From Moniliella sp. 'wahieum' (Eukaryota; Basidiomycota; Moniliellomycetes; Moniliellales; Moniliellaceae), in contig RSEE01000053.1 in the NCBI GenBank assembly GCA_003971905.1, positions 372,001-436,000 on the forward strand: a DNA stretch of 64,000 bases, written 5' to 3'. Below the pieces are notes generated by a model. It searched no databases and was not told the origin of the DNA. It saw only the letters and a list, made by a program, of their open reading frames with translations. Position numbers and translations under genes: made by a program. Below, in pieces: positions 1 to 64,000 of this stretch (positions are counted from its first letter, which is position 1; every line of letters starts with the position of its first letter).

Positions 1-609
1 ACTATATAACTTGTGGGTTTGGGCGCAATGATCGTGGCCCCACATCTATATCGCGGGGTGGGAGGGTGGGTCCATGTAATAGAGTTGGCTGCGTGTCTAG
101 ATGGCCATGGCTATTCTACGAGGATCTGGGAAGAGGGTGGCGGTGCATTCTGGGCTGGTCCGTGCGGCGACTGGATGCTCGAAGGCGCGCCAGGCAATCG
201 TCCTCTCGTGACGCGTGATCACACCACTGCCTGTGCTGTGGGTTATGCCGCCCCCCGCCTGCCACACGCTGTCTCAGCTTCGCCGCCCACTTGCGTTTCA
301 AATGTCACTGTCACGTGTGGTAAGCGGCCGCGTGTCACATGTCATCGGTCAGAGCGTGTCCGCTTGGGCGTGACATGTGACATGCGACACGTGATGTGTG
401 ATGTAGCTGAACATTGAAAGTGGGAGCGCCACCCACTGAAATGTTCAGGAGGCTGGTCGCAACGTTGAATATCGATTGATGGCCGACGTCATCGATGTGG
501 GGCCGCGTCAGCTCGGCACCCGAACAGATGGACGACTCGTCCACATCTCAAGTCTCCATTCGGGTCTGCCTTGCCTCCCACCGTCCCAATCACCACCCTG
601 CCCACCCCC
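1..609. other. Intergenic, no gene seen
   Basis: No open frame here looks coding. The stretch contains a small period-7 array at 370-397 (units GTGACAT, GTGACAT, GCGACAC, GTGATGT) and other CACGTG/ACATGT-rich sequence. The first annotated gene starts at 610. Confidence 0.5.
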
Positions 610-1420
610 ATGTCCGAATCTGAAAGCCCCTCGCCCGTGGAGCTGTGGGTGTACGATCTGAGCGGCGGCATGGCGCGGCAGCTCAGCGCGTCATTCTTGG
701 GCACCCAACTCGATGCCATCTACCACACCTCGGTCGTCGTCTACGGCAAAGAACACTTTTTTGGCCAGGGCATCAGCATCACCACGCCAGGCATGAGCCA
801 TGTGCGTACAGATCTTCTCCCCTGTCCCTTTGTGCATCTCTGTCTGTGTCTGTGCTGACGCATGTGGTGCTTATACAGCACGGGGCGCCGTTGGAGCGGC
901 TCGATATGGGCCACACGGAGATTGACGAAGAAACGTTTGGGGAATTGTTAGAGGACTTGCGGGAGCGGTACACGGCCCAGTCGTACCATCTTCTCCAAAA
1001 CAACTGCAACCACTTTTCGAACGAGGTGGTGCAGCTGTTGACGGGAGAAGAGCGAGTGCCCAAAGACATTCTCGAATTGCCCAACCAGTTCCTCTCTACG
1101 CCTATGGGTCAGCTCATGGCAGGCCACATCAATGCCCTCTTCCCTCCTGGACCGGCCGCACCGCTTGTCCGCCTGCCCCAGCGAGTACCGCCGGCACGCA
1201 GGATCTACCACAGACGGCTAATTCTACCGCCCTGGGTGAGGACCAACCTACCCCTACTACACCAGCGGTGACGACGATCCAATCCGTCGTCGACGATGTT
1301 GCGCAGAAGGCGTATCCCACTGCGTCGGAGGGGCCCGATGCGGCGGGGTCACGGGATAAACCCGAACCAACACATAGCTGCCATCCACCCCCATCCCTGT
1401 CCCCGATAATAGACTCTTAA
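610..1420 (+). CDS. PPPDE-domain (DeSI-like) cysteine peptidase
   Basis: Members of the PPPDE family are papain-like isopeptidases that remove SUMO or ubiquitin. Exon 1 is 610-801, opening with [13 protein letters not shown]; a GT-AG intron 802-878 (GTGCGT...TTATACAG) joins in phase 0 to exon 2 at 879. The catalytic pair expected of the family is visible: the His in the segment [16 protein letters not shown] of exon 1 and the Cys in [14 protein letters not shown] of exon 2. The conserved domain ends near HINALFPP (about 1140). After that the frame used upstream stops at 1271, while another frame stays open with plausible Ser/Thr/Pro-rich sequence to TAA at 1418-1420, so a one-base indel near 1140-1200 is likely. 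The C-terminal tail, which overlaps an ancient repeat, is uncertain. The domain is confident; specificity (SUMO or ubiquitin) is not. Confidence 0.72.
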
Positions 1421-1580
1421 TTGCCTGCTTTCCGCATGATCCAGTTCAAACACTTGTGGCGGTGACGGTCTAAGCCAACCCTCAACGCCTATTACCAGAG
1501 GAACACCAAGCAGCCACTCGACACCAGGGCTAAGCTGTGGAACAAGGAAAACAGGAGGAGGGGAAAACAACGTAACACCT
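1345..1580 (-). repeat. Diverged dispersed repeat, copy 1
   Basis: Read on the minus strand, this segment resembles two pieces of the region 20,460-21,380 (+). Shared parts are the stretch around CAGCTTAGCCC..TGGTG..CGA..GGCTGCTTG.TGTTCCTCTG and the stretch around TAGGCGTTG..GGTTGGCTTAGACC. The second copy has about 0.8 kb of extra sequence between the two pieces. The identity of the family is unknown. Confidence 0.45.
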
Positions 1581-2419
1581 ATTAGGCCTGTGATGCATGA
1601 TGAGGAACTGAAGGGACGTTAGTCACAAAACACACGAGCCACCCGGCGGCTCAGCAAACGTCCGAAGAGGGAAGAACTATGGTCCGTAGACGAAATGGGG
1701 CTGTTAGCCCCGCGGACATCTGCCGAGATGACATCGATGACAGGTATATTAGCTCGCTGGTTGTGATCAGCCGCGGAGCTGTGGAAAGAGAGAGGGCCTG
1801 TTGGACAGGCTGTATATGGAAACGTGTAGTCCGCGCCCGCCGTCGTGCGAGTACCCACTGCCACTCCTCTTATTTCCGCGGGGCTAGCTAGGCCGCCGGA
1901 AGGTGCGCTCGGCATGGTTGAAGAGGGACCCAGGCTGAGTCGAGATGCGCGGGTGTGGGGACATCGTATGCGATGGGGGGGTGGTGATGTCAATTAATGT
2001 CCGAGCCATGTCCGAGATAGAGCTGTTGAGGCTTTTAGGGCCTAAGACCGAGGGCCTACCTAAGGCTTTGGAGACGTACGGCCTAAGGCCTCATCAGGCC
2101 CACCAGGCGAGAGAGCATGGTCTGCGGCGGCCGCGCACGGATGAGAGGGAGAGGTCGGAGAGAGGTCGCCGGCGTTGGCGCGGAGGCAGTCGTGGCGGAG
2201 GTCTCTGTTCCCCGGGGGGGCAGGGGTTGCGCAGCGGCGCACGGCCAGTGTGGAAAGGATCAGCGGCGGGGGCGCAGTCTGGCTTGGCTGCTCGTTTAGC
2301 GTTTAATTACCGAACCAGCCACCCCCTCATATGCGAATCGCTGGTAGCTGCTGCTTCCTTCAGGCACACAGAACGCAGGTGCCCCACCACCACCACCACC
2401 ACCCGCATCCCCTGTTCCG
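1581..2419. other. Intergenic between PPPDE gene and ISU1
   Basis: No supported gene. A cluster of CCTAAGG/AGGCCT-type words lies at 2035-2105. Short open frames are not conserved-looking. Confidence 0.4.
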
Positions 2420-3139
2420 ATGCTTCCCACGCGCTTTGCCCCGTTTGCCCTGCTCACCACTCGAGGAGCTGTATGGGCTGGCCTCAGCGGCGTGCGCATC
2501 GCCGCCTCCGTGCAGCGTCCCGCCCGCTCCCTCGCCCTCGGCATGGGGCCGGTGCACCTGCCCTCGCTTGTGCGCGGGTACCACGAAAAGGTGATTGACC
2601 ATGTACGTCTCTCGTCTCCGCACCGTGTTTCGAGCGAGAGTGGTGACCAGGACGCAGTATGAGAACCCACGCAACGTAGGCTCGTTCAACAAGAAGGATG
2701 CAGATGTGGGCATTGGGTTGGTTGGAGCGCCGGCGTGTGGGGACGTGATGAAGCTTTCGATCCGGGTGAATGAGCAGGGGGTTATTTCGGATGTACGGTT
2801 CAAGACGTTTGGATGTGGAAGTGCGATTGCTTCTTCGTCCTACATGACGGAGCGGGTCAAGGGCATGACACTCGAGCAGGCTGGCGCGATCCAGAATACC
2901 GAGATCGCAAAGGAACTGTGCTTGCCGCCGGTCAAGTTGCACTGCTCCATGTTGGCTGAAGACGCGATCAAGTCGGCCATACGCAACTACAAGCCAAACG
3001 CGACGCTTTGGGCGGTACCGCTACCACGCCGGACACATTGATGTTGAACAATCTGCCACTACGGGGGAGACAACAACGAGCGTCTATGTTGGTTCGGCGG
3101 CCAATAAGAACCCGGGTCAGGTGCATGTGTGAAGAGTAG
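2420..3139 (+). CDS. ISU1: Mitochondrial iron-sulfur cluster scaffold protein (IscU/Isu1)
   Basis: Isu1 is the mitochondrial matrix scaffold on which [2Fe-2S] clusters are built from sulfide supplied by the Nfs1 desulfurase. Exon 1 (2420-2602, 61 codons) encodes a basic, Ser/Ala/Arg-rich presequence ending RGYHEKVIDH; intron 2603-2657 is GTACGT...GCAG; exon 2 starts at 2658 with YENPRNVGSFNKKD. The three cluster-binding cysteines are present in GAPACGDVMK, FKTFGCGSAIASS and LPPVKLHCSMLAEDAI, the last containing the LPPVK site bound by the Hsp70 chaperone Ssq1. The uncorrected frame stops at 3041; the expected KPK-R.. continuation needs one extra A in the run at 2996-2998, after which the frame runs to TAG at 3137-3139. 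Family assignment is essentially certain; the exact C-terminus is not. Confidence 0.93.
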
Positions 3140-4411
3140 TGCCTCCCCCCCCATTTTTTTCTTTTTCTACTAGTCCCCCTGCATCCACTCGCTCTTCTTT
3201 GACGATCCCTTGTGACGTACGATGCCCTGTCATCCTGATGTTCCACCAAGCGTAGCCAGTATCCTTATCTAGCAGAGGGCTCAGCTGACGCACTTCAACT
3301 CGATGGCTATGGTTGCTACCATATAGCCCCATGTCTCCACGTTGTGCAATATATATATAAGTCAAGAGGCTCAGGTTATCGGTCACGCAGAACATCTACC
3401 AGTTGTGCTCTTCTTTCGTAAGAACGAAATGAGCAAAAATGTCACAGTCGGGGCTAAGGCGAGGGAGACCAGAATCGGACTAATAGGCCAAGGGGTTTAG
3501 CAATCGTTCGGGGAAGAAGCAAGAACAGAGGACATGGAGCGAAGTGGAAGAAAACAGGGAAAGAGCGAGACGCTCGAGACGAGACGAAGAAATTGGAAAT
3601 GGGAAGAGCGAGATCAGCCAAACTATGACAAAAACGCCAGCGATGGAAATATATACGGAAAACAGGAAGTGGGGGCGATCTCACTGAAAGGGAACGCCAG
3701 GATCACGGCGACGCCTGGAGAGGAGCGGTCTATGGCAGTGATACGAGCGAGAACACCGTAGATTGGCCCAAAAAACCATGACGCGGAGCAAGTGGTTTCA
3801 TAGGAAAACGCCAAATATCAGTTTCGCATTGGGTGCAGTCGACCTCTCGGAGTGACCTCCCACTGGGCCTGAAAACTTCGGCAACTTGCTCGAACACTGG
3901 ACGAACGTTGGACGAACGCTCGCTTCCTGAACGGAAAAGGAGAGGCGACCTCCTAACAACTACATGTCGAAATGCTTCAAGAGTTTGACCCCTTTCTATC
4001 GGCGCCCATCTTCATAGTTCATACCCTTCCGGACGGATTTTTGAGAAGCGGAAGCGTACGTTCTTGTCCAAAAGGCTGGGAGAGGGGATTTCCCGCGTCT
4101 CAGCTGGTTACAACAACTATTTCGAAACGCGTCTAGAGTTGGCGTCCTCTGCCGCTCTCTAGTTCCTTTCTTGGATGATAGGTGCCCCTCCCTTTCAGTG
4201 TACATAGCTGTCCCATATATCTGTGTACTCGACGCGTGTGCTGGCTTCCGCTGTTGTCAGACCGATGCTCCCTCGCAGTGGCCTAGTAGTGCCATTCGGG
4301 CTTTCGGCATGTGCCTCCGTGAGTATATAGGAAAGGCAAAGTTCTTTAGAGAGAAGGGGATTGTGGGATACAAGAGAAGGTAGGGTAGGAACCTGCTGTT
4401 CAAGTGAACGC
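3140..4411. other. Intergenic, contains a dispersed repeat
   Basis: No protein gene recognised. A T-rich stretch at about 3150-3175 follows ISU1 and may belong to its 3' end. Repeat copy A (3438-3640) is listed separately. Nothing recognisable between 3640 and 4411. Confidence 0.4.
3438..3640 (+). repeat. Dispersed repeat family, copy A
   Basis: About 200 bp resembling 41,842-42,025 in the opposite orientation, with roughly 80-90 percent identity by eye. Shared blocks include the one around GCAATCGTTCG.GGGGAAGAAGC, the one around CAGGGAAAGAGCGAGACG and the one around GAGCGAGATCAGCCAAAC. The family is not recognised and no coding potential is evident. Confidence 0.7.
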
Positions 4412-6646
4412 TCAGATGCCCACCTTTACGTAGACGCTGTACGGGTCCGCGGTAATCCAAGCAACGGGGACAAACACTAACCCCGTTTCAGGATGCGACC
4501 AGGCCAACGGATAGGATTCGATCCGGGCCACGCGTTCAAACTGGTCCTCCACGGGCCCCGGGGAAACAACATTGGGTATCACCTTGGACGACGTCAAGGC
4601 TGCGAGCAATATGGTCCCCACGTAATCGAAGCAACAGAGATGGGTCATCCGGGGCACGAAGGAGGTCCATGCCAATCCCCCATTCTAGCTCAATCTTTGT
4701 CCCCTCCCAGTTCTCCTTGATGCCATTCTTGCCACGACGCACTACCACCTCTTGCACCGCTTGGTCGACGCAGCAGATTTGATTATTGACTCGCACATGG
4801 ACCGACTGTGCCCATTCCGGAACGCGGAGTCGGACCTGTACCTTGTCCAGGTGGGCAATCTGGATGCTGACTTTGTCAGGTGCAAAGTCGTTCGTAGCCA
4901 CATTCAACTCCATCTCGCTCGTTTGGACATTACAAGCAGCGTACTGCATAATATACAGTGACGTCGCGTCTTGGTAGAATGCACCTCGGCCCAACGGAAG
5001 TGTACCTCCAACCCTGTTCCATGGCAACAGGTATTATCCTTGCTCGTTTCGAACGTCTTGGTCGACCCTGCTGCTGTAGGGAAGAAATACGTACTCTTAT
5101 CGCCCTGCACTTCCATCCCCGTCCCCGGTACCACTTCCGTCCCACATTTCGCGTCGTAGCCGCTGCCAGGATCGACATCCATTGTTGCGAGGGCATGGTT
5201 GATCGCCGCCCTCTCGTAATAATGGCCAAACTGTGGGTCTGGGTCTAGCTCGGACAGCTGCGCAGCCAGCTTGAGCAAGTTGTACGTCGCACACGTCTCG
5301 GCTGTCTGCAGGCCCAGTTCCGACGCGATCACGTCCGGCGGATAAAACATCTCCCATTACCCTACCCCACCAACGGAGTACAAATGATGCTTGGTGGCGA
5401 TATCCCAGAACCGACGCGCACTCGCCAAGTAGGTAGCGATCCCTGTTTGCCTGTACACGGCCAAGGTACCAACGACCTGAGGTATGTGCGTGTTTGCATG
5501 CAACCCCATCAGTGCATCTACACCTTGTTGCAATGGGACCAAGAACAAGTCAGTATCGAACCACTGTGCGGCACGTAGGAACTCGGGTGCCTGGGTGTAC
5601 CGGTACAATATGGCGAGAGACTCGTTCATCCCGCCCGTCTCGCCCGAAGCATACAGCGACCACATTCGTTGGCGCTGCTCGACCGACGTTTTCTCCAGCC
5701 GATGCACAGCCCACTTGCCTAAGCGCCGTGCAACGCTCAATGCCAACGGGAGGTGCGTGTGCTAGTACGCGTCCAGCAGGCCCGCTAATACCTTGTGCAG
5801 GGTGTACCATGGAGCCCAAACCGCCGGAAAGGGCGTTAGGTCTTGTAGCGCATCAAATTGTGCCTCAGGGAATGCTCCGACATATCCTTTCTGCCCCACG
5901 GAAGCGGTTTGGCACTCATCTAGGCCGTGTACAAGGTACTGTACCTTGCGCTTCAACGCATCGGTGCCTGTAGCTGCGTACCCCAAAGCGTACGCGGATA
6001 AGTAATGTCCCGTGCTGTGGCCACTTAGGAGGCACTCCATTGCGTCCCATCCCTCCATAGGCGGAGCACCGCGCGTGTCCAGCCCGCAGGTTAGGCGAAA
6101 GGCGTACAATAGCTGGTCGTCTTCCACGCTCAGAAGGTACGCAGTACGTTTGCGCCGCGCCGTAGCGAGAAGACCGGTGCCGGTCAGTCGGACGGCCTTG
6201 ATACCTAACGACTTGCAGCGTGCCTTGGGCGTCACACCTTCCGTCTCGCTCTTGGTTGTAGCGGATACCGTAACTTCCACTGGCACCGGTGCCTCCTTCG
6301 CGTTGGACGAAATTTCTGCTGGAGTAGGATCGTCCTTGGCATTCGCTACCGGTAACAAGTGGCCCCTGTACACATGTTCACCCACCTCGGTCAGAGTATG
6401 TTCTGCGCCGTCATCCCACTCAATTTGACGGGCGACCGTTGCGCCCGTAACGAGCTGCACGGCTGTGCTGAGCGGGAGACAAAATGGGGTTCCGACATGC
6501 AGTGCAGTGGTGTGCAACGGCAGTGCTTTCTTCACGGGACCAGAGCGAGAAGTCCGGTTCCAATCGGCACAGGCGTTATGTAGATGGGCCAACTTCTCCT
6601 CTTCATCGCCCGTTGCAATGGTCAGTGCAGGGGCGGTCGTAGTCAT
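4412..6646 (-). CDS. GH127-family (DUF1680) glycoside hydrolase, frame-broken
   Basis: GH127 enzymes include beta-L-arabinofuranosidases that cleave plant-type arabinofuranosides; a role in plant polysaccharide or glycoprotein use is inferred from the family only. The start is taken at the ATG 6646 (MTTTAPALTIATG); the frame is open further upstream only through a TTG. In order: an N-terminal region with SGHSTGHYLSAYALGYAATG and LVHGLDECQ (about 5,900-6,060); VWAPWYTLHKVLAGLLDAY (ending 5,762); LYASGETGGMNESLAILYRY; ASELGLQTAETCATYNLLKL; and the Cys-rich motif CCHGTGLE (about 5,010-5,035) that lies in the catalytic region of the family. The C-terminal beta domain follows to TGA at 4412. At least four frame changes interrupt it (near 5,750, 5,355, 5,010 and 4,600), so as it stands it could not make a whole protein. 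A genuine pseudogene is possible, but the same kind of break occurs in essential neighbours. Confidence 0.78.
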
Positions 6647-7020
6647 TGTTGCTCCGTTCAAAGAAGGCTTGGAGGGTGCGTTGGGAGAGGGAGTCAAGAG
6701 ACAATACAGCTCGAGAGATGAGAAGCGGATCCATCTTTTGCAATAGACTCTCCGTTGGCAGCGATATGTTTGGTGTTTCGCACGGCGCTATAGTATGGAG
6801 ATGGCGTCCAGGCGAAGATGCCAATCAACGCGAATTGCCACCAACAGCGTAAGAGAATGAGCGTAATGAGCCGACAGCTAGGAACGATATGTTGGTGGCT
6901 TGGCGGTGATTTTTGACATGGCCCCGCACGTCCTTTTAGATGTAGACTCGGTCTTACATCGTAACCCAAAGGACGTTCAATACGTTCACCGCACGATTAA
7001 CGATTAACGTGTTGATTAAC

Positions 7021-7396
7021 GTTTAACGTACGTGTTTAACCTTCGCCGCGGGCAACTTGGGACGACGATGCCCCCAGAGGGGCGTAGTGGCTACTATGTA
7101 AGGAAATAGGCGGCGGCGGAGCCTTGCACCTTTTCTGGGCGCAGCATCACGCATAAGCGCAGGGATCACATGTCACATGCATGTCACATCTGCTACTTGC
7201 CCATCTAACATTCAGGCTGCACGTACGTGCGCAATGATTATAGCCTTAGCACAGACTGTTTAATTGATAGGTCTTGAAGCTTGAAGCTTGAGCCTTGGCC
7301 TTACTAGATCCATTGCAAGCTACCGGCTAGCTACTCGCTGCTAGATACTGATTACCGCTTCCCGGGAACAGGTAACCCTTCACGCCAAGGCCTCAG
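7021..7396 (+). repeat. Left arm of a long imperfect inverted repeat
   Basis: This arm pairs with 8328-8750 read on the other strand. The best block is 30 bp without mismatch (within 7131-7160, around the word CTGGGCGCAGCATCACGC). Further matching blocks are GCCGCGGGCAACTT, CATTCAGG..G.ACGT.CGTGCGCAA, a 35-bp block with about four mismatches ending TTGCAAGCTACCGG, and GGTAACCCTTCACGC. Overall identity is roughly 70-75 percent with small indels. The spacer is about 0.93 kb and has no transposase-like frame. Confidence 0.8.
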
Positions 7397-8327
7397 TAGG
7401 GCAGGAGGAGGGGTATATAATGCGATGCGCGACGGCAGGACGCGCAATCCGTGACCGTCCGCGGCACGGTCGGGTGCTGCCAGAATGCGGCTGTGTTCAA
7501 GATTCAAGCGTGAGCGTGACTTTCCAGGGGATCAATACGTAATACTTAATCGATAAGATAAGATGCGAAATCGGAGATCTGAGATCTGGGACCTGTGGAT
7601 CTGACATGTCTGACACATCTTATGGAATCCAGGGACAATCTACGCCTGATTGGCCGGGACCAAGCCACAAAACCCTGCGTGGACGATATCTGCTCCACTT
7701 GCCACAGCAGCCCAGCAGTGCCTAGTGCAGCTGTCCCACGCAGGCCATGCACGGTACACAGGTACCTCATCGTCACGCGTCATCGTGCATCGACATCCAT
7801 CATCGCCTCAGGCTTAGGTATTCCCTGGTATTCCCTGCTGGCATTTTCCTCAGGGATATAACTAGTTGGTTTAGTACCAGTGCTCAGTCTGCGCACTCAA
7901 CAGCTGAACAACGGTGCAAGGCTCCTTCGGCCTGCACACGGAGAGCGTGATGCGTGACGTTCGGGTATACAGAGGGGGCGGAGATGGAGTGAGCAGCGCG
8001 GGTGGGGGGAGGGTACAACAGGGCACACAGCTGCCCAGACGAGCGCCACGCGCCACTTGCAAACGAAGTGACTAGTAGTGAGCGCTGAGGGGCTCAGGGC
8101 TGAGCGCTCAGCTGAGCGCTGAGTCTCATCACAGAGCGCAGAGCGCGGGCAATCATTATAATCAACGTTTTTTGCGCAATGGGCGGGGGCGCGGGTAAAA
8201 CCCTGGGGAACCCCACAGCACCAGTCTCTGCGCCCTGCGATAATCTTGATCATGATCGAGTGGTCACCGGTTCAACGTTCAACGACAAGGATGGGTCCCT
8301 GCCAAGCCCATGTTTTAGTACCTCATT

Positions 8328-8750
8328 AATGCGTGAAGGGTTACCGGGAATGGGGAACCGGCCATCGGGTCATCGATCATCAATATCTATAGTACCTAAT
8401 ACTAACAGGGGTTAAACATTAACGTTTAACGGTAGTTAACGTCTAGTACGATTAACCGGTAACTTGCAATAGATCTGGTAAGGCCAAGGTCCAAGGCCGA
8501 TCAATTAATCAGTTCGTGCGAAGGCTAACAAGCTTGCGCACGCACGTTCGACCTGAATGGTTGAATGTCGAATTTGAATGGACACGTAGCAGGTGTGAGC
8601 GTGAGCACTGAGCTTAGCGCTTATGCGTGATGCTGCGCCCAGAAAATGTGCAAAAAGGCTCCGCCGCCTGTTCCGTTCCTAGATAGTAGGCACTACGCCA
8701 CTCTGGGGGCATGGTCGTCCTAAGTTGCCCGCGGGCAGCGTACGTTAAAT
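8328..8750 (-). repeat. Right arm of a long imperfect inverted repeat
   Basis: Reverse complement partner of 7021-7396. It lacks exactly 14 bases (two 7-base units) relative to the left arm at the CTTGGAC/CTTGAAG site (8482-8495 here against 7273-7300). No target-site duplication is evident at the outer ends, so a foldback or MITE-type element is only one possibility. Confidence 0.78.
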
Positions 8751-9237
8751 CAAGCGTTTCAAGAGCTTCATCAGCGCCATCAGCTCCAATCTCACGTCTT
8801 GAGACGGAGCTTCAATCGCTTCAAGTTAGCCCGTCGGCCCTGAACACGGGTCTTTTGCGTGCAATGTCGATAATCGATAAGCGCTACAAGCCCGGGGGTA
8901 GTATGTGAAGCTTGAAGCTTGAGGAGATTGAGGCCTGAAGCTTGAAAAGCTTGAAGTGTGAAGGTCAGCAGCAGCACCAGAGGTCTGTCAGAGCAGATTA
9001 TACTCCGACTTTATCTCAGGGGTGTGGGGCGAGAAAAGCGCCCTTATCGCCTGGGAGACCAACAGTGTGTGGAGTCTCGAGACCTTGCCCATCATTTCGG
9101 TTGAGATGAGATGAGTACTTTAGCTTTAAGTGCTACTGCCCTGCCTTTGTGTATTCCGTTTACCCCCAGCATTCCCCGCCACTCGCCACGGTTTTCCTTT
9201 GTCGTGCTCGCATCTTCAGTCGCTCTCCACAACCACC

Positions 9238-11187
9238 ATGTCGGACCTGGAGAAAAGGTGATCGTAGAAGACACCGACTACACGCACTCTGATACCGATT
9301 CCGACTCTCCTTGGGCGCACGACTATGATGGACTGGGCTTGAAGCGTGGGATCAAGCCAAGCGGTCTGATCGCCGTTAGTATTGGGGGTGTCATTGGTAT
9401 GTGACCAGGCCGAGGCCAAGGGAGTGGTGATGGAGAATGCGGTGCTTCGTGACGTGACGCGTGGTGCTGACAGGACCTGGGACTGAACCTGCAACAGGAA
9501 CGGGCATCTTTATTGGCATTGCATCTTCGTACCAGAACGGGGTCCGCTGGGTCTGCTCATGGCCTACTGCTTGATGGCCTCGGCGGTGGTTTCGATCGTA
9601 TTTATGGTATCGTCCATGTGCGCCTACCTGCCCGTAAACGGCGGCCACATCCGTCTTGCCGGCCGCTTCGTCGACCCGGCACTGAGTGCAACCATGGGGT
9701 GGAACTACATTATCTCCACCATCCTTATAGCTGCGTCGGAACTTTCAGCGCAAGCTACGTTGTGGGGCTATTGGTGGGGCCCCGACAAGGTCAACCCGGC
9801 GGTATGGATTGCGATCGGGCAAGTGGTTTCCTTGCTTCTCAATGTCATCTCGGCTAGTTTCTATGGCTATGGCGAGATGTACTTCACCTCGCTCAAGGTG
9901 ATCCTCATGACCGGTCTGATCATTTGCAGTATCGTCATTTCAGCTGGCGGCGGGCCTACGGGTCACTCGATCGGTTTCCACTGGTGGCGCCACAGCGACT
10001 ATGGTCCGTTCCAACAGTACCTTGGGATCCCTGGAACGACCGGCCGGTTCTTGGGTTTCTTTGCCTGCACGATCCAAGCCACATTCAGTATGATTGGTGT
10101 GGAGCAACTGTGCTTGGCCTGCACCGAGTGTCGCAACCCACGTCGCGTTTTGATCGTTTGCCTCAAAACGGTGTGGATCCGGATTGTCTTGCTCTACATT
10201 CTCGGCGTCATCGCGATCGGGATCATTGTCAGTCCTAACAACCCTGCCCTGGGCCAGGACGGCACGGCAGCGTCCAGCCCCTACGTGATCGCCATCAAAG
10301 CGGCAGGGATCAAAGTTCTCCCCAGCATCGTCAATGCCGGTGTGATCACCAGTGCATGCAGCGCTGGGTTTACCTGCGTCTATTCGGGATCTCGGTCGCT
10401 GATCGCCTTGGCGCAGCGAGGTCACGCGCCTCGCGTGTTCCTCTACACGTGGTCCAACGGGATTCCATTGTGGCCGTTGTTACCGTCTGGCTCTTTAGCA
10501 GCATCTCTTACTTGTCCGTTAGCAAAGGTTCAGCCAAGGTGTTTGGGTACCTCACCAGTCTGTCCTCCCTTGGCGGTCTTATGACCTGGTTCTTTATCAC
10601 CATCACCTACTTACGCTTCCGCGCTGGTATGGCCCCAGAACATTCCCACCTCTGCGTTACCCTACCACCATCGGTTGATCAAACCAATGGCGTACTGGAC
10701 CTTGGGCGTGGTATTCTGCGTAGCTTTCTTCAGTGGCTGGACCGTTTTCCGTCCGGGCCATTGGGACTCAGGGACGTTCGTGTGCAACTACCTACCCATG
10801 GCGTATTGCGCTGTGGGCTACGTGGGATTCAAACTGCTGTGGCGTACGAAGATGGTGAAAGCGTCGGAGATGGATCTACACTCATGCCTGGCTGCGATCG
10901 AGGAGGATACGGCACGGTGGGATGCCGAGGACATGCTGCTCAAGGGGGAGAAAATCTCGATCGGGACTCGGATCAAGAACTTCTGGACGGAAACTAGGAT
11001 CCTTCATCTCCTTGCAAGCATCTTGTGGCAACGTGGCAAAACCCTCCCATTCTGTGCATATTCTCCAACCATCACTACCACGGATGTTGCTTTTCTCGCT
11101 CTTTTGGATCTTTATATATGGTGCTCACGTATCCTCGCTGTACCGGGACCACCCTCGCATCTCTGCTTGTGCCAATGTGAAATGTGA
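9238..11187 (+). CDS. Amino-acid permease (YAT/APC family)
   Basis: A plasma-membrane amino-acid/proton symporter of the yeast amino-acid transporter type is expected. The ATG at 9238 opens MSDLE, but one A seems missing in the AAAA run at about 9252, after which the frame reads VIVEDTDYTHSDTDSDSPW and the family's LKRGIKPSGLIAVSIGGVIG. Intron 9397-9497 (GTATGT...GCAACAG) restores the signature IGTGIFIG. Later segments are typical: a Gly/Ala-rich helix with QATLWGYWW, YGEMYFTSLKVI, ACTIQATFSMIGVEQ, ECRNPRR, ALAQRGHAPRVF and, near the end, TFVCNYLPMAYCAVGY. About ten to twelve membrane helices can be counted. Frame changes occur at about 9535 (G run), 10,460-10,500 and 10,640-10,690. The last 60 residues before TGA at 11187 do not look like the family and may be read-through of another missed base. 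The substrate cannot be told. Confidence 0.88.
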
Positions 11188-12356
11188 TGACATGAACGCA
11201 CCACCCCCAGCTACTATACCAGGCACAGCGACTTGCGATTGAGAGCAGTGCTAGGAGACTTGCGGCTGATCACTCAATTCGTCTTCACACCCTGTCGGAA
11301 GGCTGTTCTCCCTCTGATCCCGCCGGATCGGACCGAGTGCTCCAATCCGCACTCTATAGCACAATAATTGTGCAGTCCAGTAGGGACGCCCACTGTTCGT
11401 CTCAAGGCGCGGCCAGGGCCGAACGTTCAGTTTAGTACCTTCGAAATAATCGACTCTGCCTCTTCCCTTTATTCCCCTCTTTGCCCCCGATCAGCTTTAC
11501 GCTGCACTTGCCGCGTGTCCTCACGCGCAAGAATCCCTGTTGCCAATATAGCGAGCCCCTCACTGCGAGGGGGCTATATTTACCAAGAAGACAGCAAAAG
11601 ACCTTGGCGTGGCCACTGATATGTTCACGTGATGGGTCCAAAGGATGGTGTGCTGGTGGGAGAAGCGAGCATGAGAGCACCAAGGAAGGCGCCGGGCGCG
11701 AGACAGGCCGGAGCCCTCGTGTCAGCACGCGACCAGAAGGACGCTACTCGAACCAATAGCAAGCCGATGCGGGATGGTCGATGGGCCGATCAGTGGCGAT
11801 GACGGAGCGGACCGTCGTGTCTGCTGCGGCACGCCACATCGCAGATGACTCACCCGAATAGCCAGCCGTGCAGTATCCAATTCCCACGCAAGCGCCACCA
11901 CCTGGTCTGGGATAGGCGAGGGGCGTCGCGTGCAACTGGACTGAATATTGGATCTGGCCCCCCATGTCGAGGGAAGCCTGAGAATTAAAGCAGGCGCGTG
12001 GCGCGTCGACGGCGGCGGGCGGCGTGGTGTGACATGCGACGTATACACTGCTGTGACGCTGCGGCGGAGGCGTGTCTGCCGCCGGGCCGCAATTAATGGC
12101 TGCATCATCCATCCGACCATCACGCGCCGCACACTGTGCCTGTGCCTGGGGTGTTACGTAATTCCTCGATGGAGCGGCGCGCGGAACACGGCCGAATGGC
12201 TTTCTTCCCGGGCTGCGCAGAGGGATCGGTGCAACGCAGGCGGGCGTGGCAACCGATTTTTTTTGTGCGACGCGGCGGGCGAAGAAGCTTCTTGGCCTAA
12301 AGAGCACGCCGCTGCTGCTGCCTCCTCCCCCCACCTCCCCTCCCCCTCCCTCCCCG
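11188..12356. other. Intergenic between permease and helicase
   Basis: No supported gene. The long minus-strand frames crossing this region run antisense to the helicase and have no recognisable domain. Confidence 0.45.
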
Positions 12357-14418
12357 ATGCTGAGTCCGAGTGTCCACCTGCGCGTCGCCCAGCGCCTCCC
12401 GGCACTCGCTGCCCTGCGCGGCCCGCGCCCTCGCGCTGCCCTCCGTTGCCCTCCGCGCCCGCCCGCCGCCCGCCCTGCCCGCCGCCGCCCTGCCCCGCCC
12501 GGCCTCGGCTCTGCTCCTCCTCCGTCTGCGTTCGCAACGACGACGGCAAGCCCTCCCGCCGCCGAGCCCACCAATTCGCCTCCCTCGAGGGCAAGATCGG
12601 CAAGAAGATGCTCCACGCGCTCACCGTCAAGCCGTTCGGGTACGAGAACATGAGCGACGTCCAACACGCCGTGCTCACCCTCCTGCCCCACGTTGCCGAT
12701 GCCGGTGGCGTAGAGCGTGGGCCCTTGTCCGATGGCCGCGGCCGCGACATGCTCGTCAAGGCCAAGACCGGTACGGGCAAGACGCTTGCCTTCCTCATCC
12801 CTGCCGTCCAGCGCCGGATCAACACTATCGGCCCCATTCGTGCCGGCGAAGTTTCGGAGCGTGTGAGCAAGTGCTGGGTGAAAGGCGGATGCCGAGGGCG
12901 TGCAGGCTGCGCGCTTGTACCGCAAGCAAGCCTTTGGTGCGCTCATCATCTCCCCCACCCGCGAGTTGGCCATGCAAATTTTCAAGGAAGTGCAAAAATT
13001 GACCGCGGGTACCGACCTGGGCTCTCACCTGCTCTGTGGTGGTGACGGCGCGACATGCAACTGCGTCACCTCATGACCGCCCCGCGCGATGTGGTTGTTG
13101 CCACCCCTGGCGCCTGCAAGACTTTTGGAGAACGAGCCGCAGATTGCCGCTGCGGCCAAGTACACCGAGACGTTGGTGTTGGACGAGTGCGACACGTTGC
13201 TCGACATGGGTTTCCGCGACGCATTGGAAACGATTGTGGACTTCCTTCCGGAATCGGAGGAACGGTTGAACCTGCTGTTTAGCGCGACCGTGTCGCGGGA
13301 GATCCGCAAGATGTCCAGCATCGCCTTGGCTGACGACCACCGCTTCATCGACTGTGTTCCCCCCGGCGAGGAGAACGTGCACAAGCACATTCCCCAGCGC
13401 GCGGTGGTTGTGGATGACCCAGCGGACGTGCTGCCGACCGTGGTGGCGCTGATTGCGCAAGACCAAACCGAGCACCCGAACAAGTCCAAGGTGATTGTCT
13501 TCTGCCAGTCGACCAAGATGGTGTCGATGATGAGCCAGTTGCTTCAAGATGTCAGCTCGCTCTTCCCTGTGCGTCGGACGGGGATGTACGAGTTGTCGAG
13601 TGCCAAGTCCAGGGCTCGCGCTCGCGCACCAGCGCCGCGTTCCGCGGCAGCCGCGGCAGCGCTGTCTTGGTCACCTCGGACGTCTCGGCGCGTGGTGGAC
13701 TACCCGGGTACGACGCGCGTGATCCAAGTGGGTGTGCCGCCGACTACGGACACGTACATTCACCGTATTGGCCGTACCGGCCGCGCTGGCGCGGCAGGCC
13801 GGGCCGACTTGGTCATTGCCGTTTGAGCAGCCGTTTGTCGACTGGCAAATCCAAGACCTGCCTGTGGAGACTGTCACGTCGGACGAGGTCATCGCCTCCT
13901 TCGAAGACACGGGCAGCGTGTCCGACTTGAAGGCGGCGTCTGCCGAGGCGATCGAACAAGTGCCCAGCGACACGCTGCAGTTGGTGATGGGTGCCCAGAG
14001 CGGCTTCTACCACATTCTTGCGCCGCTGCTCCAGACCCGCGGTAACGACGTGGTCAACAAGGTTTACTCGTGGTTCTGTGCGTTTGCCCCGTCGGTCGCC
14101 GACGAGCTCACCATGCCGTTCACTGCGTCGCGCTCGCGCGGTGGCAGCCGGGGTGGGTTTGGCGGGCGCAACAGCCGTGACAGCTTTGGCGGCTCTAGCC
14201 GTGGTGGGTTTGGCGGCAGCAGCCGTGGTGGGTTCGGTGGCAGCAGCCGTGGCGGATTTGGCGGCCCGAGCCGTGGTGGGTTCGGCGGCAGCAGCCGTGG
14301 CGGGTTTGGCGGTAGCAGCCGTGGTGGGTACGGTGGCCGCGACTCGGGCCGGGGCGGCTACGGCGGTCGGTCGTCGGGCCGTGGGCGTTTTGAGGCGGAA
14401 GACGACTTTGACTACTGA
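12357..14418 (+). CDS. MSS116: Mitochondrial MSS116/CYT-19-like DEAD-box RNA helicase
   Basis: Mss116-type helicases use ATP to remodel structured mitochondrial RNAs and assist group I and II intron splicing. The ATG at 12357 opens MLSPSVHLRVAQRLPALAAL, a basic amphipathic presequence. Recognisable parts in order: motif I AKTGTGKT (about 12,760), motif Ia SPTREL (about 12,950), motif II as DECD (13,182-13,193), SAT in LLFSATVS (about 13,275), IVFCQSTKM, and motif VI HRIGRTGRAG (13,761-13,790). After the core comes a family-typical region with SGFYHILAPLLQTRG, then a tail of GGFGGSSR-type repeats (14,130-14,400) ending EAEDDFDY. Such RG/GF tails bind RNA nonspecifically. Frame changes lie near 12,500, 12,860-12,900 (possibly an intron), 13,050-13,060, 13,110-13,125, 13,600-13,690 and 13,820. 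Several are repaired by one base in short runs. The Cys in motif II is unusual for this subfamily. Confidence 0.85.
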
Positions 14419-14821
14419 GCCTGCTCGCTCGTCCCACAAAAGCGCCGGCGTGCGCACGCAACCCTCGCCTCCCACCGTCCGCGCCGTCTGCTCTGCTTCG
14501 ATCCAGAGTTGCTGCCGTCGCGTAGAAAAAGTCGCGATGCTCGGGTGGGCGGCGATGGTTGTCCCCCCTCCGCTCCGCTCCCCTCTTCCCATCCTGCCCT
14601 CCTTTGTTTGACACCGCTCATCTAAGCCCCCTCCCTCCTATGCATCTGGCGCCTCACATGCACCTTATCTGTCGTGCCCATACAGTAGCCAGTAGCTAGT
14701 ACCTAGTAACTCCCAGCCTACCATAAATACCTCTCCCGACGCCGAGAGAGCCAGGTGAAGCAGTCGGCCAGACTTTTGTGGCAATGGCGTGTGCCCCTGG
14801 AAGCAAAAAGTAGTTGAAAAA

Positions 14822-14908
14822 GGGGTCCGCCCGGGATCGAACCGAGGACCACCTCTACGAGCGAGTCAAGCACCCTAAAGAGGCATGATACCACTACACC
14901 ACGAACCC
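14822..14908 (-). tRNA. tRNA-Pro (AGG) with 15-nt intron
   Basis: Acceptor GGGTTCG pairs with CGGACCC (one G-U); D arm GTGTAGTGGTATCAT; anticodon stem CCTCT/AGAGG with AGG at positions 34-36; intron of about 15 nt after position 37; T arm CTCGG-TTCGATC-CCGGG. A T run follows the 3' end. The mature sequence closely resembles other fungal tRNA-Pro(AGG). Confidence 0.9.
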
Positions 14909-16359
14909 CAATTGGCTGCAAGTGTGATTGGTAATTCCTTATGCAGGAGATTATGGTTCTGGCACCGACATGCACGCAGTTTCCCCAAACGCCCTTTCTC
15001 TCCTAGGTGCAAATGTGGACAGCAACAAGAACCGGTTTCAGTCAAGCAAGGTAACCTCCGACGAAGTTGAGTAACCCCCACTACCGTACGTCCCATCCCA
15101 TCGTCTGACTCGCAAACAATATATGGTCAGCTAGTGGTATAGCGCAAGCGCGAGCAGGAAATAGGTTGTTCCACTCAGTCACCTTTCATCATTCCCTATT
15201 GTGCTTGTCTCTTTCCTATGGGCCAGTTTCCATAGTTAAACCCTGCATTGTTTGCATCCATGTCTTGTCCAGAGCCTAAGGCGGGGACAGAAAGGGTCCT
15301 GCACCTAACCGGTCTACGCATCCGTCGTGCGCTGCTGCTTGGTGCCACCCAATTAGGACATCAGTGAAGTCGCCAGCAGATCAGGACCCTTTGGTGCCCG
15401 CCATTCGAGTCCACACCGCATGTAGCGTACGTGGATACGAATGAGCGTCACTGGCAGTCCCGTGAGCGAGGAAGCATCTTCAAGGTGACACATCATCAGA
15501 TAATTCCTTCCCGTGCTCAAGCATCTTGCTCTCCGTCTTGGAGTGTGTCCCTGGTACAAGGCGTTCTTCTCGCATTCCGCTCGCTCCAACAGCCGAAGGG
15601 TTCCTTCCCCCATTGTTCTAACGATGTTGCGCTTCTGTCGTGTACCTTGCTGCACGCAACCATCGCGTCCCTTGTGTCCGAGTCCCATAAAGTGTCAAGT
15701 GCGGTCCACCTCCTTCCTGATCCTCCGAATACTCCAGGTCCCATCGCTCGGTAGTCCATATGCCATGCCTTTCTTGCACGTCTCGTCTGCTGCTGCTCCA
15801 GTCGGCGCGTTGGGAATGTGGGTGTCGGGGAGGGGACGAGAGCGAGAATCGGGTCCCGGGTGCCACAGGTCCCACACAGCCTACCAAACTGGAGACTGGG
15901 GATGGGATTGGGTATGGGTGCAAGCCAAGATGAACCCTAGCGAGGCAATCAGACCAACACTTGCACGTGCTGCCTAACCAACGACACAGCGTACGGAGCG
16001 GGAGATGAATCTGAGCCTGTGTGTCGGTGAGCTCGGAGCGCTTGGGCTGGATTGGGAGGAAAGCCAAGTGGAGCTGAACGGATTGCTGTGCGGAACCGCA
16101 TGGCGCCCTTTGGCGCGTTGAGCTTCTACAGTGGCTCCTGCTGGCTCTTGGCCTTCATCTTCTAGCAATGCTTGCGCGCGTCGGAAATGCGTTCGCCGCG
16201 TATGCGGCCGAGGGGGCCAGAACCCAATGCGGTACTAAAATAGTCGTTGACCTCGTTGACCGCAAAACACGTGCGTGGGACGTAATGCACGAGGAGAGCG
16301 GGCAGCCCCTTGCACTCATCCGAAGAGGCAGGCTCATAAACATGGCAAGGTAATCGACG
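14909..16359. other. Gene-poor stretch
   Basis: No supported gene. The segment 15,382-15,445 resembles 23,886-23,945 (starting CAGGACCCTTTGG), probably an old dispersed repeat. Open frames on both strands have no recognisable domain. Confidence 0.4.
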
Positions 16360-17110
16360 TTTCTACCTGGAGCGTAACTCGTCCCCTCGGATCCGTGGAA
16401 ACTCGGCACAGATGAAAGCATCAAGCTCGGATAGCGCATCGTCCAGCTCACCCTCCATCTGCGTGGTATGGAACAAGTGACGCAGCTTCGTCTGAGTATC
16501 GTACCGCCACAGTAAGACGCGTCCCTGAAGGGTAATGTAATGCCATCCAACGCGGGCATGTCGCCTCAGGCTGTTCAGCAGGTGCCGGTGGGACGTCGGC
16601 AACAATTCTCTCCTCAGACGGTAAGCGCCCAGGACCATGACCCCATCCTCCCGAATCTGGTCACGGCCCCGTTCGACGCACTTGCGCAGGTTGAGTGCGA
16701 GGCCTAACGGCAGTAATACCAGTCGCAGTTCTCGTTCCCTTCCGGAGCAATCCAGCGTTGAGAGGGGGTATCATGTAACATAGATCCACCGGCCCAAAGC
16801 AAGGAGATGAGGGGTATACCAGAGGAGCGTGTTGGCGAGTGTGCGACAGCGCACAGTGTTGAAAACGTTGGTGAAATCGAACATGGTGACGTGGTTAAAT
16901 GTGCCCAGTTCCGGGCCCTCCTCCCCCCTTGCGCGATGCTACCACTGAGCAGGGAGGAGCGAGCGGGTGGGAACGCTCGCACGGACGATGCCGTTGGCAC
17001 ACAGCCGGCAAATTCGTTCCCCGCAGGCGATGGGTCGTAAGGCGGGATGCCAACAGGATCCCATGGCCCGGAGCCGGAGCAGTCCCGTGGGATGCCACCG
17101 GCGAGGGCGG
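16360..17110 (-). pseudogene. Decayed reverse transcriptase (non-LTR-like) relic
   Basis: On the minus strand, pieces of a reverse transcriptase appear in the correct order but in different frames. They are LRPIACGERICRLC (about 17,045-17,000; compare the RPIA-GE-RRL motif upstream of the palm in LINE-like RTs), FDFTNVFNTVRCRTLAN (16,890-16,840; the motif A region) and ALNLRKC...EDGVMVLGAYRLRREL (16,710-16,610; normally AYLDD). Here the catalytic YxDD is not readable and a stop interrupts after GRWIYVT. The following frame to TAG at about 16,363 may be its continuation. It is a dead relic; the exact family and both boundaries are uncertain, and it may extend toward 17,600. Confidence 0.6.
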
Positions 17111-17691
17111 TTAAAGCGGCATGGGTCTGAGTGTGCTGATCAAAGCGGGGAAACCAATCTCGGCCGAGCCCATCTTAAACGCTTCCCCTGTCGGTCGGAT
17201 TGGAAAAGGGGGTGCCCGGCACAGTGCCACGCAGCCTGTGGTGCGGCTCGCATGAGTGCGGCGTGGTGCTGCCAAATGCTGGGCCCGAGCCGAGGTTGAA
17301 GAGATCCGCCTCGCCCGCGGAATGGAGCGTGTCGAAGCCTGCCGACGTCTGTGAGGCGAGGCGCAATGGAGAGTTCGCAGGTGAGAATGGCGTCGCGCTA
17401 ATAAAACGCGTCGATCGCGTTGCTTCACCCCAGTGCTGATATAATAGCACGTGCAGTGCACAAATCCGGCCCCAACAGCGATGGACAGTGGAACGGTGGG
17501 CGGTGGAACGATAGCCCATCTGGGGTTGGCGCGCGTACGGAGGGTCAGCCTACGGCACCCACGCCTGGTCTTCGACTGTATGGTATGTTGTCCATTGCTG
17601 CATGCGCCTGTACGCAACCTCACCTCTTCTCCCTCGCGATATGCAAGCTCTCAGATCGGATAGCCCAAACAAACCCAAGCAAAAGAAAAAG
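17111..17691. other. Possible upstream part of the RT relic
   Basis: Overlapping minus-strand frames lie between the RT motifs and tRNA-His. I see no motif that proves they belong to the relic, and no other gene. Confidence 0.3.
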
Positions 17692-17791
17692 TGACTGCCC
17701 CCAGAATCGAACTGAGAATAACAGAGCTCAGAATGAGCCGTATGATCGCGCATCGCCACAATCTGTCGTGATACCTTTTCACCAGGCAATC
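17692..17791 (-). tRNA. tRNA-His (GTG) with about 29-nt intron
   Basis: Acceptor GATTGCC pairs fully with GGCAGTC (one G-U), discriminator A. D arm GTGAAAAGGTATCAC; anticodon stem ACAGA/TCTGT with loop TT-GTG-G; an intron of about 29 nt follows position 37; T arm CTCAG-TTCGATT-CTGGG. A TTTTT run lies immediately downstream. Removing the intron leaves 71 nt, a normal tRNA-His body. Confidence 0.88.
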
Positions 17792-18664
17792 CTTGGTGGG
17801 GCATTCCAGCTTGTTGAATCAAACTTAAGCCTCCATCTTCTCTCGCCAATTGAAACCACACATGAAAACCAGATTCTTTGCCCTTGCTTCTCGTTCCCCT
17901 CATCAATCACACCGGTTATTCTTCATGCCCCTTGTTGGGGTAGACCCAGCGCACAAAAGGCACGCTAAAAGAACTCCACTCGCCTGGGTCTCGCTGTAGT
18001 GATACCACCCAAAGTAAACCCCCACTGTCACGGGCGGGCACCGCCAGGGGGCCCGCCGGGGGGGAGGTTGGGGATACAAAATCCCTTGGAGGTCATCTCC
18101 AATGAAGGCCGACGCACGGTCGTTCCGCGTGCTTGGGCTGATTGGTGCGTCCCAGCGAGGTGAGGGACAAGGAGTGGCCTCTCAGCCTGTAGCAGAGGCG
18201 GCTGCAGGTGTAGGCTGCGTAGGACCAGCTTGGGCAGCAGTAGCGTGTGTGAAGCCTTCGGGCTCAGGGACGGGAAGTAGTAGACATATAGCAATAACGG
18301 GGGCTTGTTTGGCACGGGCGCAACAGATAAAGATCGAGGTAAAGCGGGGGCGTGGCGACAATATTGTTGTCGCAAGAATACCAACGACTCCCTTGGTGCG
18401 TCCCGACTTCAACTTGAGCACAAAGCGACTTATCTGGGCGCAGTGCAGTGGGTAGAGCAGGAAGGCCTTAGTTAGCTCGAATGACCATCTCTGATCCGAC
18501 GGCACCTAACACGAAGGGGGGCTGCTGTGCGCACCCTCCAACTCATCATTCTTTGTCTCCCTGCTCTTCTCATCAAACCTCATTGCCACTCTGGAAGACT
18601 TGCATCTCACCACCTAGATTCCGCCTGAAGGATGGGACGCTTTCTCATTCGAGCACGAACACAA
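17792..18664. other. Intergenic between tRNA-His and tRNA-Ser
   Basis: No gene seen. The GC-rich patch GGGGGCCCGCCGGGGGGG-like at 18,048-18,066 is low complexity. Confidence 0.4.
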
Positions 18665-18762
18665 GGCAATGTGCCCGAGCGGTTAAGGGGATTGATTAGA
18701 ACTCTCATATTCTAACCATCAATTAGGCTCTGCCTGCACAGGTTCGAATCCTGTCATTGTCG
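18665..18762 (+). tRNA. tRNA-Ser (AGA) with 16-nt intron, copy 1
   Basis: Acceptor GGCAATG/CATTGTC with discriminator G; D arm with GCCCGAGCGGTTAAGGGG; anticodon stem ATTGA/TCAAT with loop TT-AGA-A; a 16-nt intron (CTCTCATATTCTAACC); a long variable arm; T arm ACAGG-TTCGAAT-CCTGT. CTTTTT follows the 3' end as a Pol III terminator. The exons are identical to the tRNA at 21,521-21,618. Confidence 0.93.
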
Positions 18763-19589
18763 TCTTTTTATTCATCGGGTTTACCTGCTTTTTTTTATTA
18801 GCGTATATACATTCGTGCACGAAGGAGAGACTATGGTTGTTGTGCCAACCGAAAGGTAGTACATGAGGGAAAACCGCAACACCGGGGGAGCCCTGAGTAA
18901 GAAGAAGTTGCTTCTGCCGTATTGGGTTACGCCTGGGGTAGAGAGTAGACTGGGACGGGGCAGAGTGAGTTGCGGCAGCGGCAATAACTTTTTGGCTTTT
19001 GCAACACAGGGCCGACCCCAGTTGGGACTTGGACAGTGCAGAGTGAGCAGCGGCGAGGCGGCGAGCTTGTATCCATGCTTCTTGGATTTGCTCACTAAAT
19101 CTTCGTCTCCTTTCGAGACGAAGGCTCCGCGTCCGTGTTATTATCTTCAGAAATGTCTCTACCATCTCGGTCTCAGCATCTGCGCGTCGGGTGGTGGTCG
19201 TCTCTCCACCCGCGGCTCAAATGTGCCAACACGCTGGTGTTTTGCATCCGCAGGCGCATACTTTATTGATGGGACACATTCTTTCTTCAAAGGGCGATAC
19301 TGGTTTCCCTTTTCTGTGAATGCAGGAACACCCTGGCCTTCCGTGACGCGTGAACCGAAACTGAGGCCGGTCAACCCGTCGAGAATGGCTTCCCAATGCT
19401 CACCCCATGGGCGCGAGCGTACTTACATCAACATAGGGTACTCGGAACGGTTTCGAATCATCTGCAAGATCCAGATGAGCGATGAAGGGCGGCAATGAAG
19501 ACTTTCGGCCAAAACGTGAGGACAGGGGAAGACCAACGATGCTGCTTTCGCAACAGTTCCTCCGCCTCTTGACAGCCCCCGCAAAAAGT
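18763..19589. other. Intergenic between tRNA-Ser and tRNA-Thr
   Basis: No gene seen. The plus-strand frame 18,863-19,498 is open for about 200 codons, but its composition and lack of motifs do not support a real gene. Confidence 0.35.
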
Positions 19590-19661
19590 TGCCTCCTAGC
19601 CGAATCGAACGACTAATCTTCGCATTACGAGTGCGACGCCTTACCATTGAGCCAAAGAGGC
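19590..19661 (-). tRNA. tRNA-Thr (CGT), no intron
   Basis: Acceptor GCCTCTT/AGGAGGC with discriminator A; D arm GGCTCAATGGTAAGGC; anticodon stem TCGCA/TGCGA with loop CT-CGT-AA; T arm with GTTCGATTC. The body is 72 nt. It is the only intron-free tRNA among those found here. Confidence 0.9.
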
Positions 19662-21520
19662 ATCGGGTTCTCTTTAGTGATTGTTAGAGTCACAAGCGTA
19701 CCATCAGTTGCAGTTGCAAGGTTCTTCGTTCCCCCTCGAAATACATCCCGTCGGCACCGTTTTGCTATATGGGATCAAGTCACAAGCCGGTCTCTGGCTT
19801 GGTGAAGTCGGCATGTCTGTTTTGCCTTCTTCATGAGGCTTCCTTTTCATTCACGGCCGGCTTTATCCTTTACCTGATGTGTCTTCGCTCTCTCCTTTTC
19901 GCCTCCGGTTTGGTAGTTTATAAATGTAGGCATCACTTCTTTCATTGGAGAACTGCGGGCTTCACTGACAACGTTCCACGACTGTATGATTGCCATCAGC
20001 GAAGATGATGAATAACACTTAAGAACTGCGCAACAGCCCTTACAGTCCTAAGTCCCTTTTCTCACCGGCTGCTGAGGCGATGGAAGAGAAGCGTTGAGCC
20101 TGTTGAGAGCCATGGGGGGCGCTTTGGATTCTATGTCTTCGTCGTGCCTTATATTATTCTTGGATCATACAGAAGACGGGCCGATGAATTAATGAGACTA
20201 GGCTAATATGCTTGAAAGCAGTATCTTCCACTCCACCCCCTCTCTTTTTTGGCTTCGAAATGAGTGAGACGTGTGTGTCATCATGCATCAACAGCCACAG
20301 TTCGATTCATCCCTGCACGATGAGAGATATACACATTCCAAAGACCCTCTCTCCCTTCAGGCAGATAGGCGCTGGACCACTTGTTGAACCATCGGGTGGC
20401 CCGTGCTTTGGCCAATGTCCCTTCAGTTCCTCCTCAAGCCTGGGAGTTCCATTGTTTTCTCTCCGTCTTTTGTTTTCCCTGTTCCGCAGCTTAGCCCCTG
20501 GTGGCGACTCGCTGCTTGTTGTTCCTCTGTAGGTGTCACGGGGCGACATCTGAGCCACCTTGCACAGCCGCCTCCACTTCCTTATCGTCGCTATCGCTTC
20601 TCGGCTTCTTTCCCTATCTCGTCTATCTCGACTCGTTTTCTCTCTCTTTCGCTATCTTGACTGGGATCGTCTTCCTATCAACTAAAACCCACAACTATCT
20701 TGGTTTCTCCGCTCGCGCTCGTCTAAAATCCAAAACACAACACATGGTTTCTCGACTCGGTTTCTCGACTCGTTTCTCGTCTCGGGTCCATTTTGCCCTT
20801 GACCCTCGTCTCGCCTCGCCTCGTCCCTCTCGCGCTTGGTCCTCTTTCCTTCCCTTTGACTCGTTTCCCCTTTTACTCTGTAGACCTCTTGGTCTTGCCT
20901 TGTTCCTTTTCTCTTCTATAAAACCTGCCTGTTCTTAGATCCAATGATGATGGCCCAAGCCGCCGACCATTCTTTCCCCTTTCCCCTTCACCCTTCTTCT
21001 AGGCTCTCCACTTCTAGAAGGAACACCTCGCTCAGCTCGCTCGCCCTCCCTCGCCCATCGGAGCACACCGCTTTTGCGCCAGCCCCTACACACGCAACCT
21101 CTGCTCGCAGACCGCTGCACCTTTCGCAACCTCTGCTTGCAGACCGCTGCTCAGGCTCTGCTCGACGCACCGCAAAGCACCACTCACGACCTTCCTTCGT
21201 TCACGCCAGTGAGCCTTGGACTTTGGATCTGAAACGCGTTCAGTCCTCCGTGAGTACCGTCTCCGATGGGCACAGGGAAGGTCTCCGACTGGGAAGCCAG
21301 CCACCCCATCACAGTAGGCGTTGCTGGTTGGCTTAGACCACCACCACCACCAGTGCGATTGTATCACCCTCGAGTACCATCAGGACTCCAGGTCTCATGG
21401 CCACTTGGACCAGCTCTACCCTTTTGCGCGAATTGCTCCACTCTGTGTTATAAAAGTTGGCGACAGGATATCTTTCCCCAAACAAATATTTAAAAAAAAA
21501 CATTTAAAAAACAGACAAAA
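19662..21520. other. Gene-poor stretch with dispersed repeat copy 2
   Basis: Pieces at about 20,460-20,530 and 21,305-21,385 match the diverged repeat at 1345-1580 (opposite strand). The pyrimidine-rich region 20,560-20,930 (TCTCGTCT/CTCGACTCG words) is low complexity. No supported protein gene. Confidence 0.45.
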
Positions 21521-21618
21521 CGACAATGACAGGATTCGAACCTGTGCAGGCAGAGCCTAATTGATGGTTAGAATGTTGGAGTTCTAATCAATCCCCTTAA
21601 CCGCTCGGGCACATTGCC
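21521..21618 (-). tRNA. tRNA-Ser (AGA) with 16-nt intron, copy 2
   Basis: Same exons as 18,665-18,762 in the opposite orientation; only the intron differs (CTCCAACATTCTAACC, three changes). A T-rich run follows the 3' end on the minus strand. Confidence 0.93.
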
Positions 21619-24600
21619 TTTGGAGCTACGAATTTCGGGTTGGAGCCACGGGAGGGGCGGCTGCAACTTGAACACTCGCCATTTAACTCTGATGCTTCTA
21701 TTGCTTCGTGGGAAAGTCAAATCAATCGTTTCTGCTGGCTCCATGGCCTCTCCACAGTAGCGTGGTGGCACCGTCTTATTTTTGTCCATCTCCAAACAGA
21801 CCACCGCCTGCCAGATGGACGCCCCGCAATGCGGCGTATGAGACACTCCGGCGGTTTCCCGATTCCTCTATAAACACTGTCGGCGGATCTGGACGGAACC
21901 ACACACAGAATAAAGGCGAGGCTCATGTGACTTAAGGCGAGCTTTAGGCTATAGCTTGGCAACGGTGCGTATATGCGCCGGCCCTGGTAAGACTACTAAT
22001 GTGCCAGGATGACAGAGTCGCCAAAGAAGAAAAAGAATTCGCATCTCAGGAGAAAAGCAGGGGCCCAAAACGCACCCAGGGCACGGGTCATCTCGGCTTA
22101 AGAAACTAAGGGGGTGGTGTGGGGGCGGTTGAAGGTAACATGTTCTGTTTACAAACAAAGGAGTACATGTGTTGTTCCTCCACCTGTCTCGATAGAGATC
22201 CGAGTCAATATAAACATAACCCACTGAAAGGCAAAAGCAAAAAAGGGGGAGTGCTGTCTCTCCCCTACGCCATCCCCGATGGCATCAAGCACAGGTGCCA
22301 AGTAACGCCCCCACACGAGCCGACCCCGTTTACCTTACCCGTTTCTCCTGTGCGATCCTCCAGTGCTTCTCCATTACGGATTGCAGCATTACTACGATCA
22401 TATCTGAGAGAGGGGTCGATCGTCGATCATCACCACGGCCTTGGGGGGTTTGTTTGGTAATTTTCTGATCGGGAGATCGGGAACCAAAATCCGGCCGAGC
22501 CTTGACTCAGGCTGATTGATAACGTGTTACACCGATCGAAGTCATCTAGTAATGATCTAGTAATAATCGAGTGAGTAGCGTCGATCGTACACTGATCAGG
22601 TCGATCAGGGTCAACCAATCGATCAAAGTGATCGAGGACCTGTCAAGGTGTCAACGTGTCAACGTTCAACGTCCAACGTTTTCAACCGTCAATCGCGTCA
22701 ATATCAACCGAGAAAGTGGGTAAATGCTCCGGGGATAGCAGTGAGACCTACGGTATTCAGAACATTTGCAAAACGTGGGGGGGGCACATATGAGGCACTT
22801 CTTCATCTATCCGACTAACACCCGGCTTTTGTGTTATCAGCTCACGCCTACCCAAAGAGCCAAGTGTTTTGGCAGCAGTTCAGGTCACTCTGCGGCACCT
22901 GCCGTTCATTTCCTTGACTCGATGCATAGATAAATAGGAGAGCGTATGCCGTACATGATACTCAAGAGATCTAGGCTACTTCCACAAAGTTCATAGTCAG
23001 GACGATGGCTTACTGGTTACGTTTACCGTTTGTCGAAAAAGCAGTGCCTGTATCGTCCCCCTTCTTACACTGTTTTATTCAATCTTCGCCGCTTGTGCAT
23101 GTTATGATGCCATTTCGGAAGTATGAGGGATCTATAACAAGGCCTAAAGACGTTTGCCACTGCAGTCTCAGCAGACCTCCTTTTGGCACCGTGGCCATGC
23201 ATTAATAATGACTACATCTCTGGGGAACTTGGATCTGCTAGGTTGGATACTATGCTGAGTATTGGCCAGTCACTAGTATCTAGTTATACCTCTAATAGTG
23301 GTGACTAGCTACTCAGTTAGTGACTGCAGTTATTAACTTCTTTTGAGCTGCCGCAGCGGGCTGCAACACATGTGTGGGTACATAAAACTTCTTTTCTACG
23401 GAGTATGATGCTGCTACAAGCTACATCCACCGTTTGGGATCCGTTCCGATAAATTATAGCGCTATACACATCCGAGATCTGATTGTGCGTGCGGAAGCCT
23501 CGCAAGGCCTCAGGCCTCACCGGCCTCACCACGTTCAACGAACTGAACAGGGAGAGTCCCTCTGCTCGCACACATGTAGGACTTTATTGCGATGAAACAT
23601 GTCTAGTCACTAGTCACTAGTCACTAGTCAACAATGTAATAATCAAGCTTCAAGCTTCAAGCTTCAAGCTTCATGACATTCATGACAAGTGGGGAAAATG
23701 TCGACCAAAACCGATATAGTGCATCACGCACCAACGTTCAACGTACATTCAACGACCAACATTGTCCTAGCTCTCTCCTGCTTCCTTTGTACCGGTGTGT
23801 TGATTGTTGTAACATGTAACCTTTTATATAATAGAGCCTTGCTCGTCAAGCTTCAAGCTTCAAGTCGGTCAGACCGGTCAGGCCTCAGGACCCTTTGGCA
23901 CCCCTGCCATTCACCAGATGTGGCGCGAGTAGTGGATACTTGTGTGAGCGCTCAGCTGAGCGTGCTGGTATACACGCGAGAGCACGCGTTACGTATACGT
24001 TACGTATACGTTACGCGTCCGTGCCCCCGTTAGTCTGGCATTATAGTGACCAGCATGCACTACTCATTGCAAGCAGTGCTAGTAGTAGTTACCAACTGAC
24101 TAGAGAGAACACTGTATAATAGACTTTTCAGAGAGAAAACTGTGTTGTGACTGGGACTAGTGTCAGGTACTCGTTACTAGTTGGGGTTGCTATGGACGCC
24201 TTGAAGCTTGATGGTCGATGATCGATGACATGCAATGACACATGGTGGATACCCCATTGGTCTCTGTTTTGTCTAGAGTGTAGTCATTACCCGAAAGTGC
24301 ACACTTCTGCCAAGGTTATTGATGACCGCAATGATGAGCCCTATGGGCCTTCTATACATACACGTGCATGGTACACTGCTCGGGGCCCATCAATCAGGGC
24401 CAACAGCCTGGCCCAGTATATTATAGCCTACAACATTTAGCCGTTGAGTGGTGCCCACTGTACATGTGTTGTGCCTCCCGCGCCACAGGCACATGCATTG
24501 TGCCTCCGAATTTTCTGGAACGGTTTATTTTGAACCAAAAGTATATATATTACTCTCTTTCACCCTCCCCGACATGGGGATGGTATTGATGGAGCTCACG

Positions 24601-25142
24601 GCATTGTCTGCAGATGTCCTTCACCGGAACACTATAGCCATCAAGAGTCGCAAAAACTCGGATCCATTGCAATAAGGCGCACTCTATACTTCTTGTACGA
24701 GGTATTCCATCCAATCTCGTATCTCAACATCTTCCACTACGGTGGAACAGGGTGATACTGTAATCCTGAGCGCCCAGGAAACTCCGCCCCGCATGTGCTA
24801 CTTGAACATTTCCTGTCCGGACCTCTGTAGAGCTGGAGGGTATCTTCACTGAGTGTGGAGTCATTAACATTCGGTATCCATTTGACTCCTTGGCACCTCA
24901 TACACGTTTGTCTCTCCTGCTTCTTGATAACTCACGTGCACGGTGCACCTTTCTCACTACCAACCACCACTATCATTCAACGTTCAACGTTCACATGTCA
25001 CCCGTTCATCATCTCTCTGTTCCCATGCAATCAACTGAGATTCCACCTGGTAGGGATACCCCGTCTTCGTTCCAGCAACTTGACTCTATCCCACCATATT
25101 CCCTCTCCACAAAGCCCAACATCAGGCACGTTCGGTACAAGC
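21619..25142. other. Repeat-rich gene-free block
   Basis: No supported protein gene. Period-7 arrays are dense from 22,500 on: 22,650-22,680 (AACGTTC-like), 23,603-23,630 (four CTAGTCA), 23,645-23,672 (four AAGCTTC), 23,848-23,861 (AAGCTTC) and 24,979-24,992 (AACGTTC). An 11-base unit (TTACGTATACG) repeats at about 23,990-24,015. GATC/ATCGAT-rich sequence lies at 22,400-22,640. Confidence 0.55.
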
Positions 25143-27246
25143 ATGACGCGCAACGATCAACTCCACCCCAACCCGGGGTCCACTCCCCCCTTGGTATCTT
25201 CGGGCTCGGGCTCCACCTCAAGCTTGAGTTCCCACGTGAGCAATCTGACGACGGGGCAAGCCACCTCATCAACAACAGGCTCAAGTAGTCCCAACTCACT
25301 TCCTACGTACCGGGTACGAATGTCTCTTTGGTGAGAGAGTACCTACTTGCCTACCCTTAAACCCTTACCTGACCATCTGTTTCTAGCACCATACAGGTCC
25401 AGCGGGCATCAAGTCGCTTCCCCCCGTCCAAAGTACGTTCGGTGGCAACGAGCTCTTCGAGCGAGTCACTGCCCACCCACAATGGGGGAACCATATGGGA
25501 ATTCCTCGTCGTCCGGACATGCACAGGGAGAATGGATGCACGCAGAAACTCACAAGACCCGGCACCGGTTGGGGGACAAGGCACCATCCTTGATCCTTCC
25601 TTCCTCGGGGGGCAAGTCGAATGGGGGGCGCCCCACCTGGAACCGGGGGAAATTCTCAGGTTCTCAGCGCACACTAGCGCTCCGCACGGGAACGAAGTAT
25701 TTGTCACCGCTAGGGATGAGCCCTGATGCTGGCTGGGAGCCAGAGGGCGTGTTGAGCAACAAGATGGCAGGGCACAAGTTGCCGGATTCGTCCAGCGAGA
25801 GGAAGAGCGAAGAAGAGGATGAAGCTGAGTCCGCTCGCTCCACGTCCGAGGAACAAGATATGCAGGTGGCCGCGGCGAAGCGGAAACCGTTGAGAACGGT
25901 CAAGGAGACAGGCAGGCCCTTTATCCCCACCCCGCCAGGACCTCCGTTGCTCGTGATGGCCGACCTAGTTAGTCGGGCCCAAATGTCCCAGATCAACTTT
26001 GTCCGTCGTACATTCAAACAGGCCACGCCCACCGAACGGAGTGATCATGTGCTGTGGATAGGCAACATACCAAGGGAGACTACCGAGCCCGATGTGATAC
26101 GCTTCTTCCAGGAGAACATGCTGCTTCCTGCCGAGACCATTGTGAACCACCCCCATGGAATTGTGAGCATCTTTGTCATCCCGCGGTCCAAGTGCGCGTT
26201 TGTCAACTGGGAGTCAGAGCTGTTACTCAAGCATGTACTCGAATGGTTCTCCCACCTATCCAACAAGGAAAAGAAGCTCAATCCAACTGACCGAGCACCA
26301 CTAACCATGCAAGCACGGTCCAAAGCTTCGGAGCAGCAAGCGGGTGTTAGAGGACAGCACGGGCATGGTCTGCATGTTCGGTATGTGCATGAATACCAAA
26401 AACGCGCGGAAAATATGACGAAAAGGAGATGAGGAGCCCCCAAGTTGCTGAAAGTGCCGTGCCAGAGAAGAAACGACACGTGGCTTCTCGATCCATGGAC
26501 AAAGCGAAGGAGACGAAGTCGACGGACGAATCACGTCAGAGTCAAGAAGAAGAAGGCGAGGTGTCCACCGAGTCGCTTCAAGAGACTACCTCAAGTCTGC
26601 TTCGTCATCCCGCGTTACGCTATCGCTTTTTTATCCTCAAGTCGAATCATCTCAGTACGCTCAAACATGCTGTGCGCACCAAGATGTGGTCAACGTTATT
26701 GCACAACGAGTCCATCTTGGACCAGGCCTATCGTAACTCGGAAACGGTCTATCTGTTCATGTCGGCCATTACGTCCGGTGGGTTCTTTGGCGTCGCACGT
26801 ATGGCCGGGCCCATTCATCCCCGCGAAGAAGGCGAAGCAACGGGTCGGACAGAGAAGCAAGAACCGCCTGCCGATCCGATCGTAGCGCCCACCTCCTTGT
26901 CGTTGTTGGGATCCAATCTTCGTGGTGTTGAAGGGTCGAGTTCAGATGGTCGCGACAACGCATCCTCGCCATCGACGCCTTCTACCAACACGTCACTTCC
27001 AGGGGACCCATCGGGAACCATCTTGGTGGGACAATCGTCGGACGCGTCTTCGGGTGCGTCCACCCGACCCCGACCCCATTCCCCATCGAGTGGGTTGCAG
27101 TGATGGATGTTCCATTTACGCGCACCAACGGCATTCGCAACCCGTGGCGATCCAACCGTCCCGTTAAAGTGTCGCGCGATGGGACCGAGGTCGAGCCCAA
27201 CGCTGGGTGGGAACTTATGAAGCTATTCACGGCACCGTATCATTGA
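25143..27246 (+). CDS. RRM + YTH domain RNA-binding protein (putative m6A reader)
   Basis: YTH domains bind N6-methyladenosine in RNA through an aromatic cage. Exon 1 is 25,143-25,313 (MTRNDQLHPNPGSTPPLVSS...), intron 25,314-25,386 (GTACGA...TTTCTAG). A disordered Ser/Pro/Glu-rich region follows. An RRM lies at about 26,045-26,260, with HVLWIGNIPRE (RNP2-like) and KCAFVNWES (RNP1-like). The YTH domain spans about 26,610-27,246: YRFFILKSNHLSTLKHAV, then MWSTLLHNE, which carries a cage Trp, then GFFGVARMAGPI. A long Ser/Pro insert separates these from FPIEWVAVMDVPFTR, IRNPW and NRPVKVSRDGTEVEP. Frame changes lie near 25,580, 25,720, 26,430 (before MRSPQVAESAV) and 27,040-27,060. RRM-YTH pairings are known in fungi. 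The start is the first suitable ATG in the Ser-rich exon and is not secure. Confidence 0.82.
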
Positions 27247-27747
27247 TGTGTTTGTCTCCTTCTCCCAGTTGCGTCCGTCATTCACGCCATTCCCTGGCGC
27301 ATTCAATCAATATCGAGCCCGAAGAGGCGAAATCAATTTCGTATGTACTTGCGGCGTTTCCTTTCCCCATTTAAAGTTACCGTGACCGCGTGAGCCGGCG
27401 AATGGAATTGGGCCACGGTAGGGACGGCTCCTGTAAAAACCTGCTGCTGCATAGCTTCACATATGGGCAACCCCGCTGGGTGTGCGATTAGCTGGCAACT
27501 GACGTACAGCTCCCAATAGGCAATCCCCTCAACGTAAACCTACTACCCTTGACTGCAGCAACACACTCACATGATCCGCCGAGGGTTCTCGCCGCGGGTG
27601 ACAACAAGGCGTTTGCCATCCTACTCAACTACTGCAGCATGGCAAACAAAGATATGAAAAGCCCTAGTCGGTGAGCGTATCAAGAGACAAGCATGACACA
27701 GCCCAAAACGTTTTCAGAGAGAGAACATACAGCGGCTGGCAGCAAAC
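27247..27747. other. Convergent 3' intergenic region
   Basis: Lies between the 3' ends of the YTH gene (+) and eEF1B (-). No gene or array recognised. Confidence 0.4.
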
Positions 27748-28637
27748 TTAAAGCTTCTGCATGGCAGCAATGTCGGTCGACTGGACGTAGTCCTCGCCCT
27801 GGGTCTCGATGGCCTCCTGGAGGTCTTCCAGCGAGACCTTGTCGTCCTCGACGACAAGGGTGATCTGCAGCTTGCTGACACCGTAGCCGACGGGGACAAG
27901 CTTGGACGAGCCCCAGACAAGGCCCTCCATCTCAATCGAGCGCACCGTCTTCTCGAGCTCGGGCATGGGCGTCTCGTCGTCCCACGGCTTGACCTCGAGG
28001 GTAACGACCGACTTGGCAGGGCCCTTGGGGCCCTTGGCAGCCTTCTTCTTCTCGTACTCGGCAACACGCTCCGCCTTGACGCGGGCAGCCTCGGCGTCCT
28101 CCTCCTCGTCGTCCGAGCCAAAGAGGTCAACGTCGTCGTCGTCCTCCTCCTCAGCGGCGGCGGCAGGGGCAGCAGCAGCAGCGCCACCGGCAACGCCCGC
28201 AGCGGCCAGAGCCTTGGCAGCAGCAGCCTTGTCGCCCTTCAGGGCCGGGTGCTCAGCCTCGTACGAAGCGACGTGGGCGAACCAGCGGGCAACGTGGGGG
28301 TACTGGGCAAAGACACCGGCGGCGACAGCGTCGTAGGTGGCAACATCGGCCTGGGTGGGCTCAGCGCTGGCAACACAGAGGAAGGTCAGTATGGGGAAGG
28401 GGAGGGGCAAGGCAAGGGAGGATGGGAAGGGTCAGAGTGCCATAGAAGTGGTTGTCTTCACAGCAAAAAGTCGCGGGGTCTTACGCCGCTGGGCTTGGAA
28501 ACACGGACCATAGCGTTATGATCATCAGGCAGAGGGGGGGGGAGGGGGGCGACATACCCAGCGATGTAGGACTTGTCGGCGAGGAACTTCTCGAGGCCAG
28601 CGAGGGCGGCGGCGTTGCTGAAGTCGGGGAGGGACAT
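27748..28637 (-). CDS. EFB1: Translation elongation factor 1-beta (eEF1B-alpha)
   Basis: This is the guanine nucleotide exchange factor that reloads eEF1A with GTP during elongation in the cytosol. Exon 1 is 28,637-28,558 ([20 protein letters not shown]...); the intron 28,557-28,367 (GTATGT...TTGCCAG, 191 nt) joins GG to C to give [20 protein letters not shown]. The coding length is 233 codons including the stop, close to the family norm, and no frame change is needed. Order: a GST-C-like N-terminal part (residues 1-65); an Ala-rich hinge; an acidic linker with [16 protein letters not shown]; and the C-terminal exchange domain from about residue 140, ending [12 protein letters not shown] as in the yeast protein. 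Codon choice is strongly C-ending, as expected for a highly expressed gene. The intron position near codon 26 resembles that of other fungi. Confidence 0.97.
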
Positions 28638-30857
28638 GGCGGCGAGGGAGGCAAGCAGAGGGGGCGGTGGTGGAGAAGAGAAAAGGCAGGGGCGAACGCA
28701 GCGGCGGGAAGGAAGAGGACACACTGGCGCGGTGCGCCGGAATAAATTTTTGCGTGCTTACCTCAGCGCCTCCACGCGCTTCGTTTCCGCGCTGCGGCGG
28801 GGGGCAGTGAGGGGGGGGAGTGGGCTGCCTCTGAATCTGATCGGCCTGACTTTGGCCTCAGGGCCAGCGCCTGCGGCCCCAGAAGATCCGCTGGTTCTTC
28901 GCAGGCCACATGTCGCCTGGGCCACGTGGCCCAGCGGCCACCCCTGCACGTGACTGCCTGCTCCCGTGACCCCTGACCACGTGACCCCATCATTCATCGT
29001 TCCAGCTCAACGACTTGAGAGCAAACATACCCACACGCTCCCTTTGGCCCCAGGATGCCGAAGCGTGCCTTGGCGCGTGTCCCATCTCAGATCTCATCCA
29101 CAGCACCACGTCTTCCACGCAAGCCGCGCACAAAAGAGCGTGGTGGGCTGGGTGGCCTAGCATCCAACTGGGGTTCGTGCCCACAGCAGGGCGTCCACCT
29201 GGCTCAACGCTCAACAGCCAGCTCGGCCAGCGTCAGGTTGCGGGGACGGTGTGGGCGTACATCTCCAAGCAAGCGGGAGACAGGATGCGTTCCCACAATG
29301 CCTCCGATGGGAGGCTGGGATCTCAGAGCAAGTTACGTTCCACGTACACACACCTTCCTCCTCGCTCGTCCCCGTCGACGCTCTGTCCAGGATCAAGCTC
29401 ACGGTCTAAGATCTAACGCGGTATCGCACAATGGGCAACGTCTTCTGCCCCACCCCCACTGTCCTGTTTCCCCGTAGTCCGGCCACGCTGATGCACTCAG
29501 TACTCAGTTCAGTATTCATGAGTACTCAACGTACTCACATGCACATGACTCTGTACTCAGTACTCAGTACGTTAAGTACTAAGTTCTAAGTACTCATGAC
29601 TAGACTAGTGACTCAGGGACTTTAGGCACATGACTGACCCCGCTGATTGCATCCATGCACCATATCAATGGCTGCGACGGGGGTGGGACCGGGTGGGTCG
29701 GGGTGGGGCCCCATTGGCATGCTTCTGTTGCCATGCCACGGCTCCCTGGGTCCCATCACATGTCACATGAGCGCGTGCACATCCACGCTGTAGTCACCTA
29801 AGGCGTCAGGCCTAACGCCTAACGCCTATGACGCCTAACGCCTAACGCCTAACGCAGCTTCCTGCTTCCTAGTTTCCTTTCTTGGGCCTGCTGGCCTTAT
29901 CGATTATCGAGTATCGAGTACCGAGTGCCGGTTATTAGTGCTCCTGCTACCCCATCAAGCTTATCAGAGAGCGTAGGCCTTAGGTGCATGCGGAAGGAGT
30001 GACTACTTGTAGTGAGATCGATGGGGATAAAAGTATACCCGCCTCCGCAACCCGGCTGCAACACTCCCTCAATCGCCAACGCACGAATGGATATGCATGT
30101 GGTGACTCGGATGAGCAACTGAGTACTGAGTCGCTGCCAAGAGATGCCTCTCTCGGATAGGTTCTTCTTTATCGGCTCACCATCGTAAACCAAAGGCGCT
30201 TTGTGTTGAACTTCAACGCTTTGCACTCACTGAACGCTGAACGTTAGAACGATGAGATCTGAGATCCTGGATGGGATCAAATCCCAGTTCCCCACTCCAA
30301 TTCACTCGCTCTCGAGGAGGCCCCTGTGGACCTGTGTGGGCAGTGCCTCTCCGTCCTCCTGAGAAGTGGCAGGGCGCGCATCAGGCGCGCGTGCTCATCT
30401 GTTGCAGCAGCTGGGCCTTAGGAAAACAGGATGCCTTCATGTTCCTACGGGTGAGGGGGTGCCTCTGAACAATTTAATGGACAAGCGACAGAGAGAACAA
30501 AGCACATCGGATAGGAAATGCAAGTCTAAGGATATGGGAGGGATCTGGATATGGAAGGAATCTGGAGTAGGGCCCATTTCATTTCACTTTCAGCGGGTAC
30601 AAATCGTCGAATTACGTCTATGGTTCTGTACCGAGGGTAGCCCGTACGACGGGACGTAAGCCAGGTAGATTCGTGACAGATAGTAGAATGTACAAAAAAA
30701 TACAAGGAGTGGCGGCAACCGGGGCCAGTATGTGAGATGGTGGGGAGGGGGATGATGAGGAATGAAAAGAGATGAGGAGGAGGAGGAAGGAGAGAGGCAG
30801 AGGCTCAAAAGGTGCCTCTCCCCCCGGGGGGACGGGGGGGGGGGGGCAAGCCTCACA
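28638..30857. other. Gene-free block with period-7 arrays
   Basis: The promoter side of EFB1 (about 28,640-28,760) is GC-rich. Beyond it, arrays occur at 29,553-29,570 (GTACTCA) and 29,811-29,854 (five CCTAACG units, one interrupted), with ACATGTCACATG at 29,758. A G/GGA-rich low-complexity patch lies at 30,765-30,850. No supported gene. Confidence 0.5.
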
Positions 30858-32056
30858 TCACAACTCGAGGGAGCAATCGACCCAAACCAAGCCGAGCGAC
30901 CGATCCAATTTCCAAGGAGCTAATACGCTTTCTGCCGAGCTGCCCGAGCCGGCCGACGAGGGTGGGCTGGGTCGTCGGCCGCGCACCAAGTCCACCTTGA
31001 TGGCATATTGCACGGTGACTGCGCCGCAGCGGAAACTGGGTACAGCAAAGGGGATGGGGAGGTAGCCTCCGCCCTTGGAGGGTTCAGCAAGGGAGAGGAC
31101 GGTCTGGCGCGGGACAGGGTGGCTGCCCACCTGCTCCACCTGCACCAACGTCACGCACGCCTTTTCGTGCGACAGCAGAAAGGGCAAGCGCGTGCCACAG
31201 CGCAGGGCAGTGGTGGGCAAGTGCAGGGTAACGTGTCCCCGCGCAAAGCGGGGTTTGCCACGGTACATTGACCATCCGGCTGGTGGTACGGGAGGAAGTA
31301 AAGGGAGAAAAGGAGGGGGAGGCGAAGTGCCCTCCTCACCTTGAAAAATGAGCGGCACTTCCACGTGCGCTTGAGGGGAAGAGATGGAAAGCACATACCA
31401 CACGCCTTGGGGCGCTCGGCTCTTGCGCCCGCGTTGCGGAACCTCGTACGACGGGGGTAAGGGCGCCAGCATCACCTCGCCCCGCGTGTTGGCCACCACG
31501 CCCCGGGGGAAAGGCACGGAAAAGGGCACATCCACCACGCGCCGTGGCGCTTTCGGGGGTAACAGGTCCATCTCCCGCTCCGTCCAGGGGATAAACTCAT
31601 GCGAGGTGTACGTCTCCTCGGCGGAAAAGACAAGGGTGCGGCCTTGGGCGGTGGAGGCCCAGGCGGTAATCTGGGGGGAGTGGGCAAGAGCGGGTCAGGA
31701 TGAGTAACTGCGCAGAGCAGAGGCGGGGGCAGAGGCAGGGCAGAGGTAGGGGTAGGGGCGTGCTCGGGCGAGGGCGACCCATGTTCCCGCGTGGGAGCAG
31801 GAGAGCGACGTACGGCAATGTGAACAGCGTCGACGCCGTGGGGATCAAAGGAGACGTGGCCCTGGACCTCGGGGCTGGTGCCGCGGTAGACGGGGAAGCG
31901 GTCGGCAAAGCCCTGGGAGGGGGCATAGACCACAACGCTGGCGCCGTCGGTGCTGGGGCCGGTGAGGTCGCGCGCCAAGCCGTACCTGCGAGTGGAGCGG
32001 GGGGCGCGCACTCGCTGGGCATATGCCTGCGCCTCGGTAGCGCAGACGACGGACAT
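30858..32056 (-). CDS. Arrestin-like (alpha-arrestin-related) protein
   Basis: Fungal alpha-arrestins act as adaptors that direct ubiquitination and endocytosis of plasma-membrane transporters; this role is inferred from fold only. Exon 1 is 32,056-31,814 (81 codons, MSVVCATEAQAYAQRVRAPR), containing the first strands of an arrestin sandwich (FPVYRGTSPEVQGHVSFDP, VDAVHIA). Intron 31,813-31,671 (GTACGT...CCCCAG) leads in phase 0 to ITAWASTAQGRTLVFSAEE. Then come FIPWTE, the arrestin-typical DVPFSVPFPRG, LPPSYEVP and GVWYVLSIS. A 60-nt intron 31,339-31,280 (GTGAGG...CACCAG) is in frame either way; removing it joins LIFQ to AGWSMYRGK. The predicted product is about 331 residues, shorter than most ARTs. 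No PPxY motif is visible. Confidence 0.6.
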
Positions 32057-34766
32057 GGCGAGGGGAGGCAGAGGGAGGGCAGAGGATGGGAAGGACGAGG
32101 GAGCGGTGGCGGGGGACGGCGGCGGGCACGGCGGCGGCGCGTGTCTGATGGTGGTGGCGGGTCTAATAGCGGACGGGTGAGGCCGAGGGAGGGGCGCTGG
32201 GCAGCTGGCTGCGCTGGGCATCAGGAACGGAACGCAGGGCCCAGGCACAGCGGGCACCTGCCTGCTGGTACGCAAGCCAGGTACGCGCTACGCCCCAGCG
32301 GGTGCCCGGTGCGCCGTCCCCGGTCCACCGACACCGCTCAGCCTGAGCTCAGCCTGGGCGCTCCGCCAGGAACACAGCCGCGTGCCTGAAAATGCCGACA
32401 CTGCGCCCGTGCGGACCGCTTTCAGCCATCGCAGGCCACCGCACCCGCCAGCAGCCGCACCGCGCCCTGGCGCACCCGTCACCTGTCGCCTATGGCACAG
32501 TACTCAGAGCCTGTGATTTCTCACGCCCCCGCGCTGGACGGGGGCAGTGTGCCACGACCTCGGCCGAGGGGAGAGTGGGCAGCGCTGGGGGTTATTGATT
32601 CTTGGTTCCTGGTTCGGTGCCTTAAGTTTCGCAGTTGGCGTTTGGCGTTTGGCGTGTCTTAGCACGTCCTGAGTGCTTCAGCTCCTCCTCCATCCACAAT
32701 CGACTGCGTACGTGTCTCCACTCATGAGCAGCAGGCCGCGGGAGTCGCTCTTCACCCCCTGTGGCTCGGTCATGCCCAGGGCACAACGTGTGGAGGGGAA
32801 GGGGTTGGTCTGTGGGACTTGAAGCTTGAAGCTTGATGTGGATCCGTGTCTCCTGTGGAGGCGGCTTCCGAGGCGGAGCGTTAAGTCACTGATAGTGACT
32901 AGTGACTAGTGACTACTAGTCAGCGCGCTCTCGCTCTGTGCTGAGCCCCAGCCCTGAACATTTCAGCCCTCGGCCTCAATGTTCAATGGCAGCGGACTAT
33001 GCCGTCAACTCCCAGGCCGTGCGTGCACCTTGTCAAAGCTCTGCAAGCGGCCAACAGCTTCCACACACGTTCAAGAGGGCCAACAATTTCAACATGGCTT
33101 CGTGCACTACTGGCTAGCCAGCCACGCCGGCTTACCTGGCTCAGCGCTTTGGCCTCAAGCTCAGAACACTCAGTTGAGTACTCACAGTACTCCTCATACT
33201 CGTAATCATTAATCGATAATCATTAATCACATGTCACAGTGCTAATAGACGTACCATCAGTGGCGTACCACCATCGTAAAACGCGAAATCCATACTCGAC
33301 AACTGATCATCGATCAGACTAGCTACTTGGTAGACTAGCTACTTAATTGGTTAAGTGACTGTGCGCACTATAGCACCCACTCACGTGCACCCTCGCCTCC
33401 CCCATAGTGCAGATTGTGATGGCCTCCCACTTCACCGACCACTCTGGCTACACGCCTCTTCTCATTCTCGTGACGCGTGACGCGTGAATCAAGAATCTGT
33501 ACCAGTTAATCAGTCCTGAGCGCGTCATCCATGGCATGCATGTCACCGGTCACCGGTCACCGGCAAAGATGCTGATGTGCAAAAGTGGTGCAAAAGACCG
33601 GTCGGTGCCTGGGTGTGCCTGGGTTTTCCCTGTCTTCAGCTTCTTCGGCACACTTCGGCAGGCCTCGGCACTAGTTTCAGCGCCGGGCTTTGGCGTAGCA
33701 TCCAATGCGTAAATGTATGGCGAGGCCCTGAGGCTCAGCCTGAGGCCGCCGCAGCCCGTGACAGAAGGTGCCGGGGGGCCCAAAAGATGATCTAAGAGGA
33801 TTTACATATTTACTTCTTAGCTCCCTCGATCCCGGCTCATACTATAGGTGGTACTGCTCCATGCCGGGTACCCGGTACCCGCTGCCCGGCGTGTCTCTGC
33901 CAGTCTCTGGCCCTTTTGGTTTCAGACCTCTCAGAATACTGAAGCTCTGAAGCTCTGAGATCTGAAGCTTGAAGCAGACCGAACCTGCAAACCCTTTTGA
34001 TCGAGATCTCAGATCTGTGAGATCCCAGATCTTCTCCAGCCACAAGTGCAGCCACTCGCAACTCGCAACTGTTGGTTATTGGCGAAACCTCCGAAGAAAT
34101 TCGCTCGCACATGAATGTTTCAGCATTCCCCCCCGCAATGTTCTTCCTTATGCGTTACGCGTTACGGGGTTTGCAACCGTCCGCACTTCCAAAACCAAAC
34201 TTTATCCATCCCACGGGCACAGGCTGGCACAGGCTGGCCGTAGGCCCTGCCAGCCAAGCCTAAGCCACGTACGGTACGTACGTCCCTTGCGTGCGCCCTG
34301 CGAACACAGGCTTTCATTGAATATTGAGCGAGCCTGGTAGACGTTAGATGTACCGAGGCGTAGCCGCGGCGTAGCGTTTCTTGGTTCCTGTTCCATGGTT
34401 TGCCAAGGCCACGAATCTCAATCCAGCAGCGATATACGATGGCAGCTATTGCAGACCATTACAGTTCCTGGTCTCGCGGTGCTGAACGATACCCTGCCGA
34501 TGGGTGCCGAACAGCGCTGTATACTTCAGTAGGAGTTACTGTTAGTTACTCTTCCTGTTGTTACTATAGTCACGTGTTACATGTTACGCCGGATTGGCCG
34601 GTGGCTGACTAGACTGCTCTGGATTCTTTGTATTCTCTTGCGGATCGACGCGCTATCAGATCTCTGATCTCCAATGTCAGATGTCAGACAGTGTGTAGAA
34701 CCTGCCGCTGCATCTATCGACTATCGCACTCGACTGAGACTCTAACTCGGCACGCACAGTACTCAC
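32057..34766. other. Gene-free block left of the retrotransposon
   Basis: Period-7 arrays occur at 32,822-32,835 (AAGCTTG), 32,894-32,914 (three AGTGACT) and 33,543-33,563 (three TCACCGG). AGATCT/GAAGCTCT words lie at 33,945-34,035, and GATC/ATCGAT-type sequence at 33,210-33,320. No supported gene. Confidence 0.5.
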
Positions 34767-34977
34767 TGTTGACCACCAGTGGTCTAGAGCCCATCGGCCT
34801 TCAGTGACACGTGGCCCGATCCACACAGTGCACCGGGGCAGTGAGTTCCGACCCTTCCACGGGTCTCCACTGGCCTCCAGGCCAGGAGCCTATCAAGGCC
34901 CATAGCTCTAGCTCTCCTTAGCTCTTGAATGCCATCTCCATCGACCATCGCCAGCATCGCTAGCTAGGCCTGTGACA
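34767..34977 (+). repeat. 5' LTR of the copia element
   Basis: 211 bp, TG...CA ends, identical to the 3' LTR except for one C/T difference at the word CACGGGTCTCC. It should carry the element's promoter and polyadenylation signal; no clear TATA box is visible. Confidence 0.97.
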
Positions 34978-34993
34978 GAGCTACAATCTGAAG
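34978..34993 (+). promoter_or_regulatory. Putative primer-binding site
   Basis: The bases right after the 5' LTR are GAGCTACAATCTGAAG, not the TGG... start that pairs with a mature tRNA 3' end. Their reverse complement, CTTCAGATTGTAGCTC, reads like an anticodon stem-loop, which suggests priming by an internal tRNA fragment as known for Drosophila copia. The match to a specific tRNA is not established. Confidence 0.4.
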
Positions 34994-35123
34994 CACCCCA
35001 CTGGCGCAAAGGATCAATACTCAGCACCACCATCGGCGCCCACCGTCACCACCACCACCAACGCCACCATCGGCACCACACACCAACCAATTCAAAAAAA
35101 AAACAAAGGAAAAATCAGCCACC

Positions 35124-36355
35124 ATGCCCCCCGAACTGGAAGAAAACACCCCTCCTCCCGAAGTCTCTGTCATCGAAGAGGCGCAGGACATCGACGAACC
35201 GACCACCACCCTGTCTCCGACCCGACCTGGCAACAGGCCCTCACCGCCGTCAGAGACAACCTCCTCGCAAGCACCCGCGCGTTCAAGCCCACCAGCGCTG
35301 ACAATCTCCGCTCCACATGCCGCTCGTTCGCTACGGATGCACACACGGCGGCGTATGGACCGAAGAGCAAGAAAACACCGGGCGGAAAGGAAAATTGGAT
35401 CTACACGCTCACCCTCGCGTTGGAGAAATATGTATTGGCCGTTGAATTCACGAAGCCGCAAAACACCCGTGAGGCCCTTGCATCCGCGAGTGAGGACATG
35501 GCCGAGCTTCGCCACGCTGAGAAACGCGCGTCAAAAGAGATCGAGCGTACCAACGCGACGCGCAAGGACGCCTTCCGCGACCCCACCGAATATGTGCTCT
35601 GGGAGCCCTCCATCCTCAACATCCTGGACCGCATCCACCCCGCCGCGAAGGACATCGTTCGCTCCGGTCCATCGTCACCACACTACGACTCGTCCCTCGA
35701 TCTACGCCTCCAGAACCTTCTGTGGTCCCACCTCCCGAACGACGTTCAATCTGCCATTATTGCACAGGACAACGTTGACACGTCAGCTGACTTGCTCCGT
35801 GCCCTGCGAAACAAATACGGTACGGTCGACTGCAAGACGTATCATGAATTGTCCAGTCGCTTTCACCACTGCTACCAAAACCGGCGCAGCGGGAGCGCGT
35901 TCCTATCTGAAATGGGGACGCTCCGCAACCGGATCAGCGCAACCACACCGATGTCGGACGAGCAATTCCGCCGTATCCTCGTCGGGGCCCTCCGCGACCC
36001 TGGTGACCGTCGCCGCCTAGAGCACATGACTCTGGCGGAGACAATGCAAGACGTGGAGAGAATCCCAGCGGACCCAGAGTACAGAATTCCGTACCGGGGC
36101 CGTCACCCCCGGACCGCCAACTCGGGCGCTGGCAAACACGACAGCGCGGGATCCCAGCAGCATAGCGGGGGTCCTCCTGCCGGTGCATCTCCCCGTAGCG
36201 GGGGTGCTCTTGCGAGAAAGCCGTCCGGCCACACCGGGGTTCCTTCGAACAACAAATGGCACCGCAACAGCTCCGCGCGAGCGCACATTGCCACCGAAGA
36301 CGACGTCTCCGAAGGGGAGACCCTGTCTGTGGACCTTGCCCTATCTGACAAATAG
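35124..36355 (+). CDS. Copia gag
   Basis: ATG at 35,124 in the context ACCATG. The first frame (MPPELEENTPPPEVS...) gives way near 35,215-35,225 to the frame carrying TWQQALTAVRDNLLASTRAF, then EKYVLAVEFTKPQN and the helical capsid-like region RLQNLLWSHLPNDVQSAI, ALRNKYGTVDCKTYHELSS and EMGTLRNRISATTPMSDEQF. This matches the UBN2/retrotran_gag type of copia elements. No CCHC zinc knuckle is visible in the Gly/Ser/His-rich C-terminal part. The frame ends at TAG 36,353-36,355, and the protease follows in the same frame directly after it. Confidence 0.85.
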
Positions 36356-39300
36356 GAACTCGCGGGCAACCAGGACATCCAGTCTCGTCACGACTCGGGC
36401 GCGGATCCTAGCATCTGGAAGGATCTCAGGGTATTCAAAACCCTCAAGCCCAGCAACCGCTCAATCGAAATCGCTGATGGAAAACATATTAAAGCCAGTG
36501 GACGCGGAACATGTAGCATCGGTATCAAGTGTACCGACGGCAAATGTATCCATGTAGACCTACCCGGCAGTCTATACGTCCCCGGCATAGCAAGCAATCT
36601 CACGAGCGTAGCGCAAATAAGTGACGCAGGCCACGCATCCTGGTTCGCCCCCCACCGAAAAGGTATCTGGTTAAATGACAAGCATGGCAAATATCACCAA
36701 ATCGCGGATTCCTCATACAAGCTGAACATCGTCCCGAAACCGACCCACAAACGAACACGCGGCCAAAGCTGCCGTCGCCACCCAACACACCGCAGCCAAC
36801 ACCATCGAGCACGTCATGTACGTTCACCAACAGTACAACCACGCCGCGCTAGACCTACTCCCGACACTAACCGCCAACGCGCGAGCGAGCCTCCGCGTCA
36901 GCCCTGCCCAAATCCGACGCATCCGCCCCTTCTGGCATTGTCCCACCTGCACAAAAGCTCTGGCCAAAGCGCCCAGCCCCTTCGCGCCACGGCCGCCGCA
37001 TTTCGGAACGTCCTTTCGAAGTACTGCACGCCGACGTAGTCGACCTCCCTCGCATCACTGGCATGGGACATGGATACGCCCTGGTCGCGGTTGATGACTG
37101 GAGCCGTTACACCTTCGCTGTTCCCCTAAAGACGAAAGGACAAGCCACGGCGGAGCTGAAAAAACTCATCACCCGCGAGCAACGCATCGGAAAGGACCGT
37201 CTGCTTCGCATCTTGAAGACAGACAATGCCCCCGAGCTCACCAGCGCACCGTCCGTTCCTTGAATCCGAAGGTATCACGACGGAAACCACCATACCAGGC
37301 CAAAGTCAATCAAATGGGGTGGCCGAGCGAGCCATCCAGGCAATCACCACACGCGCGCGCCAACTCATCATCGCCTCGGGCCTCCCGACATCAAACTGGT
37401 GGCAGGATGCCTTGCTGGCAGGGTGCTGGACGCACAACCTCATGCCACCGACATCTCCACGCCAGGGCACACAATCTCGGGCTGAGCTGTACAAGGGGTC
37501 ACCCCCACCGCTGCCAATGCACGCCTTCGGATCCTTGGCGTACCTTCACCTGGCCCAGGACCAACGTGACCATAAGCTCAGTCCGCGGGCTGTCGAAGCC
37601 ATGCTCGTCGGGTACGACGCAGGTCGAGGTACAAAGGGTTGGCGCTGGGCTGTGTACGACCCGTCCATGGGCACGTTCCGATCCCAATGGGCAAAACCAT
37701 ACAAGTGGACCAGCGCCAATACCACGAGGTTTTCCCCGACCGCTTTCCGCCTGACGTATCTCGCTTCCCGCTCAACCCCTGCCTGACAGAACTATGACTG
37801 ACACTGAAACCAAAAGGGAGAAGAAAAAATGAACAAAATTGAAGTTGCAAATCCCAACACACCACCGAGAATCAACACTGATACTGACGCGACCATCGCA
37901 AGACAAAACGACACCCATCCAACCACCCCCACCACCAGACGGTACCCGCCCGGACCCACCAGCGCCGTTTTGACCTTGACTGGGCACAGCTCCCCGTAGC
38001 GGACGACCCTCATGATGGTGACTTCCACGCACACGCTGCCGCGCTGCCTCCGGTTCCCCTCCCTGACGGTAGTCGTAGTCCTGCGATCGGCCTACGCTTC
38101 CCACTGCCCGACACTGCCCTGCCGCGTACAGCGACGGTCTCCATCCGCCTGAATACAAGGCGATGATCGCCCTTAGCGAGCCAGGGCCGCACGAGCGCAT
38201 CCAGCTCACCAAGGACGGAGTACCTGTTGCACCCAAGACAATGAAGGGCCTCCAATCACACCCCTCATTCGAACCAGTGCTGGAGGCGATGCGCACGGAA
38301 ATCGACACCCTAGCCCGCTACGGCACATTCGAAGTCGTCACGCCCCCTCCAGACGCGCAGCTGCTGATTGGTCTATGGCGCATCAACACCAAAACGGACG
38401 CGGACGGAAATTTCCTACGCTACCGAGCCCGTCTCGTTGGGGGGCCACCAGCAGGATGCTGACACATGGGGACAAACATTCGCCCCTGCCGTGCGCACTC
38501 CTGCCATCCTCAGCCTTATCGCCCTTGCTGGAAAGTTCGGCCTCCACCTCTTCACTGCTGATGTGCACTCTGCCTATTTGAACGCTCCCCTCACGGAAAA
38601 AGTGTACCTCCGCCCACCCCCATTCTTTCCCGAGGAAAAAGGCAAGGTCTGCGTCTCCGGAAAAGCCTATATGGCCTCCACCAATCCGGCGCAAACTGGG
38701 CGGTATTCATCCGTGACTTGCTCCGCGGAGACATGGGTTTTGTACAATCTCTGGCTGAGCCGTGTTGTTCATCCGACCCCGTAAAGGCGACACGGTCCTC
38801 CTTGCCGTGCACACCGACGATCTTCTCATCGCTGCACGTCTCACGCACGCTACGATTCCTTCCTCACTGAGATCAACACCCATATCGAGGTGCGGGGAAA
38901 CGGCCCCCTACACTACCATCTTGGCTGCCAGTACGACACCATAAACGGGAAACTGTACCTTAGCCAGCCAAAATTCATTGAGGAATCCATTGCCAAACAT
39001 GAGGTTCCGCCACCCCTGGTTATGGGCCTCCCCCACCCCAGCAAGATGATCCCCGCGCGCACCGACCCCGAACCGCCCGCACTGCCCGCCGAGAGACGCG
39101 ACTATCAAGCCCAAAAGTAGGATCTGGGCTGTGGGCTGCCCGCATGTGCCGCCCTGATGCGCTGTTCGGCATCTCAGCTCTAAGCCGAGCAACTGCCGAT
39201 CCCTCCAAGGCCCACCGCGCTGCGGCAACAAACTTCCTCCGCTACCTCTACGGTACCAAGGGCTACGGTCTCCGACTAACACCCGAGCCTGACGCACCCG

Positions 39301-39818
39301 CTCTCGCGCTATACACGGATGCCGACCTGGCTGGAGACCCTGACCAATGGCGTTCCACGTCGGGATGCCTGCTTTTCGTCTACGGGGTTCCAGTGTCCTG
39401 GAGGAGCGTGCGTCAACCCAAGAGCGTCACCAACACTGCTGCGGCCGAATATACGGCGGGATATGAGGGCCTCATTGATGCGAACTACGTTAAAAACATC
39501 TTACTGGAGCTCGGTGCCATCACCTCAGACGAGCCCATACACTGGTACTGCGACAACATGGCGGCACTTGCCTTGGCCGAAAAAGTGGGCAGCACGGGCA
39601 AACTACGTGAGCTGAACATCCGGTACCACAACGTACGCCAGCATGTCGACTCGGGCGAAGTCAAAATCGCGCACATTGCTGGAAACGAGAACCCGGCCGA
39701 CATCCTCACCAAACCAGCCACTAAGGTCTCACTCCTGGCCAACTTGCCTCGCCTCAAGCTTGAGGACGTTACAACCTTCCATCGTGCCACTGAGACCTCT
39801 GGCCAGCGGGGGTGTTGA
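36356..39818 (+). CDS. Copia pol (protease, integrase, RT, RNase H), frame-broken
   Basis: Protease: DSGA active-site motif at about 36,395, followed by SLYVPGIASNLTSV. GAG-pre-integrase zinc region: a His-containing segment at about 36,820 and HCPTC at about 36,940. Integrase core: LHADVV...VDDWSRYTFAVP (first Asp), LKTDNAPEL (second Asp), then GQSQSNGVAERAIQ with the catalytic Glu. Reverse transcriptase: from about 38,170, with FTADVHSAYLNAPL and the YVDD-box equivalent HTDDLLIA (about 38,810). RNase H: LYTDADLAGDPDQWRSTSG, AAEYTAGYEGL, YCDNMAALALA and NENPADILTKP. Single-base frame changes lie near 36,760, 37,010, 37,225, 37,790-38,160, 38,440, 38,680, 38,860 and 39,110. The stop TGA at 39,816-39,818 is inside the 3' LTR (TGTTGA). 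Confidence 0.92.
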
Positions 39819-40023
39819 CCACCAGTGGTCTAGAGCCCATCGGCCTTCAGTGACACGTGGCCCGATCCACACAGTGCACCGGGGCAGTGAGTTCCGACCC
39901 TTCCACGGGTTTCCACTGGCCTCCAGGCCAGGAGCCTATCAAGGCCCATAGCTCTAGCTCTCCTTAGCTCTTGAATGCCATCTCCATCGACCATCGCCAG
40001 CATCGCTAGCTAGGCCTGTGACA
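39813..40023 (+). repeat. 3' LTR of the copia element
   Basis: 211 bp, 210 identical to the 5' LTR. It is preceded by a short G run (39,808-39,812), the only candidate for a polypurine tract. Confidence 0.97.
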
Positions 40024-41841
40024 CTCACTGTACTCACTCTCAATGTTAGGTCCAACTGTGTGTTGCATTGCGTAGTGGGTTCCTGCGTTCCTGGTCTGTA
40101 TACTTTAGGCAAAAGAGGATGAAGCATGAAGCATGATGCATGATGCATGATGGGTTACTAGCTTTACTAGTTGCTGGGTATGGAGATTCCCTCTGACTAG
40201 CTGTTTCCTCTTGGACTGAGAGGGGACGTTCCCGGTGGGTGCTACCCTGGGCTGCGACACTGCCACAACACCTCCCTCAGCCACCGGTTTCACCTGCCCC
40301 ACCACCTACACGCCCTAGTACAACTATTAAACGTCCATCAACCGTTCTAACAGTTCCAACCCTTCTAACCCTTCCAACCGTTCTAACCTTCCAACCGTTC
40401 CAACTGTTGACCTCTGGTCATTTATGGCCAAGGTCACTTCCGAGTGACATCATGTGTGATGCGCGTGTGATGTTTTCTGACGTGGCGTTTCCGACTCCAT
40501 GATGACTTGGATTCGCCACCGCCTTAGCAATTTGGCCTCATATCGACCACCATTCCCATTTGCTGCTCTTTGAGCTCTTCCTGGGCGTTAATAACCTTCC
40601 AACCGTTCCAACAGCCCACTGGAACGGATTCCTCTGGCTCCTCTTTTTAATCCTAGAGACAACAGCAACGCAACAGAGACACTTCGAGCACACATGTCTG
40701 TCGCATAAGTCACCTACTGTCATCCGTTTGGTTTGCACCGCCTCTCCCCGTCCCAGATGGGCGAGAGATAGTCCAGCGCTCATCGATTATCTCCCTCACG
40801 GAGCGAGAGGGGACAACAAGTCCGTTGAGATGTTACTAGTAGAGGAGACATCAACAGGCTCTACTAGCGATTCGTGCTCTCACCCGCGGGCAAATGAAAA
40901 CAACGCAATTATAGTTATATCCCTTGGAGATCGGAAAGGTGTCCCTCCACGTGCCGCAGGTCTCGTCCGACATGGGTGGTCTTTCGGCGGTATATGGTGC
41001 TGCGTACAAGGTACCTCGGGCTTTTGCGCAGTTATGACGATGTGAAGCCGTGCGGACACGGGTACCAGTCGGGTCGAGATTAAACGAGGGAGAGCAAGGT
41101 CCTGTCAGAGGCGGGGGGGAAGGCAAAAGTTCGTTCATGGAAGGAAACAGAAGGCATCGGGCAGAGAACAGAGAACAGAGAACAAAAGCAAAAGGAAGGG
41201 ATGAGCGAGAGACGTGGGGATGGCGGGAGGGGGAGGGGGAGTGAAGGCCAAACCCTTTCAGGACTGTAAGACTAATAATAGGCGACCAGGAGATGCGATA
41301 ATTGGAGCTGATGGGGAGGAAGAGAAGCTGACTTGACGCTTGCACCGAGAGTGGGAGTGGGAGCGGGAGTTGGGACACCTGTATATTGGGTGCTGGAAGA
41401 TGAGCAGCGAATGAGAGATCCACGGTGCCTGGTTTGGTCCATTGGCGAGAAAGGAGAAAAGACCGCCAAAAGGACCGGGAAGGGGCGCGGCACTGGTCGA
41501 GCCAGAGGGGGACGAAATCGGGGCGGAGAGTGTGCGCGCAAAAAATAAGGCAGCTCGCACGTGGCCTATATACGTCGGACTAGTCGGTCCCACCGTGATG
41601 GCACGCATCTTTTGACCAAGTAAATTCTCACGCCTGAAAAAGGAACGACTTCCTTCCAACCCCCCCCACCTCGCCCCCTTTTGGGGGGTAGCTTTGAGGG
41701 GCGGAAAGGAAGGAGGAACACGGGCGCTTCTCCGTGTGCGCACAAATGTCTCCATTTGACCAGGAGAAAAACCGTTGCACGATGCGGCATGCATTGTCCT
41801 CCTCTGTTCGTTGGGCATATACGGACTGAAAGCCAAAAGAA

Positions 41842-42025
41842 GATGTCATGGTTTGGCTGATCTCGCTCCCATTTCCAATCTTCGTCTCGAGCGTCCGTCT
41901 CGCTCTTTCCCTGTTTTTTCCACTTCGCACTATGTCCTCTGTTCTGCTTCTTCCCCACGAACGATTGCTACATTCCTTGATCTAGTCTCGACTCGGGTCT
42001 CCCTTGCCTTAGTCCCGACTGTGAC
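41842..42025 (-). repeat. Dispersed repeat family, copy B
   Basis: Reverse-complement match to 3438-3640, extending to the shared words CGCCTTAG/TGCCTTAG and CCCGACTGTGACA at the outer end. It is immediately followed by the (AAAAGC)n array. Confidence 0.7.
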
Positions 42026-42059
42026 ACAACCGAAGCCAAAGCCAAAAAAGCCAGAAAAA

Positions 42060-42172
42060 AAGAAGAGCAAAAGCAAAAGCAAAAGCAAAAGCAAAAGCAA
42101 AGCAAAAGCAAAAGCAAAAGCAAAAGCAAAAGCAAAAGCAAAAGCAAAAGCAAAAGCAAAAGCAAAAGCAAC
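42060..42172 (+). repeat. (AAAAGC)n hexanucleotide array
   Basis: About 18 units, nearly perfect, with one unit lacking an A near 42,100. It directly abuts the tRNA-Gln-like sequence; on the minus strand it reads (GCTTTT)n right after the tRNA 3' end. Confidence 0.93.
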
Positions 42173-42262
42173 AGGTCCCACTGAGATTCGAACCCAGGTT
42201 TCAGGAAGCCGAGACCAGCAATCAGGTATCAGAATCCTACTCATCGCGTATGGCATGTGTTT
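42173..42262 (-). pseudogene. Degenerate tRNA-Gln (CTG) with intron
   Basis: The 3' two-thirds are good: anticodon stem TAGGA/TCCTG with loop TT-CTG-A, an intron of about 20 nt, T arm CTGGG-TTCGAAT-CTCAG, 3' acceptor strand TGGGACC and discriminator T as usual for Gln. The 5' acceptor strand (AAACACA) does not pair and the D arm is eroded, so it is probably not functional. Confidence 0.6.
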
Positions 42263-42900
42263 GTGCCTGCTGCCTCGACGAGTGGGCCGCGTCATGCGAT
42301 GCTTCATGCGTGACCGTGGACACTGAATCCAACGTACTAACTAGCACCTAGCTGCGACGGCCCAGCACCTACTTTTTTTTTTTGTTGAGGCCGGTTGGAC
42401 CGCCTCGGCCGCAAGCAGCATGCGTCGTCCGTCCGCCCACGTGGCTACACTACACCACTACATTACACTCCACTCCACTACACTACGTTACACGACATTC
42501 CACTGCTACATACAAAAGACAACGTGCAATGGCGTGGCACCGAGCGGGTAGGACACAACTAGGACGATAGCACGCGCGATACGAGCAACGAGCAACGAGC
42601 AACGAGCAACGAGCAGGGCCAAGGCCAAGGCCAAGGCCAAGGAAAACGCAAGGCAAAGGTAAAGGTAAAGGTAAAAGGCAGGACCAACGTTCAACGGCAA
42701 GAGAGCAGGGCAGAAGAAAAGGAGGCAGGTGGGGAAGTGCAGGGGAAGGGGAAAGGGGGTGGAAGAGAAATAGGGGGGGAGACAGGGAGGGAGAGAGGCA
42801 GAGAGGGAAGGAAGGAGGGAGGGAAGGGGAGTCCAAGCCACCTAGCCTATGCGCAGGCAAGTCCAGTACACAATCTTGTCCGTCCGTCCGTCCTGCTAGC

Positions 42901-44883
42901 CTAGTACTCCCAAGCATTCGACCTGCCACAATCGTCGCGTGTGGAACTGGCACCGGTACGGGCAGTCCGGCGGTCCGATCCACGCTCGCGCTCCCGCTCG
43001 GCACGACGGGAAGAACGCGTACGCGCACGGTCCCATTCCCGTTGGGCATCCCATTGAGCTTCCCGTTGAGCTTCCCGCTGAGCTTCCCACTGTGCTTCCC
43101 GTTGGGCATCCCGTTGAGCTGCCCGCTGCGCGTCCCTTTGGGCATCGCGTTGCGCATCCTTTTGCGCTTGGCGCCGCGCGTCTCGCTTCGCATCTCTCCG
43201 CGCGTCCCGGCGCGCATCCGACTCTTGTCGTTCTCGCCGCGCATCGCGGTGCCGACTGTGACTGCGAGCGTCGCGCGAGTCGGGTGGGATCCTCCTGTCG
43301 CGCTCGCGGTCCCGGCGGGACAAGCGCTCGTCTGTCGCCGAGGGCGGTTGGTACTCGTAGTAGGTATCCGTGTACCGGTCCCTTGGTTGGTACGGATACG
43401 TGGAAGCAGCTTGGGCGGCGTAGGTGCCAACGCCGGCATACGTCTCCGTCGCTTGGCTCGAGGACAGGTAGGCGTCGTCGTGCCCGTCTGCATAGGGTGC
43501 TGGGGCGTGCTCGGCCGTGGTGCCCGACAAGTAATCCGTGTAGCCGTGCTCCGTGCCTGGGTCCGGGTAGGCACCGCCATAGGACAACGTCGGTTCCAGA
43601 ATGTAGTCGACGCTTTGTTGCCCGACCCGGGCTTGCGGTAGGACGCAACCTCGGTAGAGCGCGAGGAGGACTTGGCTTCTTTATTGGAATCGTACGGCAC
43701 GAGTAAATCGCGCGTCTTCTTTTCGCCATACGGATCGTCAGTGTACTTTTTCCTCCGCGCATCCGAGACCAAGGTAGTCGTCGTCGCTGACGCCAAGCCG
43801 GGCTGGTAGCTGGCCGTTGTGCTGCGCCACGGACCCACATAACCATCGTCGTACGGGTGCTCGGTCAATTGCGCCGCCGCACTGGCCGCTGCATAGGACG
43901 GGTGGGCCATGTCGTACCCGTACTCGCCGGCTGCTGGGTCGAGTAGTACTCTGTCTCCTTAAAGAAGGGCTCGCCAAACGATTTGCTCGCCTTGACGCCG
44001 GCCGGACGCTTGGTGGTCGGGAACCCGGCCGCACCCAGGTCGTGCTTCGCCGGCCAAAAGTCGTAAATGTACAACGCCAGGTACGGCACCAGCAGGAACG
44101 CGATCGTCCACTCGCACCCGGCCGCGGCAGCAATGTGGCGCTGGCACTGCGGCACGTTGGCCCAGTACTTAAAGTTGCTGCAGGAGAGGTAGAGACAGCC
44201 AAAGGCGATCGCGACGCCAATGGCGACAATGAGGATCATGAGTTTGATGGTGGCAGGCCAGAGGAGCTGCTTGAAGGAGCCGCTCCAGGCGGCATGGGCA
44301 TTGGCCAGGTCGTACAACACCAGCGTCTGGAACAGTACCGAGACCAGCGCGCCAGCGGAGAGGCAGTCATGCTCCAGTGGAAGGAGCCGTGCTTAAAGGT
44401 GTTGAAGATGCTGAGGAGGACGAGACCAAAGGAGCCGGCGACGGCGGCGACAAGGGAGCACATATCGAGGATGGTGGTGCGCTTGCGCAGACTGCCGGGG
44501 ATGTAGCGCTGGTGGCGCAGGTAGCGCTCGAGCAGGACGGTGGTGATGTAGCCGATGGCGGTCAGGACGCAGAAGGCGATGAAGAAGTGCTGGTGCTCGG
44601 CGCTGGGGGGGATGGGGGGGTCAGGATACGGCAAGACGGGGAGACGGGGAGACGGGAGACAGGGAGACAAAAAGACAGAGAGACAGAGAGACGGGACATA
44701 CCCAATGTCGGAGATAAAGACGGAGGACGCATATTTCTTTTGGACCTGGCCGCCGATGATGGAGGAGCCGACGTAGTGGTCCTTGCCCGTGGCGGCCCAG
44801 AGGGCGGCGCAGCCGACGAGGGCGATGGTCCAGGAGAGGGCAGCGCCGAAGGGCGCGAGCCAGTACCACGCGCGGAAGCGCAT
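42901..44883 (-). CDS. FRAG1/DRAM/SFK1 family membrane protein with long charged tail
   Basis: Sfk1-type proteins are six-helix plasma-membrane proteins linked in yeast to PI4-kinase and lipid asymmetry. Exon 1 is 44,883-44,702 (MRFRAWYWLAPFGAALSWTI...); intron 44,701-44,603 (GTATGT...CCCCAG); exon 2 starts 44,602 and gives IGAEHQHFFIAFCVLTAIG. Family-typical parts follow: LRHQRYIPGSLRKR, FGLVLLSIFNTFKHGSFHW, LYDLANAHAAWSGSFKQLLW, and CEWTIAFLLVPYLALYIYDFW. After the last helix (about 44,060) comes a tail of roughly 350 residues: Tyr/Ser/Ala-rich, then Arg/Asp-rich, then a repeat with AQRD/AQRE/AQW units before EWDRAR and the end NAWEY at 42,901. Frame changes lie near 44,365, 43,935 and 43,600. 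The tail is much longer than in yeast Sfk1. Confidence 0.8.
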
Positions 44884-45555
44884 TGTGGTGGCGGTGGTGG
44901 CGGTGGTGGTGGTGTAGATCGAGGCGGTTGGGGCGGGGCGGCGGGGCGGCAGGCGGCGGGGAGGCGGGGCGGGGAGGCGGGGAGAAGCTGTGTTGAGTGC
45001 GGCGGCCGAGACACCCGCAGAGAGGGTGAGTGTGCCGGTGAGCTCAGCGCCCGACGCGTGAGAGGAGGGGAAATCCCACTGGCACTGCGCCAGTTGGTCT
45101 GGGCGCAGGCACAGCGCCAGTGGCAGGCGGGCTGCCCCAGCGCGTGGCCGAGGCTGGCCGGGCGGGGCGGCACACCACCCGCGGATCGGAGCGCAGGGGC
45201 ACTGGCGCGTGCCTGCCTGCGCATTGCGTTTGGCCGGCGTGCCGAAGGGGTGGCTGCAGTGGGCCTCTTTCCGCCTGGTTCCGCCCAAGGAGTGCCCCGC
45301 GCCGCCTGCCCCGCGCAGGTGTGGATGATGTCATGCCTGCGCCCCACACGACCGGCGAAGCCTAACCTTGCATTCACGCCTCCCGCCCCGCGGAAGCACC
45401 GGGCGGAATGGGCGCGCGGCAACGGGGTACTGACGGCTGACGTCAGCCCCGCCTGCGCCGCCAGCCGGGGTCACGTGCGCCCCACCAGCTCCGTGCCCCT
45501 CCCGATTGCGCATCCGCCCGCCGTCGCCCTTTCCCCCGGCCGCCTGCCTCGCACG
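44884..45555. other. Shared divergent promoter region
   Basis: A 672-bp GC-rich region between divergent starts of the SFK1-like gene and the oxysterol-binding protein gene. A GGCGGGGC-rich tract lies at 44,930-44,990. The long plus-strand open frame crossing it is antisense to the SFK1-like gene and not accepted as coding before 45,556. Confidence 0.5.
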
Positions 45556-48500
45556 ATGGCCACTCGTCTGCGGCGCAACGTCTCTGGCCGCACCCCCAGC
45601 AGCCTCACCACGCCCCCCGACACCGCCCCCGCCGCCGTCGCCGCCGCCGCCTCCCCCTCCGCCCCCACCAGCCCCACCGCTCCCGCCCCCCCCCGTCTCC
45701 GCCGCGGCAGCATGGCCAGCCTCGCCCTGCCCGCGCCCCCCCCGCCCCCCCCCCCAGGCCGAGTCCGGCCAGCGGGTGAGCGAGACCCTGACCTCGTTCA
45801 AGCTCCTCGACGCCCTCCGCACCGGCCACGGCCTCCAGCCCTTCTTCGTCCCCACCCAGCCCGTCCTCGAGCTCACCTCGCCCCTCCACCTCGCCATGCG
45901 CTGCGCCGAGCAGAGCACCATTGCCTACCTTCTCCTCCACGCCCTCGGCCCTGGCCAGCTCGACCTCAACGCCCGAGAGGTCCAGCATGGCAACACCCCG
46001 CTCCACCTCGCCTCCCAGTGTGGCCGCGAAGAGGTGGTGCGCATGCTGCTCCAGCAGCACGGCATTGACGACATGGTGCGCAACTATGACAACAAGGAGC
46101 CCATGGAGCTCGCCGCCTTGCCCGCCATCGCATCTCTGTTCCAAGGTACGTCCCTCGCATGCACCTCTTCACCCCGCCTCCCACTTGCGTTGCCCGTGCT
46201 GATCCGCATCTTCAGCCTCGCGCGCCGAACTCAACAGTGGCTATCTCCGCGCCTTGGCCGCGTACGAAGCCGACCCGCACGCCAGCGAGGCCGTCCGGTC
46301 CTTTCTCCTCCTGCCGCGCTACCGGGCTGGACCTCAATGCCCAGTCGGCTTCGGGGATGACGCTGCTGCACACGGCGGTGCAGTACAAGGACACGAGCAT
46401 GATTGAGCTCGCTGCGTCGCGGGGCGCCAACGTGTTTGCCAACGATGCGCGCGGGCGGCAAGTGATGGATGCGACGCGGGACGAGCGGCTGAAGGCATTG
46501 CTGCGCCAGCTGGGCAACAAAGATTCCAATCTGATTGACGGCATTCAGCAGATTCCGTCCTACAAGGGCTGGCTCGGCAAGTGGACCAACATGGCTGGCC
46601 GGTACAAGCCCCGGTGGTTTGTCCTGGACCAGGGTGTGGTGTCCTACTACCATTCCCCGCTCGAGGAAGGACGCCAAGTGCACGGCTCGGTGCATCTCAA
46701 GTACGCCACGATCAAAGCCGATCCAACGGACAATCTCCGGTTCGAGATTATCTCTGACCCTTCCAAGCGCGGCAAACTCTTCCTTCGTGCTGCCCATCCG
46801 GCCGAGCGAGCACGCTGGGTTCAGCTCCTGCACCAAACCCAAACTTTTCTCGAGAACGACCCGAGTGCACTCGGGCTCGAGGAGCACAAGTCCGAAACCG
46901 ATTTGGGATCGGTGTCCATGGCCCCCTCCCGCTTGGGAAGGGTGGTCAAGTCGTTCCGGAGAAAAGAGCGAGCTCCCAGTCCCGCGCCCTCTGGCGCAGG
47001 CGCAGGCGCAGGTGCAGGCGCAGGTGCAGGCTATGGCTATGGCGAGGGTGAGGGTGATGGCGAGGGTGATGGCGAGGGCGAGGGCGATGAGGTGTCGGTG
47101 GAGCTAGAGGATTCCGCTTCGCTGGCCCCGACGATCCCCGAGGGGGAATACACACTTCTTTCCAATGCTTTGACCACGCGTCTCGAGTTGGCCAAGGAGT
47201 TGAGTGAGGCGCTGCTCAACCACGTACCCACCGACGAAGAGAAGAAGCGATGCATGCCGATCTGAGTGTGGCGATTGATATTCTGGCCCAGCTGGGCTCG
47301 GTGGTGGAGCGAAGGGAAGCGTTTTTGGAGCGTCGGTACCGGTCGGAGATTGCGGCCAAGTTGCTGTGGGAAGAAAACTTGCGTACCTTGGCAGGACAGT
47401 ACGAGGACCAAGCCAAACAGCTCCAACAGCTGCATGACTCGGACGATGAATTTTACGATGCGGTGGAGCGCGGGCTGGAGCATGCGCAAGAAGAGAAAGA
47501 GTTGACCGAGCCGCCGCAGGTCGGACGGAAATCGCTCGACGTGCATGCCAAGGAGATGGGGATTGCGCCATACGAGCACCTACGAAGCACATTGCCGATT
47601 GGGAACGATGTTCGCCCGTCGGTGTCGTTGTGGGCGGTGCTGAAGAACAACATTGGCAAGGACTTGACCAAGATCTCGTTCCCCGTCTCCTTTAACGAGC
47701 CTACCTCGATGCTGCAGCGTATGGCCGAAGACATGGAGTTCAGCGAATGCCTCGATGCCGCATCCAAGTCCGCCGACGCGGTCAAACGGATTGCCTATGT
47801 GGCTGCGTTTGCCATGTCCAACTACTCGTCCACCATCGGTCGGATCGCCAAACCGTTCAACCCGCTGCTGGGAGAAACGTTTGAGTACGTTTCGCTCCAA
47901 AAGGAGTATCGGTACCTGAGCGAACAAGTCTCCCACCACCCGCCCATCTCGGCCTGCTTTGCCGAGAGCGCAGGCTGGGAGTACTTTGGCTGCGTCGATG
48001 CCAAGTCCAAATTCCTCGGACGCACCTTTGAAATCCGCCCGACGGGCGTCGCGCATGCCAACCTCAAAGTTCCTCGGGCCTGGGTCGGGGAGCCATCCAA
48101 GGCACCGGACGACAAGGCGGAGGCGAAGGAGGGGGCGCAGAAAGAGGAAGAGGAGGAGATGGTGTGGGAACACTATACCTGGAACAAGGTCACAACGTCC
48201 GTTTCGGGCTTCCTCTATGGCTCTCCTACCATTGACCATTATGGCGAGATGAAAGTGACCAACCAGCGGAGTGGGGAGACGTGCGTGCTGACTTTCCACC
48301 CGCGCGGCTGGCGGGCCAAGGACGCATACGGGATCTCAGGCACGGTGTATGCGCCGAACGGGGAAACGGCAGGGGAGATTGTAGGTCGGTGGGACTCGAA
48401 ACTGGTGCTGACGCCAATGGGCGGACGGGAAGGTGTGGTGTTGTGGAAGAACTCGGTGAAACCACCCATGCCATTCAACTTGACCCCGTTCGGGGTGACG

Positions 48501-48866
48501 CTCAACGACCTCCCATCGGGGTTGCGCGCCTTCCTCCCCCCGACCGACTGCCGACTACGTCCGGACCTACGCGCGTTCGAACAGGGCGCATTTGACCAGG
48601 CCAACGCGCTCAAGATGGGTCTGGAGGAAGTCCAGCGCGCAACGCGCAAGCGCCGCGAAGAAGGTACGATGCCCCCGCACCGCCCACGCTGGTTCCGCAA
48701 AACCATCGACCCCGATTCCCGCGACACCCTCTGGGCCCCGCTCCAACAGGATCGCCTCCCTGCCTACTGGACTACGCGCACCCTCGTCGGCCAACAGCGC
48801 GTCGAGGGCCAGCCAGCAGAATGGCCCGACGTCGAACATATCTTTGGCCAGTACGAGGTGCATTGA
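45556..48866 (+). CDS. Ankyrin-PH-ORD oxysterol-binding protein (Osh1/Osh2-like)
   Basis: Long Osh proteins move sterols or phosphoinositides at contacts between the ER and other membranes. ATG 45,556 (MATRLRRNVSGRTPSSL) is followed by a Pro/Ala-rich start. Ankyrin repeats follow: SPLHLAMRCAEQ, NTPLHLASQCGREEVV and, after an intron 46,146-46,215 (GTACGT...CTTCAG), MTLLHTAVQYKDTSM. The PH domain spans about 46,555-46,840 (YKGWLGKWTNMAGRYKPRWF...ERARWVQLL). An FFAT-like motif DDEFYDAVE, which would bind the ER protein VAP/Scs2, lies at about 47,440-47,465. The ORD has its signature EQVSHHPP at about 47,922-47,945. The end is TGA at 48,866 after HIFGQYEVH. Frame changes lie near 45,755 (C run), 46,310 and 47,240. 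Confidence 0.93.
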
Positions 48867-49255
48867 AGTGTGCGCACTCGCACTGCGGGCCCGTGCCCGG
48901 GCACCCAGTACCCAGTACCAGAGACCAAGTACCAGGGAGCGAGTAGGCAGACCGAGTACGCAGACCCGAGCCCCTGGCCGTCGGATCTGGTTCTGGTGAC
49001 GACCGAGGCGAGTGAGGCGCACAGGTCGAAGCACGAAGGACGGAAGAGCAGCAACTGTTGTGGATACACAGGGTACGTATATGTAATACGATGCACGAGT
49101 GAGTCATGAGTGATGGGGTGGGAGGAAGAGGAAAGAGGAAAGAGGAAAGAGGAAAGAGGAAAGAGGAAGAGGAAGAGGAAAGAGGAAAGAGGAAGAGGAA
49201 AGAGGAAAGAGGAAAGAGGAAAGATTGGACTGACCCAACCAAAATTCCAAAAAAG
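48867..49255. other. 3' intergenic with GAGGAAA array
   Basis: No gene. A purine array of GAGGAAA (7-base) and GAGGAA (6-base) units occupies about 49,122-49,222, just downstream of the minus-strand tRNA-Lys. Confidence 0.6.
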
Positions 49256-49341
49256 CGCCCCACGTGGGACTCGAACCCACAACCGTGAGATGGACCTCTT
49301 GTAGTAAGAGTCTCAAATTCTACCGATTGAAATAGCGAGGC
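49256..49341 (-). tRNA. tRNA-Lys (CTT) with intron of about 13 nt
   Basis: Acceptor GCCTCGC/GTGGGGC, discriminator G; D arm TTTCAATCGGTAGAA; anticodon stem TGAGA/TCTCA with loop CT-CTT-A; an intron of about 13 nt (CTACAAGAGGTCC); T arm TGTGG-GTTCGAG-TCCCACG. Confidence 0.9.
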
Positions 49342-49981
49342 AGTTGCTCTTTTCCCTGTCTCTCGGGTCAGCTCATACCGTATGCTGTGAAGCTACCGAC
49401 CCTGGCACAATTCTCCCACGTGCATTCTTCATTTTCATTCCGACGGCCTTCTGTCCTTCACAGTGAGGTTTCGCCAGTCTTCCACAGCTAGTATCTCGTA
49501 GTCCGAATCGGAACGAAGCTTAGTAAATATTGAAGGCATATTGCTAATCAGAATAGAGACTGAACAAGAGGCTCTGTTCGTCCATCCTCATTGTCCGATG
49601 GATCTCCACAGGTCTCCGCCTCTCGGGCAGCAAGGGAACGCGGTTACCTCGATTCCATGTCTCCAAAGGCAAGGAGGCGTGGACTGGAGCAAGAAGCAGA
49701 CGGTCTGTCGTGTCTGACCCACTCACTCTTGGGGGACGGATAGAACCCAGAAGAATGGCGAATGACCATGTCCGATGCTTGATTGTTGATTCATGATTGG
49801 TTCGATTGAAAGTTGGATGGCATCCGATGAGTGCTGTGAGTCAATAGTCACTACACATTTCACTAGAACGACAGGACTACTAGCCTCACAAGCGGACTTA
49901 AGATATGCGCGCGCAGGCCAGCGCCTTCGTCTGGCGAGCCAAGTCGCCCGCCACCATCGGCTTGGAAGCTTGATCTGTGCC
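49342..49981. other. Intergenic upstream of AlaX-like gene
   Basis: No gene or array recognised. Confidence 0.4.
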
Positions 49982-51646
49982 ATGCTCGCTACCCAGACCG
50001 CCACGCCCATCGGCTACTTGCGCGACGATGCCAACCTTCTAGCGACGATTGGCGGCCGCACTGCCTCGCGGCCTGTGGGCTTGCTCCGGTGCCAGGTTGA
50101 TCCGCTGCAACAGACGATGGACACGACGCTTGTCGACGCGCGTCTGGCTCCCCAGCTGCCCTTCAAGCCTGGCAAGAAGGGCAAGGCTTCCGCCCCCCCG
50201 AGAAGCCTAAGCAGGAGGATGATGCAGCCACCTACCACGTTCTTTTGGCCGATACCGTTCTGTTCCCCGAGGGTGGGGGACAGCCATCGGACCGCGGCAC
50301 GCTGCGGATCGGGGAACATCAATGGCCCGTCGTAGATGCCGTTCGCCTTGGCCTGGACGCGATCCATGTTGTGCGTGTGCCGAAGGGAGAGGAGGTCTAC
50401 CTCACCAAGGGTGCCCAGGTGCAGCTCACCGTCGACTGGGACCGGCGAACGGACCATATGGACCAGCATACGGGCCAACACCTCCTCTCGGATCTGTTGG
50501 AGCAACTGCCGACGCCCATCCCTACGCTCGCGTGGTCATTGACCACGTACCCTCAGCCATGCTATGTCGAGTTGCCTCGCGCCCCGACCGAGGCGGAGCT
50601 AGCGCTGGTCTCGGAGCGTATCAGGCAGAGTATCAGTGGCAACCGATCGGTCCAAGTGGAGGTGGCGGCGATGCACGCCGTGCCGCGTCCCGAAAAGTTG
50701 CCAGAAGATTATGCTGGTACCCATCTGAACGAGGAAGGCGTCGTGCGCACCGTCACGCTCGAAGGCTTAGCCCCCAACCCATGCTGTGGAACCCATTGGC
50801 CGTCCCTGGCGCCTCTGCGCTTGATTCACATCCTGCCCACCACCACCAAGGTACGCGGGACCAATGTGCGTCTCTACTTTGCGGTGGGAGAGCGGGCGGT
50901 GCAGAACCTGGTTCCTGCCTTCAACACAGCTACGGAACTCGCAAGGATGCTGGATGCCTCGCGCACCGAAGCGCCCGCGCGGCTCGAAGCATTGTTGCAG
51001 CGTGAACGGGCGCTGCGGAAACGTGAAGCTCGGTTGCGCGAAGAAGTAGCAGTGGACTTGGCCGAACAAATCCTTTCCCATCTCTCGCTCCCTCCCCTCC
51101 CTCCCGTGCCCCCCTCGGAGGTGATTCTGACTACTTTGCTACTCGCAAAGCCGCGCTCGACGGCGCCGCCAGCATCGCTTGCTTCCGTGGGCCTTCAGCT
51201 GTAGCGATCGAAGTGTACCGTTCCGATGCGGATGCTGAGCTGCTGGCGGCGGTAGGGAAAGAAGTAAGTGCGGCGTACGAACAAGGCGGGGCGTTGCCTC
51301 CGCTCCTCCTTGCCCTTCGAAGCGGCCCCACCGCGCCACACCTTCCCCTGGCCCAATCCAACGCAAGTGCCACCCTGGTCCTGATGGGTCTGTCTCCTCT
51401 CTCTCCTTCGAGCGCCGAGGATGGGAAGGGCAAAAAGACCAAGATGCCCACCGCCGGGGAAAGTCTGGTGGCTGCCGCTGCGGACCGGCTGCGTGCTTCG
51501 GAGCTGGGCAAGCGGGTTAAGGGCGGGGGGAAGGGACGGTGGCAGGGCAAACTGGTTGCTGCGGCGGCAGGGGAGGCGGCGCGGTGGGAGCCCGAGGAGG
51601 CTCACGTGTTGACCAGCTGCTGCGCGCGACGGTGGGGGCCGAGTAA
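49982..51646 (+). CDS. AlaX/AARSD1-like tRNA-Ala editing protein
   Basis: Free-standing AlaX proteins hydrolyse serine or glycine wrongly attached to tRNA-Ala. ATG 49,982 opens MLATQTATPIGYLRDD. The N-terminal domain carries VLFPEGGGQPSDRG, as in alanyl-tRNA synthetase. The zinc-binding editing site is complete: HTGQH (50,467-50,481; HxxxH) and, later, CCGTHW (about 50,783), which supplies the third and fourth ligands. A charged coiled region (REREARL-like, about 50,980-51,060) leads to a C-terminal DHHA1-like part with GGGKGRWQGKL. One base is missing in the C7 run at about 50,192 (between KASAPP and EKPKQED), another near 51,140, and possibly a third near 51,590. The stop at 51,644-51,646 assumes the last shift; otherwise the frame ends at 51,767. 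Confidence 0.87.
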
Positions 51647-52321
51647 GACTGCGACTAAGAACCAAGACGGACGGACAAAGACAGTACAACTGGGGTTTCG
51701 GATTCGGATTTCGCGTGGTGGGTGGGCTGGAGCCAAACAACATTGGCCCTTGGCCCAGGTTGTATGATTGCCATGGCTGGGGACGCGGCGCGAAGCATCT
51801 GCCCCATCCTATACACCAATCCCAGCGATCCCATTTGGAGCAGATGATAGAACCACATTGCACAACTGGGCGGTCAGGTCGATGCCCTCAAGGAAAGGGA
51901 ATCCAGTTCGTCCAGTCGTTGCGATGGGGGACCCCGTGGGACACAGGAAGGAGTTGGGCGTGCAGACGACGGGATGGGGGCTGGCCCCTGGATAGATCGT
52001 GTAGCGAAGTGCTTGATCGACTTGTAATTGAGCGGCAGCCGGGCGGCTTGCGCGCTTAGCGCGCTCAGCTGGGCCTGAAGCAGTGGCGAGCCAAGTCATC
52101 GATCATCGGTCGATTGTCCTGATTAATGAGCCAGACTATCGAATGTCGATTGCGATGATCCATCGCTGATCGACCCTGGCGAATGAATCCCGTTCGTTTA
52201 TCTAGGTTTGATTGGGCGCTTTTGGACAATACGTTAAGCCAACCCGGCGGGGTTCCTTCTCGGTCCAAAAGATCAATCCGCGCCCTCCCTCCCTCCATCC
52301 ATCTACCACCACGGCACGAAC
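51647..52321. other. Intergenic between AlaX-like and ammonium transporter genes
   Basis: No gene. A GCGCGCTTAGCGCGC-like palindromic patch lies at 52,048-52,064 and GATCATCGGTCGATTG-like words at 52,100-52,130. Confidence 0.4.
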
Positions 52322-53990
52322 ATGACGATGGCCACGCTGGGAGCCAACGGCAGGGTGGCTGCGACGGCAACGCGGTGCTGGACATGTGGGAGGCATGCAA
52401 CAAGACTGATACGCTCTTTGTCATGTTCTGCGCTGGTACGTCCCCTGGCTACTTTTCGCGTCTGCGTGCGCTTGCGCTTGTGCAGCGCCTCGCGAGCGTG
52501 TGGATGGCTGCCACGGACCCTGACTGCTGAATCTGTGATCAGCGACCTGCTGGCTCGTTATCCCAGCCATCGGCATGGCCTACAGCGGCTATTCTGTCCG
52601 CCGCAACGGCCTGGCCAGCTATCTTCCTTCCTTGATCGCACTCGCCCTCACCTCGCTGCAATGTACGTCCCTGGTGTTACCTTGTCCCCAACACTGACAC
52701 TGCGCCTCTGAAGGGTGGGGATGGGGCTACTCCCTTGCCTTTTCTGAGGGCAACGCGCTGATCGGCGACTTGAAGTACCTGTTTCATCGCGGGGTACTCT
52801 CCGAGCCCGTTGGTACCATCCCCGCTGTGCTCTTTTCTTTTTTCCAGCTCCTGTTCTGTGCCACGGTGGCTGCGATGAGCATGGGGGGCGGGACGGAACG
52901 GATCCGGCTGATTGCCCTCGTGCCCCTCGTGCTGCTCTGGACCACGTTCGTCTACTGCCCCTTGGCGCACATGGTGTGGACCGAGCAAGGCCTGCTCGCT
53001 CGGTTGGGCGTGTACGATTTTGCGGGGGGTACCGTGGTGCACATTCTATCCGGAGCCAGTGCGACTGCCATCTCAGTGTATCTGTCCCATCCGATCGGAC
53101 GGAGCAAGAAAAGCTCCACCCGTACCCCAGCCCACCTCCAGCTGCACAAGCCCCACAACATCCAATGGATGCTGCTTGGCATGATCCTTATCTGGTCCTG
53201 CTGGCTGCCCTTTGAATCGGGCACCGCACTCGCACTCAACTTCAAAGCGGTCATGGCCTTTGTTGTGACCAACTTTGCCGCTGCCTCAGGGAGCGTGACA
53301 TGGGCACTGTGGACTTGTATGTTCTCCCCTCCCCCTCTCAACCTACCATCACCGTTCGGCGGGACACCGAAGTGAGAGGCTCGAACAAGAAAGACTGACG
53401 CATGCGTGACAGACATGGAGGAGAAACGCTGGTCGCTGGACGCGGCGATGCTGGGGATGATGTCTGGTTTGGTGATGATCACGCCGGCGGGAGGGTTTGT
53501 GGGGGTGACGGATGCGGTCCTGTTGGGGGTGCTGGGAACGTGTTTGATCCGCCAAATGCTTCGGTACAAGTTCTCGGGGCATGCGCAGTCGGTGCGATGG
53601 GTGGACCCGGCGGATGTGTTTGCGACACATGCGTTTGGCGGCGTGGTAGCCACCTTGTTGACGGGTGTATTTGCCAGCAAGGAGGTGGCCAGTTGGGATG
53701 GCGAGACAGTGATCCCGGGCGGGGTGCTGTACGATGGTCACACTGTCCAACTCGTCATCCAATTCGTTGAGGCATGCGTCGGAGCCACCTGGGCATTTGG
53801 CGCGACGTACTTGTTTATGGTGCTGATTGACCAGGTGCCCGGCCTGGAGGTGCTGGCGACCGATGAGGACCTCAAAGTCGGCATGGACGCTGCACAGCTT
53901 TTGGAGTCTCTTTCGGGTGACCACGCGCAAGACGAGGCGGACTACCACCGCATGGCCACCTCGAGGGTCAAGTTGCACTGTGACATGTGA
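52322..53990 (+). CDS. Ammonium transporter (Amt/Mep family)
   Basis: Mep/Amt proteins are trimeric plasma-membrane channels for ammonium. ATG 52,322 (MTMATLGANG) needs one base near 52,365 to reach GNAVLDMWEACNKTDTLFVM. Three introns fit phase and motif: 52,436-52,542, 52,663-52,713 and 53,317-53,412. Spliced joins read CA-TCWLVIPAIGMAYSGYS, LQ-WWGWGYSLAFSEG and WALWT-YMEEKRWSLDAAML. The two pore histidines are present: DFAGGTVVHILSG (His at about 53,039) and THAFGGVVATLL (His at about 53,632). Eleven helices can be followed. The C-terminal cytosolic tail ends RVKLHCDM at 53,990. It cannot be told whether it is a low-affinity transporter or a Mep2-type sensor. Confidence 0.93.
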
Positions 53991-56665
53991 GTGATAAGAT
54001 AATCATCTCTCCGTTCAGTGTCACGGGGGGGCGAGAGCCGGCGTGGGCGTGGGCATAACCAAAAGTCCATGTCATCCAGGATCGCCGTAGGGCACTCTAT
54101 TACAGGCTCAACGTGCTCAACGCTTCTCCAGAGCCCAAACCGTCTTCAATGCTGCAAAACAGAAAGACATATGCTTGCTCTGTGTCATGGTATGGCGTAT
54201 ACTATAAGACCTAAGGCCCAAAGCCAGAAGCTGCCCCCGCCAGGAACTAGAGACTAAAGTAACGATAGTTGCAGGTTGGGTTAGCTACCCCAGGATGAGA
54301 TCGATGGCTGTGGCGTCCTCGCGCTCTCTTTGAGCCAAGAGGGGGTGGGGTAGCGGGAAATCGCATTCGCTCCAGGCGAGTCTTCGGAGACTTAAAGCTT
54401 AACATGTGACAGGGGACCAGAGACTGAGTCGTGAGCAGCACCCACGTGCCACATCTCTGTCCCAGTATTAGGGAGGAGAGGAGGACCACATGTTTTCAGT
54501 CAGTACTCAGTCTGAGTACTCAGTCCGCATGGGAAGCGTTCCGTAACGCGCGCTCTTTCGTGGCCTCCGTCAAGCCCATTTCCTCTCAGTTTTTGTTACT
54601 CTTACTTGCCGAGCTACACCTCTCTGCTTTCGCCCCAGCTCGGCCTGCTCTCTCCCTTCCAAGTGTTCTCGGTGTTGTGCTTGCATACTGAGACCAGGGC
54701 TGCCAGCGGACTTGTTTCGAGGGATTCGGCCAGGGTCACAACCGTGGCAGTCGCCAGCCTCGGACCTCAGCGCGTTCGTTCAGATCTCAGAGGTTGAGAG
54801 GGGTAATGCGGTAAAATGTCTAATGCTTGACTTGCGATGCTGAGTGCTCGCTGGCGCTCCTAGACTGAGGTCTCAGGTCCTCAGGCAGACTGAACATGTC
54901 CCAGACCACATACAGCCGGCCTCTGTCTCCGCGGAGGTGTGGTATGCACTGAAATCCGTGCGGTATGCCGCCTCTTCGTTGGTAGTGTGTGCCCTTGAGG
55001 TGTGGAAAAATGTGCCTCCCTTTTGTCTATGATCCGCATGCTTCATAGGACTGCACCACCTTCCCCGTGAGTATCCGCGTGACCCTAAGCGGCAAGCCCC
55101 GTCTGCTGTGATGGTCTCTGCAGTCCCGGTCACCGGTTACCGGGTACCGACAACCGATAATCGGATCCATAATCGGATTGATAACCGATTTAATGACAGG
55201 TCGTCACCGGCTCACCGACAATTGATCGACCTAGGCGCTCCCCTTGCCACGTGCAGCAGCAAGACGGGTGTCACGTGGTGCAGGCTCAGCGCTCAGTGTA
55301 AGCTGAGGACGTTGGAAGTTCCATGTAGGAACAGCACAAACGAGTACATGTGGCTCCAAGCTCCAAGCTTCAGGCTTTGCTTCATCAACCATTCATGTCC
55401 ACATCCATCATCCATCGTTGCCACAAGGGTTGTCTCCAGCCCGTGAAAGGGACTCGTCTGAGTACTTACTCAGTACTGACGTACATACTGACGTCCTCGC
55501 ACCCACTCAAGCACAACTCGCCTATGCAGATGATCAACGATTAACGATTAACATTCTTTCGACGTACTTCAAGCTTCAAGCTTCAAGCTTAACGTACTGG
55601 CGAATGTCCCCCCATGCTTCTCGCGAGTCGCTGCTAGCCAATCGCGTGGAAGGCGCTCGAGGAAGCCTGAGGTGGATCAGATCATCGATCAGGTGGCTCC
55701 TTTGCCTGTATCTGGGGCTTTGAGTGTCGGTGCCCGTTCCGACGCGGAAGACGAAAACAGTCTCTGCGTGCGTTCATCGTTGAACGTTAAACGTCAAGTA
55801 CGTTAAGCGGACACGTCGAACGCTGATCGTCAAACGTCTCCATCAGGCATCGCATCCATCATCAGATCTCAGATTGCGTTACCATCTTCAGCTACCCGCG
55901 CTACGTTCAGCTGAGCGTTGTTCAGCGGTTCGGCAGTGTACCATGCACCAACGTACTCATCGTACTCGCCCTACCGATCCTTTACGCCCACGCGCCCTCG
56001 GTTAAAGACGTTAAACGTTAAACGCTAAGGCGCTAAGGTCGAATAAGGCCCTGGGGGCGGGGGGGGGCTGACTCAGGCTCACAGGCCCCAGGGGCATCAA
56101 GCGATCACAGCCTTCAAGTGAAGCCTCATTTGAAGCTCCAAGGTCGTCAGGGTCTTCCCTATTACCTTTCTTGGCGTATATACGCACTGCAGTGGCTCGT
56201 CGGCATCGATAATCATATCATCGTACTGCGTCGCCCCCACGACATGCACGTCACGCGTCATGCATGCCACATTGATGCCAACACCAGAGGACAGCTTGGT
56301 GTACACACAAAACATATGTACACCAGTAGCGAATGGCCGCGGAGGGACAAGTATCATCCTATCGCGAGACCCTGACGATGTCCTAGTAGCTCTGCGGAAC
56401 CACGCGGTATAGTAGCCATGCAATATGCCCCGTCGCAGCATCCCATTTGCATCCTCGTCTTCGTCTTTCTCTTGATGCTCATCCTCACCCTCATCCATCC
56501 CACCATCGACACAGCCGCTTTCGCGCCCCAACTGTCCCCCTCCTATCGCCTTTTCGCAGCAGCCCCTGGCCGTTTGCCCTCACTACATCTTCACTCTCCA
56601 TCACTCTCTTCCACCGCGTCATCTTTCCGTTTCTCCCACCCCCAACCCCTACTTTGTTTGCCAAC
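53991..56665. other. Gene-free block with period-7 arrays
   Basis: Arrays at 55,571-55,590 (AAGCTTC) and 56,009-56,022 (CGTTAAA), plus CGATTAA units near 55,538-55,552 and AGTACTCAGT words at 54,500-54,525 and 55,455-55,480. ACCGGT/GTAACCGG words lie at 55,128-55,145. No supported gene. Confidence 0.5.
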
Positions 56666-58118
56666 ATGCCCCCGCACGCGCTGGGCGCGGCGTTTGCTGC
56701 CTCAGCTTCCTCCTCCTCCGCCGGTTCCACCTCAACACTCAATCCCTCCTTCCATGAGCAGGATGTCTTCTCTCGAATCTTCCGCCGCGCTCGCGGTCTC
56801 CCTTGTTCTTTCGTACGTCTCGTCCTCTCCTTGCTCTGTGCTCATCATTGTTAGCACATATATATCCGTTTCATCTTGCCTGGTGGAGAGGAGAGCTAAA
56901 ACTGACCCCTCCAGCGCAGAGGCGTGATCCTGTGGGAATGAGTTGTCAGTCTTCCAGGCGACATTAAATACGTCTTTTACCCCGAGACGATCCGTGTGCT
57001 TGGCCCGTTTCTTCCCAATGGGCGCAAGCGGCACCGTGCCCCTGCCCTGGTTAGTGTCCTGCTCCTGGTGATTCGACTGCTGGCGCTTCCCATTGTAGGG
57101 CTCATGCTTGCATCCTATTACACCTCTACTCGATGCCAAGCGTACTCCCGCGCCTACACCATCATGATGGGCGTCTGCTCCGTTGCCTGCCAAAGCCTGT
57201 TTGGGGTCCGCAGTCTCTCGTGCATTTCTATTCCAAACTACCGCACTGCCCTTGCGTACATTTGGAGCATCTCCCTCTTCTGTCTCTTGGGTGCTTGGAT
57301 CGCATTTGGTGCATTGGTACATCAGGAAGAGTACGTATCCTAACCCCTCTCCACCCCGACCATGCCTCCATGGTCAACGCTGATTGTGGCATCTTTGCAG
57401 GTTGCCCATGCGCTGGCCCGACAATTATTCGATTGGGTTTCAATGTGCGGCCCCCAATGCCAACGTTCCTCTCGGCATTGTCACGTACGCAGGGACGTTT
57501 GTGCTGGACATGAGTTTTTTGGTGACAACCATCATTGCGTTTACCGAGCGAGCGCAGCCCAACCTCGCTCCTGCTTCGCCCCGCGCCCAAACCAAGCCTG
57601 TGAAATGGGCTGGATTTCGGATCCGTGCCCTGTCGGCCGTCACGCGGCAGTTCCTTACCGACCAATGGATCTTCTTCCTGGTCGCCATCATCCTTGAGGT
57701 ATTCAACATTATCTACTCGGCGTATATGACGCTGCATGAGAACAACTCAGTTTTGGGTTCCATCTTCCCCATTCACGCCGCTCTTTCGCTCTGCTTGGGC
57801 CCACGGACGGTCGTGTCGCTGAAACGTGTGTCGCAAGTGAAGGTTTCCCAAGGTTCTTCTGACCCCTTGAAAAGTCACCCTCAGTTCCCCGTCATCACCA
57901 CGGTCCATCGTTCCATGTACGACGATATGGAAATGGAAGTGCAGGCACCAGTACGGGAAAAAACCGAAAAGGCCGACGACCCCGAACTCGCCGTCGTCTG
58001 CCAAACCACTGTGGAAGTATGGTCCGATCAACCTACTTCCAGTACCCGAGCCGCCCCCTCATTCGACTCTCACTCGACCCCTCATGTTGTTACTCAACAG
58101 GTACCACGAAACATCTGA
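56666..58118 (+). CDS. Multipass membrane protein of unknown function
   Basis: Not recognised with confidence; layout resembles lineage-specific basidiomycete seven-helix proteins (DUF6533-like), with the sequence DIKYVFYPETIRVLG at the start of the first long exon. ATG 56,666 (MPPHALGAAFAAS) is the likely start; intron about 56,814-56,960 (GTACGT...CTTCCAG); exon 56,961-57,330; intron 57,331-57,400 (GTACGT...TTTGCAG); last exon 57,401-58,118, joining HQE to ELPMRWPDNYS. Hydrophobic helices include VSVLLLVIRLLALPIVGLML, YIWSISLFCLLGAWIAFGAL, YAGTFVLDMSFLVTTIIAF and FFLVAIILEVFNIIYSAYM. The cytosolic-looking tail is about 110 residues, rich in Ser, Pro and Glu. The first intron does not keep frame as written, so one base may be missing in exon 1. 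Confidence 0.68.
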
Positions 58119-58875
58119 TACCCCCCCTCCCTCTCCCCTCCTCTCCGCTTAGCGCACGACCTCTGCGTCAGCGCGCAGGCCCGCCCTCCCTCGTTGTCCC
58201 CGAGCGCATGATCGGGAATGTAGTACCATATAATGTGGATATATGATCGTTTTGTTGCCCTCTTCTCTCGATCTCCGCTGCGTGGTTTGGTGCTGGGGTG
58301 AAACCTTGTGCGGGGGTTTGACCCTTGTGATGTTTCCATCCCTTTTGCCTGCTCCACCTGACGACTGCCGTGTCTCTCCGTGCTGCAGCTGCACACCCTC
58401 GGCCCCCTGCCCCCATATACACATCGAGTACCGAAGGCAGAGTGCATGAAAGGGGCATAGAATGGCTCGCTTATCATTTTTGCTGACGTTGACCATGTGG
58501 CCCTGCACCTGCTCTGGGACCTGGTCCACGTGGTTGTGGATGAACGTGTGCACCCCTACCTCGTTGCATGAAAGGCTGGATGGATGGATGGAGGGGGGAT
58601 GGGCACGGCACGAGAAGGCAAGGCAGACAGGGCAGGGCACGGAGTGGCGTGTGGGTGCTGAAGCCAAGGCGGCGCTTCAACAGCTCCAACAGGGGTAGAT
58701 GGGGTGGAAGGACAGCGGGGTAAACGGGAAGTGCTCCACGTCAAGTTTTGTTCACGCGTCACGCGTCACGCGCTCGCTCGCTTGCGTTCCGTTCCGCCCT
58801 GCCAAACTTTTTGCCTCTTCGCTGGGCTTGGTCTGGAAATGGAGATTGGACGGGACGCCGAGGCAGCCGAGGAAG
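58119..58875. other. Intergenic upstream of TAN1
   Basis: No supported gene. CACGCGTCACGCGTCACGCG at 58,753-58,772 is a short direct repeat with the palindrome ACGCGT. Confidence 0.4.
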
Positions 58876-60559
58876 ATGGCGCGGCCACTTGAGCTCAAGA
58901 CTGCGCCCACCGAGCCCGGAGCACCGAAACGATCGCAGGCTGCAGCCCCCGCAAATGGGTAGGTCGGCTTCCGCGCCCGGCCCCCGTCTCCTGGTGGGGG
59001 CTCGTTCGGGCTCCTTTTTTCCTTCCCCCGCGTGTCTGCTGTCTGGGCCACTGACATTCGCACCGCAGGCAAGAGGAAAGCCCCGCCGACGAGCGGCAGC
59101 AATGCCAAGGCCAGCTCCAAGCGTGCGTGCTTTCCGTCGCTGGTTGGGCGACCCGGAATCTACTACACTGCTCCGAGGGGCAAGGAAGCACGGGCGGGAC
59201 AGGACCTGCTCCAGATCTTGCAACACGTACGTCGCGTCTTCCTTTCTTCCTCCCTTCCTCCCTTCCCCTTTGCCTCCATGCCTGCACGCCCTATACTCGA
59301 CGCGGGTGCACACCCAGGTACCCCGAACCAGAGGATCTAACAATGGGATGGTGGGTTGAAACAGGCCATTGAGCATGTGTATCCTTCCTCGTCGGCCCCG
59401 GCCCCGAAGCAGAACGAAAAGTCCACCCAAAAAGGAGACGAGGCCGACGAGCTGGAACGCGAGTTGGCCCAGCTCCGTGCAGAGCGGGGAACCAAATCGG
59501 TACCAAACCCAAACCCAAACCCAACGGTCTCGAACTCTTACCTTTGAGCAACATCGATTGCGGTATGTTCCCCATCTATCTGTTCTTAGCCCCCCCCCCT
59601 CCGCTTCCATGAGCCTTCTGTGGCCCTGCTACGATGCAACGATGCAACGATGCAACGATGCAACGATGCAACGATGCAACGATGCAACGATGCAACGATG
59701 CAACGATGCAACGATGTAACGATGCGATGTTGGATGGCACTGACGCACGCATGACCCAGTGGGCTTCATCGCCACGCCGCCCGAGTACGATCCGCGTCGG
59801 CTGGCCAAGCACGTGCTCCACACGGCACTGCAAGAGGGCAAGACATATTCGCGCTTTGTCCTGCGTCTCACGCCTGTGGTGGGCACGGTACGTGCCGAAC
59901 CCGAGGCCGTGCGCGGCTTGGCGGCCGAAGCGTGCCGAGGGGTTACTCCCGTTCGCTCTTCCGCCCTTTCTGGCTCCTCTGTCAATCCCCGCGCTTCCCC
60001 AGCCCCCGTCCCAGCACCCGATGCAGCGCCCGATGCAGCGCCCGATCACGATGCAGCCCATGAGGAGGCACCAGGGCAGGCGAACCACCCCATGAGCGCC
60101 GACGTGATCACGTTTAAGATTGAGCCGCGGGTCCGCAGCTCGGCGCCGTTGGAGCGGGAGGAACTGATTCGTTTGGTGGGCGCATCGGTACCGAGCGGAT
60201 GGAAGGCGCAGTTGGCCCAGCCTGATGTCTGGTTGCTCGTCGAGACGGCCCGGGTACGTTGCGTTATCTCGTGTTGTGTTGTGTTGTGTTGTGTTGTGTT
60301 GTGTTATCTTGGGGGAGAGGGGGGGAGGGGCGTTGTTGGTCCCCGTTCCTCCCTCGTCCATGTGACATGCTACACGCTACCTCCGGTGCCCTGAGCCATG
60401 GGCGGTGTGTTGTCTGAGTCTGGAACTGACGCTGTGCATGTTTACTTTCAGGCCTACGTCTCCATTGGCGTCCTGGACGAGTTTGATCGGCTGGGCAAAT
60501 ACAATCTGCAAACCTGTGCCGAATGGGGGCGCAAGAGGTCGGCTGCAAACACCGAGTAA
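58876..60559 (+). CDS. TAN1: THUMP-domain tRNA acetylation protein Tan1
   Basis: Tan1 helps Kre33/NAT10 make N4-acetylcytidine at position 12 of tRNA-Ser and tRNA-Leu. Likely start ATG 58,876 (MARPLELKTAPTEPGAPKR). Introns: 58,959-59,068; 59,227-59,364; 59,563-59,759; 60,254-60,451. The N-terminal domain reads KRKAPPTSG and RPGIYYTAPRGKEARAGQDLL (the family's conserved SGIYATC-like strand). Next come IEHVYPSSS and a Glu/Lys-rich linker. The THUMP part has DC-VGFIATPPEYDPRRLAKHV, TYSRFVLRLTPVVGTV, ITFKIEPRVRSS and ELIRLVGASVP. The last exon reads AYVSIGVLDEFDRLGKYNLQ and ends ANTE-TAA. Frame at the first intron is off by one base (C run in exon 1), and a shift is likely near 59,520. Two introns contain tandem repeats. 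Confidence 0.88.
59633..59720 (+). repeat. (GATGCAAC)n octamer minisatellite in a TAN1 intron
   Basis: Ten perfect 8-base units plus one variant (GATGTAAC), inside intron 59,563-59,759. A C run (about 59,591-59,599) lies in the same intron. Confidence 0.97.
60271..60305 (+). repeat. (GTGTT)n pentamer array in a TAN1 intron
   Basis: Seven units, inside intron 60,254-60,451. Confidence 0.95.
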
Positions 60560-61463
60560 AGGGGGGCACGGGGGCACCAACGGCATTGCCGAGACAACGA
60601 CAAACGAATAGGCCGCACAGACACGGCGTCCACATGGGCACCCAGCGCAGTGCGGCCACAGCCCCAAGCAGCGCGACCAGGTCAACAATCCTACGCCTCG
60701 ACGCCGCACGGCCAGCAAGGGCGACGATGGCGTGGGTTATTGGCGGCCACCGCAGCAGCCGTCCCGCTTGGTATCAAACACGTCAACCGCGTTCCTTTTT
60801 GGCACAGTACCCACGTCGCCATAGCCCCCCCCCCCCCCTGTGTAGAGGTTCTGTTTGTACAAGCGCTGTAGTTCTTGGAGGTGCCAACCTTTGTTCTCCC
60901 ATCCATCTCCATCTCCGTCTCCATCTCCATCTCCATCTCCATCTCCATCTCCATCTCCATCTCCATCTCCATCTCCATCTCCATCTCCATCTCCATCTCC
61001 ATCTCCATCTCCATCTCCATCTCCATCTCCATCTCCATCTCCATCTCCATCTCCATCTCCATCTCCATCTCCATCTCCATCTCCATCTCCATCTCCTCCA
61101 TCTCCATCTCCATCTCCATCTCCATCTCCATCCCCCCCATCTCTCTGTACATGGTGCGAGGCAGTGGATAGATTACAGAAGCTGTTTGGCTGCTGTGCCC
61201 ATCTCGACCGCGTGGCGGAGGACAGGACGGGCGTTGTTCTCGAGCGCATCCGCTTGTTGCGCCAGCGTCCGTGCCCCCGTTTTGTTTGGCGCATACACCT
61301 CTTGCACCACAGCCACACTTGTTTCCTCCCTTCCTTCTCTAGGAGCACGAGGTGAGCCGCGCAGTTGGTCCAAAAGTGGCGCTTGGCCTTGGCCCATTTG
61401 GACTGCATCCGCCGTGCCAGCACGGCCAAGACCAATGCCCTCCGGCCGCGGCGACCGACGGCG
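60560..61463. other. Convergent intergenic region
   Basis: Lies between the 3' ends of TAN1 (+) and the putative mitochondrial protein gene (-). Dominated by the (CTCCAT)n array. A C run lies at about 60,828-60,838. The minus-strand frame running to about 61,330 may be the true C-terminus of the mitochondrial protein if one base is missing near 61,470. Confidence 0.45.
60902..61131 (+). repeat. (CTCCAT)n hexanucleotide microsatellite
   Basis: About 38 units, with interruptions near 60,916 (CTCCGT) and 61,095 (CTC insertion). All frames through it are open (Ser-Pro, Ile-Ser and, on the other strand, Met-Glu or Asp-Gly repeats), which explains the long spurious reading frames here. Confidence 0.97.
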
Positions 61464-63299
61464 TCAGGGCCAAGCTGCCCAGTAGCTCCGATCACTCTGC
61501 ACGCTTTCGGCGCCCAGTTGGACCACCGCGTGGCTCACCTGTTCCGCAATCAACGCCGTGTGCGACGCAATGGGCTCCACCACCGCCACGTCCATTGGCG
61601 GTGCAGGCACCGCAATCTGGGCCGGGGGGACGGCCAGGGTGGAAGCTGCCAGCACGGTCGTACTCAACGCCAAGACGGCGGAAGAAGCAGCGGTGCGTTG
61701 GCCTTCGCGCGCCAGTTGGTCCGCCGGTCCGCCGGGCGCAGTGAGCGCTTGTCGCGCCTTGTGCACAGGGTGGGACAGCTGCGCCGTATCCACCTTGACC
61801 GACGCAGATGACAGCGTGGAAAGGTCCACGTGCGCCGAGGCGGACGCGAGGGATTGGACGACGGTGTGGAGGTGGGCGTGTTCCGCGCTGCTCACCTCGT
61901 CCAGTCGTCCTGCCGCCCTAGCCAGGGCAAGCGCCGTGCCTTGCGCAAAGGAGCGCTGTAGCGGCGCGCGGACCGTACTGGCAATCGTATCGGAGCGATA
62001 GAGCAACGTCCACCATGGCATGCCTTCCAACAAGGACGATAGCTCCGCTTGCGTGTCCGACGCTAGGTCCCACACGCTCGATCCGCTGTCACCGGCCCCG
62101 ACACTTTTCTTGTCTCCTACCGGGTTGGCCTTCCGCACCTCCTCCATCACCCGAGCCGCTTGGCGCGGGACCAGCGAGGCAAACCGCGCGTCCAAGGAAG
62201 ATGCTGCACCACGCAGGTTGGATGCGGTGGCGACCTCTTCGCCTGCCTGCGCACTCAGCGCAGCCGACGCATGCAGCACCGTCATGTACCTCCTCTCGTT
62301 CTCCCCCGCGTCGGCTGGCTCAGCAGCGTACGTACCTGGCCCAGGCGCGAAGCGGTATAGAGCGCGGCAAAGCTCGACCAAGTGGCCGAAGAGGAAGCGG
62401 AGGAAGAAGGCGATCGTAACGCTTCTTTGAGCGCCTCGGTCGCCCGCAAGGCCAAGCCCGAGGAAACGGTGGCAATCGCCACCGATGTGTCGCCGACCAC
62501 GTTGCGCAGCGCAGCACGAATGGCCTGCTCAGACGTAAGGCCCGAGGGAAACGTGACTACTGCGTCCGAGTGGAGCGGCGGCAGAGCCAGGTCCGCTTCG
62601 CCTTCGCCTTGCTCCTGGCCCGAGGTGGGAGGGGCGGGAGGAAGAGGTGCAGGGTAGTTGACCACCACCAGCGCGGACGCGGGGTGAATCTCACGCAGCA
62701 GGGCAAGCGTGGGGTCGAGGCCGGCCGAAAGACTAAACGGATCCGTCACATACACAATCCGGTCCGCGCCGTACAAGGCCGACAGCAGCGCTTGCTTTGC
62801 CTCGGGCGACAGGGACTGGGTCGACGGGAGGAGACGCCGAGTGAGCTGGACGTTGGGCAGCCAGCGAGGCGCAGGCAGGCTCAGGACCAGGTCCTTGTCG
62901 CTGTCGGCAGCCAGCAGCGCGGGGGGGGCACGCCCTGGTCGCCCGGCCGCGCCTCGAGCGGCTCATCGACCAACGCACGCACCAGCGGCGCGGTCTCGGC
63001 GCGGTCCGAGCCGATGACTGGCAGGCGAACAAAAGGGCGAGCGCGTTAGCCAGGCGCTACGGCCCACCGCGAGAGGGAGGGGGAGACGCACCAAGCACAT
63101 TGGGTGGCGCGGGCTGCTGGGCGGCGGCGAGGCGGGCGCGCCAGACGCTGGTGCTGGGGCCGCCCCAGGCGGCCCAGGCGGCGTCGCAGTCGGCGAGGAG
63201 GCTGGCGGCGCGCGTGGACGCGGCGCGGAGCAGCGCCGGGCGCGGGCGGAGGCGGGCGGCGCGCGGGAAGGACGCGTGGGCGGCGCGCAGAAGCAACAT
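61464..63299 (-). CDS. Putative mitochondrial protein of unknown function
   Basis: I do not recognise the family with confidence. ATG 63,299 opens MLLLRAAHASFPRAARLRPR, a strong mitochondrial presequence (Arg/Ala-rich, no acids). Exon 1 ends at 63,092; intron 63,091-63,018 (GTGCGT...TGGCAG) gives NVLG-VIGSDRAETAPLVRALV. After a frame change near 62,930 come LVLSLPAPRWLPNVQLTRRLL and YGADRIVYVTDPFSLSAGLD; then LREIHPASALVVVNYPAP, which resemble the switch and G4-like parts of a P-loop GTPase fold, although no GKS/T loop is present. A helical region with many Ala and Ser residues and a hydrophobic segment AVLALSTTVLAASTLAVPP follow. A further intron or shift lies near 62,290-62,340. The frame ends at 61,464, possibly after a missed base. 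A degenerate GTPase of the mitochondrial membrane is only a guess. Confidence 0.6.
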
Positions 63300-63675
63300 G
63301 CTGCGCGTGGCCGGCGGTGGTGGTTGCGCGCTGGGCGCGCCTATGAATATGAGTATGAGTATGAATCTTCTGCCGCAGCTGGGCGTCTGGCCGTGGTCAC
63401 TAATGGCCGCCTGCCGCTGGAATGAAATTACGACGCTGCGGAAAACTGCCGTTCGCCCGCCATTCCCCCAAGTCGGAAAGCCCGACGGGCGAGTTTCGGT
63501 TGGAGGGAAGGAGAAGCCCTCACCCGCTACCCAAGCACACCCGCGCAGATGGAGCATCAAATAGGGGGCGGCATCCACGATGCACCCTGCAGGTGAATCC
63601 AGAACGAGATATACGCAGAGGGAGCAAGAAGAAGAAGAAGAAAAAAAAAAAAAAAAAACAGCAGCTCGACTGTGT
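63300..63675. other. Intergenic, with poly-A tract
   Basis: Between guanylate kinase and the putative mitochondrial protein gene, both on the minus strand. A GAA/A tract (63,628-63,658) lies just beyond the GUK1 stop codon; on the minus strand it is a T run. A TATGAGTATGAG motif lies at 63,347-63,362. Confidence 0.4.
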
Positions 63676-64000
63676 TTACTTGTCGGCCTGGAGCGCAGCC
63701 AGCCGGTCAATGCTCGCCTGCTCCGCCTCAGGCTCGGCCGGAGGCAAGGCGTCGCCGCCCTTGGTGAGGTGGCCGGTGGCCACCTGCCGGAACAAGGCGT
63801 AGGCGCGGTCCAGGTCGTCGTTGACCACCGTCATCGTGCTTGCCCTCGCGCGCAAACCGCAGCTCTTGCGCGGCCATGGCAAGCCGCTTGGTGATGCTCT
63901 CCTCCGTCTCGGAACCGCGGCCTTCGAGCCGCTCCTTGAGCGCAGAGAACGACGGAGGCGCGAGGAAGACGTAGAGCGGGTCCAGGTGCGGGTGGCGCGC
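63676..64000 (-). CDS. GUK1: Guanylate kinase, C-terminal part (cut by window edge)
   Basis: Guanylate kinase phosphorylates GMP to GDP with ATP. Only the last third is in the window; the N-terminus with the P-loop lies beyond 64,000. Visible parts are HPHLDPLYVFLAPPSFSALK, then GRGSETEESITKRL (the lid region, with conserved Arg) and MAAQELRFAREGK. After a frame change near 63,830 come VVNDDLDRAYALFRQVATG and an acidic/Ala-rich tail ending RLAALQADK, TAA at 63,676-63,678. The order and spacing match the family; the shift is one base gained or two lost in the sequence GCACGATGACGG (minus strand). Confidence 0.9.
   Translation of the reverse strand, partial: RATRTWTRSTSSSRLRRSLRSRSGSKAAVPRRRRASPSGLPWPRKSCGLRARASTMTVVNDDLDRAYALFRQVATGHLTKGGDALPPAEPEAEQASIDRLAALQADK

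Follow-up and report, generated by a model that had tools for sequence, protein, structure and literature searches.

A stereotyped seven-base insertion at TNA triplets in Moniliella sp. 'wahieum': possible scars of hairpin-capped DNA breaks

Introduction

Short repeats of period 7 and of many different sequences are scattered through a 64,000-nucleotide stretch of the genome of Moniliella sp. 'wahieum' (contig RSEE01000053.1, positions 372,001 to 436,000; hereafter the window), which raises the question of what kind of process might fix the length of a repeat while leaving its sequence free. The first-pass annotation had described most units as a 6-base palindrome with a free spacer base, had attributed the arrays to a mechanism tied to length 7, and had offered slippage, hairpin-primed synthesis or a nuclease footprint as causes. 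As a whole that interpretation is supported in part. One length-7 process is common to the different palindromes, which do not form a single sequence family; the constant part, however, is a T-N-A triplet (TNA), and the unit is TNA plus a 4-base palindrome (P4).

The repeats and their unit

All ten arrays originally quoted are present at, or a few bases from, their positions, CCTAACG at 29,811 being an array with an interruption (19 + 25 bp). The window holds 66 exact period-7 arrays of at least 14 bp, against 5.8 (20 runs) and 3.8 (10 runs) in second-order Markov shuffles. Periods were compared using arrays of at least 2p+3 bases, in the window and in a 200-kb sample of 20 hand-picked 10-kb loci, all from contigs C1-C10. 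Periods 6, 7 and 8 gave 46, 43 and 0 arrays in the sample (null of 5 runs: 0.6, 0.6 and 0) and 19, 30 and 6 in the window, so that period 7 stands far above period 8 but, outside the window, not above period 6. The first-pass annotation had named a lack of excess over period 6 or 8 as refuting it, and on this score it comes through only in half. The enrichment for palindromes is clear: 31 of the 43 sample arrays (at least 17 bp) hold a 6-bp palindrome, compared with 122 of the 1,172 possible 7-base necklaces, and 29 of the 43 are exactly TNA plus P4. In the window 30 of the 66 arrays are of this kind and 36 are not, the latter including ACGAGCA, AAGAGGA, TTGGCGT and CCTAACG; these resemble repeats of an ordinary or another type.

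Counts and allele pairs show that a single stereotyped insertion at a T-N-A triplet (mainly TCA or TGA, with TAA and TTA also used) gives rise to each unit. The net gain is 7 bases: XY-TNA-ZW becomes either XY-TNA-[Y'X'XY]-TNA-ZW (left flank copied) or XY-TNA-[ZWW'Z']-TNA-ZW (right flank copied). There is no fixed 7-base unit, 15 of the 16 possible 4-base palindromes being in use. Across 264 kb, TCA-P4-TCA occurs 202 times against 5.9 expected and TAA-P4-TAA 36 times against 0.7, while TCA-P4-TGA (7) and TGA-P4-TCA (12) stand against 2.9 expected each; a hairpin with an inverted TNA loop was rejected on the rarity of TCA-P4-TGA. With palindromic spacers of 2 or 6 bases TCA shows no excess (31 against 24.9 and 4 against 3.2).

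The inserted bases match the local flank in 110 of 135 single TCA units and 31 of 34 single TAA units, the baselines being 60 of 143 where N4 in TCA-N4-TCA is not a palindrome and 113 of 372 where other triplets enclose P4. A footprint made of two transposon-end bases was rejected on account of this match. One-sided copying is similarly frequent on either side (56 + 64 for TCA/TGA, 14 + 13 for TAA/TTA), the next-ranking cores being CCA (6 + 6) and ATG (10 + 1). Among 9,839 TNA triplets, copied arms of 1, 2, 3 and 4 bases number 11, 147, 0 and 4, and arms of 5 to 8 bases are absent; at other triplets 2-base arms occur 107 times in 254,119, a specificity for TNA of about 35-fold per core. Beyond TNA, 186 reconstructed sites show no clear target consensus and no preference for a preceding C or a following G.

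Chains, alleles and distribution

Although arrays had been taken as the typical form, the single unit is the commonest, accounting for 152 of 190 chains; 38 are multi-unit, of which 11 are mixed. A one-sided flank is present in 105 of the 152 single units, and 25 lack either predicted flank. Since every product carries two TNA copies, later events at either could build chains, and the ratio of same to different adjacent units (36:11) is near the 3:1 that repeated single events predict. Both outer dinucleotides are as predicted in 9 of the 11 mixed chains and do not fit in 2. The parsing in which the palindrome is the target duplication and TCA the footprint was rejected, since most dimers have a TCA on either side and single TNA-P4-TNA is the commonest form.

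The second haplotype (the C29 allele) shows both empty and filled alleles of scars (Table 1), with empty alleles that carry no repeat unit at 23907, 33430 and 56249. Of 327 gaps between the window and this allele, 10 are of seven bases, and 7 of these 10 represent a TNA event. In a second allele pair (L013 and L033; 7,892 aligned with 3.1% substitutions and 73 gaps) there are two seven-base gaps, neither of them a TNA event, and no gap of at least 3 bases passes the automatic test. Two serial events could explain a 14-base gap in that pair, but only on the assumption of one mutation. The polarity, which we infer from structure and not from an outgroup, is insertion as opposed to loss; copies of a young copia-like retroelement, compared in order to polarise events, contain no scars and none carries an event.

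The arrays do lie mainly in gene-poor DNA, as had been claimed, the density of scars in coding-like DNA being about one tenth of that elsewhere by a crude codon-composition proxy. Extrapolation from the 200-kb sample gives about 53,000 scars in 69.5 Mb.

Table 1. Scars, chains and empty sites in the window, with differences in the C29 allele
Position	Strand	Feature	Remark
7166..7179	+	CATG/TCA unit	
7273..7291	-	AGCT/TGA chain	one extra unit in C29
22594..22609	+	net +9 scar GATCAGG-TC-GATCAGG: 7-base NNTNANN duplication + 2 inverted bases	allelic gap 10 bases; not tagged in automatic test
22659..22672	+	TCA-ACGT unit x2	within degenerate run
23505..23519	+	GGCC/TCA chain	C29 +15 bases
23603..23630	+	CTAG/TCA chain, 4 copies	2 in C29
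23643..23673	+	AGCT/TCA chain, 4 units	
23846..23864	+	AGCT/TCA chain, 2 units	4 in C29
23878..23889	+	single scar TCAGG-CC-TCAGG	C29 empty site TCAGG; alleles read by eye
23907..23912	+	empty site CCATTC	C29 holds scar TCA-TTAA-TCA; one TCA base also differs between alleles
24215..24228	+	TCGA/TGA unit	
24977..25000	+	mixed chain TCA-ACGT-TCA-ACGT-TCA-CATG-TCA	one of 2 with non-fitting flanks
29553..29570	+	GTAC/TCA chain	
29897..29910	+	scar TTA-TCGA-TTA	missing in C29; alternative reading: 7-base tandem duplication
32893..32915	-	CTAG/TGA chain	
33220..33236	+	mixed chain TCA-TTAA-TCA-CATG-TCA	two outer flanks match prediction
33430..33436	+	empty site CTTCACC	C29 holds scar CTTCA-AG-CTTCA
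33469..33487	-	CGCG/TGA chain	
33542..33563	+	CCGG/TCA chain	C29 minus one unit
33956..33972	-	mixed chain TGA-GATC-TGA-AGCT-TGA	two outer flanks match prediction
40131..40152	-	TGCA/TGA chain	
55567..55590	+	AGCT/TCA chain	C29 minus one unit
56249..56260	+	single scar CGTCA-CG-CGTCA	C29 empty site CGTCA
58752..58772	+	CGCG/TCA chain	

Origin of the scars

The units may be scars of the type that hairpin-forming transposons such as hAT leave behind, here from hairpin-capped breaks staggered by 7 bases (NNTNANN). To this reading, in which the agent is deduced from its products, we give a probability of about one half. A staggered cut would duplicate the 7-base site, as when a transposon with 7-base target duplications inserts and then leaves; the flanking ends would both close as hairpins. 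Each hairpin would then open at the border of the TNA, two bases from the tip, to yield 4-base overhangs that are self-complementary. One of these would be filled in and retained, while trimming would take the other back to TNA before the ends are joined.

Target duplications of hAT elements are usually 8 bases. In a fungus, hAT excision leaves palindromic P-nucleotide insertions, and the footprints in C. albicans are heterogeneous, with 28 kinds among 128 (available text of PMC5873905). The footprints of Ac/Ds in Candida albicans, yeast and plants resemble the present scars in combining a short duplication with flank-derived palindromic P-nucleotides on either side, and the route would be the same; unlike them, the outcome here is unusually uniform, with the +7 product at TNA, its arms 2 bases long, dominating in place of the variable arm lengths and deletions expected of hAT-type footprints, and no element was found. 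Basidiomycota, the same phylum, do contain transposons with 7-base target duplications, hAT7 and Kyakuja (a KDZ element), as described in the accessible part of PMC12730594, and this length is the one deduced here; neither transposase domain, however, was detected in this genome, where searches for hAT (PF05699) and KDZ (PF18758) gave no matches and their controls were silent. Genome searches for Plavaka (control silent) and for MULE (control detected) likewise returned no matches; MULE duplications are of 8 or 9 bases, and hairpins are not mentioned in the portion of PMC5225508 available. No transposon with NNTNANN target duplications was detected in the sequence examined, searches for terminal inverted repeats with 2-, 3-, 4-, 7- or 8-base duplications yielded apparent noise only, and 25 listed pairs with CA..TG ends and NNTNANN duplications revealed no evident family. 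A candidate with a 7-base GCTAAAG duplication (L009 4635) was rejected, since it looks like gene sequence and its termini match over about 10 bases only.

Whether a mobile element needs to be invoked at all is a fair question, given that neither the five domain searches nor the structure searches produced a transposon, that the outcome is very uniform without a clear consensus past TNA, and that the extrapolated sites are so numerous. A host-encoded or domesticated TNA-specific enzyme might cut the chromosome directly, its hairpin-capped ends being repaired to the same scar, and this can be entertained tentatively; such an enzyme would have to couple a 7-base stagger and fill-in to hairpin closure, a combination that to our knowledge occurs only in transposases and RAG-like recombinases, and the controls stayed silent in three of the five domain searches. 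In its fuller form, an element-independent enzyme with hairpin-capped breaks, 7-base stagger, a fixed 2-base opening and tens of thousands of self-propagating scars is doubtful; if true, each event would double its own target, and non-coding DNA would drift toward chains of TNA and palindromes. The TNA core is also the target of the PIF/Harbinger element NuwaII, which inserts at C|TNA|G in organisms including fungi (according to the available part of PMC4482050). Its 3-base duplication would leave XY off the right-hand end, however, so that the flank-derived palindrome, which that account does not predict, goes unexplained; sites here show no preference for a flanking C or G, and DDE_Tnp_4 had no matches in the genome with a control that was detected in 1 of 14 cases, although introns could hide the domain. 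Such a source is improbable.

Replication offers two further routes, slippage and hairpin-primed synthesis, to which 2-base arms, one-sided copying and repeat-free empty alleles are a poor fit; a footprint of cutting and hairpin formation remains the best fit among the three causes first proposed. Template switching, in which a nascent strand would snap back at the TNA loop, copy two bases and return, is unlikely. XY-TNA-Y'X' does fold into a short hairpin whose loop is 3 bases, and some other haplotype indels are centred on inverted repeats (54506, 33173), but the arm should then vary in length, and the idea is already disfavoured by the fixed arm; the return point is exact in all counted sites, and non-palindromic inverted arms around TCA, whose number also rules out generic hairpin arms there, are not in excess (25 against 30.8 expected). 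Ordinary heptanucleotide slippage, perhaps through a 7-base polymerase contact as proposed in bacteria (an idea quoted in the available text of PMC4679880), would suit the period-7 arrays that lack TNA plus P4 and the alleles that differ in chain length, and could lengthen uniform chains. As a general origin it is very improbable: events are mostly single units with a one-sided flank, empty alleles offer no unit to slip, most mixed chains have the predicted flanks, TNA is strongly preferred, and a first unit cannot arise in this way. Cyanobacterial STRR sequences are heptanucleotide repeats. Period-7 repeats in themselves are known in bacteria, with fixed sequences (TAACTGA in Beggiatoaceae; same source, as far as it is available); these are likewise intergenic, and differ in having a fixed unit in place of any locally set 4-base palindrome.

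If hairpin-capped breaks are indeed the origin, these short intergenic repeats would document break repairs with fixed chemistry in their tens of thousands. They would offer a natural, countable record of fungal hairpin-end repair, a footprint by which an undescribed transposase or nuclease might be found, and a form of mutation that creates more targets for itself. More broadly, the case would caution that short tandem repeats need not arise by slippage.

Minor classes

A 446-base haplotype indel at 22961 was set aside, being no clean insertion: it carries old repeats and its junction shares only TC. Plain 7-base duplications that lack a palindrome show no enrichment (exclusive cases number 10, against 24-47 at control cores), and 197 of 431 TNA-N4-TNA sites match none of five joins. 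Counted non-exclusively, minor products comprise a +9 class in which NNTNANN is doubled (18; controls 2, 2, 1), a +8 class (21; controls 0, 5, 2) and a class keeping both overhangs (2; controls 0), all of which are consistent with a second end that was not fully trimmed. Sites that take three bases from both sides (7; controls 0, 1, 2) are only partly accounted for by the scheme, as is a slight excess of 8-base palindromic spacers (3 against 0.5 for TCA/TGA, 2 against 0.1 for TAA/TTA). Non-palindromic TCA-N4-TCA also exceeds chance (148 against 94.8). The TNA signal at +/-7 of sites comes largely from adjacent chain units, yet 36 of 96 such neighbours are non-palindromic.

Identity and abundance of the repeat unit

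The period-7 micro-arrays that the first-pass annotation quoted are present in the window, and their excess over chance holds both there (66 arrays vs 5.8 or 3.8 in shuffled sequence, two nulls) and in a 200-kb sample of twenty 10-kb loci from contigs C1-C10 (117 vs 12.4 or 15.7, two nulls). The expectation that period 7 would exceed both neighbouring periods survives on one side only: among sampled arrays of at least 2p+3 bases for period p, it outnumbers period 8 (43 vs 0) but not period 6 (43 vs 46). The proposed palindrome enrichment is borne out, a six-base palindrome occurring in 31 of these 43 longer arrays vs 122 of 1,172 possible necklaces. Ordinary-looking tandem repeats, long and purine-rich, also occur in the window, namely (AAGAGGA)n at 49126-49224 and (AAAAGC)n at 42058-42171.

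After rotation and strand are normalised, 30 of the 66 window arrays and 29 of the 43 longer sampled arrays are palindromic arrays that read as TNA followed by a four-base palindrome (P4). Over the 264 kb of window plus sample, TCA-P4-TCA is found 202 times vs 5.9 expected and TAA-P4-TAA 36 times vs 0.7, with mixed-orientation forms only mildly raised (TCA-P4-TGA, 7 vs 2.9; TGA-P4-TCA, 12 vs 2.9). In the same 264 kb, palindromic TCA spacers of two or six bases are not in excess (31 vs 24.9 and 4 vs 3.2), and those of eight bases are slightly so (3 vs 0.5). Fifteen of the 16 P4 types are in use. Genome-wide, TCAAGCTTCA occurs 3,830 + 4,020 times and the same pattern read backwards 23 + 14 times; the 152 instances of TNA-P4-TNA in the 200-kb sample extrapolate to about 53,000 in the whole assembly (69.49 Mb in 223 contigs, the window being G000:C53:372001-436000). 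At 23987-24015 a TTA lies between eight-base palindromes CGTATACG, the allele on contig C29 having the six-base palindrome CGTACG instead; palindromes longer than P4, such as these, are rare elsewhere.

Haplotype comparison and origin of the palindrome

Contig C29 carries a diverged second copy of the window's surroundings, which is taken as the other haplotype, and the whole assembly seems to hold both. Four C29 stretches align with the window over 22,630 bases; substitutions amount to 4.7%, and of the 327 gaps ten are seven bases long, seven of these being TNA scar events (table); in a second allele pair (L013/L033, 73 gaps), neither of two seven-base gaps is. The differences at scar sites imply that the process has been active since the window's haplotypes split.

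Window features, with haplotype differences from contig C29
Feature	Position	Detail	Basis
Copia-like retroelement	34,767-40,023	terminal repeats 211 bp, 99.5% alike	
7-base gap with empty allele	23907		haplotype alignment
7-base gap with empty allele	33430	empty CCCACTTCACCG vs filled CCCACTTCAAGCTTCACCG	haplotype alignment
7-base gap with empty allele	56249	empty GCACGTCATGC vs filled GCACGTCACGCGTCATGC	haplotype alignment
Empty/filled allele pair	23878	empty CCGGTCAGGACC vs filled CCGGTCAGGCCTCAGGACC	spotted by eye in haplotype alignment
7-base gap	29897	scar or, alternatively, tandem duplication	haplotype alignment
7-base gap	7273	chain-length change	haplotype alignment
7-base gap	33542	chain-length change	haplotype alignment
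7-base gap	55567	chain-length change	haplotype alignment

The inserted palindrome is the dinucleotide adjoining TNA together with its inverse, XY-TNA-ZW becoming XY-TNA-Y'X'XY-TNA-ZW or XY-TNA-ZWW'Z'-TNA-ZW. Consequently, in single units one flanking dinucleotide must match half of the palindrome, as is the case in 110 of 135 TCA units and 31 of 34 TAA units, against baselines of 60/143 for non-palindromic TCA-N4-TCA and 113/372 for P4 between other triplets; among the single units of the chain count, 127 of 152 have the predicted flank and 25 lack it. One-sided copying is commonest at TCA/TGA (56+64) and TAA/TTA (14+13), followed by CCA (6+6) and ATG (10+1), with at most 10 cases in each of the remaining 28 triplet classes. 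Among 9,839 TNA, copied arms of one, two, three and four bases number 11, 147, 0 and 4, and none has five to eight. The 186 reconstructed sites, haplotype loci included, have C or G as the middle base in 152 and reveal no clear further target consensus save a TNA seven bases to either side; of 96 such neighbours, 60 have a palindrome between and 36 do not.

A seven-base haplotype insertion at L013 4677 (allele L033), CAACC-GG-CAACC, has the duplication-plus-inverse form around TTG/CAA and not TNA. Indels at 54506, 55464 and 33173 are centred on longer inverted repeats outside the TNA class (e.g., AGTACTCAG-T-CTGAGTACT), and the C29 allele of window 23087 (L029) alone has an inserted segment of about 50 bp, whose arms GTCACGGGC/GCCCGTGAC are perfect and which has CATGTT at both sides.

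Mechanism and alternative explanations

Ends that were closed as hairpins and then opened off-centre characteristically leave inverse copies of fixed length, equally frequent on either side of the break. When hAT elements excise, P-nucleotides of this type are left in Candida albicans, yeast and plants, and the Artemis-related Pso2 is implicated in yeast (PMC5873905). For XY to lie at the right end and ZW at the left, a seven-base duplication, NNTNANN, is required at the break; duplications of this length are reported for hAT7 in rust fungi and for Kyakuja in Laccaria (PMC12730594). A break would duplicate the NNTNANN site and its ends would close as hairpins; each hairpin would be opened two bases off its tip, yielding overhangs Y'X'XY and ZWW'Z', and keeping one overhang while trimming the other to TNA would give the two main products. 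The whole series, from site duplication to trimming, is an inference. Two points fit it poorly: the uniformity of the products and the failure to detect an element, none having been found by structure searches of the sequence analysed or by five genome domain searches, in three of which the controls stayed silent, so that an element may still be present. The scars are best placed with the known hairpin-type scars, but their agent may be of an undescribed kind. The literature matches listed include no description of TNA-palindrome scars or of fungal period-7 palindromic arrays; the heptanucleotide repeats known in bacteria (PMC4679880) have fixed units.

Uniform chains may be extended by slippage. 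The 190 chains comprise 152 of one unit, 30 of two, seven of three and one of four, and adjacent units within them are the same in 36 cases and different in 11; slippage alone predicts no mixed chains. Were each event to copy the dinucleotide next to any TNA, the same palindrome would arise from a second event in three of four cases, and the remaining, mixed case would fix both outer flanks, which are as predicted in nine of the 11 mixed chains. In four hand-picked scar-rich, gene-poor window blocks, 65 of 770 TNA bear scars (17/196, 25/263, 13/168, 10/143), so by a simple estimate about one scar in six should be hit again there at one of its two TNA, close to the 38 of 190 chains with at least two units.

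Minor products are likewise enriched, namely units of +9 (18 vs 2, 2 and 1 in controls) and +8 (21 vs 0, 5 and 2), counts that are not exclusive, and two units keeping both overhangs; all can be understood as one and the same break in which trimming of the second end went less far. The +9 class is the NNTNANN duplication plus two inverted bases, e.g., GATCAGG-TC-GATCAGG, and only some of the 23 seven-plus-two repeats listed carry the TNA centre: of the 22 one-sided ones, 10 have T at position 3 and 11 have A at position 5. The scheme does not fully account for a class that takes three bases from either side (7 vs controls 0, 1 and 2), plain seven-base duplications are not enriched (10 exclusive cases vs 24-47 for control cores), and 197 of 431 TNA-N4-TNA match none of the joins.

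Distribution and genomic context

Scars occur at 205 of 8,208 TNA in non-coding-like DNA vs 4 of 1,591 in coding-like DNA, as split by a proxy for coding. The copia-like element, which counts itself among at least 20 full-length matches of 98-100% identity, is apparently missing from the C29 haplotype, judged by spacing; no scar is found among its 175 TNA, or among 1,126 TNA in total in seven compared copies. An old inverted repeat (7046-7329 / 8453-8734; arms about 280 bp, 73% identity), perhaps a decayed mobile element, lies inside a scar-rich block. The window has four tRNA-family matches, three of 86-98 bases vs a 71-position model; these matches and an encoded oxysterol-binding protein indicate a basidiomycete source. 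Two tRNA-like genes of about 98 bp, probably intron-containing, stand there as an inverted pair (18663-18766 and 21517-21620, 96% identical). The named matches near the top for the oxysterol-binding protein are mostly from mushroom-forming fungi, at about 54-59% identity.
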